Part shown: one piece after another, positions 1 through 64,000 of the stretch
Numbering within the stretch: position 1 is the first letter of the stretch
How the letters are laid out: every line of letters begins with the position of its first letter
Assembly: GCA_014239155.1 (NCBI GenBank)
Contig: JAAZZQ010000056.1
Location: 1 to 64,000 of the forward strand
Origin: Lachnospiraceae bacterium
GTDB taxonomy: Bacteria > Bacillota > Clostridia > Lachnospirales > Lachnospiraceae
Direction: 5' to 3'
Length of the DNA: 64,000 nucleotides
Notes under the pieces: generated by a model
What the model was told of the DNA's origin: nothing
Seen by the model: only the letters and a program-made list of their open reading frames with translations
The model's database searches: none
Translations under genes and position numbers: made by a program

Positions 1-194
1 ACTCCTCAGAATCATATTCTTCAGATTCATAAGTCTTGGGGGCCTCGTACTCTTCGGAGTCATATTCTTCGGACTCATAAGTCTCAAGTTCCTCATACCC
101 CTCGGAGTCATATTCTTCGGATTCTTCATATTCTTCAAATTCCTCATACTCCTTGGAGTCATATTCTTCGGGCTCATAAGTCTCAAATTCCTCA
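1..194 (-). repeat. Tandem 48-51 bp in-frame repeats in the acidic protein
   Basis: There are four imperfect direct repeats at 1-47 (truncated), 48-95, 96-146 and 147-194. Each encodes about 16 residues with the core E-Y-D-S-E. Unit three is one codon longer. Units differ mostly by silent or conservative changes, so they are long-diverged rather than newly expanded. More copies may lie beyond the left edge. Confidence 0.85.
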
Positions 195-445
195 TACTCC
201 TCATTTTCCAGCTCTGATGCATACTCATCAGCATACTCCTGCATCTCCTCCTGTCTGTATGTACCAATAGTCCTATCTTCACTGGAATACGCAACAATGT
301 ATTCGTCGTCATCCTCATCTGTATCAAAATGCTCTTGTTCTGATTCTATATCTTCCCTGTAAAAATCTTCTGTATCAATGTCAGCGTACTTTGTTGGTCT
401 TCTTCTGTCCATATTCTGTAATCTCATTTTTTTCTTTTTTTTCAT
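1..445 (-). CDS. Acidic Tyr/Glu/Ser repeat protein (5' part, runs off left edge)
   Basis: Reading the minus strand from an ATG at 445 gives an open frame to the window edge. It starts with a lysine-rich stretch (MKKKKKMRLQNMDRRRPTKY) and then becomes strongly acidic: a region rich in D/E/Y, then repeats built on Y-E-S-E-E-Y-D-S-E. There is no signal peptide or membrane segment in the visible 148 codons, so it is probably cytoplasmic or anchored by a part not seen here. The SD AAGGAG (451-456) and a good promoter (498-526) support expression. I do not recognise a family. The basic head with an acidic low-complexity tail suggests a disordered protein, perhaps preceding a membrane or enzymatic domain beyond the edge. 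It was identified directly from the sequence because it lacks a stop in the window. Confidence 0.75.
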   Translation of the reverse strand, partial: MKKKKKMRLQNMDRRRPTKYADIDTEDFYREDIESEQEHFDTDEDDDEYIVAYSSEDRTIGTYRQEEMQEYADEYASELENEEYEEFETYEPEEYDSKEYEEFEEYEESEEYDSEGYEELETYESEEYDSEEYEAPKTYESEEYDSEE

Positions 446-450
446 AACAA

Positions 451-456
451 CTCCTT
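451..456 (-). promoter_or_regulatory. Shine-Dalgarno fixing the start of the acidic repeat protein
   Basis: AAGGAG on the minus strand sits 5 nt upstream of the ATG at 445. It supports that start over the in-frame Met at codon 7. Confidence 0.8.
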
Positions 457-497
457 AAATCATCAGCCTTCCATTATTCTGTAACATTTGCGTAATA

Positions 498-526
498 ATT
501 ATAACAAAACATAGAACTTTGCTCAA
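498..526 (-). promoter_or_regulatory. Promoter of the acidic repeat protein
   Basis: On the minus strand, -35 TTGAGC (521-526), a 17-nt spacer and -10 TATAAT (498-503) are followed by an expected start near 491. This leaves a leader of about 46 nt before the ATG. The consensus -10 and exact spacing make this a strong sigma-A-type candidate. Confidence 0.75.
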
Positions 527-662
527 TATCTTTTTATGGAAATTGAAATGTAAATTTATTACAGCGTTATTATTAATGTTATTGTTCACGCCCAATGCGA
601 GTTCGTTAAGCAGCCCTGATAAACACTGAGTTTATTAGCACCTTTTATATTTTTTATGCATT

Positions 663-704
663 TTTTGGTTACACTCCCTCAAAATCGAAGGGGTATAACC
701 AAAA
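663..704 (-). repeat. 18-bp inverted repeat with G-U wobbles on the minus strand
   Basis: Arms 663-680 and 687-704 enclose a 6-nt loop. Three positions are not Watson-Crick in DNA, but all three become G-U pairs if the minus strand is transcribed. In minus-strand RNA the stem is therefore 18 continuous pairs, whereas plus-strand RNA would have three A-C mismatches. No U-tract follows, so it is not a classical terminator. It lies between the end of the long operon and the promoter of the next gene. Confidence 0.65.
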
Positions 705-742
705 TTTTAGCTAAAACTTCCTGTGAAAAGGCTTGAAAGGTC

Positions 743-768
743 CATAAAAAAACATTTTTAAGATGTTT
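743..768 (-). terminator. Weak intrinsic terminator candidate after the SMR-like pair
   Basis: On the minus strand AAACAT (763-768) can pair with ATGTTT (750-755), followed by a run of T residues. The stem is only six AT-rich pairs, so this is a weak call. It is placed roughly 150 nt after the last stop codon of the long operon. Confidence 0.3.
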
Positions 769-920
769 CTCCTTATATCAGTTTTTCGCAGAATTTTAAG
801 CATTGCTGGCGTAAACAACAACCTTTTTGCACACAAATAGATAAAGGGCATCCATTTGGCGCACACTTTTCACTACTCTTGCATCCCCATGAACAATAAC
901 ATTACATTACAACAAATATC

Positions 921-1259
921 CTATAGATTAAACGTAATAATCCCTGCCATAATACACGCAATTCCTGTAAATTTTCTAATGCTAATCTTCTCGCCAAACA
1001 CAAAATATCCCAGCACCAACACAAACACATTGCCAAGCGATTCAATGATTGGTCCATTTTTATAATCCATGCCACGATATGCATACACTGTCAGGAGCAT
1101 AGAAACCAAAAGCAAACCATAGCCACCAACCACATATGGATTCAAATACTCTCTCACCCATGTTTTATAATGCTTTTCAGCGCTTATTTTTAATAGAACC
1201 TGCGAGACAGAAGCAATTGCCACTGATAAAAACATAGCAACCGCAAATCTACTAATCAT
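921..1259 (-). CDS. SMR/EamA-like small membrane protein, likely lipid-sugar flippase subunit (second of pair)
   Basis: This 112-residue protein has four predicted membrane helices. It starts at ISRFAVAMFLSV and contains an E-S-L-G-N motif in helix three (near residue 74), followed by FGEKIS and a last helix with GIACIMAGI. The length and layout match the four-helix SMR fold. The closest functional analogues are ArnE/ArnF-type proteins, which move undecaprenyl-phosphate-linked sugars across the membrane as a two-subunit unit. It overlaps the upstream SMR-like gene by 8 bp, so the two are probably translated together. A role in flipping the product of one of the GtrB-like transferases in this island is inference; a drug-exporting SMR pair is the alternative. 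Confidence 0.75.
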   Translation of the reverse strand: MISRFAVAMFLSVAIASVSQVLLKISAEKHYKTWVREYLNPYVVGGYGLLLVSMLLTVYAYRGMDYKNGPIIESLGNVFVLVLGYFVFGEKISIRKFTGIACIMAGIITFNL

Positions 1260-1611
1260 CTATCTTCTCCTTTGCATTTTCAGAATTTACAAGAATGGTT
1301 CCAATCACTACCAACAACACACCTGCAATATTTTGCAATGTTATTGTATTGTGAAAAAAAATAACTGCCCACACCATTGACCACACAACTGCCATAGAAC
1401 GATTTGCATAGGCAACAGACAGCTCAAACCGCTTGATCATCTGCTGCCAAAGCACCGCATAGACTGCCAAAATAACAAACTCCATTCCAAAGAAAAACAA
1501 AAACCGCGTTGGATTTCCCTCGCTCCTAGAAGCCTCTTTGGACATCACACTCGAAATTGTATAAATTACAATCACCGCCTGCAATAGTATGATATTTTTT
1601 AATGACTGCAT
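1252..1611 (-). CDS. SMR/EamA-like small membrane protein, first of pair
   Basis: This 119-residue, four-helix protein starts with MQSLKNIILLQAVIVIYTIS and includes R-S-M-A-V-V-W-S and a final helix GVLLVVIGTILV. It has the same layout as the next gene but little sequence identity with it, as expected of a heterodimeric ArnE/F-like pair. The start is supported by a purine-rich GGGGG box about 9 nt upstream, and it lies 5 bp after the preceding gene. It probably forms an antiparallel dimer with its neighbour in the cytoplasmic membrane. The substrate is not shown by the sequence. Confidence 0.75.
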   Translation of the reverse strand: MQSLKNIILLQAVIVIYTISSVMSKEASRSEGNPTRFLFFFGMEFVILAVYAVLWQQMIKRFELSVAYANRSMAVVWSMVWAVIFFHNTITLQNIAGVLLVVIGTILVNSENAKEKIDD

Positions 1612-1616
1612 TCTGT

Positions 1617-2450
1617 TTATCCCCCTGCTTCAATTACATCTGCATCCAAAAGTCCCTGCTCCTTAAATACCCAATAATAATTATAATCCATATAAATAAA
1701 ATATCCCTGTACAAATCGAAACAGAAAATATCCCTCTTCCTCCATACTGCCATGCATTTGTTTTCCAGATGACAGCACGACAAACGCGCACTGATGATTG
1801 CGCGCACATCTGGCTACTTCTGCCACATCATATGCATTGCGGTCCCCTTCCATTGCGTCATACAATTCATTTTGAAAAGTCCATGCCGGCTCTAAAATAT
1901 TTCTGCCATAAGGCGTAAAAATATCCGCTGTATACTGTCGCAAAAAGGGCAGTAACTCTGCCGGAAGCACCGCAATTGGGCGATAATTTTCCAGCTTAAG
2001 TGCATCTGCCACATCAATTACAATCTGCGGAATATGGTACGCATTTCCCGCCTTAACATGCATTGACTTTGTGTACACCAAATCCCCATTGAGCATAATC
2101 ACCAACACCGCCATTATAAAAATCAATGCCTTTGCAAAAACCGTGCGAAAGCGCGTCATCAGTTTTATTACACTGTAGCAAACCAAAATCCCCATTGGCA
2201 ACGACCACAAAACACGATAATAAATATCCGCATCAATCTTCATTCCAATCCATGCATAGAGTGGGCACAGAAAGACCACGCCGAGCGCTGCCACGAGGTA
2301 CAGCAAGACAACGCGCACTTTTTTGTCCTTCTCTGTCACCCACAGGAACAATAGGGCAATTAGAAAGAGCGGTATTAGAAAACTATCATTATTATACAAA
2401 AGCACATCTTCAAAAAGTGCTTTCATCACTTCAATCAACTTTTCCAACAT
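1617..2450 (-). CDS. Membrane protein of unknown function, partner of the DUF6077-like protein
   Basis: The first 150 residues hold about four or five membrane helices, including the stretch IDADIYYRVLWSLPMGILV. They are followed by a soluble C-terminal domain of about 120 residues, predicted to lie outside. The ATG at 2450 has a GGGAGA box about 8 nt upstream. It follows the DUF6077-like gene by 55 bp and may have arisen from the same long membrane protein: the two together would be about 625 residues. Because it has its own ribosome binding site I treat it as a separate gene. The function is unknown; a role in glycan assembly is suggested only by position. Confidence 0.65.
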   Translation of the reverse strand: MLEKLIEVMKALFEDVLLYNNDSFLIPLFLIALLFLWVTEKDKKVRVVLLYLVAALGVVFLCPLYAWIGMKIDADIYYRVLWSLPMGILVCYSVIKLMTRFRTVFAKALIFIMAVLVIMLNGDLVYTKSMHVKAGNAYHIPQIVIDVADALKLENYRPIAVLPAELLPFLRQYTADIFTPYGRNILEPAWTFQNELYDAMEGDRNAYDVAEVARCARNHQCAFVVLSSGKQMHGSMEEEGYFLFRFVQGYFIYMDYNYYWVFKEQGLLDADVIEAGG

Positions 2451-2505
2451 CTTCTATCTCCCGTTTGACAATCCCTGCTTGTTACGATTTTGTAAACAGC
2501 AACCC

Positions 2506-3552
2506 CTATTTTATAATAAAGTAACATACTGCCAACAGCAGACAGGGCGCGCAACACAAAAAAAGTTCCACTGCAAATTTAAAACACTTCTTTCGGATAC
2601 CAATTAAAACTGCCGCCAATCCAGTGATTGTTGGCACAATCATAAAAGAGGTGCTTGTGGCAAAAACTCCTGACACACACACACAGATAAAAAACATCCA
2701 CATTCCCTGACTGGTTGTTTCCTGCGCTAAATAAAGCAAACATAAAAACAGTGCGGGAATAACCATACCCGCCATCAATCCTTTTCCTTGCCATGTTCTA
2801 GTCATCGCAAACGTTTCGGTGGTATACAGCGAAATATTTCCGTACAAAAGCCATACTGCAAGCAATATCATAAAAAGTGGTTTATAATTTTTTTTGTTCC
2901 ACAAAAGTCTGCTGCCAATCTGTCCATAAATACAGTACAAAAAAACAAGCCATACAGGTGCCAAGACACTGTGCGCAACCGCCGCAGGTGCAATGCCGCT
3001 CAGTCTCGACAACCACGCCTGATAAATAGGCGTTGGCGAAAAAGCATGTCTTGTGTCTAGCGGATAGATATAACCAGTATAGGTGTCCCGCAGATACATT
3101 GTGTCAAATGCATCTGTAAGCACCGCTGTCGCAATATAATATGCATCATCTCCATCATAATACTCGTACAGCACCGCATATCCTATCTGAAACAGCACAA
3201 TCAGAAAAAAAACAATCCACCCTAATTTTACATATTTAGGCATTTCTCGAATTTGACGAATCTGCTCAAAATAGACTTTCCAAAGTCTATGTCCTTTCCA
3301 TAAAGAAAACACCATCACAACCGCAACAATTCCAGTATATACAATTACCAGCACAGTAAAACTCTGCTCTAACAAGATAAATGGAACCGCAGTCAGCTCA
3401 AACAGAAAAAAGCTCACAAACCACCCGCAGACATAAGTCATTGCGGGTGTCTTTTGCAAGCGATTCATATGCATTACAGGTATTAATCCCAGAAAAAACG
3501 GCACTGGCAGAACAAGAGCCAGCAATATTCCCCATCGAACAATTTCCACCAA
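2506..3552 (-). CDS. DUF6077-like multipass membrane protein
   Basis: This 348-residue protein has about ten hydrophobic segments. A loop near residues 130-165 contains Y-Y-D-G-D-D-A-Y-Y and P-L-D-T-R-H-A-F-S-P-T-P, which resembles uncharacterised polytopic proteins (DUF6077, from memory) common in Lachnospiraceae glycan loci. The acidic residues in the first outside loop recall GT-C glycosyltransferases, so a lipid-linked sugar transferase is possible but unproven. The frame opens with TTG (3552) followed by GTG (3549), with GGAGAA 5 to 8 nt upstream, so either may be the start. It is 93 bp downstream of the SGNH lipoprotein gene. Confidence 0.65.
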   Translation of the reverse strand: MVEIVRWGILLALVLPVPFFLGLIPVMHMNRLQKTPAMTYVCGWFVSFFLFELTAVPFILLEQSFTVLVIVYTGIVAVVMVFSLWKGHRLWKVYFEQIRQIREMPKYVKLGWIVFFLIVLFQIGYAVLYEYYDGDDAYYIATAVLTDAFDTMYLRDTYTGYIYPLDTRHAFSPTPIYQAWLSRLSGIAPAAVAHSVLAPVWLVFLYCIYGQIGSRLLWNKKNYKPLFMILLAVWLLYGNISLYTTETFAMTRTWQGKGLMAGMVIPALFLCLLYLAQETTSQGMWMFFICVCVSGVFATSTSFMIVPTITGLAAVLIGIRKKCFKFAVELFLCCAPCLLLAVCYFIIK

Positions 3553-3645
3553 ATGTATTCTCCTGATTCTTTGTAGTTCCTTAATATTTCTACAGTTGTA
3601 TCGTTCCCGTTTTTATACTTTCGTATGCATCCGCTGTCTATCTCG

Positions 3646-4797
3646 CTATTTTTGCCCAAAATAAAGAGAAAGCTCCGCTGCGATATGCTCTCCCAAAACA
3701 ATATTCCCATTATCCTTTGGGTGAAGACCATCGGCTAAATAATAATCAGATGTTCCCGGGTCGGAACAGTCCATAAATCCAATGTTATACAATTCAATTA
3801 TATGAAATCCAAACTCACTTGCAAGCTTTCGCTGTACATCAAGATAATCATTTAGCGTCAATGGCTCCGCCGCGTCAGAGTAAGTACAAGTGACTGTCTT
3901 TGAAATATTGTACATTGTCACAAAAAATACGTCTTTATCTCCATAGTACTCTTTGAGCTGTTTCATAAAATACCGCACAGAACCACAGTACCCCGCAGTG
4001 CTGACTGTATCATTAATATCGCCGTAACGCTTGTTTTCAGGCGTGCTTAAATAGTCGTTCACTCCCGCAAACACAACAATAATATCCGATTCATTATTTG
4101 TGATATTGCCAAAATTCATTGCCAAAGACAGTGCATCATCCGCATAAGGGGTAAACATTCTACCGCCACCACCGTGATTGAGTGCCCTCTGAAAATGCAA
4201 ATAGGAATCTGCATAATTGACGTAACTGATAAAATTCCCCTCATCATCCACTGCGCCCTCAATTCCCTCTGTAATACTATCGCCGATAAATACCACATTG
4301 CGACCACTAAAATCATAGGCATTGTTGGCTAAAATCTGCCTGTCCATCTGATTAATTTTCTCTGTCTTTTCCCTAGAATTTGGAAGACTATATAAAGCCT
4401 CTCTCGCCTCCACAAAATTTGCCTGCTGCTCTTTTCTTGCTGCAATCTCTCCCTCTGAAAGTTGACTGACTTCTTTTGGACCTTCCTCCGACGACAGCTC
4501 CGTTGCGGAAGATTCTGTTGTTTCAGATTCTGGTTCCGAAGTCTGCACAATAGAGGTTTCTTGTTCCGTTTCAGTCTGTTCCTGTCCTGTCTCCGCGACA
4601 GTTGATGCTGGCAATGTCCCTGTCTCTGCAAGAGTGGTTTCATAACAGATACAGCCTGGAACACATCCTGGCGATGTTTCTTCTTCCTGAATCACAATTG
4701 TATTATCTGACGCCCCCTTACAGCCCACAAGTGACATGGAAGTCACTACAGCCATCAAAATTGCCATTCGTCGCGTATTTCTATTTTTCTTTGTCAT
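3646..4797 (-). CDS. SGNH/GDSL-family surface lipoprotein
   Basis: The 383-residue product begins MTKKNRNTRR, has a hydrophobic signal and a lipobox LVGC with Cys26, so it should be a lipoprotein. Residues 35-120 form a Ser/Thr/Glu-rich linker. The SGNH hydrolase domain follows: block I G-D-S-I-T (Ser174), G-V-N-D (Asn247) and D-G-L-H (Asp356/His359). Such enzymes remove or move acyl groups on surface polysaccharides. An earlier in-frame ATG at 4830 exists, but the start at 4797 has AAGGAG about 10 nt upstream and gives the common 4-bp ATGA overlap with the ChbG-like gene. The substrate is probably an O-acylated sugar made by this locus (inference). Confidence 0.8.
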   Translation of the reverse strand: MTKKNRNTRRMAILMAVVTSMSLVGCKGASDNTIVIQEEETSPGCVPGCICYETTLAETGTLPASTVAETGQEQTETEQETSIVQTSEPESETTESSATELSSEEGPKEVSQLSEGEIAARKEQQANFVEAREALYSLPNSREKTEKINQMDRQILANNAYDFSGRNVVFIGDSITEGIEGAVDDEGNFISYVNYADSYLHFQRALNHGGGGRMFTPYADDALSLAMNFGNITNNESDIIVVFAGVNDYLSTPENKRYGDINDTVSTAGYCGSVRYFMKQLKEYYGDKDVFFVTMYNISKTVTCTYSDAAEPLTLNDYLDVQRKLASEFGFHIIELYNIGFMDCSDPGTSDYYLADGLHPKDNGNIVLGEHIAAELSLYFGQK

Positions 4798-5705
4798 TTT
4801 TTCATAATCTCCTTCATCCTCTTTAAACATTTCGCCTCATGCTGTCTGTTGTCAGACAGATAAAACGCTGCAAGTTCTCTGCTCCTCTTATCCAATAGCT
4901 CACCGTAATCTGTAAGGTTTCCAGGGTGAAACATCAATTCCAACTCCTGTTCCTTTTTGTCCGCATAAGCCTTGTATGCCGGAAGCAATGCCTCCACAAC
5001 CTCCTTTTTCATCTCACAAGTATAGAAAATACCAAAAAAAACCGGCACTTTTATCCTTTTGCCACACAGTATTTTTCTAGTTCGTCTCGCGTATATCTTT
5101 AGAATACACCATTTCACCCAGTTAATTGGCGGCACACCACTGCACATACGCATACTGTGCAATATTGGCATGACTGGATCGACAGGGATTCGGATATAAT
5201 CAATTTTAAGCTGTTCAAACTCTTTCCTTGACAACACTTTTATCAGACTGTCAAACACAATCGGTATCATATGATAATGTTGGTGAGAGTCAATCGCTGT
5301 TATCCTAAAATCATTCTTTTTTGTCACAGCGCGCACCTGCGCTGCAATCTCCAATTGAATCTGCCTGGTAAGCGCCTCTCTCTTTGCGCCTTTTTTCAAA
5401 TAATTCCACCGAAAAAATTGTAGAAAACTTTTGTCAAAATAACCAGTCTTATCCACCAAATCTGGCACATTTTCCGTCCCTGCAAGCGGTTTTCCCTCCA
5501 CAAAATTCAAATGGAGAACACGCCGAATCTTTGTTCCTTTCGGGTCAGCCCGATCCAAGAGTTTAAGCGATTCTTTTAAAACAGGGGTATTGGGCAACAC
5601 ACTGACACTGTTTAATGCGCCATTCTGCCAGCAGTCCAAAATGCGCTTGGATTGTTCGATTGTCACTCCATAATCATCTGCATGAAACCAAATCTTATCT
5701 GTCAT
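4794..5705 (-). CDS. ChbG/HpnK (YdjC)-family carbohydrate deacetylase
   Basis: The start of the mature frame, K-I-W-F-H-A-D-D-Y-G, carries the family's catalytic Asp pair and first metal ligand. D-S-H-Q-H-Y-H near residue 143 supplies the histidine ligands, and L-M-F-H-P-G near the end supplies another histidine. Members remove N-acetyl groups from oligosaccharides or lipid-linked GlcNAc in a metal-dependent reaction. The frame could open at 5777, but that would overlap the WecG gene by 47 bp. The ATG at 5705 leaves a 25-bp gap and has a purine-rich stretch upstream. Lying directly after WecG/TagA, it may deacetylate the growing lipid-linked glycan. Confidence 0.8.
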   Translation of the reverse strand: MTDKIWFHADDYGVTIEQSKRILDCWQNGALNSVSVLPNTPVLKESLKLLDRADPKGTKIRRVLHLNFVEGKPLAGTENVPDLVDKTGYFDKSFLQFFRWNYLKKGAKREALTRQIQLEIAAQVRAVTKKNDFRITAIDSHQHYHMIPIVFDSLIKVLSRKEFEQLKIDYIRIPVDPVMPILHSMRMCSGVPPINWVKWCILKIYARRTRKILCGKRIKVPVFFGIFYTCEMKKEVVEALLPAYKAYADKKEQELELMFHPGNLTDYGELLDKRSRELAAFYLSDNRQHEAKCLKRMKEIMKK

Positions 5706-5730
5706 CTTTTTTTGCTGCCCTTTCTCTGAT

Positions 5731-6480
5731 TCAAGAATGCCGTTGCATCTGAAATAAATACCAGATAAATCGTGCATTGGTGGTCACATACCGCTTCCAC
5801 AGCCGTTTTGGGTCTTGCAATAGTCTGTAGAGCCATTCTAAGCAAAGCTTCTGCATTATGCGCGGGGCACGCTTAATATTTCCTGCCAGATAATCAAAGC
5901 CTGCCCCCACGCCAAGCGATACTGCGCAAAGCTTTCCTCTATGCGCATACATCCACTCTTCCTGCTTGGGAGCGCCCAATCCAACCCACACAAAATCAGG
6001 CGACGCATCATTGATTCTTTGTATAATTTCAGCATCTTCCTTCTCTGTAAGCGGTCGAAAAGGCGGCGCGTACATTCCGGCAATCGCAATTCCCGGATAG
6101 TCTCTCTCAAGCACACTTTTCATTGCGTCAAGTGTCTGCTGCGTCGCGCCATAAAAAAAATGTCTGTACCCCTTCTTGCGAGAAATCCGAAACAATTCTA
6201 CCATTAAATCTGGTCCCGTAACGCGTTTTGCATCTCGAAATCCCATTCGTCTGCTATAACTGGAAAGCGGCGCTCCGTCAGGCAACGCCATCGCTGCACT
6301 GTTCTGTATTGTACGATATTTTTTATTTTCGTATGACATCACCGTCGTATGCACATTGGAAACACAGATATACTTCCCCCGCAATGCATTCAAATGCTTG
6401 TCAATATAAGAAAGTGTGTCCTGCATATTTGTCACATTAATTCTTGTCCCTAATATCTCACAATACCGCAACTTTGTCAT
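5731..6480 (-). CDS. WecG/TagA/CpsF-family glycosyltransferase (GT26)
   Basis: This is a 249-residue protein of typical length. It shows L-P-D-G-A-P-L, R-V-T-G-P-D-L, F-F-Y-G-A and V-G-L-G-A-P-K-Q-E-E-W-M, the hallmark strings of GT26, and an R-A-P segment near residue 205 close to the membrane-binding C-terminal tail. GT26 enzymes add the second sugar (ManNAc or ManNAcA type) to an undecaprenyl-diphosphate-linked first sugar at the inner face of the membrane. It sits 8 bp downstream of the initiating sugar transferase, which fits that order of action. Confidence 0.9.
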   Translation of the reverse strand: MTKLRYCEILGTRINVTNMQDTLSYIDKHLNALRGKYICVSNVHTTVMSYENKKYRTIQNSAAMALPDGAPLSSYSRRMGFRDAKRVTGPDLMVELFRISRKKGYRHFFYGATQQTLDAMKSVLERDYPGIAIAGMYAPPFRPLTEKEDAEIIQRINDASPDFVWVGLGAPKQEEWMYAHRGKLCAVSLGVGAGFDYLAGNIKRAPRIMQKLCLEWLYRLLQDPKRLWKRYVTTNARFIWYLFQMQRHS

Positions 6481-6488
6481 TTTCTTCT

Positions 6489-7913
6489 CTACTTTGAACC
6501 CTTTCTTCCCAGAACAGTAAACACTGTCATAAACAAAATCTTAATATCCAGCCCCAGTGACCAGTTGTCAATATATTCAAGATCCATCTTTACAATCTCT
6601 TCAAAATCCTGAATATCACTTCTCCCACTAACCTGCCACAGTCCCGTCAACCCGGGCGTAATGCTCATACGCCTCCTATAATAACCACTGTATTGTTCAA
6701 ATTCATCTTCTGTTGGTGGCCGCGTGCCAACCAAACTCATATTCCCCACCAAAATATTGAGAAATTGCGGCGTCTCGTCTATGCTTGTCCTGCGCAAAAA
6801 CCGCCCCACCTTTGTGACACGTGGATCATCTTCCATTTTAAACATTAGACCATTCATCTCGTTTTGCGCCTGCAATTCTTTCTTTCGTTCTTCCGCATCA
6901 ATATACATCGACCGAAATTTCCATATTTTAAAACGCCGTCCATTTTTCCCAATGCGCGTCTGCGAAAAAAATACAGGACCTGGAGAGTCCATCTTTACTG
7001 CAAGCGCCACAAACGGCGTTATAAACGCTGTGAGAAAAAGTCCCACAAGCGCTCCCAAAATATCAATTAGACGCTTAATTAACATCCTTCTGGAATCCAT
7101 TGTCTTTAATGCAAATGATATGACACTGTAACCTGCCATCTGCTGCACATAAGTGTTAGGATTGGCGCGGCAAAACAAATCTACATTGTAATGGCAAGTC
7201 AACCCCATCTCCTCAAACCGCTGCACCATATCGCGAATTTCAGTCACTGGCACTTCTGGAAGACAGATAAACACTTCATCTACCGCCATCTGTACAACTG
7301 TTTCGTACAGATTCTCCTTTGCCGCAACAATAGGAACTGCTTTGATTGACTTCCCCATTCGATTCACATCATATACGACCGCCGCCGTAATATCATAATA
7401 CCATTCTTTTCCTTTTATTAGATTGCCGATTACTTCCTCCGCCATCAAATCCCTTGTGATAACAAGCATCTTTTCTGCGCTGGTGCTCTTTCTATAATAC
7501 TTCCACAAAATTTTTTTAAAAACCATGTGCGCAGCATATGTGAACAGCGTATTTAAAATGGCAAAAATCCCATATACAGACCGAGAAAACGCATAGGACT
7601 GCTGTGTAAAATAAAGCACTACCACCAGTCCCACCACCAGAATCAGTGTATATCGCACAGTGTAGTAAAACTCCTGATAATAGCCTCTAGTAAAAAAATT
7701 TCTGTTCGCATCGAGAAACATATTGTAGAGCAGGCACAAAACCACAATATATGTCCCCACCATCAAATGGAACTGCCTAGGATAATTTTCATAGTGAATC
7801 AGGCGAAAACGAATAAATAGAGACAGTGCATAAGAAATGACAACACTTAGAATATCTATCAAAAGGATACTGTATGTCTCTATCATTTTGTTTTTTCTTC
7901 TAATGTTCTCCAT
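6489..7913 (-). CDS. Undecaprenyl-phosphate sugar-1-phosphate transferase (WbaP/CpsE-type)
   Basis: This 474-residue protein has four N-terminal helices (to about residue 130), a middle nucleotide-binding-like region, a fifth helix near 290, and the C-terminal bacterial sugar transferase domain. That domain has K-M-D-S-P-G-P-V-F-F-S-Q-T-R-I-G, K-F-R-S-M, D-E-T-P-Q-F-L-N and M-S-L-V-G-T-R-P. It transfers sugar-1-phosphate from a UDP-sugar to undecaprenyl phosphate and so starts glycan assembly. The SD GAGGGAG is a few bases before the ATG at 7913. An internal promoter (7952-7981) lies just upstream, so its dose may be set independently of the rest of the operon. Confidence 0.93.
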   Translation of the reverse strand: MENIRRKNKMIETYSILLIDILSVVISYALSLFIRFRLIHYENYPRQFHLMVGTYIVVLCLLYNMFLDANRNFFTRGYYQEFYYTVRYTLILVVGLVVVLYFTQQSYAFSRSVYGIFAILNTLFTYAAHMVFKKILWKYYRKSTSAEKMLVITRDLMAEEVIGNLIKGKEWYYDITAAVVYDVNRMGKSIKAVPIVAAKENLYETVVQMAVDEVFICLPEVPVTEIRDMVQRFEEMGLTCHYNVDLFCRANPNTYVQQMAGYSVISFALKTMDSRRMLIKRLIDILGALVGLFLTAFITPFVALAVKMDSPGPVFFSQTRIGKNGRRFKIWKFRSMYIDAEERKKELQAQNEMNGLMFKMEDDPRVTKVGRFLRRTSIDETPQFLNILVGNMSLVGTRPPTEDEFEQYSGYYRRRMSITPGLTGLWQVSGRSDIQDFEEIVKMDLEYIDNWSLGLDIKILFMTVFTVLGRKGSK

Positions 7914-7951
7914 TTTGCTCCCTCTATCTCAAAACAATCTGCAATCCATTT

Positions 7952-7981
7952 ATTATACCATGTTCCATAATATGCTGTAAA
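7952..7981 (-). promoter_or_regulatory. Internal promoter before the initiating sugar transferase
   Basis: Minus strand: -35 TTTACA (7976-7981), 18-nt spacer, and -10 TATAAT (7952-7957) in the extended form TGGTATAAT. It lies in the 86-bp gap between the GT2 gene and the sugar transferase, so it would drive 7913 to 921 separately. Confidence 0.7.
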
Positions 7982-7999
7982 GCTGTACTCCTATTTTTG

Positions 8000-8797
8000 T
8001 CAGGATTTTGGATTATATTCTCCTCGTAAGTTTTGAAACAAAATCTTTAAAAGCTCCGTATTTCCTTTCCAGAAATGAATCTTTGTAGGTGTTTTTCCCT
8101 TTTTGGGATAAGCGCGTGTCACAGGAATCTCACATGCTCTGTAACCAAGCTGTGTCGCTCTGACAGACAAATATGCGAGAAGTTCGTAACTCATAAATAC
8201 TTCCCGCAACGGCGCCACACGCTCATCTTGCAAATACCGCGCAGAGTATGCTCGATAAGCATTTGTTGTGTCTGTAAAATGCTGCCCGGCAGTCAGAGAA
8301 ATAATTGGCGCATGAATTAAACGCACTGCAATATTTCTAATTAGAGGGGTATTGATGGCTCTTCCTCCGCTAATAAACCGAGACCCTTGCACAAAGTCAT
8401 ATCCCTCCTCAAGCTTTTGAATAAATCGTGGAATATCCTCAATGCTGTCTTTATTATTCCCATCAATTGTAATTACACCTTTATAACCTCTCTCAAGCGC
8501 CCAGTAAATTCCCATGCGTAGCTGTGCTCCCTGCTTTCCAATATCGTTTTTGACGAGCAATGTATTTACCTGAAGCTTTTTTAACTTTCGTTTTTCCATG
8601 CTGCCATCTGTTGATCCCCCATCGCAGATTACAAGGTCTGCATAGTCTGCAATATGATGCTTATATGCGCGATAAAGCTCTTTTAAGATGCGTTCTCCCT
8701 CATTGATAACAGGGATCAACACCACATAGTCCTTTGTTTTTGGAACATACTCCTCACATACAAAAAGCGGAACTCCTGTTCTTTTATCATCCATCAT
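8000..8797 (-). CDS. GT2-family glycosyltransferase (DPM1-like, soluble)
   Basis: The 265 residues contain the GT-A nucleotide-binding start V-V-L-I-P-V-I-N-E-G, C-D-G-G-S-T-D-G and the acidic motif T-I-D-G-N near residue 112. There is no C-terminal membrane anchor, unlike the GtrB-like paralogues elsewhere in the window. Family members use NDP-sugars, often with a polyprenyl phosphate or lipid-linked glycan acceptor. The start overlaps the stop of the isomerase gene by 4 bp, with GGGAG about 8 nt upstream. The donor is probably the unusual sugar made by the isomerase/epimerase neighbours (inference). Confidence 0.85.
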   Translation of the reverse strand: MMDDKRTGVPLFVCEEYVPKTKDYVVLIPVINEGERILKELYRAYKHHIADYADLVICDGGSTDGSMEKRKLKKLQVNTLLVKNDIGKQGAQLRMGIYWALERGYKGVITIDGNNKDSIEDIPRFIQKLEEGYDFVQGSRFISGGRAINTPLIRNIAVRLIHAPIISLTAGQHFTDTTNAYRAYSARYLQDERVAPLREVFMSYELLAYLSVRATQLGYRACEIPVTRAYPKKGKTPTKIHFWKGNTELLKILFQNLRGEYNPKS

Positions 8798-9615
8798 CCA
8801 AAGATCTCCCTTCCATATGCTAGAACCTCTTCAAGCAAAGCAATTCGGTCGATACCTTCCTCTGTCTTTCCCATCTCCACAGACACATAACCTTGATACT
8901 CATGTTCTTGCAAAAAGGCAGCTATCTCCCTGTGAAATTGCCTTCTACTACTGTCCATAACAATTGGCTTCAAAAAAGGTTCGCTGATATGGACATGATG
9001 AATCTGTTGCTCATGTCCCTCGAGCACCTCCACAGGCTCTCTCATCTCAATCATTGTGCCAAGATCCAAATTAAGAAGAAACCCTTTTGATCCAACTTCC
9101 TCTATCAATGCGATGGCTTCTTTTGTTGTATTGATATAGTTGGTATTATAAATTGGTGGGTTGGCTTCCATTGCAATCGCAGTCTGTTTCTTGTGCGCAT
9201 AATCACCAACTCTCTGAAAAAATTGTACCCCTTGCCGCCAAAGCTGTCTGTCAGAAGGGTCAGGAAGCACTCTGTTTCTGGGACTCCCAAACACAAGGTT
9301 TGCACACTGCACTGCCTCTGCAAAATCAACCGCTTTCTGTGTATATGCCAAAAGCGTTTCGCGCTGGGCAGTATCAGCAAAGAGCACCTCTGTTCTGCCA
9401 TACCAAATAGATTGCATGGAAGAAATTACAAAACCTTCTTTGGCAAAGCACTCCTGTCGCCATCTTTGAACCGCTTCCATATTATGATATGGTTCTGACG
9501 CAAAAAAACGCGTTGGCGCAATCTCCAATCCACAATACCCATATCTGCGCATTAGCGCATATACTTTTTCATCCTCTTCTGTTGTCCACGCAATATTGGA
9601 AATGGAAAGCTTCAT
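8794..9615 (-). CDS. Sugar phosphate isomerase/epimerase, xylose-isomerase-like TIM barrel
   Basis: This 273-residue single-domain TIM barrel belongs to the AP-endonuclease-2 superfamily. The usual divalent-metal ligands are visible in order: Glu in M-E-A-N-P, Asp in N-L-D-L-G, His in H-V-H-I-S-E-P and Glu in S-V-E-M-G. It should interconvert an aldose/ketose or epimerise a sugar or sugar phosphate in the cytoplasm. It overlaps both neighbours by 4 bp, so it is tightly coupled to the SDR-like and GT2 genes. The exact substrate cannot be read from the sequence. Confidence 0.8.
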   Translation of the reverse strand: MKLSISNIAWTTEEDEKVYALMRRYGYCGLEIAPTRFFASEPYHNMEAVQRWRQECFAKEGFVISSMQSIWYGRTEVLFADTAQRETLLAYTQKAVDFAEAVQCANLVFGSPRNRVLPDPSDRQLWRQGVQFFQRVGDYAHKKQTAIAMEANPPIYNTNYINTTKEAIALIEEVGSKGFLLNLDLGTMIEMREPVEVLEGHEQQIHHVHISEPFLKPIVMDSSRRQFHREIAAFLQEHEYQGYVSVEMGKTEEGIDRIALLEEVLAYGREIFG

Positions 9616-10592
9616 CTCTGTTCACCCTCTTGAATCATATGATTCACAAACATTTTAATATCTGTCAGAACTGCCTCTTTGTTACAGAGGTATCCATCTC
9701 TGCCGCCAAACTTTGCTGCATATGTAGTTCTGAAATCATATTTTGCAGGCGTACCTTTTAGCTCATTCTTAAATACCTGTCCAGTCAATGCTTTATACAC
9801 TTCCGCAGCGGAAACAGGCTCTGTCGCAACATTAAAATACAGCATATTTTCATTCAATGCAGTCTGAATATCCTCCCACAAACGCCCCAGCGAATAGAAT
9901 TGAAATGTGCTGCGACTATCCGTAAAATGAAGTGCTGTAAATCCTAGCTTCTTAAACTTTTTCTTTAAAAGCTCCCTTCGCTCACGGTCAAGCTTTACAC
10001 AGCGATAGAATCCATTTTGGGCCACCTCATAGCAGTCTTCTAAACGAATCGCATCCTCCGCCTTCTCCAAAACTTTTAATTCAAGGTACTTTTCCTTCTT
10101 CAACATAGATGGAATTACATTCATATAATCATAAATAAAATTTTTCTTAATATTATATCCATAGAGCGCTGGCAGTCTGACAATTAACGCATTTGGATAA
10201 TTTTTTCGCACCCACTTTTCCAAATAATAGCGATTTAGTCCATATGGCTGAAAATGATCTTCCCTTCCGCCCTTTCCATTAGACAGCGGAGAATCCTTCT
10301 CATCCACACCCACAGGATTACTGTAAACATCTATGGTAGAAATCAGCACAAGACGCTGTGGATTAATTGCTTTTATATTCTTCTCCGCCTCCAGAATCTG
10401 TTCCAAATCCTGATCTGGAGCATTGTTTGCAAGATATTTTTCTGCACGCACACCTGCATAAATAAGCACCTCTGGCTCAAGGCCATACGCTTTCTCTATA
10501 TTCTGTGAATTGTACACGCCCTTAATACGATTCCTCGCCCTCGAATAAAGATTGCTTCCTACAAACCCAGTGTAACCTACCAATGCTACCAT
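9612..10592 (-). CDS. NAD-dependent epimerase/dehydratase-family (SDR) protein
   Basis: The 326 residues start with a Rossmann motif G-Y-T-G-F-V-G (6-12). I-S-T-I-D-V-Y supplies the Ser/Thr position of extended SDRs, and Y-Y-L-E-K fits the Y-x-x-x-K catalytic pair. R-L-P-A-L-Y-G-Y-N is also typical. The N-terminal glycine spacing is slightly unusual for NDP-sugar epimerases, and the C-terminal part is divergent, so the substrate is unclear. It overlaps the isomerase gene by 4 bp and follows a GT2 gene by 11 bp, inside what looks like a cassette for one unusual sugar. Confidence 0.8.
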   Translation of the reverse strand: MVALVGYTGFVGSNLYSRARNRIKGVYNSQNIEKAYGLEPEVLIYAGVRAEKYLANNAPDQDLEQILEAEKNIKAINPQRLVLISTIDVYSNPVGVDEKDSPLSNGKGGREDHFQPYGLNRYYLEKWVRKNYPNALIVRLPALYGYNIKKNFIYDYMNVIPSMLKKEKYLELKVLEKAEDAIRLEDCYEVAQNGFYRCVKLDRERRELLKKKFKKLGFTALHFTDSRSTFQFYSLGRLWEDIQTALNENMLYFNVATEPVSAAEVYKALTGQVFKNELKGTPAKYDFRTTYAAKFGGRDGYLCNKEAVLTDIKMFVNHMIQEGEQR

Positions 10593-10603
10593 ATCCGTTC
10601 CTC

Positions 10604-11536
10604 CTATAACTTTTCTATACTCTCAAAACTGTATTTTCTTCGTTTAAATATTAAATCGACTAATATTTGAAGATACTTTATAATCACTGTCAAAATCCCA
10701 AACAGTCCAAAAAAGGCAAACGACATAAAAAATATTGTTGTTGTCCAGCCGGCAACTGGTGTGCTAAACAAGTATATAACCGCTGAGTATACAGCGACAA
10801 ACACCGCGACAAACATCATAATTACGGTCATTGTAACAGAAAACCGATACCCCAGCCCTGTAAATAGAATCATACTGTTCACTGCAAGCTCTGTGCGATA
10901 TTTGCGCTCAGTTGGATCTGGTTTTATCACCTGCCTTTGCGTAACACCATATCTTATATTTGCAGTTTTTAATCCACAGTTTGCATACACCGCCTTCCTA
11001 TATGGCACCGATTTGTTCATACTGCTAATTCGATTGATTACCCGTCGGCTCAGCACCCGGAACCGCTCTGTGCCCAATTGATAAGAAAAATTGGTAAACC
11101 GGTTAAATATTTTATAAAAAAGCCCTGAAGTGAACCGCTGTCTTTGATTGGGCGAGGCGCTCACAATATCAAATCCCTCCAAAGATTTTCGGTAGACTTT
11201 CATAATTTCAGCCGGCTCAAAATCCAACAGACAAGTATCAAACTCCAACACGAAATCACCAATCGCCAGATCCATTCCCGCATTCATCGCAATTTCTTTC
11301 CCGTGAAAATAACTCATATTCAGAACGGTAATCGTAGCGCTTTTGGTCTTCCTACCAATTGTTTTCATTACATCTGTGCTATTGTCCTGTGAGTAATCGT
11401 TGACACAAATGACTTCTGAATGTTCAAAATTATCTTCCAAAACCTGTAACACAGTCTGTAAAAAATCTCCAATTCGTTCTACATCATTATGCACGTAGAT
11501 TACAGCAGACATAAAATTTTTTTCTTTACTTGTCAT
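10604..11536 (-). CDS. GT2-family glycosyltransferase with two C-terminal membrane helices
   Basis: The N-terminal GT-A domain has S-A-V-I-Y-V-H-N-D, V-C-V-N-D-Y-S-Q-D-N-S and G-K-E-I-A-M-N-A-G. Two hydrophobic helices follow near residues 220-300, as in DPM1/GtrB-type enzymes that glycosylate polyprenyl phosphate. The usual D-x-D is replaced by F-D-T-C-L-L-D, so metal binding may be altered. It sits 60 bp downstream of the FAD enzyme and 11 bp upstream of the SDR gene. An atypical donor sugar or reduced activity are both possible. Confidence 0.8.
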   Translation of the reverse strand: MTSKEKNFMSAVIYVHNDVERIGDFLQTVLQVLEDNFEHSEVICVNDYSQDNSTDVMKTIGRKTKSATITVLNMSYFHGKEIAMNAGMDLAIGDFVLEFDTCLLDFEPAEIMKVYRKSLEGFDIVSASPNQRQRFTSGLFYKIFNRFTNFSYQLGTERFRVLSRRVINRISSMNKSVPYRKAVYANCGLKTANIRYGVTQRQVIKPDPTERKYRTELAVNSMILFTGLGYRFSVTMTVIMMFVAVFVAVYSAVIYLFSTPVAGWTTTIFFMSFAFFGLFGILTVIIKYLQILVDLIFKRRKYSFESIEKL

Positions 11537-11596
11537 GTACTCTCATTTCCTTACTTTATTTTTATTGTGTCTCAACCTTCACAGTGACAAACTTAT

Positions 11597-12742
11597 TTAG
11601 GCAGTTAAGATTTCATCCAAATCATACACTGTGTTAATCTTTCCCGACAACACACCCACAAACGTGGGATTTTCAGAAAAAATGCGCACAACAGTCGGTC
11701 TCGAATCATCAATCTCTGAGCTCATAAGAATCGGCTTCATAGAAAACAGGGATTCTTTGTACGCAAATGCATACTCTTCCCGCAAATATTTTCGCGCCAG
11801 ATTTGCCATATAGGGAAATGCCGTCTGTGGTCTTGCTTTACAGTCATTGCAATTGCCAAGATACGCACCACTGCAATATCCGCCACTATCCGCCTGACAA
11901 GGAAACTGCGGAACTGCATCATAGCTTGTCGCATGCGGCGTAAATGTCACGGAAGTAAGCGAATGCATACCAGTTTTCCCAAATGGCATAATTGAGAAAA
12001 AAGGTCCATCCATCACTGTAAACCCATACTCTTTTAATTTGTCGTTGACCTCACAAAGTATAATCTCACACAATTCATACTTAATACCAAACTTATCAAA
12101 TCCAAGCATATTAAGAATCTGGTTTGTGGAGGCATAGGTGGCATTGAGTACAAATCCCGTCTTATATTTTATTGTTCTCTGTTCTTCTTTGACATACAGT
12201 TCATATGCATCTTGTGTCTTTTCAATCCGTTCAATTTTAACACCAAAATGGATTTGCGCCAGACTACCTACTGTTGCCAACTGCTCCATAAAAAAATCTC
12301 TTAAAATCATGGCATCATATGTGTACTCTCTTGTCAAAAATGCCCCATCACACATACCCTCCCGAAAAAATTTTTCCGGGCGCAACGCTTCACATGGAAT
12401 CTGTGCCGCCTCGCAAAACTTCTGAAACTGTGCCCCGTCAGACCATGAGTATTCGCTCGACGTAGCATACACCTTCTGAAACGCTCGGTTAATGCAAAAA
12501 CTATAATCCTCATTAAACCGCGCAAAATAACCCGCAGACTTCATAGCAGTGGAAAGAGAACGGGGATAGTGATACCCTTGATGCACTCTTGCTTGATTAA
12601 TGTAAGTCGCGCGCCGAAAGGGACCGTCATCACACTCCAAAACCAAAACATGTTCCCCGCGCTTTGCACAAAAATAGGCAGAATAAAGACCATACAAGCC
12701 AGCACCAATGATTATTTTATCATATGATATGCTTTCACTCAC
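11597..12742 (-). CDS. FAD-dependent oxidoreductase (DAO-like)
   Basis: A dinucleotide-binding start, Y-D-K-I-I-I-G-A-G-L-Y-G-L-Y-S-A, is followed by L-V-L-E at the second strand and a downstream A-R-V-H-Q-G-Y-H-Y-P segment. A C-x(2)-C pair (C-N-D-C) lies in the middle. The frame could open at 12829, but that would run 95 bp into the previous gene. A GTG at 12742 has GGGGAGAGG just upstream and overlaps the preceding stop by only 8 bp, so I chose it (381 residues). Enzymes of this kind oxidise amines or sugars or act as UGM-like mutases. Its place between two GT2 genes suggests it modifies a sugar or lipid-linked sugar. Confidence 0.75.
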   Translation of the reverse strand: MSESISYDKIIIGAGLYGLYSAYFCAKRGEHVLVLECDDGPFRRATYINQARVHQGYHYPRSLSTAMKSAGYFARFNEDYSFCINRAFQKVYATSSEYSWSDGAQFQKFCEAAQIPCEALRPEKFFREGMCDGAFLTREYTYDAMILRDFFMEQLATVGSLAQIHFGVKIERIEKTQDAYELYVKEEQRTIKYKTGFVLNATYASTNQILNMLGFDKFGIKYELCEIILCEVNDKLKEYGFTVMDGPFFSIMPFGKTGMHSLTSVTFTPHATSYDAVPQFPCQADSGGYCSGAYLGNCNDCKARPQTAFPYMANLARKYLREEYAFAYKESLFSMKPILMSSEIDDSRPTVVRIFSENPTFVGVLSGKINTVYDLDEILTA

Positions 12743-13721
12743 TGTCCTCTCCCCTCTCATCTCTCGAAAGAATCTCCCAGAAATAATATCTGGGGCGATG
12801 CTTTGTTTCCAGATAATTCCTGCCCACATACTCTCCTATAATGCCAAGCGATAATAATACAGCCCCACCAAGTACCCATATTGACATTAGTATAGAGGAC
12901 CAACCACTGACTGTATACCCAAAATAATGCTCATATACAATGTGTATAATCATAAAAAATCCTACTAGCAATGCCAATATTCCCATCATAAAGACCATGC
13001 GAATTGGCTTAATACTAAAAGAAGTGATTCCATCCACTGCCAATGTAAACATTTTTGACAAAGAATATTTCGATTCTCCTTGCATTCGTGGAAATACTTC
13101 AAAATGTACAACCGAGGACTTTAATCCAATATCTGGTATAATTCCTCGCAGAAACAGATTCACTTCATTATACTCTGACAGTGCTTTCAAAGCTTTTTTG
13201 CTCATAAGCCTATAATCCGCCGAGTTTTCATAGATATTACAATCCATTATTCTCATGGTTTTATAAAATAATGTAGCCGACAGTTTTTTAAAAAATCCAT
13301 CTGTATCTCTGGAATTACGCACACCGTACACAACTTCGTTGCCCTCCATATATGCCTGAATAAAATCCTCCATAGCATTAATATCCTGCTGTAAATCTGC
13401 ATCTATGGTTATTGTAAAATCACAGTATTTTACAGAATACATCATTCCAGCCAGAATTGCATTCTGATGCCCTCTGTTATGTGCAAAACGAAGTCCAATA
13501 ATCTCTTCATTGTTATTATATAATTCCTGAATAATTTCCCATGTTTTATCCGCGGAACCATCATCCACAAACACAATTTTGCTTTGATTGGAAATCATTC
13601 CACTTCTTACCAGTTGATGCAGTTTATCCAAAAGTTTTAATGAAGATGATACCAGTGCTTCCTCTTCATTAAAACAAGGAATTACAATATAGAGTATACC
13701 TTTTTGTCTACTGCAATCCAT
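12735..13721 (-). CDS. GtrB/DPM1-like GT2 glycosyltransferase with two C-terminal helices
   Basis: Sequence from the ATG at 13721 (M-D-C-S-R-Q-K-G-I-L-Y-I-V-I-P-C-F-N-E-E) gives a 328-residue protein with F-V-D-D-G-S-A-D-K-T-W, T-I-D-A-D-L-Q-Q-D (D-x-D) and two membrane helices near the end. These enzymes make polyprenyl-phosphate-linked single sugars for outside-face decoration. A start at 13811 is possible but overlaps the previous gene by 49 bp. The 13721 start has AAGGA about 10 nt upstream and the usual family length. A flippase partner could be the SMR-like pair at the operon end (inference). Confidence 0.85.
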   Translation of the reverse strand: MDCSRQKGILYIVIPCFNEEEALVSSSLKLLDKLHQLVRSGMISNQSKIVFVDDGSADKTWEIIQELYNNNEEIIGLRFAHNRGHQNAILAGMMYSVKYCDFTITIDADLQQDINAMEDFIQAYMEGNEVVYGVRNSRDTDGFFKKLSATLFYKTMRIMDCNIYENSADYRLMSKKALKALSEYNEVNLFLRGIIPDIGLKSSVVHFEVFPRMQGESKYSLSKMFTLAVDGITSFSIKPIRMVFMMGILALLVGFFMIIHIVYEHYFGYTVSGWSSILMSIWVLGGAVLLSLGIIGEYVGRNYLETKHRPRYYFWEILSRDERGEDSE

Positions 13722-13762
13722 TCTCGTTACATCCTTCCATACACGATACACAGCGTTGTCCG

Positions 13763-15901
13763 CTAATGTGTAGTTTCCAATTCTTTTTGTTTTTTGTACA
13801 GGAGACTCCAATGATTTATTTTATCAATCTCTCCATCAATTTCATACTTTTCAAGTACATCTGGAGTTGAAACGTACATATAACGTACTCTTTTTTCATT
13901 GGCTCCAATCTCAGCTAGTCCTTTGTCTGTAGCAATAACTCCAATGTTTTTTCTAATAGTTGCAATTAAATCTTGATGACATACTGGAGCGCTGCTTGTA
14001 ACCATATTCTCATGCGAATCATATGGCTCTTTAACAAACAAAATAGGATAAGAAGTATCTATCATATTTCCATCAGAGTTATATAGTTTTTCTGTTATGC
14101 CATGATCCGAAGTAATGACAATCAATGCATCCTCATATTTTCCCAGCTTTTTTAGTTGCGCTATATATTCATATACAATTTTCATAGCACCTTTTCGCTG
14201 TGAAACGCCACTTCCCCAATGTTCATCCCTCCTAGCATCATATTCAATGTGTTGAAAATCCTCCGTCATTGTATAGGGTGGATGTCCACCATGCATATGA
14301 ATAAACCGAAATGTACTCTTTTTGTCTTCCTTAGAGACACTCACCCCTTCTCTTACCAGCCTATGATAAAAAGGTAAATCATCTTCTATATTTACTATTT
14401 TATCATTTACAGTCAACAACGCAATATCACTTGTATCATAAATATAATAATATTTCACTGCAAGAGGAGCCATCTTATACATAGAACACTGTTTCATCAG
14501 TGAAAACAAATCTATCATACTACATGTCCTTTGTATGCCTTCTTCATAATTGGATATTATATCTTTCATTTGCTCTGCGACATATCGTTTATCTGTGTAT
14601 ACACCAATATCATATCCTGCATCGCGAATATCCGTCAATAAATTTGTGTTATCATATGCGTATTGTACATAATCTATGTGACTGTCTTCATCAAACGCAG
14701 ATCCAGTAAGTAGGAACGGAATACTATCATATGTTGGATTAAATGTACTTGCTGCATTTTTATAAAACACAAAATCATTTAAAGGCTGAAAAAAGTTTTT
14801 ATCCTCCTCCAGTATTTCATCAACATAAATTCCATCAAATTTATCTAAGACAAAAATAACAATATTATCCTTTTCTCCAACATCAAGCATCCCATCTGTC
14901 ATCAATATCATCTCATCTTTTGATGAAATTTCCTCAGCAGTAATAAAGAGTGTTCCAAGCGTTACTATCTGAATCAATATAATCCAAATGCTTACAGTTC
15001 TCATTAATTTCTCAAAAAATGCATGTTTTTTCCATGCAAGAAATACAAATATACCAATCAAAACAAACCATACAATAAAATTAATGATTATGCTTGTATT
15101 ACTATATACATTGTTTCCTGTTCCATCCAAAACCCCCATACTTCCATTGAAAAACAAACCCTGAATATATCCTGCAGTCAAAAAAGCAAACATAAAAATT
15201 AAATATATATTGAGATGCTCCTTATTTAAATATAGTATCATTCCTGCCATGAGCATCAAGACTACAATCACTCCTGACAGCAGCAATTTTCCAAAGAAAT
15301 ACCAGTACGGTAAAGGAAAATCCTTCGCATTATTTAGATAAAGTTCATTTGGTGTGAAAATCACCACTGTTATTAGATAGTATAACAAAATCGGCAGAAT
15401 TTGTCTTGCTTTCTGTTTGATCGAATCCTTACTTAAATCAATCAAGCAGTCTGATTTTATCTTTTTTAAAAAGACCGCCGACATAACAATCATTACTGCC
15501 AGCACAAACGCAATGCAAAATGTTTTATTATTTAATTTACGAACAAAGAAAAATGTAAAACTAAACGCGAGAAAGAAAGAAGAATCAAAATAACAAATCA
15601 ATTTTATATCGTTCTCCCGCAATAATAATTTCAGCAAAATTGGCAATGCAACAGCTATTATAATCAAGGGAACACTATAGTGTAATAAAGTAATAAATTT
15701 TGCATTCCAAAAACTTTCTATTAGATTTTCCTTTCTATATCCCAAATAATACTTTGCGAAAGATAGTATCCATAAATTTATACAAAAATAAAATGACCAT
15801 TTCCAAAAAAAATATTTTTTTGTCTTTATAAAATCTATTTCTACAGCAGACAACAAGCTGAATATTGCTATCATTAGAATGATTCCATAGTTATAAAACA
15901 T
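13763..15901 (-). CDS. LTA-synthase/EptA-like membrane phosphotransferase (alkaline phosphatase superfamily), copy 1
   Basis: This 712-residue protein has about eight to ten membrane helices up to residue 320, then an extracellular alkaline-phosphatase-fold domain. Expected metal-site elements are L-D-K-F-D-G (352-357), H-M-H-G-G-H (535-540) and S-D-H-G (598-601). The nucleophile region reads N-P-T-Y-D-S-I-P, with Thr390 in the position used by LtaS and EptA. A Cys, as in true sulfatases, is absent. Such enzymes move phospho-head groups (glycerol phosphate or phosphoethanolamine) onto surface polymers. AGGAGG precedes the ATG. It is a paralogue of the 23600-25717 gene; the two flank the AEP module. 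Confidence 0.85.
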   Translation of the reverse strand: MFYNYGIILMIAIFSLLSAVEIDFIKTKKYFFWKWSFYFCINLWILSFAKYYLGYRKENLIESFWNAKFITLLHYSVPLIIIAVALPILLKLLLRENDIKLICYFDSSFFLAFSFTFFFVRKLNNKTFCIAFVLAVMIVMSAVFLKKIKSDCLIDLSKDSIKQKARQILPILLYYLITVVIFTPNELYLNNAKDFPLPYWYFFGKLLLSGVIVVLMLMAGMILYLNKEHLNIYLIFMFAFLTAGYIQGLFFNGSMGVLDGTGNNVYSNTSIIINFIVWFVLIGIFVFLAWKKHAFFEKLMRTVSIWIILIQIVTLGTLFITAEEISSKDEMILMTDGMLDVGEKDNIVIFVLDKFDGIYVDEILEEDKNFFQPLNDFVFYKNAASTFNPTYDSIPFLLTGSAFDEDSHIDYVQYAYDNTNLLTDIRDAGYDIGVYTDKRYVAEQMKDIISNYEEGIQRTCSMIDLFSLMKQCSMYKMAPLAVKYYYIYDTSDIALLTVNDKIVNIEDDLPFYHRLVREGVSVSKEDKKSTFRFIHMHGGHPPYTMTEDFQHIEYDARRDEHWGSGVSQRKGAMKIVYEYIAQLKKLGKYEDALIVITSDHGITEKLYNSDGNMIDTSYPILFVKEPYDSHENMVTSSAPVCHQDLIATIRKNIGVIATDKGLAEIGANEKRVRYMYVSTPDVLEKYEIDGEIDKINHWSLLYKKQKELETTH

Positions 15902-15911
15902 ATCAATCCTC

Positions 15912-16847
15912 CTATCTCCCCATAAATAGCTTGTTTGTAACTGAATTTCTCTGCAAAAGTTTACTCAATACAAAGGACAACCCTGTCAATACAATCGACA
16001 TTAAAAAGATATATGTTGCCTTGATCAAATACCGATAAGAATCTGAAATTCTAAAGTATTCCTTAATCCAAAAGAAAAATACAATTCCCGTGGATAAATA
16101 AATACTAATGGACACCTCGCCTAATCTGCGCAAAACGCTAAAATGATAACGCTCACTTAGACGATAAAAACCTACAATAACCAATGCGCTCCCAATTGTC
16201 CCTGTAATCAATTCTATGCATCCTAGTCTTAAAGTTAAAATATAAAGTCCTCCAAGTGACAATAACAATAATATTTTAGGAATTGCCTTTATTTTGTCCA
16301 AAAGATTATATTGATTTAACAATATTCCCATAATAAAAAAAGGCAGCATTCTCTTTGTTCCTGAATAATTTCCAATATTAGGCATAATATAATTTACGCA
16401 CAATAGAACAATATATCCCAAAATATGACTGCGAAATAGATATTTTGTGATAAAACCATATAAAGAACAATAAAATACTGCCCACAAAAACCAATTGGAA
16501 AAAGCTGTATAGCGTAAATATCCACCCAAACTTATATCGGAATATCCACCTAACAATACATCACACATCCATGTCAAAAATCCCCACGCCGCACATGGTA
16601 TCATAATTCCCTTTATCTTTGATAGTATACCATGAATCAAATCATATCGATTTAGCGAATACCAAAACAAATATCCACTAAGTATCATAAAAAGCGGCAT
16701 ATGACATCCATAGATTAACTGAAATACTTCATTTGCACGAAATTCATAATTCTGTGGTGTCCCATATTGAATACTATGACCCAGCACTACAGAATATATT
16801 GCCAATCCTCGTGCTGCATCTACCCAATTCTCTCGTATCTTCTTCAA
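15912..16847 (-). CDS. Acyltransferase 3 family membrane O-acyltransferase
   Basis: The 311 residues open with N-W-V-D-A-A-R-G-L-A-I-Y-S-V-V-L-G-H, the N-terminal signature of acyltransferase-3 proteins including the conserved R and H. H-M-P-L-F-M-I-L-S-G-Y-L-F follows, then eight or more further helices. These enzymes transfer acetyl or other acyl groups to surface sugars. The start codon is TTG at 16847, with GGGAGG 8 nt upstream. It is 26 bp after aepY and 10 bp before the LTA-synthase-like gene, so O-acylation is produced with the AEP module. Confidence 0.88.
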   Translation of the reverse strand: MKKIRENWVDAARGLAIYSVVLGHSIQYGTPQNYEFRANEVFQLIYGCHMPLFMILSGYLFWYSLNRYDLIHGILSKIKGIMIPCAAWGFLTWMCDVLLGGYSDISLGGYLRYTAFSNWFLWAVFYCSLYGFITKYLFRSHILGYIVLLCVNYIMPNIGNYSGTKRMLPFFIMGILLNQYNLLDKIKAIPKILLLLSLGGLYILTLRLGCIELITGTIGSALVIVGFYRLSERYHFSVLRRLGEVSISIYLSTGIVFFFWIKEYFRISDSYRYLIKATYIFLMSIVLTGLSFVLSKLLQRNSVTNKLFMGR

Positions 16848-16873
16848 TTTTAGGACCTCCCATTTTACTTGTA

Positions 16874-18004
16874 TTATTCTTTCTGCAACGACTCCATAAA
16901 ATGAATCCCATTTTCTTGTGCGCTCTCTTTGGGTCTGCCAAGATCCGCTCTTGAATCAAGCGCAGTCATCACTTCAATCATCGAAAGTTCCTGTCTATTG
17001 CTTGTTGTCTGCAATGCCTTTTCCAGATCAGAATCTGTACGAACTGTATCTACATGCTTATATCCACAGGATTTTGCAATCTGCGCATATGTTTGCCCGC
17101 TAAAACCTGTGGGTATCGCTCCAACGGACTCATGCGCAGCATTGTTAATTACAATATGCAGAAAATTACTTGGCGACTGTTTTGCAATAAACGCCAATGC
17201 TCCCATATGCATCATTACTGCGCCGTCACCATCAACACACACAATGCGTCTTGCCTTATCCGCCTGCGCAACTCCATATGCAATCATAGAGGCATGTCCC
17301 ATACCTCCCACTGTCATAAAAAGTCTATCATGATTTCCATACAGTGCTTCACACTGTTCATATAACTCCCTCGATATTTTTCCTGTTGTCGATATAATAT
17401 AAGAATTTTGATAAACATTTTGAAGAATTACTCTTAGTGCGTCTTCACGCACAAGATTATAACCATTTTTCCATAAAAACTCTTGTTCTTTTTCAAAAGT
17501 CCCTTTCTTAACAATAATTGCATATTGTCTGTTATCACACATAACATGGTGGGCTTCTTCAAAAATCGCACTTAGTTGTTCTTTTGTTGTTGTCTCGTCA
17601 ATCACCGCATAGGACACATTCATCACTTCCAAAAGTGTATCGGTAACTTTTCCCTGATATACATGCTGTGGCTCATCTTTTTTGCCTGGTTCTCCACGCC
17701 ATCCAACTACAAACAACATTGGAATGCCATACACTTCGCAGTTGGCAATTGATGCCAACGGATTGATAATATTTCCAAGACCTGAATTTTGAAGGTACAC
17801 CAAACAAGGCTGTTTTGTCGCCAAATAAATTCCTGTTGCAAGACCAACCGCTGCACCTTCATTTGCAGTCACATAATGTCTAAATTGTTTGCCAGCGTCT
17901 AACATAATGGCATCACAAAATTGTTTTAATGTGGAGTCTGGAACGCCTGCAACAGTATTGATTCCTATCTTTTTTAACTCTTGCAAAAAGATACTTGCCT
18001 TCAT
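16874..18004 (-). CDS. aepY: Phosphonopyruvate decarboxylase
   Basis: This 376-residue TPP enzyme carries G-V-P-D-S-T-L-K near the start, the activating Glu49 in T-A-N-E-G-A-A-V-G-L-A, and the TPP/Mg motif G-D-G (259-261) with N-N about 26 residues later. Phosphonopyruvate decarboxylases carry these strings at the same places. It converts phosphonopyruvate to phosphonoacetaldehyde and CO2, which pulls the unfavourable mutase reaction forward. The ATG shares one base with the stop of the cytidylyltransferase gene and has GAGGAGGAG upstream. Sulfopyruvate decarboxylase is the only close alternative, and the adjacent mutase and transaminase argue against it. Confidence 0.93.
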   Translation of the reverse strand: MKASIFLQELKKIGINTVAGVPDSTLKQFCDAIMLDAGKQFRHYVTANEGAAVGLATGIYLATKQPCLVYLQNSGLGNIINPLASIANCEVYGIPMLFVVGWRGEPGKKDEPQHVYQGKVTDTLLEVMNVSYAVIDETTTKEQLSAIFEEAHHVMCDNRQYAIIVKKGTFEKEQEFLWKNGYNLVREDALRVILQNVYQNSYIISTTGKISRELYEQCEALYGNHDRLFMTVGGMGHASMIAYGVAQADKARRIVCVDGDGAVMMHMGALAFIAKQSPSNFLHIVINNAAHESVGAIPTGFSGQTYAQIAKSCGYKHVDTVRTDSDLEKALQTTSNRQELSMIEVMTALDSRADLGRPKESAQENGIHFMESLQKE

Positions 18005-18732
18005 TAATTCTCCTCCTCTGTATCTGCATTTGTTATCAATGCCTGTTTATCCAGTGCGACTAGCTCTTCCACTGTGTCTATTTCTACAATCTGTCCCTCT
18101 TCCACTGGATATATTTTTAGCCGAAAACAATCTAAATTCCAATCCACGACCTCATCCCAATATACATTGGCATTTTCCTGCAGAAGATACGCCTGCTCAA
18201 TCTTATCTGCAAGAATCACAGCATCCTCTTTCTTAAAAAATGAGATGCCAACCATGTTGTAAGTATCCGTTCCGCCTTTTCCTACCTTGGAAATATACCC
18301 ATTTTTTAATTCAAATATCCAATCATCTGAATATCCTTTTACCATTTTTCCATAATACCCCGAACGATCCAGCGTTTTATGAAATATCGTTAAATCTGAA
18401 ACCAGCAGATCTGCTTCGCATATAAAGCAGTCTGCCTTTCCTAGTATATCCTTTACAGCATAGATAGAAGAGATATTATTTTTTTCCAAATAATCCGGGT
18501 TTTCCAACAAGCGTATTCCCTGATACTTCCTGCACAAATAAGAAAACTGTTCTTTTAAATGTCCAACAATAATATAGATTTCTGTTACTCCCCTGCTTTG
18601 CAACCCTTCAATAACCGTCTCAATCATTGGTTTTCCAAACACTTTTATGAGCGGTTTTGGTCTCTTTAAAGTCAGTGGAAGCATTCTAGTGCCAAGCCCT
18701 GCTGCCATAATGATTCCAATCTCTTTTTCCAT
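18004..18732 (-). CDS. LicC/PntC-like CTP:phospho(no)-alcohol cytidylyltransferase
   Basis: This 242-residue nucleotidyltransferase has the G-L-G-T-R-M loop (12-17), L-K-R-P-K-P-L-I-K, C-E-A-D-L-L near residue 105 and W-D-E-V near 195. The pattern fits LicC (phosphocholine) and PntC (2-aminoethylphosphonate) cytidylyltransferases rather than glucose-1-phosphate enzymes. Between aepX and aepY, the expected product is CMP-AEP. In some bacteria PntC is fused to the AEP transaminase; here they are separate. The start at 18732 has GGAG 6 nt upstream. An earlier in-frame ATG at 18765 overlaps aepX and lacks this box. Confidence 0.85.
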   Translation of the reverse strand: MEKEIGIIMAAGLGTRMLPLTLKRPKPLIKVFGKPMIETVIEGLQSRGVTEIYIIVGHLKEQFSYLCRKYQGIRLLENPDYLEKNNISSIYAVKDILGKADCFICEADLLVSDLTIFHKTLDRSGYYGKMVKGYSDDWIFELKNGYISKVGKGGTDTYNMVGISFFKKEDAVILADKIEQAYLLQENANVYWDEVVDWNLDCFRLKIYPVEEGQIVEIDTVEELVALDKQALITNADTEEEN

Positions 18733-18754
18733 ATAAATCTCCGTATCTTTATTT

Positions 18755-20053
18755 TTATAGATCATCTATCAATCTGATAATCTCCTGAAACGGCATTAAT
18801 TTTGTGTCAACTTCGAGTGCTCTGTGATTTTTTAGAATCTCAATTGCTGTACTTTGCATTGCTGGAAAAGCACTTCTTGTCAACTGATTTGCATAAATAA
18901 CAATATTAACCCCATGTTGTGCAAGTTCCGATTCTGTTACGCTATTAAATGAAGTTGGAACAACCACAATAGGCGTATCCTGGTTTGTCTTGCGGAATGT
19001 ATCACAGAATGTAAAAATTTCATCAGGAGATTTTTTTCTGGAATGAATCATAATCGCATCTGCTCCGGCATCCACATACGCAAAAGCGCGCTTTAGAGCA
19101 TCTTCCTGTCCCTTTTCCAAAATTAAACTTTCAATTCGCGCAATAATCATAAATTCTTCTGTTCGCTGTGCTCTTTTACCAGCACGTATCTTATTGCAAA
19201 AATTTTCTATAGAATCCTGTACCTGATCCACTTCTATTCCAAACAGAGAATTTTTTTTAAGCCCTGTTTTATCCTCAATAATAACGGCTGATACTCCCAT
19301 ACGCTCCAATGTCCGAACATTGTACACAAAATGTTCCACTAGCCCACCTGTATCTCCATCCAATATAATTGGCTTTGTTGTCACTTCCATCACATCATCA
19401 ATTGTACGCATCCTCGATGACATATCGACAAGTTCAATATCTGGTTTCCCTTTTGCGGTGGAGTCGCACAAGCTTGACAGCCACATTGCATCAAACTGAT
19501 CCAGTTCTCCATTATGTTCAACAACTGTCTTTTCTGCAATCAATCCAGTCAGACCACTGTGCACCTCTATCGTTTTTACCACTGGACACAATTTTAACAA
19601 TTGGCGAAGACGTTTCCTCCGATACTCTGGCATAGCGAGTCTTTCTCGAATCGTATCATCTATCTTTTTAACATTTTGATTATAAGTATAAGCAATCTCA
19701 ATTAGTTCTCCACCATACTTCTTTAAGTTTTCTATAACATTATTCCGAATTGCGCGCTCTGGTCCTTCACACCAATTATCGCCATGAATCACAAAATCTG
19801 GTTTTTTCTCTGCAATCACTTTGTCATACATAATTTCATTTTGGATAACAATAGCGCTGACAAGCCCTGTATTTCGTACAATCTGCTTTCTTTCCTCCAA
19901 AGTGATGGTTGGAAATCGATTAAACTTAATCATTGCAGCATCACTTAAAATTCCAACCGTTACCTCTCCATATTTCTTTGCCTCACGAAGAAGATTTAAA
20001 TGTCCTTCGTGTATCACATCTGTACAGAAACATGTATATACTTTCTTCATCAT
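18755..20053 (-). CDS. aepX: Phosphoenolpyruvate mutase with N-terminal cytidylyltransferase-like domain
   Basis: This 432-residue two-domain protein has an N-terminal part (1-130) of cytidylyltransferase fold with the H-E-G-H motif (15-18). The C-terminal part (about 145-432) is a PEP mutase/isocitrate-lyase barrel with D-G-D-T-G-G (232-237) and the mutase lid E-D-K-T-G-L-K-K-N-S (260-269), which separates mutases from lyases. It converts PEP to phosphonopyruvate, the committed step to C-P bonds. The fused cytidylyltransferase domain occurs in other bacterial mutases; its product here is unclear because a separate CTP enzyme follows 22 bp downstream. It overlaps aepZ by 4 bp. Confidence 0.93.
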   Translation of the reverse strand: MMKKVYTCFCTDVIHEGHLNLLREAKKYGEVTVGILSDAAMIKFNRFPTITLEERKQIVRNTGLVSAIVIQNEIMYDKVIAEKKPDFVIHGDNWCEGPERAIRNNVIENLKKYGGELIEIAYTYNQNVKKIDDTIRERLAMPEYRRKRLRQLLKLCPVVKTIEVHSGLTGLIAEKTVVEHNGELDQFDAMWLSSLCDSTAKGKPDIELVDMSSRMRTIDDVMEVTTKPIILDGDTGGLVEHFVYNVRTLERMGVSAVIIEDKTGLKKNSLFGIEVDQVQDSIENFCNKIRAGKRAQRTEEFMIIARIESLILEKGQEDALKRAFAYVDAGADAIMIHSRKKSPDEIFTFCDTFRKTNQDTPIVVVPTSFNSVTESELAQHGVNIVIYANQLTRSAFPAMQSTAIEILKNHRALEVDTKLMPFQEIIRLIDDL

Positions 20054-21234
20054 AATCCTGCCTTTCTTTGACTGTCAGCCTCTTTATAGTAAACAGGAAT
20101 CTGTACATGATATTCCCTAAGTGCCTGCTCAAATACGACAAAAAAATCAGCAATATCTTGTGCTGTGATTGCCCCTAATGCACAGAGTCGAAATGTATCC
20201 TGTGTGGATATTTTTCCCGGATAGATTGTAAATCCCCGCTCATAACAGTAATCATGAATCTTCTCAAAATCCCAGTTTGCATCCTCTGGATATTTTACAG
20301 ACACTACTAGCCCTGCCTGCAACTCTCTTTTTATAATATCTCGAAATCCAAGTTTATCCAATCCAGCATGAATTGCCTCAAAGACACTTAGATGGCGTTC
20401 CCACTTTGCCTGTTCTCCCTCAGCAAAATACTCATCCAGCGCTTGTCTTGTCGCATAGATCGTCTGAACAGGCGGTGTAAAATGCATCTCGCCAGTCTTC
20501 TCAAAAAAATGATACTGCAAATATAAATTGCAATAATAAGACCGTTTGGGATATGCTGCGGACTTTTGGATTATCTCTGTATTTCCCACAATAAAAGATA
20601 AGCCAGTCATCGCCATAAGTCCCTTCTGTGCAGATGCCATACAAAAATCTATATTTTCCTTCTCTATATCAATCGGTCTCATCGCATAAGTAGATGTTGT
20701 ATCCACTGTAAACACTGCTCCATAACGATGTGCTAGCGCGCCAATCTCTCGAATTGGATTTAATATTCCGGTTCCTGTCTCATTATGTGTTGTGTGAACA
20801 AGAGCAATATCAGGATTGTCTTTTAAAATCGCTTCTATCTTATCCAAATCTGGCAGTTCATCCACTGGAAACTTTAAATCAATATAAGGCAGATTATAAT
20901 ACGCACAGATTTCTGCTGCCCTTGTGCTGTAAGCACCATTATTTATAATCAAAATCTTCTTTTCTGCTGGCAGCAGAGAATTGAGACAAATATCTATATT
21001 GATTGTCCCTGAACCACAGAACAATACAGCCGTATACTTATTTGGATCTCCATGTACAATTCGCACCAAATCATCACGCATCTTTTTCATCATCGATGCA
21101 AATTCTTTCTCTCTCGGGCAGATGTCAGGCACAATCTGCGCCATTTTAACAGAGTCTGTCGTGGTTGCTGGTCCCGGATTTAACAAAATATTTCTCTTAA
21201 TTTTTTCACTCTTCTTTTCTATCATTTCCTGCAT
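20050..21234 (-). CDS. aepZ: 2-aminoethylphosphonate aminotransferase (biosynthetic, class V)
   Basis: This 394-residue PLP enzyme shows L-L-N-P-G-P-A at the start, F-C-G-S-G-T (phosphate grip), H-N-E-T-G-T-G, V-D-T-T-S-T-Y and A-S-A-Q-K-G-L with the Schiff-base Lys204. These are family strings of PhnW/AepZ-type 2-AEP:pyruvate aminotransferases. With AepX and AepY next door it should work in the synthetic direction, turning phosphonoacetaldehyde into 2-aminoethylphosphonate. The ATG follows the stop of the YidC-TagF-like gene with no gap. No phnX (phosphonoacetaldehyde hydrolase) is present, so degradation is unlikely. Confidence 0.92.
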   Translation of the reverse strand: MQEMIEKKSEKIKRNILLNPGPATTTDSVKMAQIVPDICPREKEFASMMKKMRDDLVRIVHGDPNKYTAVLFCGSGTINIDICLNSLLPAEKKILIINNGAYSTRAAEICAYYNLPYIDLKFPVDELPDLDKIEAILKDNPDIALVHTTHNETGTGILNPIREIGALAHRYGAVFTVDTTSTYAMRPIDIEKENIDFCMASAQKGLMAMTGLSFIVGNTEIIQKSAAYPKRSYYCNLYLQYHFFEKTGEMHFTPPVQTIYATRQALDEYFAEGEQAKWERHLSVFEAIHAGLDKLGFRDIIKRELQAGLVVSVKYPEDANWDFEKIHDYCYERGFTIYPGKISTQDTFRLCALGAITAQDIADFFVVFEQALREYHVQIPVYYKEADSQRKAGL

Positions 21235-23184
21235 TTAATAATCCTCTTCCTCCTCATGTTTCTTTTTGTACCACGCCAGCCTATCCATAATATATTGTGC
21301 CCCAATCTCTCCACTACTGCCAACATGATAAATATAGCTGTCTCTAATCTTTTCCAGAGCCTCTTTTGAAAATGCATCACTTCTCAAAAGCTCATCCACC
21401 ACTTGCGGAAGTGTTGAAAGCTTGTCCATATCGACACTTTTTCCCACTTTATCCCGAAGTTCAATATCAATTGGAGTAATCTCTAACTCTTTATAATCCT
21501 CATTCATAATCTTCATTGGTGTATTGATAAACAATGCCGGTTTTAGCGTGGCAAAAGCGTATTCAAATGCAATGCTAGACCAATCCGTAATTACAAGATC
21601 TGCCTGATATACTGTCTTATTTGACGAGAAATCCATTTGTAATTCCATATCATCACGATTGTTCATATCAAACTTTTCTTGCAGACAAATCAATCTTTCC
21701 TCTTCATGGCGCACAAACTGAGGATGCGGTCTGACAATAATGCGGTATCCCCGCCCTTGAAGCCGTTCTAGTATTTCCTCAATACAAGACACCAAAATAT
21801 TTCCCTTCTGCCAAGAAGGCGCAATCAAAATCTCTTTTACAGTCTTCTCTTTTTCATCCATCAACGCATATGCTTCAATCATATTATCGATTACGCTTGA
21901 GCCCCACTCAATAATCTTTTTCTCTGGCAGTTTATATAGTTCTTCCCGTTTTCTAATTTCTTTTGTGCAAAGATACCCAGAAGAAAAAATCGTATCAAAG
22001 TGATCAAGTGCCTCTTTTCTAAAGGTCAGATTAGGGCTGTTCACATCATGTGGCACATAGATATATTCATTGTCCTTGCGAACAAGAGAACGCTTAATAT
22101 GAAAATTCTCCAAATCAGGTGTTGTCATCACAACGACATCTGCCTCAAGTTTCATCATTAAAACAATCAACTTATTCTCGCCAATATAGTAGGGTTTAAA
22201 ACGGTCGCTCTCCATCTCAAATACTTTGTCATTTGGATCACTTGTGATATAATGAATTACCACATTTGACTTTTCTAACAACACTTCTATAATATTCTGA
22301 AAATATTTATAAAATCCATTTTTTTCTGAATAAAATACAAGCTGCATCTCATAGTCTTTAAAAAATCGTTTGTAATCTGCCTTTTCCTTCTTTTTATATG
22401 GGTCTTTCTCAAACAACTTCTTTTTATTTTTCTTCTCAAAAGCACTGGCACTTCTTAATTCCTCTCGGCTTCTCTCAAGTGCATCATAGTCAATATATTT
22501 TTTTGGATTCATAATGAAATTGAGAAAATAGAGTTGCACAACAGAAAAAAGATTACTAAATGTCCAGTAAATTCCAACTCCTGTCTTGACAAAAAAACCA
22601 AGATACAATGATAGTCCAATCGACAATATCATTGTTCCCATCTGATTCATTTTTCCCTGCTCTGCCTGTAACACATTAATTTTATTTTGTATAAAGCACA
22701 TAAACCATGCAGATAGTGCCGCCACCAAAGGAATGAAATATGCAATTCCCCCAACTTCCACTGGTACAGACGACAAATCTAAACTGCCTAACATTGTGTC
22801 AAGCACTCCTGGTTTTCCGCGAAAAATGTATTCTTCTGGATGATTAATTACCTCGATAACCCCCATCAAAAGAATAAGTTGTAACGCGAGCGGAATCAAA
22901 TCTGCAAGCGGCTGATAATGCTCTCTCTTATATAACTCATACTGCTCCTCTGAAATCTTTTCGCTGTTTCCATAATATTTTGCCTTGATAAAATTCATTT
23001 CCGGTTGCATTTTTACCATCTTAATTGAATTTTTTTGCACCCATAAGGAAACTGGCAGGAGAACGATCTTGGTTCCAAAAGTAAAGACAATAATTGATAT
23101 AAAGTAATCTGGTAAAACACGATAGCAAAAATACATCAGCCATCCAAGAATATCACCAATCAGGCCAATTATATAATTCATCAT
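21235..23184 (-). CDS. YidC/Oxa1 domain fused to a TagF/TagB-like CDP-glycerol-type transferase
   Basis: This 649-residue chimera has residues 1-225 matching YidC2/Oxa1 insertases: first helix with L-L-P-V-S-L, then K-M-Q-P-E-M, a Y-K-R-E-H-Y-Q-P-L loop, Q-L-I-L-L-M-G and Y-W-T-F-S-N-L-F-S-V-V-Q. The groove arginine of functional insertases appears as Lys39. A basic linker (225-270) leads to a GT-B-like CDP-glycerol glycerophosphotransferase domain with Y-V-P-H-D (376-380), I-A-P-S-W, R-P-H-P (485-488) and I-T-D-W-S-S (532-537). Heading the AEP genes, it is the best candidate to transfer AEP from CMP-AEP to a glycan, with the YidC part serving as membrane platform or channel. The donor is inferred; CDP-glycerol remains possible. 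Confidence 0.85.
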   Translation of the reverse strand: MMNYIIGLIGDILGWLMYFCYRVLPDYFISIIVFTFGTKIVLLPVSLWVQKNSIKMVKMQPEMNFIKAKYYGNSEKISEEQYELYKREHYQPLADLIPLALQLILLMGVIEVINHPEEYIFRGKPGVLDTMLGSLDLSSVPVEVGGIAYFIPLVAALSAWFMCFIQNKINVLQAEQGKMNQMGTMILSIGLSLYLGFFVKTGVGIYWTFSNLFSVVQLYFLNFIMNPKKYIDYDALERSREELRSASAFEKKNKKKLFEKDPYKKKEKADYKRFFKDYEMQLVFYSEKNGFYKYFQNIIEVLLEKSNVVIHYITSDPNDKVFEMESDRFKPYYIGENKLIVLMMKLEADVVVMTTPDLENFHIKRSLVRKDNEYIYVPHDVNSPNLTFRKEALDHFDTIFSSGYLCTKEIRKREELYKLPEKKIIEWGSSVIDNMIEAYALMDEKEKTVKEILIAPSWQKGNILVSCIEEILERLQGRGYRIIVRPHPQFVRHEEERLICLQEKFDMNNRDDMELQMDFSSNKTVYQADLVITDWSSIAFEYAFATLKPALFINTPMKIMNEDYKELEITPIDIELRDKVGKSVDMDKLSTLPQVVDELLRSDAFSKEALEKIRDSYIYHVGSSGEIGAQYIMDRLAWYKKKHEEEEDY

Positions 23185-23208
23185 TGATATTGTTCTCCGT
23201 TTTGTTTT

Positions 23209-23451
23209 CTACTCTTCACTGGATTGATTCTTTTTTCTGGCACGTTTCTTTTTCTGATTTCGGATAAACTTCATAATTTTATGCCTGTACACAGTGCAGG
23301 CTGCCCCTACCGCAATTGCGACTCCTGCAACTGCCTGTATCACATAAGTAACTGCGGAAGGATCAATATACGCAAAAGACGTATTGCCAAGCAACATAAA
23401 AAAACAACCAAAAAAATACAAAAATTTCAATACTTTCCATCTCTTTTTCAT
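23209..23451 (-). CDS. Small YIDP-motif membrane protein (80 aa)
   Basis: A signal-like helix (about 7-27) ends in S-F-A and is followed by Y-I-D-P-S-A, one more hydrophobic glycine/alanine-rich segment (about 35-55) and a lysine/arginine-rich tail. I have the impression that short proteins with a Y-I-D-P-G/S start of the mature part recur beside LTA-synthase-like genes in surface-glycan loci; this is memory, not a search result. The SD AAAGGG lies 8 nt upstream of the ATG. It is the first gene after an internal promoter and sits 24 bp before the YidC-TagF-like gene, so it may be a small partner of that protein. The function is unknown. Confidence 0.75.
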   Translation of the reverse strand: MKKRWKVLKFLYFFGCFFMLLGNTSFAYIDPSAVTYVIQAVAGVAIAVGAACTVYRHKIMKFIRNQKKKRARKKNQSSEE

Positions 23452-23499
23452 TTTCTATACCCTTTCTTACTATGTTTTAATGTTAATGAAATCCTAGAG

Positions 23500-23528
23500 A
23501 TTATACCATTATTTCCAGTAAATAACAA
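23500..23528 (-). promoter_or_regulatory. Internal promoter of the AEP module
   Basis: Minus strand: -35 TTGTTA (23523-23528), 17-nt spacer, and extended -10 TGGTATAAT (hexamer at 23500-23505). It lies in the 148-bp gap between the LTA-synthase-like gene and the small YIDP gene and would start transcription near 23493. The same extended -10 is found upstream of the initiating sugar transferase. Confidence 0.75.
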
Positions 23529-23599
23529 CGTTAACCCGAGAAGTTATTATTTTTTTATAAAATTGTACTATTACTTCAACAGTTCTTTTAAACGCCAGT

Positions 23600-25717
23600 T
23601 TAGGATTCATTAAGCATTTCACCACTCCAACTATTTATATCATGCACATCTCCGTCTATTGTATACTTAACATACTCTGGATACAGCTTTAAAAATGTAC
23701 GTTTTTTGTCTGGTTCTTTAGAAACTTGTTCTAGCGTTAAACCGTATTTTTTACTCTCCATCCCCATTGTTTTTACCATAGATGCCATCATCTCCGCCTG
23801 TGAGACAGGAACATCTTCTATCTGTAATTGTTCTTGATCAATATATGGCTGTTTTACTAGGATTACTGGAGAAGATACTCTTTCTGGTTTGCCTGTTTCT
23901 TCTATAAAATCTGTCTGTTGTCCGTGGTCAGCAGTAATAATAATCATTGCCTCCTCATATTTCCCTAACAACTTCAATTGGTCGATATATGCATACACAA
24001 TCTTTAGGCTTCCGCGAATTTGTGAGTACAATCCCGATTCTCTTCCTGTTTTATCGTATTTCATATCCTCAGAAAATGTATATGGCTCATGTGCGCCATG
24101 CATATGATAAAAGCGAAAGGCTTTTGTATTGTTATCTGCTATTGTCAACCCATTCTTTAACAGATTTTCTGCAAATGGATAATCATTTTCTGTATTCCAA
24201 ACTTGTGGTGCCTTCACCATGCTTTCAATATCCTCTGTGCAATATGAATAATTGTGTTTTAACATAAATGGCATTGTCTGATACAATGCACACTTCCACA
24301 TTGTAGTCATTGTTGTACCAATATCATACTTTTTTTCTACAGACGCATTATAATTGGAAATTTTATCATACAACTGATTGGAGACATAACTGGCATTTGT
24401 ATAAATTCCCACATCAAATCCTTGTTGCTTAATTTCCTGTAAAAGCGTGCTGTCACGGTAGGCATTTGGCGCATAATTTGTCCCATACTCCTCTTTCCAC
24501 TCTGTTGCCGTCAACAAATATGGGATTCCTGCCGCTGTATTTGCAAACGGTGACGTAGCATTTCTATAAAATGTAAAATCCGAAAGTGGACTGCAAAACT
24601 CCATATCTTCTTTATAAAGGGTGTCCATCCAATCGCTATCAAAACGGTCCAAAACAAATACCAAAACATTTTGATCCTTTGCAACTGCAAGAGAATTGTG
24701 AACGGTCAATGCCTCTGATTGACCAGAATCTGCCTTGTCTGTAGAAATTATTAGATACCCTAACGTCACTGTCTGAATTAGTATTATATAAATACAAATT
24801 GTTTTCCCTACTTTTATAGCAGCCTTCTTTTTAAAGCATATCACAAGCAATACTATAATCGCTGCAATCCATAAAAAACCATTTACCACTAACTTCCACG
24901 CAGACCACACTTGTACATCGCCATCTAATATCTCAAGCTTTCCATTCAAAAAAATATTTTGTATATATCCCATTAATGTAATACTCATAACAAAAAGATT
25001 CATTCCATGTACAGCGTTTTTAGGAAGGAGAAATAATTCTCCAAAAATGAAAAACACTGTTACAAGCAAAGCACTCATAATCGTAATTGCCAGAAGTGGA
25101 AAATACTTTCCAGTAAATTCACTTGGATTTCCAAGGTATAATTCATTGGGAAGAAAAATACAATGCATTACAACCCATGCCCCAATCAATGGAACTGCTT
25201 CCTTAATTGCTTGTCCAAATTCTTGTCTCTGGTAATAAACCAAATCTTTTTTTATCAGAACCTTCAATCCAACTGTCAAACCTGCACTGACGATAAAAAG
25301 AAAAAGATATGCCCTATTGCTAATTCTATTATTAATAAGAAATATCAATATTAATCCAAAAAACATCACTGCACAGAACAAATCCATTAATTGCTTATCA
25401 GAGCACCACTTTACTTTTAATAACAACACAAGCACAATAATACAAAAAAGCACAATTGGTATCCCATAGTGAATATATGTTCTAAATTCCATATCCCAAA
25501 AACTTTCCATTAAAGTGCTTTCTGTATTTCCTAGATAATATTTCACTGCGGAAAGCAAAAAATAAATACTTAGAAAAAAGAAAAAACTCACTCGAATTAT
25601 CCTTGATTGGTCGCGTTGAAAAATTTTCCAAACAAACGCAGATGCCAAAGCAAATGCAATTATAAAAATAAAAATCATATTACTCTGATGCATTGATTTC
25701 TGCCCTCTTTCATTCAT
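23600..25717 (-). CDS. LTA-synthase/EptA-like membrane phosphotransferase, copy 2
   Basis: This 705-residue paralogue of the 13763-15901 protein has the same architecture: helices to about residue 325, then an outside catalytic domain. Motifs are L-D-R-F-D (356-360), F-A-N-T-A-A-G-I-P with Thr394 as expected nucleophile, H-M-H-G-A-H and T-A-D-H-G. With Thr in place of Cys it should act as a phosphotransferase or phosphohydrolase, not a sulfatase. The ATG at 25717 has a poor ribosome site; another at 25693 has AGAGGG 9 nt upstream and may be the real start. It follows the rhamnosidase gene by 8 bp. Confidence 0.85.
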   Translation of the reverse strand: MNERGQKSMHQSNMIFIFIIAFALASAFVWKIFQRDQSRIIRVSFFFFLSIYFLLSAVKYYLGNTESTLMESFWDMEFRTYIHYGIPIVLFCIIVLVLLLKVKWCSDKQLMDLFCAVMFFGLILIFLINNRISNRAYLFLFIVSAGLTVGLKVLIKKDLVYYQRQEFGQAIKEAVPLIGAWVVMHCIFLPNELYLGNPSEFTGKYFPLLAITIMSALLVTVFFIFGELFLLPKNAVHGMNLFVMSITLMGYIQNIFLNGKLEILDGDVQVWSAWKLVVNGFLWIAAIIVLLVICFKKKAAIKVGKTICIYIILIQTVTLGYLIISTDKADSGQSEALTVHNSLAVAKDQNVLVFVLDRFDSDWMDTLYKEDMEFCSPLSDFTFYRNATSPFANTAAGIPYLLTATEWKEEYGTNYAPNAYRDSTLLQEIKQQGFDVGIYTNASYVSNQLYDKISNYNASVEKKYDIGTTMTTMWKCALYQTMPFMLKHNYSYCTEDIESMVKAPQVWNTENDYPFAENLLKNGLTIADNNTKAFRFYHMHGAHEPYTFSEDMKYDKTGRESGLYSQIRGSLKIVYAYIDQLKLLGKYEEAMIIITADHGQQTDFIEETGKPERVSSPVILVKQPYIDQEQLQIEDVPVSQAEMMASMVKTMGMESKKYGLTLEQVSKEPDKKRTFLKLYPEYVKYTIDGDVHDINSWSGEMLNES

Positions 25718-25725
25718 AATTTAAT

Positions 25726-28700
25726 CTATTTTATATCTGTCTTAACACCCAACGCAATATGATATTCATATGTCCCGGATCCCAACTCCATATTTTGATA
25801 TTGTGCATCTGGTAAGGTCACTGTCGCAGTCGTATTTGCTGGAATTACAAAGCGAAATACGAATTCATCTTCATTCACTTCCCAACTACTCTCAATCGTT
25901 CCATATACACATTCATAGCTTCCCTTTGCATAGGTTAGCCCACCACCTGGCAATGGACACAAATAAAAATGTTTAAATCCCGGACTTGTCTCATCTCTTT
26001 TAATACCAAGCACATCACTATAGAACCACTGCCCTACAGTCCCAAGTCCAAAATGATTGAGCGATCCGTGAATTGCGTATGTCCCATCTTCTGTGTCATA
26101 TCGACCGTTCCACGCTTCTGTAATCGTAGTCTGGTCTAATGCAAGCATATCATTCCATGATGGATAGGTATCCTGACGAAGAATGCGATATGCAGTGTCA
26201 ATATAACCATATTTGCAGAGCACAGGCAACAAAAACTGCGTGGCAATATACCCTGTATTTAGGTGATTATCATTTGCTATCACAGCACTATTTAGGCAGG
26301 CTGCTCCTTTTTCCTCCAATTCATCTGGATACAGACCATAGGCAAGCCCAAGAGTATAAGCCGATTGTAGCCAGCAATCAATCGATCCATCTTCATTGAT
26401 ATAATGTTCTTGCCATGCTCTTTTATATTGATTGTAAATCATTGTATATTTGTTGGCAATCTCGTTCTCGCCAATATCAGCACTCATTTTTGCCAAAAGC
26501 CTCGCCACATAAGCACACTGCGCTGTATTTGCAATATCATCATCAAGCCCTGATATTGCATTGTGGTCGCTGTAGTGATGCTCTGTGCGCACATAATCCT
26601 CACTTGTATCCACTAGATGGTCAACATATCTACACATCGCATCCAAATTCTCTCGAATTAATTCTGCATCTCCATATTGTTGATACAGTTCCCACACCAA
26701 AATAACACCTGCGTCACTCCAACCGTTCGCTGCACTGCTCATGCCAACACTTGGCGCAATTTCGGGAAATGCGCCGTTTTCATCCTGTCCTGCAATTAAC
26801 ATCATTGTATATTTCCGAAGATAATTATAGATGTCTGCATTGTATGACGCTGTATTTGCAAACACCTGTGCATCTCCTGTCCAACCAAAACGTTCATCCC
26901 GCTGTGGGCAGTCCGTTGGAACATCTAAGAAATTGCTGCGCTGTGTCCAATAAATACTTTCATACAACCGGTTTACCTTCTCATCCGAGCAGAAAAAGGA
27001 ACCTGTATTTTTATTGTCTGTGCTAAGAACCAAACCACTGATATTTTCTGACGCAATTGGTTCTTCTATTCCAGAAACCTGCACATAGCGAAACCCTCTG
27101 CACACAAGACTTGGGGTGTAAGTCTCCTCACCGGCACCACTCATAATATAGTAATCGGTATTGTCTGCCGTAAATAGATTCTGTGTCCAAATTGTTCCAA
27201 CGGTATCATCCTTGCAGGACAGTTTCTCATCGTTAAGTGCTTCCGCATAGCGCATTGTCACCACCTGTCCCGCTTTTCCAGTTGTATCCCTAAAAGTAAT
27301 CTCACAATTTCCATTAAAATTTTGTCCAAAATCATATACATAGGTGCCCTTTATTGGCTCTGTAATCTGAATTGGCGCAATTCTTTGAAGACATTTTACT
27401 GCGGGCGCCTCACAGGCTTTTTTATCCAATCCATTATATTCTGTAAATACATCTACTTGCTGCCATTGACTGGCATTATATCCAGATTCGCTCCAACCAG
27501 CCTGTTCCTTTGTGGCATCATAAACCTCCCCTAGAAACATATCATCATTTCTAATTGGTCCATCTGCATAAGCTTGCCATGTGTGATCTGTCACTATGGT
27601 TTGGCGGCTGCCATCTGCATACTGTATCACCAGCTTTGCCTGAAATGCAATATTTTCTCCCTCATGCGTGTTCGATTTATTATATCTTCCATGCCCAAGC
27701 ACTGCACCAATTACATTTTCTTCTCCTAGTTCCTTTAAAAGCGAAATCACATCATAAGTTCTATAATAAGTCTCTTTGCTGTAAATCGAACGCCCCGGTG
27801 ACAAATACTCCTCACAAATATCTTTTCCATTCAGATAAATCCGATAATCTCCAAGCGCTGTGGCATATAGTCTTGCTGTGACAATACTAGATGCACTCTC
27901 ACAGATAAAATTACGTCGCAGCATTGGGGCTGGCTCTTCTACTCCTGACGTGAGCAGAAATCCCGAAGACACTTCGCACCACCCATCTAAAACTTTTATA
28001 TAATAGGGTGAAAAAATGTTATTTTGACTGTTATTAAATCCTTCTTCATAAACAATACTATTGTCCTTCTTATTTATAATGCTAATATTGTCATAATAAG
28101 CATAGTATGGTCCTCTGTCAGTCCAAAAACCAATATTTTCAACATCTTTCTCTTTTCTTATGCTTGTTTCCATAACCTGTATTCCATCGACATAAGCATG
28201 TAGTGTTGTACCATTCACCTCCAGCACTACGCAATGTTCCTTTTCGATAAAGGTCTCCAGACTGCCAAACACTTCTGAGAAATCCTGATTTAATTTCACT
28301 GACTGCGCATATTCTTCCCCTTCCAAAAATTCTACAACAGAAAAAACAATGTCTTCTCCTAACGTATTAAAATCACATCGAAAATAATCTCCATATTGAT
28401 TTGTATCCATTCCCCATACAAACCCCGAATATGTTTTTCCCAATTTCACATTATATGTAATCTGATACGCTACATGGGTTACTGCTTTTATATTTGGCTC
28501 TTTTCTAATCCCAATCCAAGAAGCCCCTTCCCAATCCTTATCGGTCACTCCCATTTCAAAAAACGCTTCTTCATGGCTTTCTAACTGCTCTCCACCCTTG
28601 TCCCACACATACACCTTCCACCGATAGCTTGTCTCCGGCATTAAATCTGCTCCCTCATAAGGAATAGCAACAGATATGCCAGAAGTTCTTTTGCCACTAT

Positions 28701-28992
28701 CCCACACATACTCCTGCGCTTCCAACTGCTTTGCTGTCTTTGCTACAACGATTCTGTATGCTGTCTGCAACTGCCCTTCTACATCAGATTCCATGCGCCA
28801 GCCAAATTGCGGTGTATTTTCAATACCAATTGGATTTTGTTGATAGTTTACTGTCAAGTTTGTTATTTCTGTAACTTTCCCCGCGTCTTCTTTATTCCAA
28901 ACTGCAACTTTTGTGTCATGACACCCTGCACTCCACACAACTGTCAATAAAATTACAAAACAAAATATTATCTTTTGTATTCTAAAACGCAT
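25726..28992 (-). CDS. GH78 alpha-L-rhamnosidase, lipoprotein, with inserted laminin-G-like domain
   Basis: This 1088-residue protein starts with a signal and lipobox S-A-G-C (Cys24), so it is anchored on the outer face. An Ig-like domain (about 45-150) comes first. A concanavalin/laminin-G-like insert (about 165-350) follows, then the GH78 beta-domains, and an (alpha/alpha)6 barrel with D-C-P-Q-R-D-E-R-F-G-W-T-G-D (694-707), the GH78 signature with catalytic acidic residues. Members cleave alpha-L-rhamnose with inversion. As first gene of a glycan-biosynthesis operon it may trim or recycle a rhamnose-containing surface polymer rather than feed on dietary glycan (inference). The SD GGAG lies about 6 nt upstream of the ATG. 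Confidence 0.9.
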   Translation of the reverse strand: MRFRIQKIIFCFVILLTVVWSAGCHDTKVAVWNKEDAGKVTEITNLTVNYQQNPIGIENTPQFGWRMESDVEGQLQTAYRIVVAKTAKQLEAQEYVWDSGKRTSGISVAIPYEGADLMPETSYRWKVYVWDKGGEQLESHEEAFFEMGVTDKDWEGASWIGIRKEPNIKAVTHVAYQITYNVKLGKTYSGFVWGMDTNQYGDYFRCDFNTLGEDIVFSVVEFLEGEEYAQSVKLNQDFSEVFGSLETFIEKEHCVVLEVNGTTLHAYVDGIQVMETSIRKEKDVENIGFWTDRGPYYAYYDNISIINKKDNSIVYEEGFNNSQNNIFSPYYIKVLDGWCEVSSGFLLTSGVEEPAPMLRRNFICESASSIVTARLYATALGDYRIYLNGKDICEEYLSPGRSIYSKETYYRTYDVISLLKELGEENVIGAVLGHGRYNKSNTHEGENIAFQAKLVIQYADGSRQTIVTDHTWQAYADGPIRNDDMFLGEVYDATKEQAGWSESGYNASQWQQVDVFTEYNGLDKKACEAPAVKCLQRIAPIQITEPIKGTYVYDFGQNFNGNCEITFRDTTGKAGQVVTMRYAEALNDEKLSCKDDTVGTIWTQNLFTADNTDYYIMSGAGEETYTPSLVCRGFRYVQVSGIEEPIASENISGLVLSTDNKNTGSFFCSDEKVNRLYESIYWTQRSNFLDVPTDCPQRDERFGWTGDAQVFANTASYNADIYNYLRKYTMMLIAGQDENGAFPEIAPSVGMSSAANGWSDAGVILVWELYQQYGDAELIRENLDAMCRYVDHLVDTSEDYVRTEHHYSDHNAISGLDDDIANTAQCAYVARLLAKMSADIGENEIANKYTMIYNQYKRAWQEHYINEDGSIDCWLQSAYTLGLAYGLYPDELEEKGAACLNSAVIANDNHLNTGYIATQFLLPVLCKYGYIDTAYRILRQDTYPSWNDMLALDQTTITEAWNGRYDTEDGTYAIHGSLNHFGLGTVGQWFYSDVLGIKRDETSPGFKHFYLCPLPGGGLTYAKGSYECVYGTIESSWEVNEDEFVFRFVIPANTTATVTLPDAQYQNMELGSGTYEYHIALGVKTDIK

Positions 28993-29175
28993 CTTTTCTC
29001 CTCTTTCAAAAACAACCCTTTTATTTTCACCTACTCTGGTAACAGTTCAGGCAAGCTGACCTGTTACCACAAAAATCCATTGAAAATCGCCTTTGGCGAT
29101 GGGATTTTTGCTCTCAAGCTTCACGTTTTCTTACGGTCTTCGCAGGTCTTGCGAAGACCTGTCTAAACTATTACC
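28993..29175 (-). promoter_or_regulatory. Structured 5' leader of the rhamnosidase-AEP operon
   Basis: This leader of about 180 nt would follow the promoter at 29182-29210. Three hairpins are visible on the minus strand. The first, 29135-29159, has a perfect 10-bp stem; an overlapping alternative 6-bp stem at 29144-29160 excludes it. The second is 29071-29109 (outer AAAAATCC/GGATTTTT, inner 6-bp ATCGCC/GGCGAT). The third, 29038-29068, has 8 plus 4 bp around a 5-nt loop. The inner stem of the second is followed by TTTT and could act as an attenuator. A 25-codon GTG frame (29047-29124) overlaps these hairpins. The alternative view is that this is a dispersed palindromic repeat inserted downstream of the promoter. 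Confidence 0.55.
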
Positions 29176-29181
29176 TACTCT

Positions 29182-29210
29182 ATCATACTCCAATTGCTCT
29201 CATTTCACAA
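29182..29210 (-). promoter_or_regulatory. Promoter of the rhamnosidase-AEP operon
   Basis: Minus strand: -35 TTGTGA (29205-29210), 17-nt spacer, -10 TATGAT (29182-29187). It lies directly after the terminator of the upstream CotH unit and upstream of the hairpin leader. The expected start is near 29175. The -35 is the same TTGTGA as in the CotH-unit promoter. Confidence 0.65.
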
Positions 29211-29216
29211 GACGCA

Positions 29217-29253
29217 AAAAACCAAGCAAAAAGATACCCTCTGCTTGGTTTTT
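29217..29253 (-). terminator. Intrinsic terminator of the CotH-VTC-DUF4956 unit (potentially bidirectional)
   Basis: A perfect 12-bp inverted repeat (29217-29228 with 29242-29253), AAAAACCAAGCA against its complement, has a 13-nt loop. On the minus strand the stem ends in a run of T residues, as in Rho-independent terminators. It lies about 100 nt after the DUF4956 stop codon. Confidence 0.85.
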
Positions 29254-29266
29254 CACTACTCTTTTT

Positions 29267-29337
29267 CAAGAATGCTATCGGCATTCTTGCTGCGGCGTGC
29301 AAGTCAGCTCTGCTGACAAATTACAGATTCGCACGCC
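29267..29337. repeat. Pair of GC-richer stem-loops between DUF4956 and its terminator
   Basis: Hairpin 29267-29289 has a perfect 9-bp stem with a 5-nt loop. Segments 29294-29300 and 29331-29337 form a 7-bp outer stem (GGCGTGC) enclosing an inner 6-bp hairpin at 29303-29317 (GTCAGC). The composition is richer in G+C than the surroundings. It may be a dispersed intergenic palindromic element or a stable 3' end protecting the upstream mRNA. Confidence 0.6.
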
Positions 29338-29349
29338 TGCAATGCTATA

Positions 29350-30024
29350 CTAATAAGTTACCTCTCCATCATGGTCAATCATAGACACATAAGATACACC
29401 CTCAAGGCTGCTTAATTTTTGTACAAGACCGCCGCTGTCCTTCACTCGCAACTCCATAACAATACTTGTTCGCTCTGGCGTAATATTTCTTGATTTTACT
29501 TTAAAATACTTTGTGTATTCTAACACAATCTTGCTAATGTCCTCCTCCATATCGCAATACATGGTCTGCACCATCAATATCATAGGTGCCTGAACCGTGG
29601 GAAACTTATCCATCACAAAAATCATTGCTGTCACAACGATTGACAAGATTCCAGCCACATAAAACAATCCTACACCACATATAATTCCTATTGCTAATGC
29701 CCAGAACATAAAAACCAAGTCCAAGGGATCTTTTACCGCAGTCCGAAATCTAACAATGGACAATGCACCTACCATACCAAGGGAAACCACAATACTTGAC
29801 TGAATGGTAATAATAACAGCCGCTGTAATGATTGCTGTCGCTGCAAGCGAGATATTAAAACTTTTATTATAAAAAGTTTTTCGTGCAAAAATCTTATAGA
29901 TAAAATAAATATACAATGCGAAAACCAAAGTAATGACAAAGATTAGTATTATCTCCGACAGGGATAAATCAGCCATCGTAAATGTGTTAACAAAGGACTT
30001 TTTTAAAACATCATTAAACTTCAT
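29350..30024 (-). CDS. DUF4956 membrane protein
   Basis: The 224 residues contain three or four membrane helices in the first 130 residues, with the strongly conserved S-L-G-M-V-G-A-L-S-I-V-R-F-R-T-A-V-K-D-P of DUF4956. A soluble C-terminal domain of ACT-like size (about 150-224) follows. DUF4956 genes are commonly found beside VTC-domain and CotH genes, as here. The function is not established; a channel or a regulator of the VTC enzyme has been suggested by context only. It overlaps the VTC gene by 4 bp and is the last gene of its unit. Confidence 0.88.
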   Translation of the reverse strand: MKFNDVLKKSFVNTFTMADLSLSEIILIFVITLVFALYIYFIYKIFARKTFYNKSFNISLAATAIITAAVIITIQSSIVVSLGMVGALSIVRFRTAVKDPLDLVFMFWALAIGIICGVGLFYVAGILSIVVTAMIFVMDKFPTVQAPMILMVQTMYCDMEEDISKIVLEYTKYFKVKSRNITPERTSIVMELRVKDSGGLVQKLSSLEGVSYVSMIDHDGEVTY

Positions 30025-30722
30025 AGTGTATTTCCTCCTGCAATGCTGTATTTTCTACACATATAGTATTTAGAATACGTTGTCTGACACAGCCGTTCTG
30101 TCTGGACCGCCGCATAGATAAAATCTGGAATCAGTTCGTCAAACTTAACTTCCAAAATATGTTCCCCTAAAGGCATCACTGGTCTTGTGACAATATTTTC
30201 ATCCAAAAATCCTTCTACACAACTTGCAGAACAGATATTTGTATCAAAAGTTACTCTGACATTGCCGTCTCTATATATAAAAGGAATCCTATCATATTCC
30301 ACAATCACTTTGGGTCTTAGAAGCCGTGTATTCTGCCATAAGCAAAACTTGCGATACACATCTGCATCTACTGCATCCATATCCACTATCAATCCCTGCA
30401 TCATTTTCCTGCACAGTGCTTCATCAATTCTGCACGAAAGTTTTTTTGTTTTTCCATGCTCTTTTTTCTTTAGTTCTAATCGAATGTAAGTTTTGTTATA
30501 ATTATAAATCCTCAGCCGAAATTTCTCACGCGGATCATTTCCATTGATATTGTCATAAAGACATCTGTCTTGATAATCATCAAAATACAAACTTCTTATT
30601 CTATATCGCTTATCTTCACCAACATATGGATCAAATTCCAGCAATCCTTGTATCTTATTTGCAATCAATGTTAGCTGCTGTTCACTACAAATATATTTAT
30701 ATTCATGTCGGTATTCACTCAT
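30021..30722 (-). CDS. VTC-domain (polyphosphate polymerase-like) protein
   Basis: This 233-residue single-domain protein has a tunnel fold of the VTC/triphosphate tunnel metalloenzyme group. Characteristic basic and acidic strings are R-H-E-Y-K-Y near the start, Y-R-I-R-S-L-Y-F-D-D, K-F-R-L-R-I-Y-N-Y, I-R-L-E-L-K-K-K, V-E-Y-D-R-I-P-F and L-E-V-K-F-D-E-L-I-P. VTC proteins in yeast polymerise ATP phosphate into polyphosphate; bacterial ones are mostly untested. It overlaps the CotH gene by 8 bp and DUF4956 by 4 bp, so the three probably act together at the membrane. Confidence 0.88.
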   Translation of the reverse strand: MSEYRHEYKYICSEQQLTLIANKIQGLLEFDPYVGEDKRYRIRSLYFDDYQDRCLYDNINGNDPREKFRLRIYNYNKTYIRLELKKKEHGKTKKLSCRIDEALCRKMMQGLIVDMDAVDADVYRKFCLWQNTRLLRPKVIVEYDRIPFIYRDGNVRVTFDTNICSASCVEGFLDENIVTRPVMPLGEHILEVKFDELIPDFIYAAVQTERLCQTTYSKYYMCRKYSIAGGNTL

Positions 30723-32430
30723 ACTGTATTTGCCCCCACTCGTCTTTTAAGTAATCAAGACGCTGCTCAATAAATGACAAAAGTTCTTGTACTTTTGCCT
30801 CATACAGTTCCTGCCTCTGTGTAAGATTCTCCTCCTCCGAAAAAGTACCCCAGCGAATCATATTACAGTCATTTGACTTTGCAATAAGTTCCTTATTTTG
30901 ATAAAGAATATCCTCTGCCCAACGCCTAAGCTGCGGTTCAAATTCTTGGAAAAATATCTTTGCCACTTCTTTTCTAAAATCCTCATGTTGATATAGAGCA
31001 TACCAAATATCGGAATCTTTCTCCTGCGACGCGGCATATAATCCATCTGGATCATGCAAGTTAATTCCAGATTCCGTAATACCAGATGCAGCAATGGACT
31101 TGTCATAATCCCAGCAAGGTCCCGCAAAAAATTTATCGCTAATACTGTCATCATATTTATAGAAATATTGACTGGTAAAAGAAGCATCCAAATTTTTTAC
31201 AAATTCCTCAAGAAGATATTTCCGCGCAAAAGAATCTAAATCAATATAATCACTATACGCTGCCCCAGTATATGGGCTATGTCCATCTTCAGAAAAGATT
31301 GCATCCTCAAAATCCTGATAACGATTGGCAATGTAGGACACTTGTTCATAAGACGCATATTTCGGGCTTGTAAATACCACTGGCTGCATTCGAGACGTGA
31401 GAAATCCACTCGCCTCGAGTCCATAGCGGTCGCTGGAATCAAGCTCTAGCAAATACCCACCAGAAATATCCTCTGGCTCTTTTGGTATCCTATATCCTTT
31501 GGTGCTAAACAACCTTCCCTGAGGTTCCATAAAAAACTCCGTAGATTCAAGAGGCATATCATTGTTTAGCTTTTTCACTTCCTTTTTTAAATCCCGAACA
31601 GAAACCCTATCTTTTCCCACTTCAATTTTTTCTGTAAGCAAATAGTTTCCAACAAAATTGCCATTTATATAAACATCTACATACTGTGCATCTGGCGTAT
31701 ATGCCAGATTTAAAAGCCTTGCCATTGAAAAGGCTGTTGTGTTTCTAAGAAGTGTATTATCAAAAGCATTTGCAATTAGAATCCACTTTTTTGCAGAACC
31801 CATATGAAACAAATCTATCTTGTTTTCTAATTTTATAGTATACGATTTCTTATCGGTATCCTCAAAAGAAGAATTGCCGCGACAGTGAATTTCCTCAAGA
31901 TTACCCTCATAATATTTATGTCCTCTCCCATCTAAAAACAACAGGGTTCCTGACTCCGAATAGTCTTTTGCCGCATGTAGTTGGTCGAGGGTTCCCGACT
32001 CTGTTTCCAGAAAAAGCGCAGGAATCTTAGAAGTGTATAACACTTCCAATTTATAAGCAGGACTGTCCTGCGAATCATTCCTATGAACTGTATGTTGCCC
32101 TTGTGTAAAACGATACTTTCCACCATTCTTTATTTTTTTTCCGTCAATAAAAATATGCTCTGCACCGCCAAATGTTAGCTCTAACTTTTTTCCCTCAAAT
32201 GCTCCCGGCAAAAAGAGAAAGTATGTGCTGTTTTGCGTGTCCTCCCACCATTTCATACAAAGATTTTTCTTAAGCCATACAGAAAGCTCAAATTCTTCCT
32301 TGGAAGTTTCTGTATATTGTGCTTTTACAGACTTATCTTCCATCAAATCCAACATTCCAATTCCGACTGTTATCAAAAATAATAGTAAAATGATACTTGC
32401 TCTTCTATAATTTCTAAAACGGATTTCCAT
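30715..32430 (-). CDS. CotH-family kinase, membrane-anchored
   Basis: The 571-residue protein has one N-terminal anchor or signal helix (about 12-30) and a beta-rich segment to residue 155. The CotH kinase-like domain follows, with H-C-R-G-N-S-S, K-K-W-I-L-I-A-N-A-F-D-N-T-L-L-R-N, V-G-N-Y-L-L-T-E-K-I, E-L-D-S-S-D-R and G-P-C-W-D-Y-D-K-S. CotH from Bacillus spores phosphorylates Ser in coat proteins; this one is predicted to face outside. As first gene of a separately controlled trio with VTC and DUF4956, it may phosphorylate a surface protein or glycan (inference). Its promoter is at 32474-32502. Confidence 0.88.
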   Translation of the reverse strand: MEIRFRNYRRASIILLLFLITVGIGMLDLMEDKSVKAQYTETSKEEFELSVWLKKNLCMKWWEDTQNSTYFLFLPGAFEGKKLELTFGGAEHIFIDGKKIKNGGKYRFTQGQHTVHRNDSQDSPAYKLEVLYTSKIPALFLETESGTLDQLHAAKDYSESGTLLFLDGRGHKYYEGNLEEIHCRGNSSFEDTDKKSYTIKLENKIDLFHMGSAKKWILIANAFDNTLLRNTTAFSMARLLNLAYTPDAQYVDVYINGNFVGNYLLTEKIEVGKDRVSVRDLKKEVKKLNNDMPLESTEFFMEPQGRLFSTKGYRIPKEPEDISGGYLLELDSSDRYGLEASGFLTSRMQPVVFTSPKYASYEQVSYIANRYQDFEDAIFSEDGHSPYTGAAYSDYIDLDSFARKYLLEEFVKNLDASFTSQYFYKYDDSISDKFFAGPCWDYDKSIAASGITESGINLHDPDGLYAASQEKDSDIWYALYQHEDFRKEVAKIFFQEFEPQLRRWAEDILYQNKELIAKSNDCNMIRWGTFSEEENLTQRQELYEAKVQELLSFIEQRLDYLKDEWGQIQYE

Positions 32431-32473
32431 TTATACTACACCCTTATTATTTATTCACTCAAACTCGCTCTAA

Positions 32474-32502
32474 AGTATAAATCCCAAACAGTCGTATCAC
32501 AA
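32474..32502 (-). promoter_or_regulatory. Promoter of the CotH-VTC-DUF4956 unit
   Basis: Minus strand: -35 TTGTGA (32497-32502), 17-nt spacer, -10 TATACT (32474-32479), about 44 nt upstream of the CotH ATG. It follows the terminator of the heptose operon, so the trio is its own transcription unit. Confidence 0.65.
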
Positions 32503-32592
32503 CATACTTAGCTTCTTTTTAACAAAACTTTTAAGTAATTTATATTTTATTTATAATTATCTTTTTCCATTTTTGCAAAAATAGAGTAAAAA

Positions 32593-32629
32593 AATAATGC
32601 ATCAGTTTTTCCATTTCTGATGCATTATT
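32593..32629 (-). terminator. Intrinsic terminator of the heptose operon
   Basis: A perfect 13-bp inverted repeat (32593-32605 with 32617-32629) with an 11-nt loop is followed on the minus strand by seven T residues. It lies 18 nt after the stop of the last gene in the operon. Confidence 0.92.
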
Positions 32630-32646
32630 CCATCTCTTATTGTTTA

Positions 32647-34227
32647 TTATTCACACATTTTTACAACCCATACATCATTAATTTTTTGCACACACCCATT
32701 TTGCGGATAGACGCTCATCTTCTGATACACATCTGTCTCCATAAGCATCAACTTTTCTTCCATATCAAGTGCAGCCGTTTCATACCCAAGAAAAGTACGA
32801 ATAAAGTTGTCCCGCACGCCAGATGTGATTAAACCATTCTCTAGTGCCAATCCAGACAGCTCTCGCAAATCTTCCGAATCAAAAATATCAATCTCTACGC
32901 TACTTGGATTATCTTTATAATAAAATTCCCCCAAAATTGTAATTTTATCATCTGCCTGAAAACCTTCTTGCGATTCTGCCATAACAATTACACGATTGAA
33001 ATACGCCTTTACGCGCTCCGTCGCAATATCTGTTCGCAAATATGCCTTATTGGTTAGCAGATAATTACAATAACAACTCAAAGCCACTGTCAAAACAGTT
33101 ATAATTACAATCCCCCACTGTATTGCTTGCCGCCATATTGTATGGCTGAAGGCTTTCTCCCAATCTTGAATACAATATTCAAGCAATGCCAAAACCAACA
33201 CAAAAACCAACACATACGCGTACAACATAAGCATTGAATAATCGACCTCTGGTGCCATAAAATAAATAAACGCTGCTGCCAAAGGTACAAAAAAACAGTA
33301 CAATACCAAAAGCAAAAATGATAAAATATCCCGATATAATTTTCTCTGTATTGTTACAATGACAAATAATCCAACTGCTAATCCACATGTAATTTGATTT
33401 ATCCGCTGTGCTGTCGCAGTTACAAAAGCAAATGGCTTCCACAAAAAATATTCCAGAAAACGTTTATAACATCTTGCAATTAACCGTGGCATCTCACTGA
33501 CGGCAATCTGCCCCATATTCCCAACACCACCATATGTTTCATTGTCCAGATTGGGATAAATTATATGGGAAAGTTTCATATAAACTAACACCCCCCCCCC
33601 AAGAACAACGACACATACAATGCCTTTTTTTAACATTTCAGGAAATTTTTTGTGCTGAATTAAATCTACAATCATCCCCATTAACATTAATGTAATTGCA
33701 AAGCTAATATAACTTTGATAGATACCAAGAACACAAACTAATATTGCAGTACAAGGCAGCCAGCCATATCGATATTGACGCAGCAAATACACTGCCAAAC
33801 ACACCATAAAAATGCCAATTCCTGAAGTGTGCGCCATAAACATAAATGTCATTGTACTCACAACACTTGGAAAGGTTATCATAAGTGCAGGAACCAAAAT
33901 TGCTGCAGTAACACTTTTTAATTGAAGGATTTCCAATACCAAACAAGCTGATAGTGCAAGAAACGCAATAAGAAGAACTCCGTGAACGGCTGGAATGCTG
34001 TGAATACTTCCAAGCTTATGAATATACTTTAAAAACCACCGCCCAAGATAATCGCCGCTTCCTGGTGTGCTTAGATTGTTCGCATCATCCCAGTTCACCA
34101 ATTTATGTGAAACCATATAAAAGTGCGTCAGCCACCCTACAAGCATACCTGAAACAAAACAAATCTGGATATGTTTTGGAATTTTTTTCCCGAATTGTGC
34201 CAATATATCAAATCTCATCTCATTCAT
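32647..34227 (-). CDS. GtrII-type glucosyltransferase, polytopic (GT-C-like)
   Basis: This 526-residue protein has about eleven membrane helices. The first outside loop, N-W-D-D-A-N-N-L-S-T-P-G-S-G-D-Y-L-G-R-W, matches the Gtr-II glucosyltransferase family, with the acidic pair expected for catalysis. These proteins move glucose (or another sugar) from polyprenyl phosphate to a surface glycan on the outer face. The GtrB-like gene at the head of the same operon could make the donor. A run of ten G residues in the coding strand encodes Gly210-212 and could let the frame slip on and off. The C-terminal 130 residues are a soluble outside domain. Confidence 0.85.
   Translation of the reverse strand: MNEMRFDILAQFGKKIPKHIQICFVSGMLVGWLTHFYMVSHKLVNWDDANNLSTPGSGDYLGRWFLKYIHKLGSIHSIPAVHGVLLIAFLALSACLVLEILQLKSVTAAILVPALMITFPSVVSTMTFMFMAHTSGIGIFMVCLAVYLLRQYRYGWLPCTAILVCVLGIYQSYISFAITLMLMGMIVDLIQHKKFPEMLKKGIVCVVVLGGGVLVYMKLSHIIYPNLDNETYGGVGNMGQIAVSEMPRLIARCYKRFLEYFLWKPFAFVTATAQRINQITCGLAVGLFVIVTIQRKLYRDILSFLLLVLYCFFVPLAAAFIYFMAPEVDYSMLMLYAYVLVFVLVLALLEYCIQDWEKAFSHTIWRQAIQWGIVIITVLTVALSCYCNYLLTNKAYLRTDIATERVKAYFNRVIVMAESQEGFQADDKITILGEFYYKDNPSSVEIDIFDSEDLRELSGLALENGLITSGVRDNFIRTFLGYETAALDMEEKLMLMETDVYQKMSVYPQNGCVQKINDVWVVKMCE
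33591..33600 (-). repeat. G10 homopolymer inside the GtrII-type gene
   Basis: Ten consecutive C on the plus strand read as G10 in the gene, encoding three glycines and the first base of a valine codon in a membrane helix. In an AT-rich gene such a tract is conspicuous. Gain or loss of one base would truncate the protein, the classical arrangement of a phase-variable gene. In this sequence the frame is intact (ON). Confidence 0.9.
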
Positions 34228-34232
34228 CTCAC

Positions 34233-35906
34233 TTACTCATACCTCTCATGATCCAGCATAAAGGTAGTCCCAACAATATATTCATCTGCCTTATAAAAAT
34301 TTAGTCCACAATCCAGATATTCTGTAATCTCTTCCTGTGTAAACACAAAAACATAGGTATCATTTGGATTGGAAAGACAATATTGTGTGTCTTCTATCAC
34401 ACTAATTCCTCTTGCAAAATAAAAGATATTCATTGTCAGCCTATTATCATATGCCCACTTTGCCATCTCCAATATCTGCCTATTTTCAAAATTGTTGGAT
34501 ACCCAGACAAAATGTTCAAGATTTTCTTGTTTTGCAAGCAAATCCCAAACCTCATCTTGGAGTGAGGACTTGTAGACACTTTTCTCTTCAAGCCACTCTC
34601 GTTGTCCCGCCAGTCGCTCACTAATATCAAATATTTGTAAAAAACAACACCCTGCAAGCACCAACGTAGTAACCACTGATGCCACAGTGCTCTTCTTGAA
34701 AAAAATACTCCATAATTTCCCATTACAAACAATTACAACAAAGTAGATTAGATAGCACACTGGCCAAACAACTCTTCCCGTCGCACGAAAAATACTCCAG
34801 TAATTTGTCAGCGTACTACTGTCTGTCAGAATAAAGAGCAATTTATTATTCCAAGTCACCATTGGCGATGCCGCAAACAAAATAAGCCCTATTGAAATAA
34901 GTGAACCAGACAACAATTCTACAAAATAATCTTGTAGCCATCTGCCCCGTTTGCGCACTGTCTCCACAAGCATAAAGAGTACCGCAATTGCAGCGAGAAT
35001 AAAAATTCCAAATCCTAGATAAGCAAAACCTTCATATTGGCTTTCATGATACATTGGAAGTGCATTAAAAAAACGCGAGTATCCCTTCTCATTAAAAAAC
35101 CCATTTAAGTTAAAGCTGCACTCTCCAAGCCCATCTGCACTAGATGTAGCACGCGTCGAAAATCCTCCCAATAAATACGTAACCAGACCAATCGCTCCGA
35201 CAAACGAAACCCCCGGCAAAAAGCGATTCAAATGAATCTTTTTGTCTCTTAAAATACTGCATAGTAAATACCCACACAAAAATGCACCGCACATTGGAAG
35301 AAAATATAAATGTATTGCAGCAATAAGAGCTCCAAGTCCGCCCCAACACAACGTGGTTTTTATCCAGTTTTGGTAATCTTTCTTATGTCTTATAAACAAA
35401 TAGATTGCTATAAGAATTAACCAGTGCCCCCCTAGTGCTGTATGTCGAAACATCCGCTCAATTACAATCGGTGATACAATAAAAAAAATACTGCCTATCA
35501 ATATTTGTAACTTTCCTGACAAAAATTCTTGCAAAATTTTAGCGGAAAAATAACCTTGTAATGCAAAACTCAAGATTCCCCACCAGCCAAAATACTGAAA
35601 CGTCTCCGGTAAAAAAGGCGATAATACTTTAAACAATACAGCTAACAGTGGAATAGAATCCGTAAAGATCACAGAAGTATAAGAAGGATATGCAAGATTG
35701 TTCGCAAGCCCAATAGGAACTGTCCAATCTGAGCGCCGATAAAAACACCAGCCTAGGTAATGCTGTGTTAAATCTCCTTGTCCCAGAAGCCAATCATCAT
35801 AGACAGGATTTAGTACAGTTACCCCATAAATTAAAATAAATGCTATGCAGCCAATCAATGCAGCCAATCCAACTAACACGTTGTTGTCTTCTTTTCTTTC
35901 GCGCAT
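34233..35906 (-). CDS. DUF6311-like polytopic membrane protein (putative GT-C transferase)
   Basis: The 557 residues include about twelve helices. The first outside loop, G-D-L-T-Q-H-Y-L-G-W, and P-I-G-L-A-N-N-L-A-Y-P are recognisable in DUF6311 proteins; D-S-I-P-L-L-A follows. The acidic residue in the first loop and a soluble C-terminal domain of about 100 residues resemble GT-C glycosyltransferases using polyprenyl-phosphate donors. GGAGGAAAG precedes the ATG. It lies between the heptose genes and the GtrII-type gene, so it may add a heptose or hexose branch. This substrate is inference. Confidence 0.75.
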   Translation of the reverse strand: MRERKEDNNVLVGLAALIGCIAFILIYGVTVLNPVYDDWLLGQGDLTQHYLGWCFYRRSDWTVPIGLANNLAYPSYTSVIFTDSIPLLAVLFKVLSPFLPETFQYFGWWGILSFALQGYFSAKILQEFLSGKLQILIGSIFFIVSPIVIERMFRHTALGGHWLILIAIYLFIRHKKDYQNWIKTTLCWGGLGALIAAIHLYFLPMCGAFLCGYLLCSILRDKKIHLNRFLPGVSFVGAIGLVTYLLGGFSTRATSSADGLGECSFNLNGFFNEKGYSRFFNALPMYHESQYEGFAYLGFGIFILAAIAVLFMLVETVRKRGRWLQDYFVELLSGSLISIGLILFAASPMVTWNNKLLFILTDSSTLTNYWSIFRATGRVVWPVCYLIYFVVIVCNGKLWSIFFKKSTVASVVTTLVLAGCCFLQIFDISERLAGQREWLEEKSVYKSSLQDEVWDLLAKQENLEHFVWVSNNFENRQILEMAKWAYDNRLTMNIFYFARGISVIEDTQYCLSNPNDTYVFVFTQEEITEYLDCGLNFYKADEYIVGTTFMLDHERYE

Positions 35907-35927
35907 CTTTCCTCCAAATAAATTTTC

Positions 35928-36464
35928 TTATTCTTTATGCATACAGATCTGTTGTGCAAAATCCCATAGATTTTTATATAAATATTTCTTATACTTTTCT
36001 TGCAGTATTTCGGAGACATAATGACCACTCAAAACCAATGCGCCCTCACATCCAGCATTATGTGCTGTCATTAAATCCGATTCCTTATCCCCAACCATAT
36101 AAGATTGTCCCAAATCGATATTCCACTCGTTCACTGCACGGTCAATCAGCCCAGTAAGTGGTTTTCTACACAAGCATCGATCTTGTTCCACATGAGGACA
36201 ATAATAAAAGGCATCAATTGCTGCATGATGCTCTTTCAAAATCATATTCATATAACGGTGAAGCTGTTCGACCTCTTGTTCCTTATAGTATCCTCTGCCA
36301 ATCCCTGATTGGTTTGATATTACAATTAACTTATAATGATGCGATTTTAACAAACTTAATGCCTCAAATGTACCATCAATAAACACAAGTTTATCTGTTT
36401 CATGCAAATAGTCAACCTCTACATTTAGCGTACCATCTCTATCTAAAAAAACCGCTTTATTCAT
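35928..36464 (-). CDS. gmhB: D-glycero-D-manno-heptose-1,7-bisphosphate 7-phosphatase
   Basis: This 178-residue HAD-IIIA phosphatase has F-L-D-R-D-G-T-L-N (nucleophile Asp8, acid Asp10), V-I-S-N-Q-S-G-I-G-R-G and V-G-D-K-E-S-D. The zinc loop C-P-H-x(5)-C-x-C-R-K-P is characteristic of GmhB and separates it from histidinol phosphatases. It removes the 7-phosphate of heptose bisphosphate, the step between the kinase and nucleotidyltransferase encoded upstream. It follows the GT9 gene by 26 bp. Confidence 0.92.
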   Translation of the reverse strand: MNKAVFLDRDGTLNVEVDYLHETDKLVFIDGTFEALSLLKSHHYKLIVISNQSGIGRGYYKEQEVEQLHRYMNMILKEHHAAIDAFYYCPHVEQDRCLCRKPLTGLIDRAVNEWNIDLGQSYMVGDKESDLMTAHNAGCEGALVLSGHYVSEILQEKYKKYLYKNLWDFAQQICMHKE

Positions 36465-36490
36465 ATTCCTATGTTCTCACTTTACTTTCT

Positions 36491-37684
36491 CTATGACAGC
36501 GCGCGAATTACTTGATCTACCTGCACTTCATCTACACACTGATACCTTCCTGTCTTTAGTAGATTCTCTTTACAAGCAGCCGTAATTTTTCCATATGCAC
36601 AACCTGCACAATCTTTCTTTGCGCTGCACACAACAATTGGCTTATGCTCCTTGCAGTCACGCTCACAGCGATATGGTAAAAACCTGCCATATGCAAATTC
36701 TCCAAAAATACAAATTCCTTTTGTATTTACAGCCGCTGCAAAATGAATACCGCTTGTATCATTTCCAATGAGTAATTCTGCATTTCGAATAATTTCCGCA
36801 AGCTCAGACAATGTTGTCTTTCCAAATAAATTATGGACTCTATCTTTAAGCTCCCTATGTTGCATTGCCTCCACAAACTGGTGAAATAGGTATTCCTCGT
36901 TCTGACCTCCGCACAAATACAAATCCATTTCTTTTTTCCTAATAATATATTCACCTACTTGTGCATAGCGATTGATGGGCCACATTTTTTTGCCAGAACT
37001 TGCTCCAGGGAAAATAATGGTATATGGCTTTTGTGGTATTACGTTCTGGTGAACAGATATTTGTGGAAGGGAGGGATACCCCGCCTGAAAATCAAATCCA
37101 AGCCCTCTAATAAAAACGGCATTCCTCTCAAGCTCCATTAGATTCTTTCCTCCTGACGGAATTAGTCTGTCGTAACTATCATCCAATTTTTTGCGAATAT
37201 GCCGGAATGTGATATATCTGCTTAGATTCACTCTGGATTCATCTGCCACAAAAGCAATTTTTTCTTTTGCTGGAATGTTTCTTGCAAGAAGGTCCATATC
37301 AACTGTGCGTGAATATGCAGTTTGTAACAATGTATGAAACGCTCTGTCACAAAAACGACTCCAAATTTCTTTTTTATATTTGACATTGAATTCAAATTTT
37401 TTGGTCTCTATTGGTATTACTTCGTCAAAAAAACCTGTGTTTTTTGCTATTTCAACACAAAAAGTATTGCATACCAAAGTAATCTTTTGCCCGGAATACA
37501 ACTTTTTATACTGTTGTGCACTGTCAAGCCAAATTAAAAAGTCCCCAATTGCATCTATTTTTATAATAATAATTCCCTGTGCATCACGTTTCGGTCTTTG
37601 GTTTCTAAGCCCTACTACTCGAAACTGCGTAAACCAAATATTTATCCATCTGTAGGCTTTATCCCATATACTCCGCCATGCCAT
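36491..37684 (-). CDS. GT9-family glycosyltransferase (heptosyltransferase-like)
   Basis: The 397-residue GT-B protein has I-I-I-K-I-D-A-I-G-D at the start of the first domain. The donor-binding half has F-P-G-A-S-S-G-K-K-M-W-P and L-I-G-N-D-T-S-G-I-H-F-A-A, the GT9 signature. GT9 includes the ADP-heptose:LPS heptosyltransferases, and this gene lies among all five ADP-heptose genes. The last 60 residues carry a C-x(3)-C and C-x(2)-C cluster (C-E-R-D-C, C-A-G-C), perhaps a small metal site. In a monoderm the acceptor cannot be lipid A-core, so a glycan or protein acceptor is expected. Confidence 0.88.
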   Translation of the reverse strand: MAWRSIWDKAYRWINIWFTQFRVVGLRNQRPKRDAQGIIIIKIDAIGDFLIWLDSAQQYKKLYSGQKITLVCNTFCVEIAKNTGFFDEVIPIETKKFEFNVKYKKEIWSRFCDRAFHTLLQTAYSRTVDMDLLARNIPAKEKIAFVADESRVNLSRYITFRHIRKKLDDSYDRLIPSGGKNLMELERNAVFIRGLGFDFQAGYPSLPQISVHQNVIPQKPYTIIFPGASSGKKMWPINRYAQVGEYIIRKKEMDLYLCGGQNEEYLFHQFVEAMQHRELKDRVHNLFGKTTLSELAEIIRNAELLIGNDTSGIHFAAAVNTKGICIFGEFAYGRFLPYRCERDCKEHKPIVVCSAKKDCAGCAYGKITAACKENLLKTGRYQCVDEVQVDQVIRALS

Positions 37685-37685
37685 A

Positions 37686-38288
37686 TCACTCGAAAGCCTC
37701 CGCCCAAAATCCTTGTTCTTGCAGTCCTCTTTCTATCAATCCGCAAAGTGTATGAATCAACAGAATATGCATTTCCTGAATCCTTGGCGTATTCTCTGAA
37801 GGAACATTAAGCAAATAATCTGCTATACTTTTTATCTTTCCACCTGTAGAACCTGTCATTCCAATGGTATATATATTCCGTTTTTTTGCCTCCTCTAAGG
37901 CATTGATAACATTTGCAGAATTGCCACTCGTTGAGATACCAAACAATACATCGCCCTCTTTTCCCAAAGCTGTAACTTGCTTTGAAAAAATATTTTCAAA
38001 CGTATAATCATTTGAAATCGCTGTCATCACTGTCGGATTTGCATTGAGCGCAACTGCGGCAATGCCTCTGCGCTCCATCTGGTATCTGCCTACAAGTTCT
38101 CCTACCATATGCAGTGCATCTGACGCACTTCCACCATTCCCACATATCAGAATCTTATTTCCGCTCTGATATGCACTGATACAGACTTGCGCTACTTGCT
38201 CTATCGTTCCAATCAGCATCTCATCACGCAAAAGTTTTTCTTTTGTCATAATACTTTCTTGGATATTTTCTTTAATATAGTTTCGCAT
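37686..38288 (-). CDS. gmhA: Sedoheptulose-7-phosphate isomerase
   Basis: This 200-residue SIS-domain protein has I-C-G-N-G-G-S-A-S-D-A-L-H, S-N-D-Y-T-F-E-N-I-F, F-G-I-S-T-S-G-N-S-A-N-V and a C-terminal E-M-H-I-L-L-I-H, all typical of GmhA. It converts sedoheptulose 7-phosphate to D-glycero-D-manno-heptose 7-phosphate, the first step to ADP-heptose. The length is normal for the family. It lies 17 bp after the epimerase gene and 1 bp before the GT9 gene. Confidence 0.94.
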   Translation of the reverse strand: MRNYIKENIQESIMTKEKLLRDEMLIGTIEQVAQVCISAYQSGNKILICGNGGSASDALHMVGELVGRYQMERRGIAAVALNANPTVMTAISNDYTFENIFSKQVTALGKEGDVLFGISTSGNSANVINALEEAKKRNIYTIGMTGSTGGKIKSIADYLLNVPSENTPRIQEMHILLIHTLCGLIERGLQEQGFWAEAFE

Positions 38289-38305
38289 CTATCTCTGCCC
38301 CCAAT

Positions 38306-39274
38306 TTAGTAAACTTCATAGCCTTTTGCCAGATAGTTACACACATAATCACTTGCCCCTTCCTCAAGAGAAGTAAATGCTTCTTGATACCCCACACTGC
38401 GCAGCTTATCCATTACCGCCTCCGTAAAATACTGGTATTTGGGCCGCAACGTCTCTGGCATATCAATATACTTTATCTTTGGCTCCAATTTCATCGCCCG
38501 AAAAGTCGCTGTAGCCAAGTCATAAAAGCTTCTTGCCTTACCTGTTCCAAGATTAAACAGCCCATTTATTTCAGGATGATCCATCATAAACAAAATAACC
38601 TTACAAATATCCTTCACATACACAAAATCCCGCAATTGACCGCCATCTGCATATTTATTATGATAAGATTTAAATAATCCCATCTCACCTGTTTCTGTAA
38701 TTTTATTAAAAGAATGAAAGATTACACTTGCCATTGAGCCTTTAAAGTATTCATTCGGACCATAGACATTAAAAAATTTAAACCCTACATGCTGTTTGGG
38801 TTTTAATACTTGTTTTTCCACCCACAAATCAAACAATTGTTTAGAGTACCCATACCCATTTAGCGGGCGCAATTGACTAATATCTGTTCTGTCATCAAAT
38901 CCCTGCGCTCCATCGCCATAGGTGGCAGCACTGCTTGCGTAGAGAAAACAAATCTGGTTCTCCACACAAAAATTCCATAATGTCTGTGTATATTCTAAAT
39001 TATTTTTATATAGAAAATCAAAATTTTTTTCTGTGGTAGCGGAACATGCTCCCATATGAATCACATGCGATACTCTACCCGAATATTTTGGAAGTTGTTC
39101 CAAAAACGCATCGCGGTTAATATATTTAACATATTTTTTATTTCTTAAATTCATCCACTTATCTGTCTCTGCAATATGATCGACAATAATAATATCCTCC
39201 AAACCGCGGTCATTTAATGCTCGTACAATACAACTTCCAATAAAACCAGCCCCTCCAGTTACAATAATACTCAT
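38306..39274 (-). CDS. hldD: ADP-L-glycero-D-manno-heptose 6-epimerase
   Basis: This 322-residue extended SDR has the G-G-A-G-F-I-G Rossmann motif, A-S-S-A-A-T-Y-G and Y-S-K-Q (Y-x-x-x-K form Y-G-Y-S-K). F-N-V-Y-G-P-N-E and H-M-G-A-C-S-A-T-T-E are HldD family strings that other epimerases lack. It converts ADP-D-glycero- to ADP-L-glycero-beta-D-manno-heptose. The frame extends to 39328, but the ATG at 39274 has GGAGGAG 5 nt upstream and overlaps the hldC stop by 4 bp, so I take it as the start. Confidence 0.94.
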   Translation of the reverse strand: MSIIVTGGAGFIGSCIVRALNDRGLEDIIIVDHIAETDKWMNLRNKKYVKYINRDAFLEQLPKYSGRVSHVIHMGACSATTEKNFDFLYKNNLEYTQTLWNFCVENQICFLYASSAATYGDGAQGFDDRTDISQLRPLNGYGYSKQLFDLWVEKQVLKPKQHVGFKFFNVYGPNEYFKGSMASVIFHSFNKITETGEMGLFKSYHNKYADGGQLRDFVYVKDICKVILFMMDHPEINGLFNLGTGKARSFYDLATATFRAMKLEPKIKYIDMPETLRPKYQYFTEAVMDKLRSVGYQEAFTSLEEGASDYVCNYLAKGYEVY

Positions 39275-39759
39275 GACGACTCCTCCATTGTTTTTTTTAT
39301 TTTCTCCACAATATTTGTGGTCGAGCATCCATCCATCATACTGACGTAAACAACCTTGCCTCCATAGGCAGCAGTATGTTCCATCTCTGGAATCTGTATC
39401 CCTGCATAATCACCGCCTTTCACCACAATATCTGGCTGTATTCTGTCAATTATACCACAGGGGGTCCTATCCGAAAAGATACACACATAATCCACACTCT
39501 CAAGTCCAGCGATAACAACTGCCCGCTCATTCTCCGGTACAATTGGCCTTGTACTGCCTTTTAAGGCCCTGACGGAACTGTCCGAGTTAAGTAGTACCAC
39601 CAAAATATCTCCTTTTGCTTTTGCCTCGGTCAAATAAGTCACATGCCCCGCATGAAGAATATCAAAGCATCCACTTGTAGACACGATAACCTGTCCACGC
39701 TGTTTTGCATCCAATACCACTTTTTCAAGTTCATCCAAATTTATAATCTTTCTTTTCAT
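39271..39759 (-). CDS. hldC: D-glycero-beta-D-manno-heptose 1-phosphate adenylyltransferase
   Basis: This 162-residue stand-alone nucleotidyltransferase has S-G-C-F-D-I-L-H-A-G-H-V (H-x-G-H), L-N-S-D-S-S-V-R, S-T-R-P-I and V-V-K-G-G-D-Y. It corresponds to the C-terminal half of E. coli HldE (RfaE2). It joins AMP to heptose 1-phosphate to give ADP-heptose. It overlaps the kinase gene by 29 bp and has GGAGAGG before the ATG, so the two halves of HldE are separate but translationally coupled. Confidence 0.94.
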   Translation of the reverse strand: MKRKIINLDELEKVVLDAKQRGQVIVSTSGCFDILHAGHVTYLTEAKAKGDILVVLLNSDSSVRALKGSTRPIVPENERAVVIAGLESVDYVCIFSDRTPCGIIDRIQPDIVVKGGDYAGIQIPEMEHTAAYGGKVVYVSMMDGCSTTNIVEKIKKTMEESS

Positions 39760-40735
39760 TTAGCCTCTCCATTAACTCATCTCTTGTGACAACGGCTGTG
39801 CCCCTTTTTCCTATAACAATCCCCGCCGCAATATTCGCTAAAATGACTGCATTATCCATTGTAAAACCACTTGCAAGTCCCAATGTAACCGCGCTGATAA
39901 CCGTATCCCCTGCACCTGTCACATCAAATACTTGAACTGCCTTAGAAGCATAATCTCTTCTGTCTCTACCGTGTTCAAAAATTGAGATTCCTTCAGCCCC
40001 TCTTGTCACAATAATACACTTTGCCTTAGAGCGCTCCAAATACGCTTTTCCTGCCCTGTCAAGGGAGTCCAAATCCACGATCTTTATATTCACTGCATTT
40101 TCTAATTCCAAATTGTTTGGTTTTACAAAATCTGCATTCTCAAAAGCTTCAATATGCCGACTTTTTGAGTCAATTGTAACAATCACTTGGTTTTCATTGC
40201 AGATCTGAATAATCTTTCTCACAAACTCTGCGTCTTCTAACACACCTTTGCAATAGTCTGAAAGCACGATTGCATCCCACTCTGAAATATAAGATACAAT
40301 ATAATCTAAAATTTTTGTGCGGACAGCCTCTTGTATTGGACTGCTATCTTCCCTATCCACTCGCAAAAGCTGCTGCACCTTTGTTGCAAACCGTGTCTTT
40401 ACCGTTGTCATGCGGTTTTCATCTGCAAAAATTCCCTCCGTATTAATAGACGCATTTCTCAAAAAATCCCTAAGCCATATTCCGCTGTCATCCAACCCTG
40501 CTACACCTGCCACAGCAAGTTTTCCCCCCATAGCATGCATATTGAGCGCTACATTAGAGGCTCCTCCTGCATTTCGCTGTGTTCCTCTATAGTTTAAAAC
40601 AGGGACTGGGGCCTCCGGTGATATTCTTCCTACTTTGCCCAGAATGTATTCATCTACCATTAAATCTCCAAGTACCAAAATTCGTTTTTTATTAAAATCA
40701 TTCTGGACAGCGTTTTTCAATCGGTCCTCCATCAT
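39731..40735 (-). CDS. hldA: D-glycero-beta-D-manno-heptose-7-phosphate kinase
   Basis: This 334-residue PfkB-family kinase has V-L-G-D-L-M-V-D-E-Y, R-I-S-P-E-A-P-V-P-V, G-G-A-S-N-V-A-L-N and the catalytic D-V-T-G-A-G-D-T. It equals the N-terminal half of HldE (RfaE1) and phosphorylates heptose 7-phosphate at O1. The R-I-S-P-E-A-P-V-P string is specific to the heptose kinases among PfkB proteins and points to the beta-anomer ADP-heptose route rather than the GDP-heptose route. It starts 4 bp after the GtrB-like gene. Confidence 0.94.
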   Translation of the reverse strand: MMEDRLKNAVQNDFNKKRILVLGDLMVDEYILGKVGRISPEAPVPVLNYRGTQRNAGGASNVALNMHAMGGKLAVAGVAGLDDSGIWLRDFLRNASINTEGIFADENRMTTVKTRFATKVQQLLRVDREDSSPIQEAVRTKILDYIVSYISEWDAIVLSDYCKGVLEDAEFVRKIIQICNENQVIVTIDSKSRHIEAFENADFVKPNNLELENAVNIKIVDLDSLDRAGKAYLERSKAKCIIVTRGAEGISIFEHGRDRRDYASKAVQVFDVTGAGDTVISAVTLGLASGFTMDNAVILANIAAGIVIGKRGTAVVTRDELMERLNEKKDYKFG

Positions 40736-40739
40736 AAAG

Positions 40740-41747
40740 TTACAATCCTTTCTCAGAGTCTGTATTATTGCCTGCTATCAACGCCTGCTGTTCCTTTTCT
40801 TTATCACCCTTAATATTTGTCTCCCGCTCAATATAGATAGGGCGATTCTTAACCTCCATATATATCCGCGCAAGATATTCTCCTATTACTCCTAACGTTG
40901 TGATAATTACACCACCTAGAAATAATAGAACAATCATAATGCTGTTATATCCAGTTCTAGGAGCCAACGGGTTTTTTAATGCCATTATCCCTATTTTAAT
41001 AGCATACCAAAAAGAAGCAATCGTTATCAATATTCCTAGATATACAACTCCACGCAGTGGTGTTGTCGCAAATGCAATAAATCCATTGTACGCGTAGCGC
41101 AATAACCCTAAAAAGCTCCACTTTGTACGCCCAGCAACACGCTCAACATTTTCATACTCTATCCATTTGTTCTTAAATCCCACCCATGAATAAATTCCCT
41201 TTGTAAAACGCTCTCGTTCACTCATAGACACAATAGAATCCACCACAGTTCTTTTCATTAGGCAATAGTCTGTACTTCCTGATATTAAATCTAGAACAGT
41301 AATATGATTGATAATCGAATAAAACGCCTTTGAAAAAGCACTTCGTACCAAAGGTTCCCCTTTTCTGGATACCCGTCTTGCAGTAGCCCTGTCGTACCCT
41401 TCTTTTTCAATTGCATCAATCATTGGAATTAACAATTCTGGGGGATGCTGTAAATCTGCATCGATAAGCGCCACATAGTCACCTGTACTTTTGCTCAGCC
41501 CTGCATAAATTGCCGATTCTTTCCCAAAATTTCTTGAAAGGGCAATATATTGAACTGAACCTTGACCTGCAATTTCCACTACCCTTTTAATTTCGTTTAA
41601 TGTATGATCTCTGCTTCCATCATCAACATAGGTAATAATAAAATCAAAATCAGGAAGCTTCCTAAAAACCTCCCTGACAGCATTGTAAAATAATTCAATA
41701 CACTTCTCTTCATTATAACATGGTACGATTAATTCTATTGTTTTCAT
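40740..41747 (-). CDS. GtrB-like polyprenyl-phosphate glycosyltransferase
   Basis: This 335-residue GT2 protein has L-I-V-P-C-Y-N-E-E, Y-V-D-D-G-S-R-D-H-T, L-S-R-N-F-G-K-E-S, D-A-D-L-Q-H-P-P and G-S-T-D-Y-C-L-M, with two C-terminal helices. This is the GtrB/YkcC pattern that makes undecaprenyl-phosphate-glucose or a similar lipid-sugar. It is the first gene of the heptose operon, with AAGGAA before the ATG and a promoter at 41950-41978. The GtrII-type protein at the other end of the operon is a likely user of its product. Confidence 0.9.
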   Translation of the reverse strand: MKTIELIVPCYNEEKCIELFYNAVREVFRKLPDFDFIITYVDDGSRDHTLNEIKRVVEIAGQGSVQYIALSRNFGKESAIYAGLSKSTGDYVALIDADLQHPPELLIPMIDAIEKEGYDRATARRVSRKGEPLVRSAFSKAFYSIINHITVLDLISGSTDYCLMKRTVVDSIVSMSERERFTKGIYSWVGFKNKWIEYENVERVAGRTKWSFLGLLRYAYNGFIAFATTPLRGVVYLGILITIASFWYAIKIGIMALKNPLAPRTGYNSIMIVLLFLGGVIITTLGVIGEYLARIYMEVKNRPIYIERETNIKGDKEKEQQALIAGNNTDSEKGL

Positions 41748-41848
41748 GAGTTTTCCTTCTTAATTATTTGAATAGTTCTTCTCCCAATTTGTATAAAATA
41801 CTTTATCTTCAACATATCCTATTCTTTATTTTATCCAAACATTAATTG

Positions 41849-41885
41849 TAAACACATTTTTTAACTTTTCTTAATTATGTGTTTA
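41849..41885 (-). other. 9-bp inverted repeat in the heptose operon leader
   Basis: TAAACACAT (41849-41857) pairs perfectly with 41877-41885 around a 19-nt loop, within the roughly 195-nt 5' leader implied by the promoter at 41950-41978. A second small 6-bp hairpin (GTTTAG/CTAAAC) overlaps its upper edge at 41881-41895. No U-tract follows, so it is not an obvious terminator. Confidence 0.4.
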
Positions 41886-41949
41886 GAACCTAAACTTTAG
41901 ATAAAACATTCGCTCAATTTTAATCTCCCTATCAAAAAATACTCCCTAT

Positions 41950-41978
41950 ATAATACATTTTATTTTGAGATATGTCAA
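41950..41978 (-). promoter_or_regulatory. Promoter of the heptose operon
   Basis: Minus strand: consensus -35 TTGACA (41973-41978), 17-nt spacer, -10 TATTAT (41950-41955). The expected start is near 41943, giving a leader of about 195 nt before the GtrB-like ATG. It is the best-matching promoter in the window. Confidence 0.85.
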
Positions 41979-42432
41979 AGTAGGAAATCGCCATTGATTG
42001 AATCTCAAATAACATTATATAAGGAGTTTTATAATATCTATAGTATAATTAACACATTTATTTCTAAATTTCTCTACTCGAATAAGTTTGCAAAACCTTT
42101 TGTACACATTCGAAAATAATTTCCATATTTTTACAGCAAATAAAATATTTCTAATACTTTGACAAAATATGAATACTCTTATACAAGGCGAAAAGATAAT
42201 ACTTAATGGTGGTTATATGATTGATAACAACACAGTAGAAGAATAATCAAATAAATCAATGTATCAATTAATTATTATACATTATACTAGGTAATTGCAC
42301 ATACATTTTATATCCATAATTTAGTCTACAACAATTTTTTTAATTTTGCAATAATATGTTATGCTACTTTTGACAGTTTAAAATATCATACGAAAACTTG
42401 TATCACTTTTACAAATACGAATTTTTATCTTT
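41979..42432. other. AT-rich intergenic spacer between the two glycan loci
   Basis: This stretch of about 450 bp has no recognisable gene on either strand. Frames are short and broken. It separates the heptose operon promoter from the end of the AT-rich glycan locus. A plus-strand TTGACA (42159-42164) and a nine-codon frame with GGTGG upstream (42217-42246) are present, but I give them little weight. Confidence 0.5.
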
Positions 42433-43398
42433 CTATTTTATATAGACATATGCCAAGTTCTTTCTACATCTGTCCAAATCAATCCAATCTCCAAGCCTTA
42501 ATGCCCATTCTTCTGGTTGAAATTGATTTACACCAGAATTTGGAAAAAACGTCATCTCACTGAGATAAACTTTCCCATCTATGTTATACAAATCCACTCT
42601 GCAAAAAGCAAATGGTTTTGAAAGAATCTGTGCAATATCAACCATTTTGCTCCATCCATTTGGCTTATTCAAAGCTAGCGATGATGGATTATCTCCCAAA
42701 ATAGTTATTTCAGGAATTTGCTGAAAATCAGGTGTATAGAAAGAACGTTGCACTCCACTGGCATGCTCACCCTCACTTGTGGCAGTCCCTTTATTGACCA
42801 TCACAAGCTTTAAAATACCATGAAAGCAAAACAATCTATAGTCCAATAATGGCTCCCCTGTTTTATTCGAGAGTTTCTTTTCCACAACAATTCGAGGTAT
42901 GATATTCTTATATGACCATTCCCGTTTCACTGCATAATAACTATATTGTTGATATAGGTGAAACAACTTTTTTAACCACTTTTCATCCGTCATATTCTTG
43001 CGATATAAGTAATTATACCCCGATGAATGATTACATTTAATATAACATTCATCAGGCAGCGATTGAAAATCCACTTTATCCAAACTATCATAAATGCCAC
43101 ATATTGGCACCAAAATATTCTCTAACCCGCATTCCTTCACATAATCTCTGACTGTAACTTTATCCGCACACCTTTCCACAAGAGAACTGTAAAAATGTTT
43201 TTTCATGTACCACATTTTATCATCAAATGTTTTTGGATTGTCAATATCAATTGATTCTCTTTTCCTGTTTAACCACAATATATTATCAAAACTTAATTTT
43301 GAAAATATTGAACACGCAACAAGTTTCATTCTTATTTTTATTAATCTATATAACTTTGCTGCTTTTCTAATATCATAATTATTATTATCTCTTCCCAA
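42433..43398 (-). CDS. TupA-like ATP-grasp protein, divergent copy
   Basis: This 321-residue protein of the ATPgrasp_TupA family has N-P-K-T-F-D-D-K near residue 55, D-K-V-T-V-R-D-Y-V, Y-I-K-C-N-H-S-S-G-Y and an ending L-S-E-M-T-F-F-P-N-S-G. TupA in alkaliphilic Bacillus is needed for teichuronopeptide, so a carboxylate-amine ligase acting on a glycan is the family expectation. The start is TTG at 43398 with AGGAGG 8 nt upstream. It is the last gene of the AT-rich locus and is clearly more distant from the other two TupA-like proteins than they are from each other. Confidence 0.8.
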   Translation of the reverse strand: MGRDNNNYDIRKAAKLYRLIKIRMKLVACSIFSKLSFDNILWLNRKRESIDIDNPKTFDDKMWYMKKHFYSSLVERCADKVTVRDYVKECGLENILVPICGIYDSLDKVDFQSLPDECYIKCNHSSGYNYLYRKNMTDEKWLKKLFHLYQQYSYYAVKREWSYKNIIPRIVVEKKLSNKTGEPLLDYRLFCFHGILKLVMVNKGTATSEGEHASGVQRSFYTPDFQQIPEITILGDNPSSLALNKPNGWSKMVDIAQILSKPFAFCRVDLYNIDGKVYLSEMTFFPNSGVNQFQPEEWALRLGDWIDLDRCRKNLAYVYIK

Positions 43399-43595
43399 TA
43401 CAAGTTCCTCCTCTCATCTTCTAAACACTACTTTAAGCAGAGATATTCTAATTAATATTATAACAGTGTTCTTTTTCTTCCCTAATATATATCAATATTT
43501 TCGCTCTTACATTAATTTATGCACTCATACTCTTGTATCAAATTATAAAATTAATTCTAATAATCTCCTTTATACTTAAAAAAATTGTAATAATA

Positions 43596-44873
43596 TTATA
43601 TATTATTAAAGTAGATTGCCTTATTCTTAAATATCTTATGTACATCATACATACAGTAAACAGTATATGGTATTATTGAGGTAATTGTCGCAACTGCTGC
43701 CCCCGTTGCTCCATACTGCGGTATGAGCAGATAATTTAAGGAAAAATTAATTGCAATAACAGAAATAAACCACAGTGCTCTTATTCTTGCATGTCCCATA
43801 AAATCTAAAAAATTGGCATATAAAGATGAAATTCCATACAAAAAATAGTACGGAATCAACAGTATCAAAACTCTACTTGCAGCAGAATATTCAATTCCAT
43901 ATATATATTTAATCGCCACTTTTCCAAACAATGCGAAGCAAAAGCAAATACCTGTTGAAACTATATTATTCAACCAATTTACCTTTTTAAACTTATGTTT
44001 TTTGTCCATAAAATTTTCTTTCGTTATCATTGCTAGCGAAGCAACCGTCCCAGTCCATATGGCCATATTCACATGTGTCGCCTTTGACACAATCTGTTTT
44101 GCTATAGAATAGATTGACACCTGTTCTTTCTGACAAAACAATCCCAACATAAAAGTATCCATTTCCATAAGAACTAAACCACCCAATGACGTCAAAACAA
44201 GCGGCAGCGCATATTTAATAATTTTTTGTTGCAGCTTTATATTTACTATGCCTTCCCGCACAAGCCTCAAATTATATATTTTAGATATCATTAAAAGATT
44301 ACATAGCAGCGTCATTATCCCAGCTACACAATACCCGATTGCGATGCTTATCGGATTACTATTTACATGTAAAAGGACAATTGAAAAAAAACAGTATGAA
44401 AAATATTCTACGAACGTAATAGCGCATAACTTTCTGAATTCTTGAATACCCATATAAAAATGTTTAAAAAACTCAGTTAAAGAGTTTAGAAAAACCATTA
44501 CTCCCATAATATACATTAAATTTTTTAAGTTCGGATAGGTATAAGGGTAGCCAATTTTATGTGCAATAAATGGCGCTACAATAATCATTATCCCAAATAA
44601 TATACTGCTAATTACCATTCGCACAGCTATAGCAGCACCAAAGCTTTTCTCCCTCTCTTCACTCTTTGTAATGTGCACTTTAGATGATATATTAATGCCA
44701 AACCAACCGATACAGAATGCCATATTCGCTATTGAGAAAAAAAATACCCACTCAGCATACTTATCTACTCCTAAAAATCTCGCATAAAATACATCTGCAA
44801 TAAAATAAAACAACATTGCAAATATCTTAGCCGCAAAGGACCATAAAATATTAGAAAAAAGTGTATCTTTCAT
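43596..44873 (-). CDS. Wzx-type polysaccharide flippase
   Basis: This 425-residue protein has twelve or more hydrophobic helices. A conserved start (L-W-S-F-A-A-K-I-F-A, Y-A-R-F-L-G-V-D-K-Y) and end (L-I-P-Q-Y-G-A-T-G-A-A-V-A-T) fit the polysaccharide transport family of the MOP superfamily. It should move undecaprenyl-diphosphate-linked repeat units outward. It follows the GT4 gene by 5 bp with AAGGG before the ATG. A second flippase lies at 54602-55930, and the relic at 46186-46281 matches the C-terminus of this kind of protein. Confidence 0.9.
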   Translation of the reverse strand: MKDTLFSNILWSFAAKIFAMLFYFIADVFYARFLGVDKYAEWVFFFSIANMAFCIGWFGINISSKVHITKSEEREKSFGAAIAVRMVISSILFGIMIIVAPFIAHKIGYPYTYPNLKNLMYIMGVMVFLNSLTEFFKHFYMGIQEFRKLCAITFVEYFSYCFFSIVLLHVNSNPISIAIGYCVAGIMTLLCNLLMISKIYNLRLVREGIVNIKLQQKIIKYALPLVLTSLGGLVLMEMDTFMLGLFCQKEQVSIYSIAKQIVSKATHVNMAIWTGTVASLAMITKENFMDKKHKFKKVNWLNNIVSTGICFCFALFGKVAIKYIYGIEYSAASRVLILLIPYYFLYGISSLYANFLDFMGHARIRALWFISVIAINFSLNYLLIPQYGATGAAVATITSIIPYTVYCMYDVHKIFKNKAIYFNNI

Positions 44874-44878
44874 TTGTT

Positions 44879-46021
44879 TTACCCTTTTATTTTATTAAAT
44901 ACATTCAAGTATTTTCTTCCTACACTTTTCCATTGAAAGATTTTCTCTACATTAATTAGACTATTTTGTCCCATGTCACGTCTCAGTTTTGCATTTGAGC
45001 ACAACTCCGTAATTTTATCAGCGAATGTATCAATAGAACAAATCATGCCATTATTCGTAACTAATTCTCTACTGCCTTCACAGGGAGTCATTATAATGGG
45101 TAGCCCACACGCCATAGCTTCTAATACCACATTGGGCATTCCTTCTTTTTTAGATGGAAAAATAAAAATATCTGCCTGTTGATAATATGGAAGCAATTCT
45201 GTTTTGTCTTTCTGTCCCACAAAATGAATCATGCCAGTACATTCATTCTTCTTGGCAATTTTTTCTAATTCTTCCCGATATGGACCATCTCCGACAATAA
45301 TCAAATGTATTTTTTTATGTGATTTTTCCTCGATCTCTTTTAATTTTGGGATAACAAACTGCAAACCCTTGCGCTCAATCAGACGTGAAACAAATAAAAG
45401 ATTTATGCTTTCACCATTAGAGTCATGACTGCTTTCACTTTTCACAGAAGGATAAAATTCTTCTGTATCGACGCCATTATAGATAACATCAATTGGTTTT
45501 TTATTATAAAAATCAAATGCCATTCTTTTTAATCCATCACTATTTGCAATCAATGCATCTGCATTATTCCATATGACTTTCAGGAATGGTCCAAGTATTT
45601 TATACAGAAATGCAAATCGATCCTGAAATCCTGGAATATCCCCGCCACCAAACCGGATTATATAGGGAATTCCATATTTTTTTCTAAGCCCATATCCGAT
45701 TGGACCACTCGGTATTCCAAAAAAAACCTGACAAACATCAAAATGCTGCGTTTTTCCCAGCGACTTTATTGTAGGCCACGCCTTACAAAGATAATCTGCC
45801 ATCTCCAAAAAGCTACAATGCTCTTTGTACTTTCGCTTTGATTTCACACGAATAATATGAACCCCATAATTGTCCTCTGTCTCAAGTTGTCCTTTATACC
45901 ATGCTGATACGATTGTCACATCATGGTGCGCTTTGGCATACTCCCTTGAAAGATACATGCAGGCATTTGCTCCACCACCCCCAATAGGAGGATATTCGTG
46001 CGATATCATTAATATTTTCAT
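44879..46021 (-). CDS. GT4-family glycosyltransferase
   Basis: This 380-residue GT-B enzyme opens I-L-M-I-S-H-E-Y-P-P-I-G-G-G-G-A. The donor-side domain has F-V-S-R-L-I-E-R-K-G, I-V-G-D-G-P-Y and F-P-S-K-K-E-G-M-P-N-V-V-L-E-A-M-A-C-G-L-P, which is the E-x7-E motif of GT4. It acts in the cytoplasm on lipid-linked glycan. The SD AGGAAA precedes the ATG. It probably transfers one backbone sugar; the donor cannot be told from the sequence. Confidence 0.92.
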   Translation of the reverse strand: MKILMISHEYPPIGGGGANACMYLSREYAKAHHDVTIVSAWYKGQLETEDNYGVHIIRVKSKRKYKEHCSFLEMADYLCKAWPTIKSLGKTQHFDVCQVFFGIPSGPIGYGLRKKYGIPYIIRFGGGDIPGFQDRFAFLYKILGPFLKVIWNNADALIANSDGLKRMAFDFYNKKPIDVIYNGVDTEEFYPSVKSESSHDSNGESINLLFVSRLIERKGLQFVIPKLKEIEEKSHKKIHLIIVGDGPYREELEKIAKKNECTGMIHFVGQKDKTELLPYYQQADIFIFPSKKEGMPNVVLEAMACGLPIIMTPCEGSRELVTNNGMICSIDTFADKITELCSNAKLRRDMGQNSLINVEKIFQWKSVGRKYLNVFNKIKG

Positions 46022-46185
46022 ATACTTTCATTTCCTATTCTTATTCTTGCAATCTCATAATTAAATCCATAAATTGTTGATCATCTATATCTAATAACAT
46101 TACACTTTATAAAAATATCGTAAATTCTTTACTAACTTATATATTTGTTACATCATCTATCTATTATTACTAATATTACTTTTAG

Positions 46186-46281
46186 CTACTAATCCCAATG
46201 TATGGTGCTGCCATAGCAACTACGATTTCCATAACACCTTATACTATTTTATTATACAATAGATATTTTAACCATATTTAA
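46186..46281 (+). pseudogene. Relic of a Wzx flippase C-terminus, opposite strand
   Basis: In the 298-bp gap between the GT4 and GT2 genes, the plus strand reads L-L-I-P-M-Y-G-A-A-I-A-T-T-I-S-I-T-P-Y-T and then a terminal TAA at 46279-46281. The flippase at 43596-44873 ends L-L-I-P-Q-Y-G-A-T-G-A-A-V-A-T-I-T-S-I-I-P-Y-T. A TAG (46183-46185) stands directly before the conserved block, another stop occurs further upstream, and there is no start or ribosome binding site. It therefore looks like the decayed 3' end of a flippase once transcribed the other way, evidence of past rearrangement. Confidence 0.7.
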
Positions 46282-46319
46282 ACCAAACTAATTCCTTCAT
46301 ATTAAAATTTTATTGGTTA

Positions 46320-47258
46320 TTAATCTTTATATTCACTGATTTCCTTAACACTATAAGACGAATCCACATGAACACCATAATAAGTCTTTACTAAAATCTC
46401 GCTCATAAGTCCAAATATAAATAGAAGCAGACCTATAATGATAAAAAACACTGTCAGCAATGGTGGAAATATATTATTTGCCATCTTTCTACCTTCACAA
46501 AACAACACAATAGACCAGATTCCGCATCCTCCTCCTAGAAGCAAAAATATAAATCCCAAACCCCCTAATAAATGTAATGGTCTAGTAGAATATTTGTTCC
46601 AAAACCAGACCGATATCATATCCACAAAACCTTTTATCGTCCGTTTCCAATTATATTTTGTTTTCCCAGCAGTTCTCGGTCTATGATTCACAACAACTTC
46701 TCCAACTTTAAATCCTTTTATTTTTAAAATTGCTGGAATAAATCTATGTTGTTCACCATACAAATTGACATGATCAAAACATTCTCTCTTGTACACTTTC
46801 AAGGAACAGCCACTATCATGAATCCCATCATGCACTAGAATATGGCGAAGAAGATTTGCTCCTCTTGATGTAAATTTTTTCATTATGGTGTCCTTTCGAT
46901 GTTTACGCCAACCGGACACTACATCCAAATCATTCTCCTCCAAGTACTTTATCATCATTGGAATATCTGCAGGATCATTCTGCCTGTCCCCATCCATCGT
47001 TACAATATAGTCATATTGCGCTTCCTTAATTCCTGCATCCATTGCAGCAGTCTGCCCAAAATTTCTACGTAAACCAACATATTTTAATGGACGTAAAGAC
47101 TTACAAATCTCCTCAGTTCTATCAGAAGAACCATCATTTACAAAAATAATCTCATACACATACTGATTTTTATCACAGATATCTTTTATTTCCCTATGAA
47201 GTTCTGCGACATTACCTTCTTCATTATATATGGGCACAACAACAGACACGTTGGTCAT
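46320..47258 (-). CDS. GtrB/DPM1-like GT2 glycosyltransferase with two C-terminal helices
   Basis: This 312-residue protein has V-V-V-P-I-Y-N-E-E-G-N, F-V-N-D-G-S-S-D-R-T, L-R-R-N-F-G-Q-T-A and T-M-D-G-D-R-Q-N-D-P as metal site. Two helices near residues 225-290 follow. The family makes polyprenyl-phosphate-linked sugars. GGAGAA lies about 6 nt upstream of the ATG. It is one of four anchored GT2 proteins in the window, and all four would need a flippase or GT-C partner. No gene directly adjacent fills that role here. Confidence 0.9.
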   Translation of the reverse strand: MTNVSVVVPIYNEEGNVAELHREIKDICDKNQYVYEIIFVNDGSSDRTEEICKSLRPLKYVGLRRNFGQTAAMDAGIKEAQYDYIVTMDGDRQNDPADIPMMIKYLEENDLDVVSGWRKHRKDTIMKKFTSRGANLLRHILVHDGIHDSGCSLKVYKRECFDHVNLYGEQHRFIPAILKIKGFKVGEVVVNHRPRTAGKTKYNWKRTIKGFVDMISVWFWNKYSTRPLHLLGGLGFIFLLLGGGCGIWSIVLFCEGRKMANNIFPPLLTVFFIIIGLLLFIFGLMSEILVKTYYGVHVDSSYSVKEISEYKD

Positions 47259-47366
47259 TATACGTTCTCCTTATTCTATACATTTTTACTACCTATATTC
47301 TTATCAATATATTTGTTTAACTAATATTATATTGTATTTTATCACAATGTATCTACATTAATCAAC

Positions 47367-48416
47367 TTACAATTCTCCCTTTGCTTTTTTTCTTAAGGTT
47401 TCCCAATCATATTGGTCAAGCAATTTGATAAATCCATCAACCTTCTTATCAATATTATCGGCAGTTAACTGTGTCCTGCCCTCACTAATATCCCTCAAAA
47501 TTCTTTTACACACCGCCTCACTATAATGTCCTTGGTTTCTATAATTATTAAAATCAGTTACAATTTCCTCCTCAAACTGAGTGGCATATATAGAAACATT
47601 TGAATAAACAAGAAGCTCTCTCCAAAGTTCTTTGTAAGTCATAAGTTCTGTTCTATAATCTTTACAATCCCAGCTAGCCACACTATACGGTGGGATAAAA
47701 AATTGTATCTCTATTCCAGTCTTTTGACACGCTTCTACCCCTTTTCTTATGTTTTCCAAATTATTCCACGCCTTTTGAGAGTCAAAATCTCTAAATCCTA
47801 AATTTAAAATTTCATTTTTATACGAATTAAGAACATTTTGTTCTGAATAAAAATCACCAGTCATAATCCACCAACTATCCTGGCTTGGTACTTTCCCCCT
47901 AATATTCTGTAATATTAAATCTAGTGCATATCTAAAAACATCTTTATTCAACAAATATGGCCAAATATTTATAATTGAAATTTTTTCAGTTGTATAAGAT
48001 GGCATATCACTTCTATATCCCTCATCTGGCTTTTGAAACACTGCTGTATCCAATGCCATAATAATGGTTTTTGCCTTTCCTGCTTCAGCAGCAGCCTCTA
48101 AAGATGCTCTCAAATCATTACTATAGGAACCATGCTGAACTACCTTTACACATTTATTTTCTCCTCCATAAAATATCTTATTTGCATCCTCAATATGAAA
48201 ATTTTCACACATACTTGAACCGCAAATTAACAGATCATAATCTGCATTACGAATTAATCCTCTCGCGACATAATGCGCCCGATTTGTCTGAATCGCTTCC
48301 ATTCCTCCTAGTGGCATATGAAATACATAAAATGGATCTATAATTGCAATAAAAACCGCACACATTATTGATAAAATACCAAATGTACTTATAAAAATAT
48401 ATATAAATTTGTTCAT
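47367..48416 (-). CDS. SGNH-like membrane-anchored partner of the MBOAT acyltransferase
   Basis: The 349 residues have one N-terminal helix (about 5-28) and an extracellular domain with L-I-C-G-S-S-M-C-E-N-F, where G-S-S-M stands in the SGNH block I position. A-L-D-T-A-V-F follows, and an Asn/Gln-His element near N-Q-G-H-Y-S-E supplies the last block. The layout resembles DltD and AlgJ/AlgX-type partners of MBOAT proteins. The ATG lies 3 bp after the MBOAT stop, with GAGGGA upstream, so the pair is coupled. It probably completes transfer of an acyl group to the glycan outside the cell. Confidence 0.8.
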   Translation of the reverse strand: MNKFIYIFISTFGILSIMCAVFIAIIDPFYVFHMPLGGMEAIQTNRAHYVARGLIRNADYDLLICGSSMCENFHIEDANKIFYGGENKCVKVVQHGSYSNDLRASLEAAAEAGKAKTIIMALDTAVFQKPDEGYRSDMPSYTTEKISIINIWPYLLNKDVFRYALDLILQNIRGKVPSQDSWWIMTGDFYSEQNVLNSYKNEILNLGFRDFDSQKAWNNLENIRKGVEACQKTGIEIQFFIPPYSVASWDCKDYRTELMTYKELWRELLVYSNVSIYATQFEEEIVTDFNNYRNQGHYSEAVCKRILRDISEGRTQLTADNIDKKVDGFIKLLDQYDWETLRKKAKGEL

Positions 48417-48419
48417 CTT

Positions 48420-49868
48420 CTAAAATCCCTCATAAATAAATGTACGTACTTCCTGAAACTGTAATACAGCTACAAACAAAATTATTCCACAAATAACTGC
48501 CATCCAATTTCGACTTTTACCTTTTCGAAGTTCTCTAACATTTTTTCCCCAAAATACACTCCCAGTCAATATAACTATAATTAAAACTGTCATAATATTC
48601 TGTATGTTAATAATTATCTCATGCGCAATACCCGCATAATTCTCACACAAATACGTTATTATAGGAAAAGTATATTGCCCAAAATCATTCACAATTTCCT
48701 TGTCACCCACAAGCATTGTCCGATATATAGCATATACATCTTTTGTACTTTCGGCTCGGAAAGGAACCCACATTAATGCAACTGCACTAAATGTTACGCA
48801 CCGTCCCATAAACGTTGGAATCTTTAACCATACCTTACCGACAATTTTATCAACAATTAAACAAATACCATGCATCATTCCCCATAAAACATATGTAAAT
48901 GAAGCTCCATGCCAAAGACCACTTACTAAGAATACAATAAAAATATTTATATACTGCCGCATCCTGCCCTTGCGGTTTCCGCCAAGTGGTATATATACAT
49001 ATTTTGTCAGGAAATTAGTGAGTGTCATATGCCACCTTTTCCAAAACGCTCCAATTGATGACGCTTTATAAGGGGAATTAAAATTCGTTGGAAGTTGAAA
49101 TCCCATCATGGACGAAATTCCTTCCACAATATCACAATATCCCGAAAAATCAAAATATAACTGTAACGTATAAGCAAACACACTTAAAGACATTGTCAAA
49201 CATTTCGCACTTTCTATATTATTAAATCCAAGATCAGCTATTTTCCCAAGCCAGGATGCAATAATAACCTTTTTCCCCATCCCAAGGCAAAATGATATCA
49301 CCCCTTCTCTTACATACTCCTGTGAAACATGGCGGCATCCTCTATCCCTAAGTTGCTCTATAAAATCACTATGATGTAGAATAGGCCCAGAAACAATCAC
49401 AGGAAAAAAGACGCTAAATAGAACATACTCTCTAAAAGTATATTTCATTTCTCCATTTCTGTACGTATCAACAATAAAGCACACTTGTTCCAATGTATAA
49501 AAACTTATTCCAATCGGAACAATCAGTTTCCACAGTACTGCCTTTCTGTCAATCAACATATGAAACCAATTGCCATATTTCAACAAAAGTAATACCCCGA
49601 CATTAGCAAGGATCAAAATAACCATTAATACCTTACGCCATTTTATCTGTCTTGTTCTGTCCATATATTTTGCACCTATATAATTGATATATATTGTTCC
49701 TAATATAATCAGTACAAACCGATAATCATAACTTCCAATGAATATTAATGAAACCAATATCAAAAATGCATCTGCCAAACTATACTTATCTATTCTATTT
49801 AATATTGTCCACCCAAATAGTGTAAATGGTAAAAAAGCCAAAACAAATATATATGATGTAATTCCCAT
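48420..49868 (-). CDS. MBOAT-family membrane-bound O-acyltransferase (DltB/AlgI-like)
   Basis: This 482-residue polytopic protein has Y-L-Q-L-Y-F-D-F-S-G-Y-C-D-I-type strings (L-Q-L-Y-F-D-F-S-G-Y), F-W-K-R-W-H-M-T-L, Y-I-P-L-G-G-N and S-G-L-W-H-G-A-S-F-T-Y-V-L-W-G, which includes the catalytic His of the family. It should pass an acetyl (or D-alanyl) group across the membrane. With no dltA or dltC nearby, O-acetylation is more likely than D-alanylation. It works with the SGNH-like protein encoded 3 bp downstream. Confidence 0.92.
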   Translation of the reverse strand: MGITSYIFVLAFLPFTLFGWTILNRIDKYSLADAFLILVSLIFIGSYDYRFVLIILGTIYINYIGAKYMDRTRQIKWRKVLMVILILANVGVLLLLKYGNWFHMLIDRKAVLWKLIVPIGISFYTLEQVCFIVDTYRNGEMKYTFREYVLFSVFFPVIVSGPILHHSDFIEQLRDRGCRHVSQEYVREGVISFCLGMGKKVIIASWLGKIADLGFNNIESAKCLTMSLSVFAYTLQLYFDFSGYCDIVEGISSMMGFQLPTNFNSPYKASSIGAFWKRWHMTLTNFLTKYVYIPLGGNRKGRMRQYINIFIVFLVSGLWHGASFTYVLWGMMHGICLIVDKIVGKVWLKIPTFMGRCVTFSAVALMWVPFRAESTKDVYAIYRTMLVGDKEIVNDFGQYTFPIITYLCENYAGIAHEIIINIQNIMTVLIIVILTGSVFWGKNVRELRKGKSRNWMAVICGIILFVAVLQFQEVRTFIYEGF

Positions 49869-49900
49869 TCCTTAGTCCTCTTTCTTAATACGAAATTGTA

Positions 49901-52606
49901 TTAATTTCCTATAATTGTCATACTATTATCTTTTTCATTCCTTTGCTTCGTCTGCCTTATTGTATAGAAAATAATCCTATTAACCACCAAACAACTTATA
50001 AGTAGAGTTGTTCCTAAAAACACATAATTTAACCACGTACTTTCTTTATAATACACAAGCTGTACCTCATGTATCCCTTTGGTAATTTCTGTTCCCATCA
50101 TCGCAATATTTACAGTTTCGAGTTTATGCTCAACACCATCTATATAGACATGCCAATTTATATCATAAGGAATCGAAAAAGTTATTATTCCATCTTTATC
50201 ACAATTTATGGTTCCCCATATATTATTACAATCCAATCCCTCAATATTAAGACCATTTTTAGTAAGATTATTATAATCGTCAATATATTTTTTATAATAT
50301 ACTTTCTGTGGTACTTGATACAACTTTATGCTTTTAATATCATACTGTTTTGTATTAAATATTTGTATTCGTTCTATCTGCGGATCATTAAACTCCAAAA
50401 AATATTTGTCTTTACCATCAGCGAATGCCAAATATGTGGTTACTGCATTTCCTTGGTTATTATAATATTCTATCATAGAATTTTTTGCTCCATTACTTGC
50501 TACCTCCATAACCACTAGATTTACTTCACCTTCTATGCTCTTAGGAAGCTCTATTTTCACCCAATTTTCTGTTATTTCTATCTCAGAACTTATTTCAAAA
50601 GGCTCAATATCCAACATACTTATCTCAGGTATTGCCTTCGAAAAATCTAAAGTATCATTTTCTTTATCCAATACACAAGCATTTAGCAAAATATTTCTTC
50701 TAATTTCAATAGGTAATTCCAAGTATTGATCTATCGTAATATATTTATCATAAACATACCCGAACGGAAGGGAATACTGATTTTCATATATTGTTATTCC
50801 TTCTATCTCTCCAATTTTCTTATAACCAAAATTAGTATGCATTCCAACTTTAGATAATATATATCTAACATTCATTATTGAGTTCACTGCCGTTGACGAC
50901 CAAAATCCTGTCATTCCATGATTATTTCCCCCCAACACTGCCATTGAAACAGCATTATAAAATTCGCCTGTACTTTTTCTATCACCACTTCCGCCGATGT
51001 ATCCTACTGTTCCCATGTATTCTTGATACAAGGCATCACAATATGATAATGCCTGATAATTTTTATCTATCCGATAAAAATCATTTCTATTTTCACTTTT
51101 ATCTTTTATAAAATTCACTGCCTCTATTGTTCCATCTTCATATCTATTTTTATCCATTGTTTCACGATCATTAATACATCCAAAGGACGTAAAAAGGACC
51201 TCCGATAAAACAATGCAAAAAATAACTATTTTAGTTTGCAGCTTATTAATTTTATCATAATTAAACAACGAGAAAATTATAATATATAATAAGATAAATC
51301 CTATTGTTACAGATAATTTTATCCAGCTTATTCCTTCCACTACCCAAAAAACAGCCAAAACAATAATCGCTATACCTATAGCAAAAACTAATCCTATCCT
51401 AACTTTTTCTACTTCTTCAAACAATGCATCAAAATTATTGGCAACAATATACAGCATCAATACCATAACCCATAAAGAAGCCAACTTAAAAGAATATCCT
51501 GACATTCCATTTGCAACATAGCGAACTGGTTTTACAAAAATATATAAAAAAATTCCAATTAATCCTATACTATATGCTACTTTTTTTTTCCTATTGGCTT
51601 GAATATAGATCACTGGTAAAAATATAATTGTCAAAATTCCACAATAAAATGCAGGTGCCTCCAAAAAATTGCCTGTACCATAATATTCACTAATACCTAA
51701 GATATCTGTACCTATGGTCCTATAAAACGCTGTCCTTAATGCATCCTGTCCTGTAAACAAATTAGATATTTCAAATGTGGACATTTTTCCAACACCATTT
51801 GCAAACCTCTCGCTCCTTAACTGTGTTGATAGGTTTCCTATCCAACTCATGGCAGAAAATAGCAAAGAGCATATCATCACTCCCGCAAAAATCATCATAC
51901 TTTTCAATTGAAACTTAATTTTTTCTTTATCCCAACTTTCCACTAAACGAAATACTGCGTATGCAATAAATATTCCTGTATATAGTATAATATAGTACCC
52001 TGAACTATTAAAATACAAAAAAGTGCTGGCAAGAAGTAATTTCCACCAGGATTTTTTCTTATCAATCCATGACTCATAGGCATAAAGCCATATAGAAAAT
52101 AACAATACCTCATTTGGGTAGGATCTCCATGAACCTCTAATAATCATCTGAGCACAAAATGCATAGAATATAGCAAAGATAGAACTTGTAATGTTTGATA
52201 TTCCTACCTTTTTTAAATAAAGGTAGAAAAATACCCCTGAAAGAAACACTTTGATTACCATACTTAATCCCATAAGATATGCCACATTCTCCACACCAAA
52301 ATAGGCTTCTAAATTTGAAAGCTTTGGCAAAATCATTTCAGCAGAATTTCCAATTGAGCTAAAAAAATTCCATCTGTTCAGTATATTTCCAGAACTGATC
52401 TCTCTTGCCAAATATATTAAATTGGGATAAATCTGTCCTGCCGAATCAGTAGCAATATCGGTAAAAATATACACTTTTTGACCAATTAAATATTTCCAAT
52501 ATACAGCAAACACCAATATCAACATTACTACACAATGACAGAGAAGACCATATTCAAAATTCTGTTTATATCTCTTAAATACCTTTTTACAAAAATTCTT
52601 CATCAA
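49901..52606 (-). CDS. YfhO-family membrane protein
   Basis: This 901-residue protein has about twelve helices in the first 480 residues and a large outside C-terminal domain ending in one more helix. F-T-D-I-A-T-D-S-A-G-Q-I-Y-P-N near residue 50 gives the acidic loop of GT-C-like enzymes, and W-N-F-F-S-S-I-G and the closing G-I-H-E-V-Q-L-V-Y fit YfhO. B. subtilis YfhO is linked to glycosylation of lipoteichoic acid, so a role in decorating a surface polymer is the family expectation. The frame opens TTG then ATG (52603), with GGAGG 5 to 8 nt upstream; the ATG is more likely. Confidence 0.85.
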   Translation of the reverse strand: MMKNFCKKVFKRYKQNFEYGLLCHCVVMLILVFAVYWKYLIGQKVYIFTDIATDSAGQIYPNLIYLAREISSGNILNRWNFFSSIGNSAEMILPKLSNLEAYFGVENVAYLMGLSMVIKVFLSGVFFYLYLKKVGISNITSSIFAIFYAFCAQMIIRGSWRSYPNEVLLFSIWLYAYESWIDKKKSWWKLLLASTFLYFNSSGYYIILYTGIFIAYAVFRLVESWDKEKIKFQLKSMMIFAGVMICSLLFSAMSWIGNLSTQLRSERFANGVGKMSTFEISNLFTGQDALRTAFYRTIGTDILGISEYYGTGNFLEAPAFYCGILTIIFLPVIYIQANRKKKVAYSIGLIGIFLYIFVKPVRYVANGMSGYSFKLASLWVMVLMLYIVANNFDALFEEVEKVRIGLVFAIGIAIIVLAVFWVVEGISWIKLSVTIGFILLYIIIFSLFNYDKINKLQTKIVIFCIVLSEVLFTSFGCINDRETMDKNRYEDGTIEAVNFIKDKSENRNDFYRIDKNYQALSYCDALYQEYMGTVGYIGGSGDRKSTGEFYNAVSMAVLGGNNHGMTGFWSSTAVNSIMNVRYILSKVGMHTNFGYKKIGEIEGITIYENQYSLPFGYVYDKYITIDQYLELPIEIRRNILLNACVLDKENDTLDFSKAIPEISMLDIEPFEISSEIEITENWVKIELPKSIEGEVNLVVMEVASNGAKNSMIEYYNNQGNAVTTYLAFADGKDKYFLEFNDPQIERIQIFNTKQYDIKSIKLYQVPQKVYYKKYIDDYNNLTKNGLNIEGLDCNNIWGTINCDKDGIITFSIPYDINWHVYIDGVEHKLETVNIAMMGTEITKGIHEVQLVYYKESTWLNYVFLGTTLLISCLVVNRIIFYTIRQTKQRNEKDNSMTIIGN

Positions 52607-52644
52607 TCTTTCCTCCGCAAATCATTGCTGATCTTACTAATACA

Positions 52645-54231
52645 CTATACATTTTTCTTTTGAATACTAAAATATCCCATCAAAAATGGCAAACTATATG
52701 TAAAAGGATATGTATATCTGGGCGCAAATACTGGGCCTAATATAACGCAAACCATAGTTAACCACAGCGAACATAGCACAATCACAAAATCATACTCCTT
52801 GCTTCTCCAAATAAACGAAGAAAATACAAGTAACATTATACACCAAAAACTGGCATTCGATAAAAAGTTCAAAGCTGGCAGCTTATTTATGGTCTTGTAA
52901 AACATTTCAAATAATTCATCTATTTTATTCCACAAAGGGTATTCAAAAGTAATCACTTGATTCATATATTCTGCATTAGAGTTATGATAATATCCCTGCT
53001 TATTTATAAACAAACAAAATATTGGATAATTTTGGTTTAAGGTTGCTTCAATATAAGTCATTGGATAACGCAAAAATTGCTTAAACCACACCTTTGCATA
53101 TTGTATCATATTTGATTTTTCCCAACCAGTATAACCAGCTTTAACTGGATCGCTTATATCTGGTCTATATCTCTCCGCCAATGTATCATAATTCAAAATT
53201 CTATCAATAATCTCCTTTTCCTCTTGTGGCAGCTCATCAGAGTGGTCCCATACTGTTCTTGCCGTCTGTTGAAAAGGAAAAGACAGCGCCTCTTGTATAC
53301 CCCCCCTCTGTATATTGTAGTGAATCTCCAAAACCTTTGAGCAAGAAAAAGATAATATTATTGGCAAAACAAACACCATACATGCTCTAATTAATTGAAT
53401 GGTATTCTTCTTATTCTTATAAATTACACCTGCTAAAATTAACAACAATGTTGGGTAAATAACTTCCTTGCCATTGTTTCTAGTAAGAACAGCTAATGTT
53501 GAACTTAAGATTAGTCCTATGGAATTAGCAATAGTTAAGTTCCTTTTATTGTCTATAAATATAATAAGAAACTGAAGAAATGCAAAACAGAAAGTTGCAT
53601 ATAATATATCTTTCAATACAACACCAATATAGCCTATTATAAAAGGACATGTACAATAAATTATCCAAATTACATATTTTATATTTTTGGATACCCCCTT
53701 TTTTTCTAAATAATATAGAGCATGTCCAAATACTACTACCATTGTGGAATACTGAATTAAGATAAAAATAAAAACTCCTATATTATAAGAATTAAAAAAC
53801 TTATTTCCAAATGAAGCACATACACCAAGCATCCATGAATGAAAAGGAGGATGATGGGCATTAAATGATGTTAATCCTAAACCTTGCTGTAATTGCCACC
53901 TTGAATCTGGACAAAATGCTCCCGGAAACTTAACAATAATATGTGGGGGCCATAATAATCCCAATTTTAAAACAATCTTCCATAAACAGACTTCCTTACT
54001 ATCTCTAAATTCTTTAGCCCTATTTATATACTCATACAAAATATTAATCGACATATGAAATAACTCAAAAAAGCCAATTAAAAATAGAATTGTTTGGATA
54101 ATTTGAAATTTAGTGCTATATAACAATGATATTGAATTGCCAAAAGTATAAGGATAATACAAAATTGTAAATACAGACAATATTCCTGATAATATCACAA
54201 ACTTTTTCCATAGAAAGAACAATAACTCCAT
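52645..54231 (-). CDS. DUF6020-like polytopic membrane protein, main part of a split gene
   Basis: The 528 residues have about eleven helices and an early outside loop W-P-P-H-I-I-V-K-F-P-G-A-F-C-P-D-S-R, then N-A-H-H-P-P-F-H-S-W and V-L-K-D-I-L-Y. These strings are typical of DUF6020 proteins, which look like GT-C transferases. The first ATG at 54231 has AAAGG directly against it with no spacing, so it is a poor start. The N-terminal helices expected for the family are in the 54195-54452 frame. The two frames overlap by 37 bp, and I suspect a frameshift in that overlap. Confidence 0.65.
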   Translation of the reverse strand: MELLFFLWKKFVILSGILSVFTILYYPYTFGNSISLLYSTKFQIIQTILFLIGFFELFHMSINILYEYINRAKEFRDSKEVCLWKIVLKLGLLWPPHIIVKFPGAFCPDSRWQLQQGLGLTSFNAHHPPFHSWMLGVCASFGNKFFNSYNIGVFIFILIQYSTMVVVFGHALYYLEKKGVSKNIKYVIWIIYCTCPFIIGYIGVVLKDILYATFCFAFLQFLIIFIDNKRNLTIANSIGLILSSTLAVLTRNNGKEVIYPTLLLILAGVIYKNKKNTIQLIRACMVFVLPIILSFSCSKVLEIHYNIQRGGIQEALSFPFQQTARTVWDHSDELPQEEKEIIDRILNYDTLAERYRPDISDPVKAGYTGWEKSNMIQYAKVWFKQFLRYPMTYIEATLNQNYPIFCLFINKQGYYHNSNAEYMNQVITFEYPLWNKIDELFEMFYKTINKLPALNFLSNASFWCIMLLVFSSFIWRSKEYDFVIVLCSLWLTMVCVILGPVFAPRYTYPFTYSLPFLMGYFSIQKKNV

Positions 54232-54452
54232 CCTTTATAATATAGGCATAAAAAACTTATCGCCAAAATAGAAAAAATCACTTCTTTTCCATTTAGAGCA
54301 CTATTGAAACAAGCCATCAATCTATATATAATCCATTGATCTTGTTGCATAATATCATTAACAAAAAAATTTGCAGTTAAAGAATGTGCAAAACAAATAG
54401 TACAAAATAAAAATATACCCATTGTTTTTTTCATACCAAATATCTTACTCAT
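54195..54452 (-). pseudogene. N-terminal fragment of the DUF6020-like gene (probable frameshift)
   Basis: This 85-residue frame has a good SD (AGGAAG, 8 nt from the ATG) and two hydrophobic helices (about 8-28 and 57-73). It stops at 54195 inside the start of the DUF6020-like frame. Its helices match the N-terminal part that the downstream frame lacks, and only this frame has a proper ribosome site. A one-base change between 54195 and about 54237, for example at the A5 run in the overlap, would join them into a protein of about 600 residues. A real small gene coupled to the next is the alternative. Confidence 0.5.
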
Positions 54453-54601
54453 TATTTTTTCTTCCTAATTTTATAATAGTTGTTCTTTACAAAAATTGCA
54501 TTTATTACCCTTGTCAAATTCACAACCAATACCCATACATAATAAAAAGAAAACAACCATAAAATTTATTTTCTATTCCTAACGATGGCATATCCATATC
54601 C

Positions 54602-55930
54602 CTATCTCTCTCTATCCTTTATTGTGATTTTATTCCAAATATATTCTACAAAATTCAAAATCTGGCGAAAGCTTCCTATAAAAATCAATGCATACTCCCT
54701 TGTACCTCGAAATAAAAACGGCAAAATAATTCCTGTAATAAAACTTGTAATAAATGTTGCTAACGCTGCACCAATGTACCCCCAAAAATGAATAAAAACC
54801 AAATTGAGTGAAATATTAATCACTGCACCAATCAGCGTAAAATACTCCATATATTTACTTTTATTATTCAATACCATCCAAGTTGTTCTTACACTTCCGA
54901 TTGAAGAACATACAGTTGCCCATGCAAGAATCTTTAGAGCAGGAATTGCAGCATAATAATCTGGACCATACAAAATCCAAACAAGAAGTTTTGCAAAAAA
55001 CATAAATCCAATACCAACACCTATACCAAGAATACTAATTCCTAATATGACCAGTTGATATCTTTTCAAAAACTCTTTTCTATCCATATCATATTTTTGT
55101 ACAAATAATGGTCTAGCTGAATTTAAAACGGCATTGGGAATCACTTCCCACATAACCGATATCGCACTTGCAGCCGTATAATACCCTAAAATAGTCTCAT
55201 CGATCGCTTTTCCAATCATTATCTTGTCAATTTGAGTATAAAAAGTTAATGCGACACTATTTATAATAAAATGATAGCTGTTTCCTAAAATAATTACTCC
55301 ATCACTAAAATTGAATTTCAGTTTTACCTTTGCCCTCATTGAAAAAAATATGCAAATCATAATACAACTAATTAGCGCCGATATAGACAATGACAATGCA
55401 AACCATTCAATTGACGCATTCACTACTAGAAGAGCTATTCTCCATATGGATACGAATGTAAGAGCAATCATTCCTGCCAATGTCACATATTTCATTTCCA
55501 TTTTTGCATGAAACCAACAAAACAAAACATCTGATGTCTGAAATATCAATGATACTGATTGTAAAAATGTAACTCGATGTAACAGACCATTGTCTGGTTC
55601 TAAACACATTATAATTCCTTGTATTAAGCATACTGAAATTACAGAAACCACTAACCGCATATATACTGCTGTTCCCAAATATGATGATACACTTTGCGGT
55701 TTTCTTACAATTTCCAGAATAATTACATTACTCATTCCCAACTGTGAAACAATTAAAAAAAAAGAAATAAGAGAACCACCATAACTAATTAATCCATAAT
55801 TAGATGGTCCCAAATATCTTGCTGATAGAGATCCTACAACCAACGAAATCAACATAGCATATATTTCTTTAAACAATATCCAGCTTGTATTGTTCATAAA
55901 TTTTAACCATGTCTTATTTTTTATATACAA
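54602..55930 (-). CDS. Wzx-type polysaccharide flippase, second
   Basis: This 442-residue MOP-superfamily protein has a typical first stretch (L-F-K-E-I-Y-A-M-L-I-S-L, S-A-R-Y-L-G-P-S-N-Y-G) and conserved closing part (G-Y-I-G-A-A-L-A-T-F-I). It has twelve to fourteen helices. The start is TTG at 55930 with AAGGAG 6 nt upstream; the ATG at 55897 lacks such a site. It shares only the family pattern with the 43596-44873 flippase, so the locus has two different exporters, suggesting two repeat units or a composite origin. Confidence 0.9.
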   Translation of the reverse strand: MYIKNKTWLKFMNNTSWILFKEIYAMLISLVVGSLSARYLGPSNYGLISYGGSLISFFLIVSQLGMSNVIILEIVRKPQSVSSYLGTAVYMRLVVSVISVCLIQGIIMCLEPDNGLLHRVTFLQSVSLIFQTSDVLFCWFHAKMEMKYVTLAGMIALTFVSIWRIALLVVNASIEWFALSLSISALISCIMICIFFSMRAKVKLKFNFSDGVIILGNSYHFIINSVALTFYTQIDKIMIGKAIDETILGYYTAASAISVMWEVIPNAVLNSARPLFVQKYDMDRKEFLKRYQLVILGISILGIGVGIGFMFFAKLLVWILYGPDYYAAIPALKILAWATVCSSIGSVRTTWMVLNNKSKYMEYFTLIGAVINISLNLVFIHFWGYIGAALATFITSFITGIILPFLFRGTREYALIFIGSFRQILNFVEYIWNKITIKDRER

Positions 55931-56001
55931 TCTAGACTCCTTTCACCTTCATCTATATCAATTCGTAAATATTATTAATTCTAACCAAAATAGCCTGTTT
56001 A

Positions 56002-56919
56002 CTATCTTTTATTAGGCAAAGTCAACCAATCGCCCATTTGTCTTTCAAACTTGCTTGGTGTAAATTTTCCCATACCCCCTGCATGAAAAAATGTAAGCTC
56101 TCCAAAAAATATCCTTCCTTTCATTATATAAAAGTCTGTTCTAAGATGTGGAATCCCTTCTGACAATTTTCTTGCCAATTTTAATAACTCATCTAACTCT
56201 GAGGGACATTCTATTACGACTTTGGGATCATTTGGATCATCAATATACACATCTAAAAACTCCCATTTAGGAGTATAATAATTATGTCGATGATTTACAA
56301 ACCGATCAAGATCCACCTGTATGATTCGAGGTTCACCATTAAAATTAAACACCTTATAATCTCTCGGTTCGATTCCTGAGTCCTCAAGCATATATTTTTC
56401 AGCAATTATCCTTGGTTTTACATTTTTGTAAGGCCACTCCCTTCCATAATAAAAATAGTTTCTTTTTAATGTATAATTAAATTTCTTTCTTACTTGTTCA
56501 ATGTCAAAATTTTTTAAATTTTTACAAATTTCTACACTCCCTGAATCATGTGTACACTTTAAGACAAATTGGTTTGGAAGTTTAGAAAAATCAATATCCT
56601 CAAAATGCTCCCAAGGTCCTCCAACAAGTGGTATTAAATGTTCCTCACCTATTTTTTCCTTAATGTACTGCCTAACCTCATACTTATCAACCATTTTAGA
56701 ATATTCGGGATTTCTATCATACAATTTTAACCACTGTAACTTTTCATTAAATGACTGAGGATTCGCAAGATTCAGTTCTTTTCCTGTTTTGAATCTATAC
56801 CATCTTTTTAAGTAATACTTATCGGGAATAAGCCTTAAAGCTGGCGTTGCACGAACATACCTCCACCATTGACTTTCATCGGTCACCATAGATTTCAATA
56901 TTTTCAAATATTTTAACAT
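56002..56919 (-). CDS. TupA-like ATP-grasp protein, copy A
   Basis: This 305-residue ATPgrasp_TupA protein has N-P-Q-S-F-N-E-K-L-Q-W-L-K, D-K-Y-E-V-R-Q-Y-I, L-I-P-L-V-G-G-P-W, V-L-K-C-T-H-D-S-G-S, P-R-I-I-A-E-K-Y-M and a closing F-F-G-E-L-T-F-F-H. Very similar to the copy at 61228-62121 through most of its length. The family fits formation of an amide or ester between a carboxylate and an acceptor on a glycan. The ATG has GAGGTG about 7 nt upstream. It sits between a GT4 gene and a flippase. Confidence 0.85.
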   Translation of the reverse strand: MLKYLKILKSMVTDESQWWRYVRATPALRLIPDKYYLKRWYRFKTGKELNLANPQSFNEKLQWLKLYDRNPEYSKMVDKYEVRQYIKEKIGEEHLIPLVGGPWEHFEDIDFSKLPNQFVLKCTHDSGSVEICKNLKNFDIEQVRKKFNYTLKRNYFYYGREWPYKNVKPRIIAEKYMLEDSGIEPRDYKVFNFNGEPRIIQVDLDRFVNHRHNYYTPKWEFLDVYIDDPNDPKVVIECPSELDELLKLARKLSEGIPHLRTDFYIMKGRIFFGELTFFHAGGMGKFTPSKFERQMGDWLTLPNKR

Positions 56920-56949
56920 CTATCTTCACCTCACCACTAATTTCATAAT

Positions 56950-58140
56950 TCAGTTAATCAGTTCCAACCACCGCACAATCTTCCTGTCAATTGAAAAATC
57001 TTGTGCTCTCTCTTCCGACTGCTTCTTATAATGCAATCTCAAATCATTATCTTCCACCAGTTTCAACATCGCCTGCGCCAACAATTGTTCTTCATTCTCC
57101 AATGGCTCATTTTCCAAATTCTTTTTCCCCGAACATACAGGCACAATGATTCCATATTCGGCCATGTCAATCTTGTCTTTAACCTGATACCCGTAATTAG
57201 TGTGCGGTGCCAATATTTCGCGCGCACCAGAACGAAAATCAGTAGCAATTATTGGTAACCCACATATCATATTTTCTATAAGGGCATTTGGCATACCCTC
57301 ATACATCGATGGAAAAACAAACACATCGGACTTTCTAGAAATGGCATAAGGATTTTTTACAAACCCGGGAAATAATATTTTTTTTTGTAAAGCATACCTC
57401 TCTACCATTTTCTTCAAAATCCCCAAATATAGTCCTTCTCCACAAATAATCAAACGTACTTCTGGGTGTTTTTTTTCCACAGCTGCAAAAGCTCTTATTA
57501 AATGCCATTGTCCCTTCGCCTCATCAAGTCTCCCGCTATTTAAAAAATAAAATGAACTTTCTTCAAATATCATATCTATCTGTTGAAGTGATTTTGTTAA
57601 AATTGAGTTTATATTAAAACCATTATAAATTACCTCTAACTTATCAACAGGAACATTGAAATGAGATTTTAAGTCATCTGCAACGCCTTTCGAAACAGTT
57701 ACAATTTTATCTGCTTTTTTATAAATCCTTTTCGCCAATGGTTTAATTTTATAATCATACTTTCTTCCTTTTACTTGCGATAATGTTGTTCTTTCTGATA
57801 AAATAACTTTACAGTGCTTGTTTCCTGTTAAAATATTTGCTATATTGGACTCATCCATAAAACTAATACAAGCATCATACTTTCCTGTTTTCTTTAATTT
57901 TAGCAAATTATAATACCGCCCAATAAAGACTTTTAAAGAAAATGGTATTCGAATTATTTTTTTGCTAATTTGAGTAATTGGAATTACCCTTCCTCTGTGT
58001 ATATAATCTTTTTCGGGATTTTCACAGTTTACCAAGATGTCAATCTGTACATCATCTGGCATGGCAAGTGTGATGTTAGACAAGGCACGCTCCGCGCCCC
58101 CTCCATTTAACCTTGTAATGCAAAACAATATCCTTTTCAA
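56950..58140 (-). CDS. GT4-family glycosyltransferase
   Basis: This 396-residue GT-B protein has the start R-I-L-F-C-I-T-R-L-N-G-G-G-A-E-R, then S-K-G-V-A-D-D-L, I-Y-N-G-F-N, L-N-S-G-R-L-D-E-A-K-G and F-P-S-M-Y-E-G-M-P-N-A-L-I-E-N-M-I-C-G-L-P. The start codon is TTG at 58140 with AGGAGA 9 nt upstream. It lies 13 bp after the amidohydrolase. The pattern resembles GalNAc- or Gal-transferring EpsD/PglA-type GT4 proteins, but the sugar is not determinable. Confidence 0.92.
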   Translation of the reverse strand: MKRILFCITRLNGGGAERALSNITLAMPDDVQIDILVNCENPEKDYIHRGRVIPITQISKKIIRIPFSLKVFIGRYYNLLKLKKTGKYDACISFMDESNIANILTGNKHCKVILSERTTLSQVKGRKYDYKIKPLAKRIYKKADKIVTVSKGVADDLKSHFNVPVDKLEVIYNGFNINSILTKSLQQIDMIFEESSFYFLNSGRLDEAKGQWHLIRAFAAVEKKHPEVRLIICGEGLYLGILKKMVERYALQKKILFPGFVKNPYAISRKSDVFVFPSMYEGMPNALIENMICGLPIIATDFRSGAREILAPHTNYGYQVKDKIDMAEYGIIVPVCSGKKNLENEPLENEEQLLAQAMLKLVEDNDLRLHYKKQSEERAQDFSIDRKIVRWLELIN

Positions 58141-58153
58141 TTTATTGTATCTC

Positions 58154-59797
58154 CTATATTTTAGTCGCTGACTCTACAAAATTGCTCATATAAATCGTTT
58201 TTCCATCTTTTATTGTCTCCAGTACTTTTATATCTTTTATGCATATTTTATCCACTTCTAATGGTGACTGATCTAAAATAACCAGATCAGCCTTTTTTCC
58301 TTCTTCTATAACTCCCTTATTATCTTCTTCAAAATATTGGTATGCTGCATTTATCGTTACCGCTTTTAATGCGTCATATACGTCAATTTGCTGGTCTTTA
58401 CCAATTATATTTCCACTTCTACTTACTCTGTTCACTGCACACCAAATTGAATGAAGCATATTTGGTTTTGTTACAGGCGTATCCTGATGAAATGTAACCT
58501 TCACACCTCTATTAATAGCATCCCTGACTGGACTTATATGATTACCACGCTCCAATCCAAAATTCTTTATATGAATATCTCCCCAATACCAAATATGTCC
58601 AACAAAAATAGATGCTATCATTCCCAATCTTGCCATTCGATCCAACTGATCATTCCTGACTGTCTGGCAGTGTATCATTACTGGTCGCAAGTTATCATCG
58701 CAGCCCTCTTCTTTAATCACCTTATCATATAAAACAATAAATTGTTCACTTGCCGCATCTCCGTTGCAATGTGCTAGTACTTGTTGCTTTTCACCAACTG
58801 CATGTCGCAAATAGTTTTCGACATCCTTATCATGTAGCCACGGATACCCACAATAATTTTCCCCATCACCTGTATATGGTTTCGACATCCAAGCTGATTT
58901 TCCTTGCGGAGAACCATCCAAAACAAGCTTGTACCCACCAATTCTAAACCGATTCACATATGATTTGTATTGTAAACCATACATTTCCATAAGTCTTATC
59001 CCATCTGCAGACATTAACGGATAAGACACAACATCCAACTTTAATGCCCCTGATTCACTCATTTTTATCAAAATATTTATATCATTTTCCGTTGAAGCTC
59101 CATCTTGAACAGTAGTAATACCATTTTCTATATAGAGATTCTGCATTTTTTTGATAGTCTGACCATAATCCATTACAATTCTTGGAAAAATCGCTCGTTG
59201 AAGAATATTAATTCCTGATTCTTCAAGATATCCACTTGGTATATTGCTTTCGCTCATCCTTCCTATCTTTCCACCTTGTGGATCATTTGTCATCTCGTCA
59301 ATTCCTGCCAATTGCAAAGCTGCCGAGTTCGCACATCCAAGATGTGCAGAGATATGTAAAATAAAAATCGGAATTTTACTGCTAACTCTATCCAATATCG
59401 TCTTATCAGGTTGTTTCCCTTCCCGCAAAAAGTTATGGTCATATCCAAAACCCAAAACCACCCCATCTTCCGTAATGTTATTTTTCACAATGTAATCCGT
59501 CAGAGTTACCACAATATCTTCAAAAGACTCACACTCTGATAAGTTTGCCCACGCAGACATTTGTCCATTCATTACAAAATGACTGTGTGTATCTATAAAA
59601 GAAGGCATAAGACACTTTCCCTGCAAATTTCTGATGACAACTTGTTCTGATGCCGCTTCCATTATTTTATCAAACTTCCCAATCTGGGCAATGATTCCAT
59701 CCCTCACCAAAACAGCATCAGGTGCTTTGGACAATGCTTCCTTAGCGCTGACTTCCTTCATTGTAATTATTTTACCATTATAAAATATCTGTTCCAC
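58154..59797 (-). CDS. Amidohydrolase family protein (YtcJ/NfdA-like)
   Basis: This 547-residue metal-dependent amidohydrolase has F-I-D-T-H-S-H (first metal histidines), D-G-S-P-Q-G-K, H-C-N-G-D-A-A, I-H-C-Q-T-V and F-H-Q-D-T-P-V. It ends with G-V-I-E-E-G-K-K-A-D-L-V-I-L-D, as in the YtcJ group, which cleaves N-formyl or N-acyl amides of varied compounds. The start is GTG at 59797, with GGAGA 6 nt upstream. It is not a typical polysaccharide gene. Between a GltS-like carrier and TupA-like ligases it may prepare or recycle an amino-acid substituent (inference). Confidence 0.85.
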   Translation of the reverse strand: MEQIFYNGKIITMKEVSAKEALSKAPDAVLVRDGIIAQIGKFDKIMEAASEQVVIRNLQGKCLMPSFIDTHSHFVMNGQMSAWANLSECESFEDIVVTLTDYIVKNNITEDGVVLGFGYDHNFLREGKQPDKTILDRVSSKIPIFILHISAHLGCANSAALQLAGIDEMTNDPQGGKIGRMSESNIPSGYLEESGINILQRAIFPRIVMDYGQTIKKMQNLYIENGITTVQDGASTENDINILIKMSESGALKLDVVSYPLMSADGIRLMEMYGLQYKSYVNRFRIGGYKLVLDGSPQGKSAWMSKPYTGDGENYCGYPWLHDKDVENYLRHAVGEKQQVLAHCNGDAASEQFIVLYDKVIKEEGCDDNLRPVMIHCQTVRNDQLDRMARLGMIASIFVGHIWYWGDIHIKNFGLERGNHISPVRDAINRGVKVTFHQDTPVTKPNMLHSIWCAVNRVSRSGNIIGKDQQIDVYDALKAVTINAAYQYFEEDNKGVIEEGKKADLVILDQSPLEVDKICIKDIKVLETIKDGKTIYMSNFVESATKI

Positions 59798-59823
59798 AAC
59801 TAATCTCCTTCTACAAATATATT

Positions 59824-61176
59824 CTATTTCCAGCTAAACGTCTTTTTTCCCCATGTTTTTGTTAGTTTTAAAATAATTAAATACACAAACGCACAACAAG
59901 TAAGCAACAATATCGCAGGCAACATTTCCACGCTACCTGATGCCAATGCAAGAATTATTATGTATACTGGCGTACTTGCAAGCATCACTAAATTGCATGC
60001 TCCTAGTTCAATACTTGTAGTTGTATGAAAATTTGGATCAACAATTCTGATTAGTGCAATACCGCTTGGCACAGTCCCTGTACATGTTCCATATAACCCC
60101 AATGTACGCTCAAAATCGTTAGTTCCACCAAAACGCTGTCCAAAATAAAAACATACCAGAAACGTAACAATTGTGATTGCGAGCGAAACAACCAAAATTA
60201 TTGGAAGCCAGTCTTTTATCACGTCAAGAGACACCGCCATAAACGCGCAAACAACTAAATAATCTGCAGTCCAGCCTGTAATTTTACCTTGTAGTGTATT
60301 TTCCTGAAGAAAATCCAAACGCAGTTTTTTCATAAGCCATTTGACAATATAAGCAGCATACATACCATTCATAAACATCATACCACTCATTGACGTTCCC
60401 AAAAAACCAGGAATAAATGATAAAACCTTAGCAATCCCAACTGCAAGTACATAGCAAATTCCAATCAATGCAAAATGAAAGGCTAATGTTTCAATATTAC
60501 TATTGCATGTGGTATCCTTAACCATATACTCCTTCTGTTCATCTTTCATAAGATATCCTTTTAATATGGACTCATCTATTTTTCCACAATTTTTCGCAAT
60601 CCCTCTTTTTATCCCAAGCTTTGCTGCAGGTATACCTACCAAAAAAGCGACAATAAATCCTATTGCCGAAAATGCTATGGCTACCATTGACGCATTATGC
60701 CATCCATATTGTTCAAATATCGCCCCATATGCTGCTGACTGCCCTGGTCCTTGGCAAAAAGCAAACTGTACTAGCATCCCATAAATTGCATCCATTTTTA
60801 CATTGCGTCCAATTATACCAATTAGTAGGGTTGCTACAATTGGCGTTAACGCATAGAGTAAACACCAAACCAAACCTAAACCGATTGCTCCTTTCATAAC
60901 TTCTCTCGCACTACTATTCTCTTTGGGTGTACTTGTCAGGCTTATTGATATAAATGAAATTGTAAAAAGATTGTTTACGATTACTGTATACATATCTGGA
61001 CTTGTACCTATATCAATTCCTGAAACTGACATACCATTCATAAATAAAATTCCAATCACACCTCCTATAACACTAGACGGAACAAGCATTTTACGCAAGA
61101 TTGAAATTTTTGCACGCATAAACATTCCAATACATAACATTATACTGGATATACCAAATGCCATCATAAAGCTCAT
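59824..61176 (-). CDS. GltS-type sodium:glutamate symporter family protein
   Basis: This protein of about 450 residues has two matching halves of helices. The glycine-rich pore strings of the family are visible: V-P-S-S-V-I-G-G-V-I-G, F-A-F-C-Q-G-P-G-Q-S-A-A and G-L-Y-G-T-C-T-G-T-V-P-S-G. GltS moves glutamate with Na+. The frame opens with TTG at 61200, but the ATG at 61176 with AAGAGG just upstream gives the usual N-terminus. It is the only solute carrier of this kind in the window and is framed by two TupA-like genes, so it may supply or retrieve an amino acid used on the glycan. Confidence 0.85.
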   Translation of the reverse strand: MSFMMAFGISSIMLCIGMFMRAKISILRKMLVPSSVIGGVIGILFMNGMSVSGIDIGTSPDMYTVIVNNLFTISFISISLTSTPKENSSAREVMKGAIGLGLVWCLLYALTPIVATLLIGIIGRNVKMDAIYGMLVQFAFCQGPGQSAAYGAIFEQYGWHNASMVAIAFSAIGFIVAFLVGIPAAKLGIKRGIAKNCGKIDESILKGYLMKDEQKEYMVKDTTCNSNIETLAFHFALIGICYVLAVGIAKVLSFIPGFLGTSMSGMMFMNGMYAAYIVKWLMKKLRLDFLQENTLQGKITGWTADYLVVCAFMAVSLDVIKDWLPIILVVSLAITIVTFLVCFYFGQRFGGTNDFERTLGLYGTCTGTVPSGIALIRIVDPNFHTTTSIELGACNLVMLASTPVYIIILALASGSVEMLPAILLLTCCAFVYLIILKLTKTWGKKTFSWK

Positions 61177-61227
61177 AATAACCTCTTTTCTATAAACCAA
61201 CTCATTTTATTATTAAAATATAATACT

Positions 61228-62121
61228 TTACTTCTCATAAGGAAGCCGAATCCACTTTCCCATCTGTTCCTCAAATTCTATTGGTGTGAATTTACCAAAT
61301 CCACTCTCATGATAGAATGTAAGTTCCCCAAAGAATATTCTACTTCCCATTAAGTAAAAATCAGTCCTTAAGTGTATACTTCCATGCGACAATTTCTTCG
61401 CCAACTTTAATAGTTCATCTAAATTTTTCGGACAATCTATCTTGACATCTGGATCATTTGAATAATTTATATATACATTCATGAAATCCCATGTAGTACT
61501 ATAATAATTATGCCTATGATTTTCAAATCTGTTAAAATCAACCTGTATTAATTTAGGGATTCCGTTAAAATTAAATATCTTATAGTCATTTAAATTTTTT
61601 CCTGACTCATCAACCATATACTTTTCTGCAATTATCCTAGGCTTTACATTCTTATAGGGCCATTCTCTTCCTCCATAAAAAAAATTCCCCTTCAATGCTC
61701 TATTAAATTTTTTTCTAACACCCTCAATATCAAAGTTATCCTTATCCCTACAAATTACCACACTGCCTGAATCATGTGTACATTTCAACACAAATTGTTT
61801 TGGTAATTTTGAAAAATCAATATCATCAAATCGTTCCCACGGTCCTCCGACAAGCGGTATTAAATACTCCTCACCAATTGTTTCCTTAATATACTGTCTG
61901 ACTTCATACTTATCCACCATTTTGGTGTACTTGGGATTTCTATCATGTAGTTTAAGCCACTGAAGCTTTTCGTTAAACGTTTTTGGATGTCTCAAGTCCA
62001 GCTTTTTCCCAGTTACAATTCTATACATACATTTTAAATATATTGTATCTGGTATACATCTTATTACCATATCTGTTATCCACATTTTATCTATTCCTCT
62101 AATATTTTTCACATGTAGCAA
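61228..62121 (-). CDS. TupA-like ATP-grasp protein, copy B
   Basis: This protein of up to 297 residues shares most blocks with the 56002-56919 copy: N-E-K-L-Q-W-L-K-L-H-D-R, D-K-Y-E-V-R-Q-Y-I-K-E, I-P-L-V-G-G-P-W-E, K-C-T-H-D-S-G-S and F-F-G-E-L-T-F-Y-H. The start is uncertain. TTG at 62121 has AAGGAA 5 nt upstream, while ATG at 62085 has AGAGGA 9 nt upstream and would give 285 residues. The longer form lines up better with the paralogue. It probably ligates an amino acid or similar carboxylate to a glycan residue. Confidence 0.82.
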   Translation of the reverse strand: MLHVKNIRGIDKMWITDMVIRCIPDTIYLKCMYRIVTGKKLDLRHPKTFNEKLQWLKLHDRNPKYTKMVDKYEVRQYIKETIGEEYLIPLVGGPWERFDDIDFSKLPKQFVLKCTHDSGSVVICRDKDNFDIEGVRKKFNRALKGNFFYGGREWPYKNVKPRIIAEKYMVDESGKNLNDYKIFNFNGIPKLIQVDFNRFENHRHNYYSTTWDFMNVYINYSNDPDVKIDCPKNLDELLKLAKKLSHGSIHLRTDFYLMGSRIFFGELTFYHESGFGKFTPIEFEEQMGKWIRLPYEK

Positions 62122-62186
62122 GAAGGTTCCTTATCATAAAGCAAATGATGTATCCAAAGCATGAATAAAACATCACCCATAAAGCA

Positions 62187-63128
62187 CTAATGACTATACA
62201 CAGTTATGCGCGGATCCTTAAAAATATTTTCTCCAAGTAGTCCAATATCAGTATATTTTAAACCAAATCTCCACATAACATATGGCAGTGAAAGTTGATC
62301 CCGATAACTTTTATAATGTAGAAACTCTCGCCACCACTTATTCATTATCTCTGTAGACAGAGCATTTTTCAGATCCACTGCAATTATCGTACACTCATAT
62401 AATCCATAATCCCTTGGAAAACCAGACTTATTATACACTTTCATCTGGTACTCTATAGCTTCTTTTTTGCCTTTTTTCCTGTTAATGCAAACTTTCGATT
62501 CCACATAAGCACACTGCCGCTGGCTGTGCGAAAAAATGGCAATCCCTGTCCTCACTTTTGTCTTTATTAGATAACTTCCTAGAAACGATTGTATTCCTAT
62601 ATTTCCATCCACATAAATCGCATAATCAGCATCCGGAAACAATTCCTTAGGATGCATCTTTATATACCGATTTAAAAGTATTTTATCGTAATTTGCGGAA
62701 ATACTTTCTGGTATCGAATGCATAATCCACTTTGTATCTTTCGTCTCTGTAATCTTTTGAATATCGTCTGTAAAACAGATATACTCCACATTTTCAAACC
62801 CAAGCAATGGTTCTTTTAGATTATCATATCCACCCAAAATACAAGTATATATTACTATTTTTTTCTCCCTTAGTAACATATAACTCTCATATGTGTCTAG
62901 TTCATCAAAATACAGCTCTCCTTTTTTATTATTTTGATACTTGCGAAGTTTCCTATCTATTGCTTTTAATCTGATAGCATCCATAAAAAATTTCAAATCA
63001 AATTTACTAACCACATGTATAAAATTATTTATTTGCTGTCCCTTTAGGTAATCCGCACCATAAAAAAGACTGTTAAATTCAGCATTTCTGTGCTCTATAC
63101 TATCAAATAAGTTTTTCGTATACTCCAT
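62187..63128 (-). CDS. DUF616 (TOD1/MUCI70-like) glycosyltransferase
   Basis: The 313 residues have a central domain with I-Y-T-C-I-L-G-G-Y-D-N-L, Y-I-C-F-T-D-D-I, R-Y-I-K-M-H-P, Y-A-I-Y-V-D-G-N-I (D-x-N site) and a final W-R-F-G-L-K-Y. This is the DUF616 glycosyltransferase-like family. The G-G-Y-D and Y-V-D-G-N strings match GT-A enzymes with metal use. A leading 80-residue helical segment has no clear counterpart. It lies 32 bp after the GT2 gene at the window edge and probably adds one sugar of the repeat unit. Confidence 0.82.
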   Translation of the reverse strand: MEYTKNLFDSIEHRNAEFNSLFYGADYLKGQQINNFIHVVSKFDLKFFMDAIRLKAIDRKLRKYQNNKKGELYFDELDTYESYMLLREKKIVIYTCILGGYDNLKEPLLGFENVEYICFTDDIQKITETKDTKWIMHSIPESISANYDKILLNRYIKMHPKELFPDADYAIYVDGNIGIQSFLGSYLIKTKVRTGIAIFSHSQRQCAYVESKVCINRKKGKKEAIEYQMKVYNKSGFPRDYGLYECTIIAVDLKNALSTEIMNKWWREFLHYKSYRDQLSLPYVMWRFGLKYTDIGLLGENIFKDPRITVYSH

Positions 63129-63160
63129 ACTTCCTTCATATCCTTCACGTCTTTCACTTG

Positions 63161-64000
63161 TTATACCAACACCATCAATCCTATATTTCTAATTATACCT
63201 GACTTCCACATATGATATCGAATGATATTATATCGTCTTACAAAAAAATTCTGTTGTGGTAGTGACGAAAACGCCGTTGCCATTCTTTTAATATGCTCTG
63301 GAAGTCTATCCTTATAAATCTCTAAAAATTCCTTTATTTGCGGGGTAGTATCCATTACAATCTTCCTTTGACCGCCAAGGTTTAAAAGCTTGTTTTTCAC
63401 ATCATTTTTGTATCCTATGCTACCCTGTACATTATTGCTATGCTGCCTGTACTTCATTGTTGGTTCATCAATATATTTTATCTCGCCAAAAGCAGATGCT
63501 ATAAGTGCCAGCCAACCATCGTGCATTGTTGCTCTCTGGGGAAACTTGTCCAGCATTTCAGCCATACTTTTGTTGAGCATTGTCGTACAACCCTGCACTT
63601 TATTTTCCATCATCAAATGCGGAAAATCAAGTTTAGAAACCCAATAATGATTCATCCGCCGAAATGAGCCATTCACTATATTCAGCGCATCATCCACTAC
63701 ACTTACATCAGTGCAGACAAGAAGGGGGATATGATTCCCATAAGCGCTTACCAACTCGTTCATTCCATTCATGGTTTTTTCAATCTTATCCGAATTCCAT
63801 ACATCGTCTTGATCACAAAGCATAATATAATCATCTTTTGTTATATGCAATCCAACTTCATATATTCCATTCAAAAAGTTAATAATAGCACCTTTTTTAA
63901 CTTGGTTTACTTTAAAAAATATTTTATCAGGATACTTTTTTTGATATGCCTTTATTATTTCCACAGTATTATCATCTGACTGGTCATCCAATATAATAAT
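63161..64000 (-). CDS. GT2-family glycosyltransferase (rhamnosyltransferase-like), truncated at right edge
   Basis: The frame is open to the window edge, so the N-terminus is missing. The visible part begins at the D-D-Q-S-D-D-N-T block, then has L-C-D-Q-D-D-V-W (metal site), H-D-G-W-L-A-L and R-Q-H-S-N-N-V-Q-G, as in GT2 proteins annotated as rhamnosyltransferases. The TTG near 63991 is internal to the conserved block, not a start. Rhamnose would agree with the GH78 rhamnosidase in the same island. Confidence 0.9.
   Translation of the reverse strand: MIILDDQSDDNTVEIIKAYQKKYPDKIFFKVNQVKKGAIINFLNGIYEVGLHITKDDYIMLCDQDDVWNSDKIEKTMNGMNELVSAYGNHIPLLVCTDVSVVDDALNIVNGSFRRMNHYWVSKLDFPHLMMENKVQGCTTMLNKSMAEMLDKFPQRATMHDGWLALIASAFGEIKYIDEPTMKYRQHSNNVQGSIGYKNDVKNKLLNLGGQRKIVMDTTPQIKEFLEIYKDRLPEHIKRMATAFSSLPQQNFFVRRYNIIRYHMWKSGIIRNIGLMVLV

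Follow-up and report, generated by a model that had tools for sequence, protein, structure and literature searches.

The gene at 21235..23184 on the minus strand of the window (the whole stretch of 64,000 nucleotides that was analysed) encodes a protein of 649 amino acids in which a YidC domain (residues ~1-225) is joined to a TagF-like transferase domain (residues ~272-640), and this fusion is a member of a clostridial family. The partnership of these two domains with a sulfatase-superfamily protein is well supported, and three-part fusions among relatives suggest an undescribed machine that decorates the outside of the cell. On balance, we lean towards the reading in which a trans-membrane machine of three domains carries out the decoration and the fusion is its inner half, responsible for loading, a reading that includes a putative lipid step and a putative role for YidC in it.

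The fusion is confirmed as real. A preliminary description of this DNA had read a single frame joining YidC to a CDP-glycerol-type transferase domain, and Pfam, NCBIfam and Foldseek agree with that reading; its coordinates were right, the gene lies on the minus strand, and frame 1 of the plus strand across 21235-23184 contains many stops in the open reading frame analysis of the window. The Pfam family 60KD_IMP (YidC; PF02096) matches residues 27-222 (E 6.9e-30; 104.6 bits, cut-off 35) and Glyphos_transf (PF04464) matches residues 415-552 (E 5.5e-8; 32.6 bits, cut-off 22.1); the NCBIfam model TIGR03592 (yidC_oxa1_cterm) also scores above its cut-off. The AlphaFold model of the fusion has a pLDDT of 87.5 and a pTM of 0.61, the latter leaving the relative positions of the domains uncertain. 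With this model, Foldseek returned TagF (3l7k) as the top match and YidC (6al2/3wo7) for the remaining part. Residues H379, R485-P-H487-P and D534-W-S536 are invariant in 104/104 rows of the TagF-like alignment, in which the window protein is counted twice (as WIN and L065), and these motifs line up with four TagF-like proteins encoded in the same genome. We take the His, HP and D-x-S motifs of the fusion to be the catalytic residues of TagF. The LicD family (PF04991) is absent from the Pfam matches of the fusion at E 0.01.

Chance and assembly error are excluded by the spread of the family, since the search for the same fusion across genomes found both domains encoded in 80/80 GTDB loci (the best 80 of at least 580 stretches with a relative) and in 25 further genomes of the order. 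Among the 80, L065 is the window gene itself, L124 encodes the same protein as L041, and the L078 gene is split over two frames; the GTDB count with L065 and L124 dropped is 78 of 80, and the fusion tree and motif counts leave out L078 and keep L065. In a search of the open-licence PMC literature, none of the matches listed, judged by their excerpts, dealt with a fusion of YidC to TagF or to a sulfatase.

The fusion is the first gene of a compact operon that serves CMP-2-aminoethylphosphonate (AEP) synthesis; the following start abuts the stop of the fusion and later genes overlap by 1-11 bp. On the same minus strand, the order downstream is PhnW/AepZ, a 2-aminoethylphosphonate aminotransferase (20050..21234; TIGR03301, 466.9 bits, cut-off 360.8); a CTP_transf_like domain fused to phosphoenolpyruvate (PEP) mutase (18755..20053; TIGR02320, 412.2 bits, cut-off 319.55; PF01467, PF13714); a PntC-like nucleotidyltransferase, the expected maker of CMP-AEP (18004..18765; NTP_transferase/MobA-like NTP transferase); and phosphonopyruvate decarboxylase (16874..18004; TIGR03297, 441 bits, cut-off 312.5). 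The three NCBIfam models, all above their cut-offs, bear out the earlier placement of CMP-AEP synthesis genes directly downstream of the fusion. For the nucleotidyltransferase, no NCBIfam equivalog above cut-off was found among the matches listed, and we infer its PntC role from gene context and from an excerpt of PMC6697681. Next in the row are a membrane acyltransferase 3 (15912..16847, minus strand; PF01757) and SulfA (13763..15901, minus strand; PF00884, alignment A2), a polytopic protein with a sulfatase/LtaS-like domain and Thr390 as its expected nucleophile. A second sulfatase/LtaS-like protein, SulfB (23600..25717, minus strand; PF00884, with the same A2 motifs), is encoded upstream of the fusion, and both are proposed as outer transferases. 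The window also encodes two flippase-like proteins and many glycosyltransferases. The absence of LicD noted in the preliminary description holds for the contig of the window and fails for the genome, where other contigs carry two LicD genes.

Across the family, the supply genes beside the fusion differ. In the order sample, profiles made here placed PEP mutase, and with it the AEP genes, within 10 kb of the fusion in 8/26 fusion genomes, choline kinase in 4/26, a gene fusing a nucleotidyltransferase to a CobD-like domain in 3/26, and any supply gene in 15/26. The independent models TIGR02320 and PF01633 adjoin the fusion in the same eight and the same four genomes as the PEP mutase and choline kinase profiles, respectively; at any distance, PEP mutase occurs in 12 of the 26. 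These neighbour counts come from six-frame profile scans; greedy picking of open reading frames under-counts, as with the PEP mutase of L036, which lies under a long antisense frame. The profiles were made from fetched loci, which therefore match by construction, and whole-genome Pfam/NCBIfam counts serve as the independent check. At 20 housekeeping-YidC control loci from 20 of the fusion genomes, each supply gene and the sulfatase superfamily scored 0/20, with the control loci not being glycan clusters and several of their flanks being short, down to 2.2 kb. The neighbour counts may reflect general co-location within glycan clusters.

An AEP-only function, and with it the AEP-specific transferase of the preliminary description, was rejected, because the same fusion adjoins choline kinase or nucleotidyltransferase-CobD fusions elsewhere and aepX lies near a minority of the order sample. 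Judged from the adjoining supply genes, the cargo of these relatives appears to be other than AEP. In L103, for instance, the fusion, choline kinase, a nucleotidyltransferase and a BCCT transporter stand in a row. The nucleotidyltransferase fusions of ~603 amino acids were also considered as choline kinases, an identity rejected on the CobD/HisC-like PLP domain that Pfam and NCBIfam show, at scores below curated NCBIfam cut-offs; according to an excerpt of PMC6697681, Tde1415 likewise combines a nucleotidyltransferase with a PLP enzyme. On the alcohol that these proteins make, the literature on serine-phosphate decarboxylation offered nothing useful among the matches listed, as far as their excerpts go. 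No recognised supply pathway was found in L034, L043 and L046, with flanks of more than 6.5 kb; the one possible supply gene of L034 is a short nucleotidyltransferase-like frame, and PEP mutase adjoins LicD in the genome of L046.

A reading of the fusion as a teichoic acid polymerase that uses CDP-glycerol/CDP-ribitol and has AEP neighbours only incidentally would agree with PF04464 being the glycerophosphotransferase family, with the matching H, HP and D-x-S motifs, and with three TagD-family matches below cut-off. Two of these are near the fusion, one in G051 at 49.8 bits in a frame of 481 aa and one in G390, in that half of the PEP mutase protein which is CTP_transf; the third, in G151, is 19 kb from the fusion. 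This reading is nevertheless very improbable, since TagD above its cut-off (165.4 bits) occurs in 3/26 fusion genomes, always on another contig and never within 10 kb of the fusion, and the members of the fusion tree that AEP genes adjoin are spread over several separate branches. The count of aepX against tagD near homologues thus sets eight genomes with PEP mutase within 10 kb against none with TagD above cut-off on the contig of the fusion.

By the profiles made here, the fusion has a sulfatase-superfamily neighbour within 10 kb in 19/26 genomes, and within 3 kb in 17; 8 of the 19 rest on these profiles, some built from those very loci, and Pfam alone (PF00884) finds 11/26, of which nine are above cut-off. 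Among the seven fusions lacking such a neighbour, six stand less than 1 kb from a contig end; in L035, the sulfatase is absent from flanks of more than 8 kb. This partner does not appear in the preliminary description. In alignment A2, whose 35 rows are 33 of the 61 listed sulfatase-like proteins together with SulfA and SulfB, residues T390, D353, H535, H540, D599 and H600 are present in 35/35; at the nucleophile position of the divergent set A3, Thr is found in 5/6 and Ser in 1/6. The A2 profile has LtaS (2w5q) as its top match (E 5.6e-11), and the AlphaFold model of SulfA reaches a pLDDT of 87.0 and a pTM of 0.81. The corresponding residues for comparison in LtaS are Thr300, Asp475 and His476 (PMC7576196, excerpt). 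The identity of a true sulfatase, a formylglycine enzyme with an expected Cys or Ser nucleophile, was rejected in view of Thr in 35/35. These sequence features point to SulfA and SulfB as LtaS/phosphoethanolamine-transferase-like proteins with a Thr nucleophile, which are predicted to take a head group from a donor lipid and pass it on. The scan leaves their own topology uncertain, with nine transmembrane (TM) segments for SulfA and ten for SulfB.

Permuted domain fusion is the strongest evidence for the three-part partnership. Triple fusions have the order YidC-TagF-sulfatase in L105 and L109 and sulfatase-YidC-TagF in L130 and L142. Moreover, YidC-sulfatase proteins are encoded in 8/392 genomes, with the YidC part recognised by PF02096 in 8/8, and such a protein lies within 3 kb at 7/8 loci with a free-standing TagF-like gene. 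In the topology scan, L142 and L130 show a positive N-terminus and five TM segments, followed by the sulfatase region, YidC and TagF; in L105 and L109, five or seven TM segments separate TagF from the sulfatase region. The number of TM segments ahead of the sulfatase domain is odd in all four, which fits an outside placement, and the predicted topology would put the TagF domain inside and the sulfatase domain outside. The AEP operon of L226, from another class, includes one TagF-like and two sulfatase-like genes and has no YidC nearby, so YidC is not a strict requirement. The TagF-like gene of L062 stands inside an AEP operon that lacks a sulfatase neighbour, and the three YidC-sulfatase genes of that genome (L230, L231, L233) have no TagF-like gene nearby.

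The YidC tree, built from 24 TagF-fused rows (22 genes, two entered twice), 13 sulfatase-fused and 28 housekeeping domains, separates these three groups, with the TagF-fused domains as a clade of their own (support 1.0); it is unrooted and so does not give the sister pair. Residues N52, Y90, Q166 and N211 are invariant in 24/24 TagF-fused rows and variable in the 28 housekeeping rows. Only Y90 and N211 of these four are also found in the sulfatase-fused domains, and K/R86, Y90 and N211 are common to both fused groups, with one exception at 86. Lys39, seen in the preliminary description as a replacement of the groove Arg that marks a repurposed fold, was rejected as such a mark for the TagF-fused family: like the window protein, 95/103 aligned rows have Lys and 8/103 Arg, and a positive charge kept in 103/103 gives no sign of repurposing. 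In the sulfatase-fused domains, the groove column holds Asn (11/13) or Gln (2/13) and no positive charge. The 28 housekeeping proteins have R in 14, K in 4, Y in 5 and N in 5, a mixture indicating that the column is either not a strict marker or imperfectly aligned.

The kept groove charge of a YidC fold, the polytopic nature of the sulfatase partner and the single chain of the YidC-sulfatase proteins would suit a true insertase or assembly factor, which inserts or holds that partner, tethers the TagF-like enzyme and moves no lipid. This is improbable: an insertase dedicated to one client would be odd, a separate housekeeping YidC is present in 29/32 genomes, and the four invariant residues of the TagF-fused domains point to a special ligand.

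In the trans-membrane machine that we favour, the TagF-like domain would transfer AEP from CMP-AEP to a lipid acceptor in the inner leaflet, and the YidC domain, related to lipid-scrambling proteins, would move the head group of the AEP-lipid across the membrane; E. coli YidC scrambles lipids in liposomes, according to an excerpt of PMC10491306. The Thr of SulfA and/or SulfB would then attack the phosphonate, so that the lipid alcohol is released and AEP is passed to a surface glycan. In relatives, phosphocholine, hydroxyethylphosphonate or aminoalkyl phosphate would be carried instead, depending on the adjoining supply genes. Weighing against this machine are the arrangements in L226 and L062, the sulfatase-free flanks of L035, the loci L034, L043 and L046 with no recognised supply pathway, the genomes whose PEP mutase is remote from the fusion, and the groove charge missing from the sulfatase-fused YidC domains. 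More tentatively, a YidC fold turned from protein insertase to head-group translocator, combined with TagF-like loading and LtaS-like transfer on the outside, could constitute a general carrier-lipid machine that decorates clostridial surfaces with any of these four groups.

TagF-family enzymes act on lipid-linked polymers on the cytosolic side. This accords with a simple, LicD-like scheme, close to that of the preliminary description, in which the TagF-like domain attaches AEP to a cytosolic lipid-linked glycan in a single direct step, YidC is only an anchor or glycan guide, and the sulfatase-like proteins act otherwise in the glycan pathway. The flippase-like proteins and glycosyltransferases of the window favour it too, as do the lack of LicD closer than 10 kb to the fusion across the 26 genomes (LicD genes lie elsewhere in 12/26 at E 0.001, 11 of them above cut-off) and L103, where the fusion occupies the place expected for LicD in a lic-like gene set. 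The scheme is rather unlikely; it leaves the four triple fusions, the YidC-sulfatase fusions and the recurring sulfatase partner unexplained, and this partner, fused in four relatives, makes one-step cytosolic transfer less likely than a trans-membrane relay. The membrane-embedded CMP-AEP:glycan transferase of the preliminary description survives in part, with a real fusion, intact motifs and a place at the head of an AEP operon; its AEP specificity does not, and it missed the sulfatase partner.

Phosphonate tailoring steps beyond PEP mutase are called enigmatic in PMC6697681, in the excerpt available. If true, the translocator machine would fill in a last step that is missing from AEP biosynthesis in bacteria of this clostridial group, and the fusion family provides a named candidate, in many gut Clostridia, for the step from CMP-AEP to a surface molecule. 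The reading would give a YidC fold a task other than insertion, and the domain fusions are evidence for a link between CDP-alcohol chemistry on the inside and an LtaS-like enzyme on the outside. On the cell surface, both AEP and phosphocholine are visible to hosts and phages.

Each part has known relatives. The fusion resembles the CDP-glycerol/ribitol transferases TagF/TarL/TagB (PF04464) in fold, His/HP/D-x-S motifs and CDP-alcohol logic, but differs in its YidC part and in neighbours that make CMP-AEP, CDP-choline or similar, without TagD above cut-off. Its YidC domain shares the fold, cytosolic hairpin and positive groove residue of the YidC/Oxa1 insertases (PF02096), whereas it forms a clade apart, in which polar residues of its own are invariant, and is a second copy alongside a housekeeping YidC. 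The partner has the N-terminal TM region and invariant Thr, Asp and His of LtaS, EptA-MCR and YejM of the alkaline phosphatase superfamily, yet adjoins or is fused to YidC and TagF-like domains. The supply genes of L103 (kinase, transporter, nucleotidyltransferase) are like those of the Lic pathway (LicA-LicB-LicC-LicD), and the Ppm, Ppd, PhnW and PntC-like genes of the window are like the Pnt pathway (Ppm-Ppd-AepZ-PntC), with the fusion appearing in the place of LicD. Three-component trans-membrane glycosylation employs a charging enzyme, a flippase and an outer transferase, and to our knowledge has no parts in common with the proposed machine. The logic is alike, as a lipid would be loaded inside, flipped and used for transfer outside, but a phosphate or phosphonate group would be moved rather than a sugar, by parts that are fused.

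The YidC-TagF-like fusion very probably forms a three-part partnership with a sulfatase-superfamily protein, a view built on directly observed parts, invariant motifs and linkage of the three components. The fusion gene, as the preliminary description had proposed, is real: it lies at 21235-23184 on the minus strand, encodes 649 amino acids, and both of its Pfam domains, 60KD_IMP (YidC; residues 27-222) and Glyphos_transf (residues 415-552), exceed their cut-offs. With a mean pLDDT of 87.5 but a pTM of only 0.61, the AlphaFold model is reliable for each domain and uncertain about how the two are placed relative to each other; Foldseek returned TagF (3l7k) as the top match, and YidC (6al2 and 3wo7) for the other part. 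The base adjoining the fusion's stop begins PhnW, followed by a CTP_transf-PEP mutase, a PntC-like nucleotidyltransferase and a phosphonopyruvate decarboxylase, all of which, except the PntC-like nucleotidyltransferase, exceed curated NCBIfam cut-offs. Two sulfatase-superfamily genes recognised by Pfam, SulfA (13763-15901) and SulfB (23600-25717), stand on opposite flanks of the fusion and these 2-aminoethylphosphonate (AEP) genes. The fusion has a 100% match on a contig from a Lachnospiraceae MAG.

Much of the remaining window looks like a surface-glycan cluster, judging from its genes for a sugar-1-phosphate transferase, WecG/TagA, many glycosyltransferases, heptose genes and two flippase-like proteins. 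Amid the glycan synthesis genes lies a large alpha-L-rhamnosidase-type protein (25726-28992). Consecutive genes for a DUF4956 membrane protein, a VTC-domain protein and a CotH-kinase protein (29350-32430) adjoin glycan genes and are perhaps a polyphosphate or phosphorylation unit. The SIS isomerase, HAD phosphatase, PfkB kinase, RfaE-domain-II nucleotidyltransferase and GT9 encoded at 35928-40735 are consistent with a nucleotide-activated heptose, here in a Lachnospiraceae genome.

Among 392 genomes of the window's order, 32 gave a match at 1e-30. The fusion is present in 26 of them, counting the window, whereas six have a free-standing TagF-like protein only. GTDB contigs contain at least 580 stretches encoding a relative, and the best 80 of them all encode both domains, split over two frames in one (L078). 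Of 398 genomes sampled from the phylum, G000 and G052 alone showed matches to both domains, and each belongs to the same family as the window. H379, R485-P-H487-P and D534-W-S536 do not vary in any of the 104 aligned rows (window protein counted twice); the His, HP and D-x-S, presumed equivalents of the residues that carry out catalysis in S. epidermidis TagF, align with the same motifs in four TagF-like proteins of the window's genome. A housekeeping YidC distinct from the fused one was present in 29 of 32 genomes examined, the other three, 71-80% complete, showing the fused YidC alone. The tree of YidC domains splits three ways, into a TagF-fused clade (24 rows representing 22 genes, support 1.0), a sulfatase-fused clade (13 domains, support 1.0) and a housekeeping clade (28 domains, support 0.82).

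Neighbours within 10 kb of the 26 order-sample fusions were counted in six frames with profiles built in this analysis. PEP mutase was found at eight, choline kinase at four and nucleotidyltransferase-CobD at three; any supply gene was present at 15, and a supply gene or nucleotidyltransferase at 17. Independent whole-genome models recovered the same eight PEP mutase and the same four choline kinase genomes. Genome-wide, PEP mutase occurs in 43/392 genomes (12/26 with the fusion versus 31/366 without). A sulfatase-superfamily gene lies within 10 kb in 19/26 and within 3 kb in 17/26; six of the seven fusions lacking one sit less than 1 kb from a contig end, and locus L035, with full flanks, showed none within 10 kb by six-frame profiles. 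PF00884 alone matched within 10 kb in 11/26, nine above cut-off, and the rest of the 19 depend on our own profiles, built partly from the same loci; fusion genomes hold 0-11 PF00884 matches each. Housekeeping YidC loci from 20 genomes of the fusion set, which are not glycan clusters and in some cases have short flanks, gave 0/20 for every neighbour type. In 78 GTDB loci, a set biased toward close relatives of the window gene, PEP mutase was counted at 36, CobD at 11, choline kinase at four and sulfatase at 53.

LicD occurs in 12/26 fusion genomes (E 0.001); in two of these it is on the same contig as the fusion, at a distance of more than 18 kb. TagD exceeds its cut-off in 3/26, each time on other contigs than the fusion; weaker TagD-family matches lie near the fusion in two genomes, G051 and G390, and the G390 match falls on the CTP_transf half of its PEP mutase protein. 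In G051, a 475-481-aa protein with a sub-cut-off TagD-family cytidylyltransferase part stands between fusion and PEP mutase (contig C24:32922-33188; L051:15297-16724). In genome G072, LicD may serve AEP, because PEP mutase adjoins a LicD gene (contig C3, ~51105-53125) and the fusion (L046) is on a different contig without recognised supply genes. A small S26 signal peptidase, possibly linked to the machine, is encoded no more than 3.5 kb from the fusion in 5/26 order-sample loci, 13/78 GTDB loci and 0/20 controls (L034:8996-9481 and L043:6255-6713, by Pfam; L035:11442-11927; and similar).

The supply pathway itself varies. Choline kinase and nucleotidyltransferase adjoin the fusion at L053, L054, L103 and L111, with a BCCT transporter additionally at L103, and the nucleotidyltransferase is fused to a CobD/HisC-like PLP domain at L035, L041, L122 and others. 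L045 combines PEP mutase and phosphonopyruvate decarboxylase with a nucleotidyltransferase whose fusion partner is an iron alcohol dehydrogenase (best NCBIfam match PsrA family, below cut-off), a set that would fit hydroxyethylphosphonate. No supply pathway is visible at L034, L043 and L046. The fusion tree, which was drawn without support values, intermixes AEP, CobD and choline labels, with L143 and L144 (AEP) nesting inside a CobD group. From these differing pathways and intermixed labels, the enzyme's chemistry probably concerns a CMP/CDP-linked phosph(on)ate whose alcohol or amine differs between members. Beside one fusion locus (L042:16707-18899) lies a 730-aa nucleotidyltransferase, RmlD-like epimerase and phosphoribosyltransferase protein.

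The sulfatase-superfamily partners were aligned as 33 of 61 listed proteins plus SulfA and SulfB; invariant in all 35 are, among others, N346, D353, T390, N451, P479, K483, H535, H540, D599, H600, G601 and K624. Against solved sequences, their profile ranked LtaS first (2w5q, E 5.6e-11), then sulfatases and phosphonate monoester hydrolase. The SulfA AlphaFold model (pLDDT 87.0, pTM 0.81) gave YejM as top Foldseek match, followed by sulfatases, phosphonate monoester hydrolase, LtaP/LtaS and MCR-1. The nucleophile position is Thr, not Cys or Ser, which argues against a formylglycine sulfatase and, as a sequence feature, speaks for the LtaS/EptA/YejM side; a nucleophilic Thr is described for LtaS and EptA/MCR enzymes (PMC7576196). 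It is possible that the partner is a hydrolase. A divergent partner set, A3, related to the main set at an hhalign probability of 96.9, was included as sulfatase superfamily in the neighbour counts; its sole member scanned with Pfam, at L045, had zero matches at E 0.01.

The three parts also occur in single proteins, ordered YidC-TagF-sulfatase at L105 (1241 aa) and L109 (1359 aa) and sulfatase-YidC-TagF at L130 (1180 aa) and L142 (1192 aa). L130 reaches the end of its fetched stretch; Pfam gives its sulfatase and YidC parts only, and the TagF-like part comes from BLAST and our own profile. YidC-sulfatase proteins (912-923 aa by Pfam at L056, L058 and L227) occur in 8/392 order genomes, PF02096 confirming the YidC part in all eight. 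Such a protein lies within 3 kb at seven of eight free-standing TagF-like loci, where PEP mutase (4/8) and choline kinase (3/8) occur within 10 kb; L232 is an additional pair. At L058, L059, L060 and L061, two YidC-sulfatase genes, not one, accompany the free-standing TagF-like gene. At L062, a TagF-like gene stands among AEP genes with no sulfatase nearby, and none of that genome's three YidC-sulfatase genes has a TagF-like gene nearby. At L226, from another class, the last genes of an AEP operon are a TagF-like gene, whose product shares 38% identity with the TagF-like domain of the window, and two sulfatase-like genes; YidC is absent from the vicinity.

Topology was predicted by a hydropathy scan, a rough one that gave SulfA nine and SulfB ten segments and, for both L142 and L130, overlooked a YidC segment. 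These two begin with a positive N-terminus and five transmembrane segments, followed by a sulfatase region of ~400 residues, a YidC part with a positively charged hairpin, and a TagF-like tail; in L105 and L109, five or seven segments separate TagF from the sulfatase domain. YidC is oriented with its N-terminus out and C-terminus in. Combined with this orientation, the segment counts predict that TagF faces inward and the sulfatase domain outward in all four triple fusions, the same arrangement arising from two different domain orders.

A full relay of loading, translocation and outer transfer is, in our estimate, slightly favoured. The TagF-like domain would transfer AEP from CMP-AEP to a lipid, the YidC domain would carry the loaded head group, and the outer enzyme's Thr would pass AEP to the surface glycan. 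LtaS and EptA transfer lipid-derived glycerophosphate and phosphoethanolamine, respectively. The translocation step agrees with the lipid scrambling that PMC10491306 describes for E. coli YidC in liposomes. In the main rival, transfer is a single cytosolic step and the outer enzyme has a separate role, which leaves the triple fusions unexplained. Weak points are L226 without YidC, L035 without a visible partner, L034, L043 and L046 without a visible supply pathway, controls that are not glycan clusters, and a sulfatase count that depends in part on profiles made from the loci counted.

Neither a description of the fusion nor a measurement of its activity was found in the open-licence literature searched, among the matches listed. 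By most testable features, each domain falls within a known family. The TagF-like domain's presumed substrate departs from the family name, and for the YidC and LtaS-like parts the family activities are putative. To the Lic/Pnt pathway, the likeness is functional, with LicD replaced, and to three-component trans-membrane glycosylation, the proposed machine would be alike in its logic.
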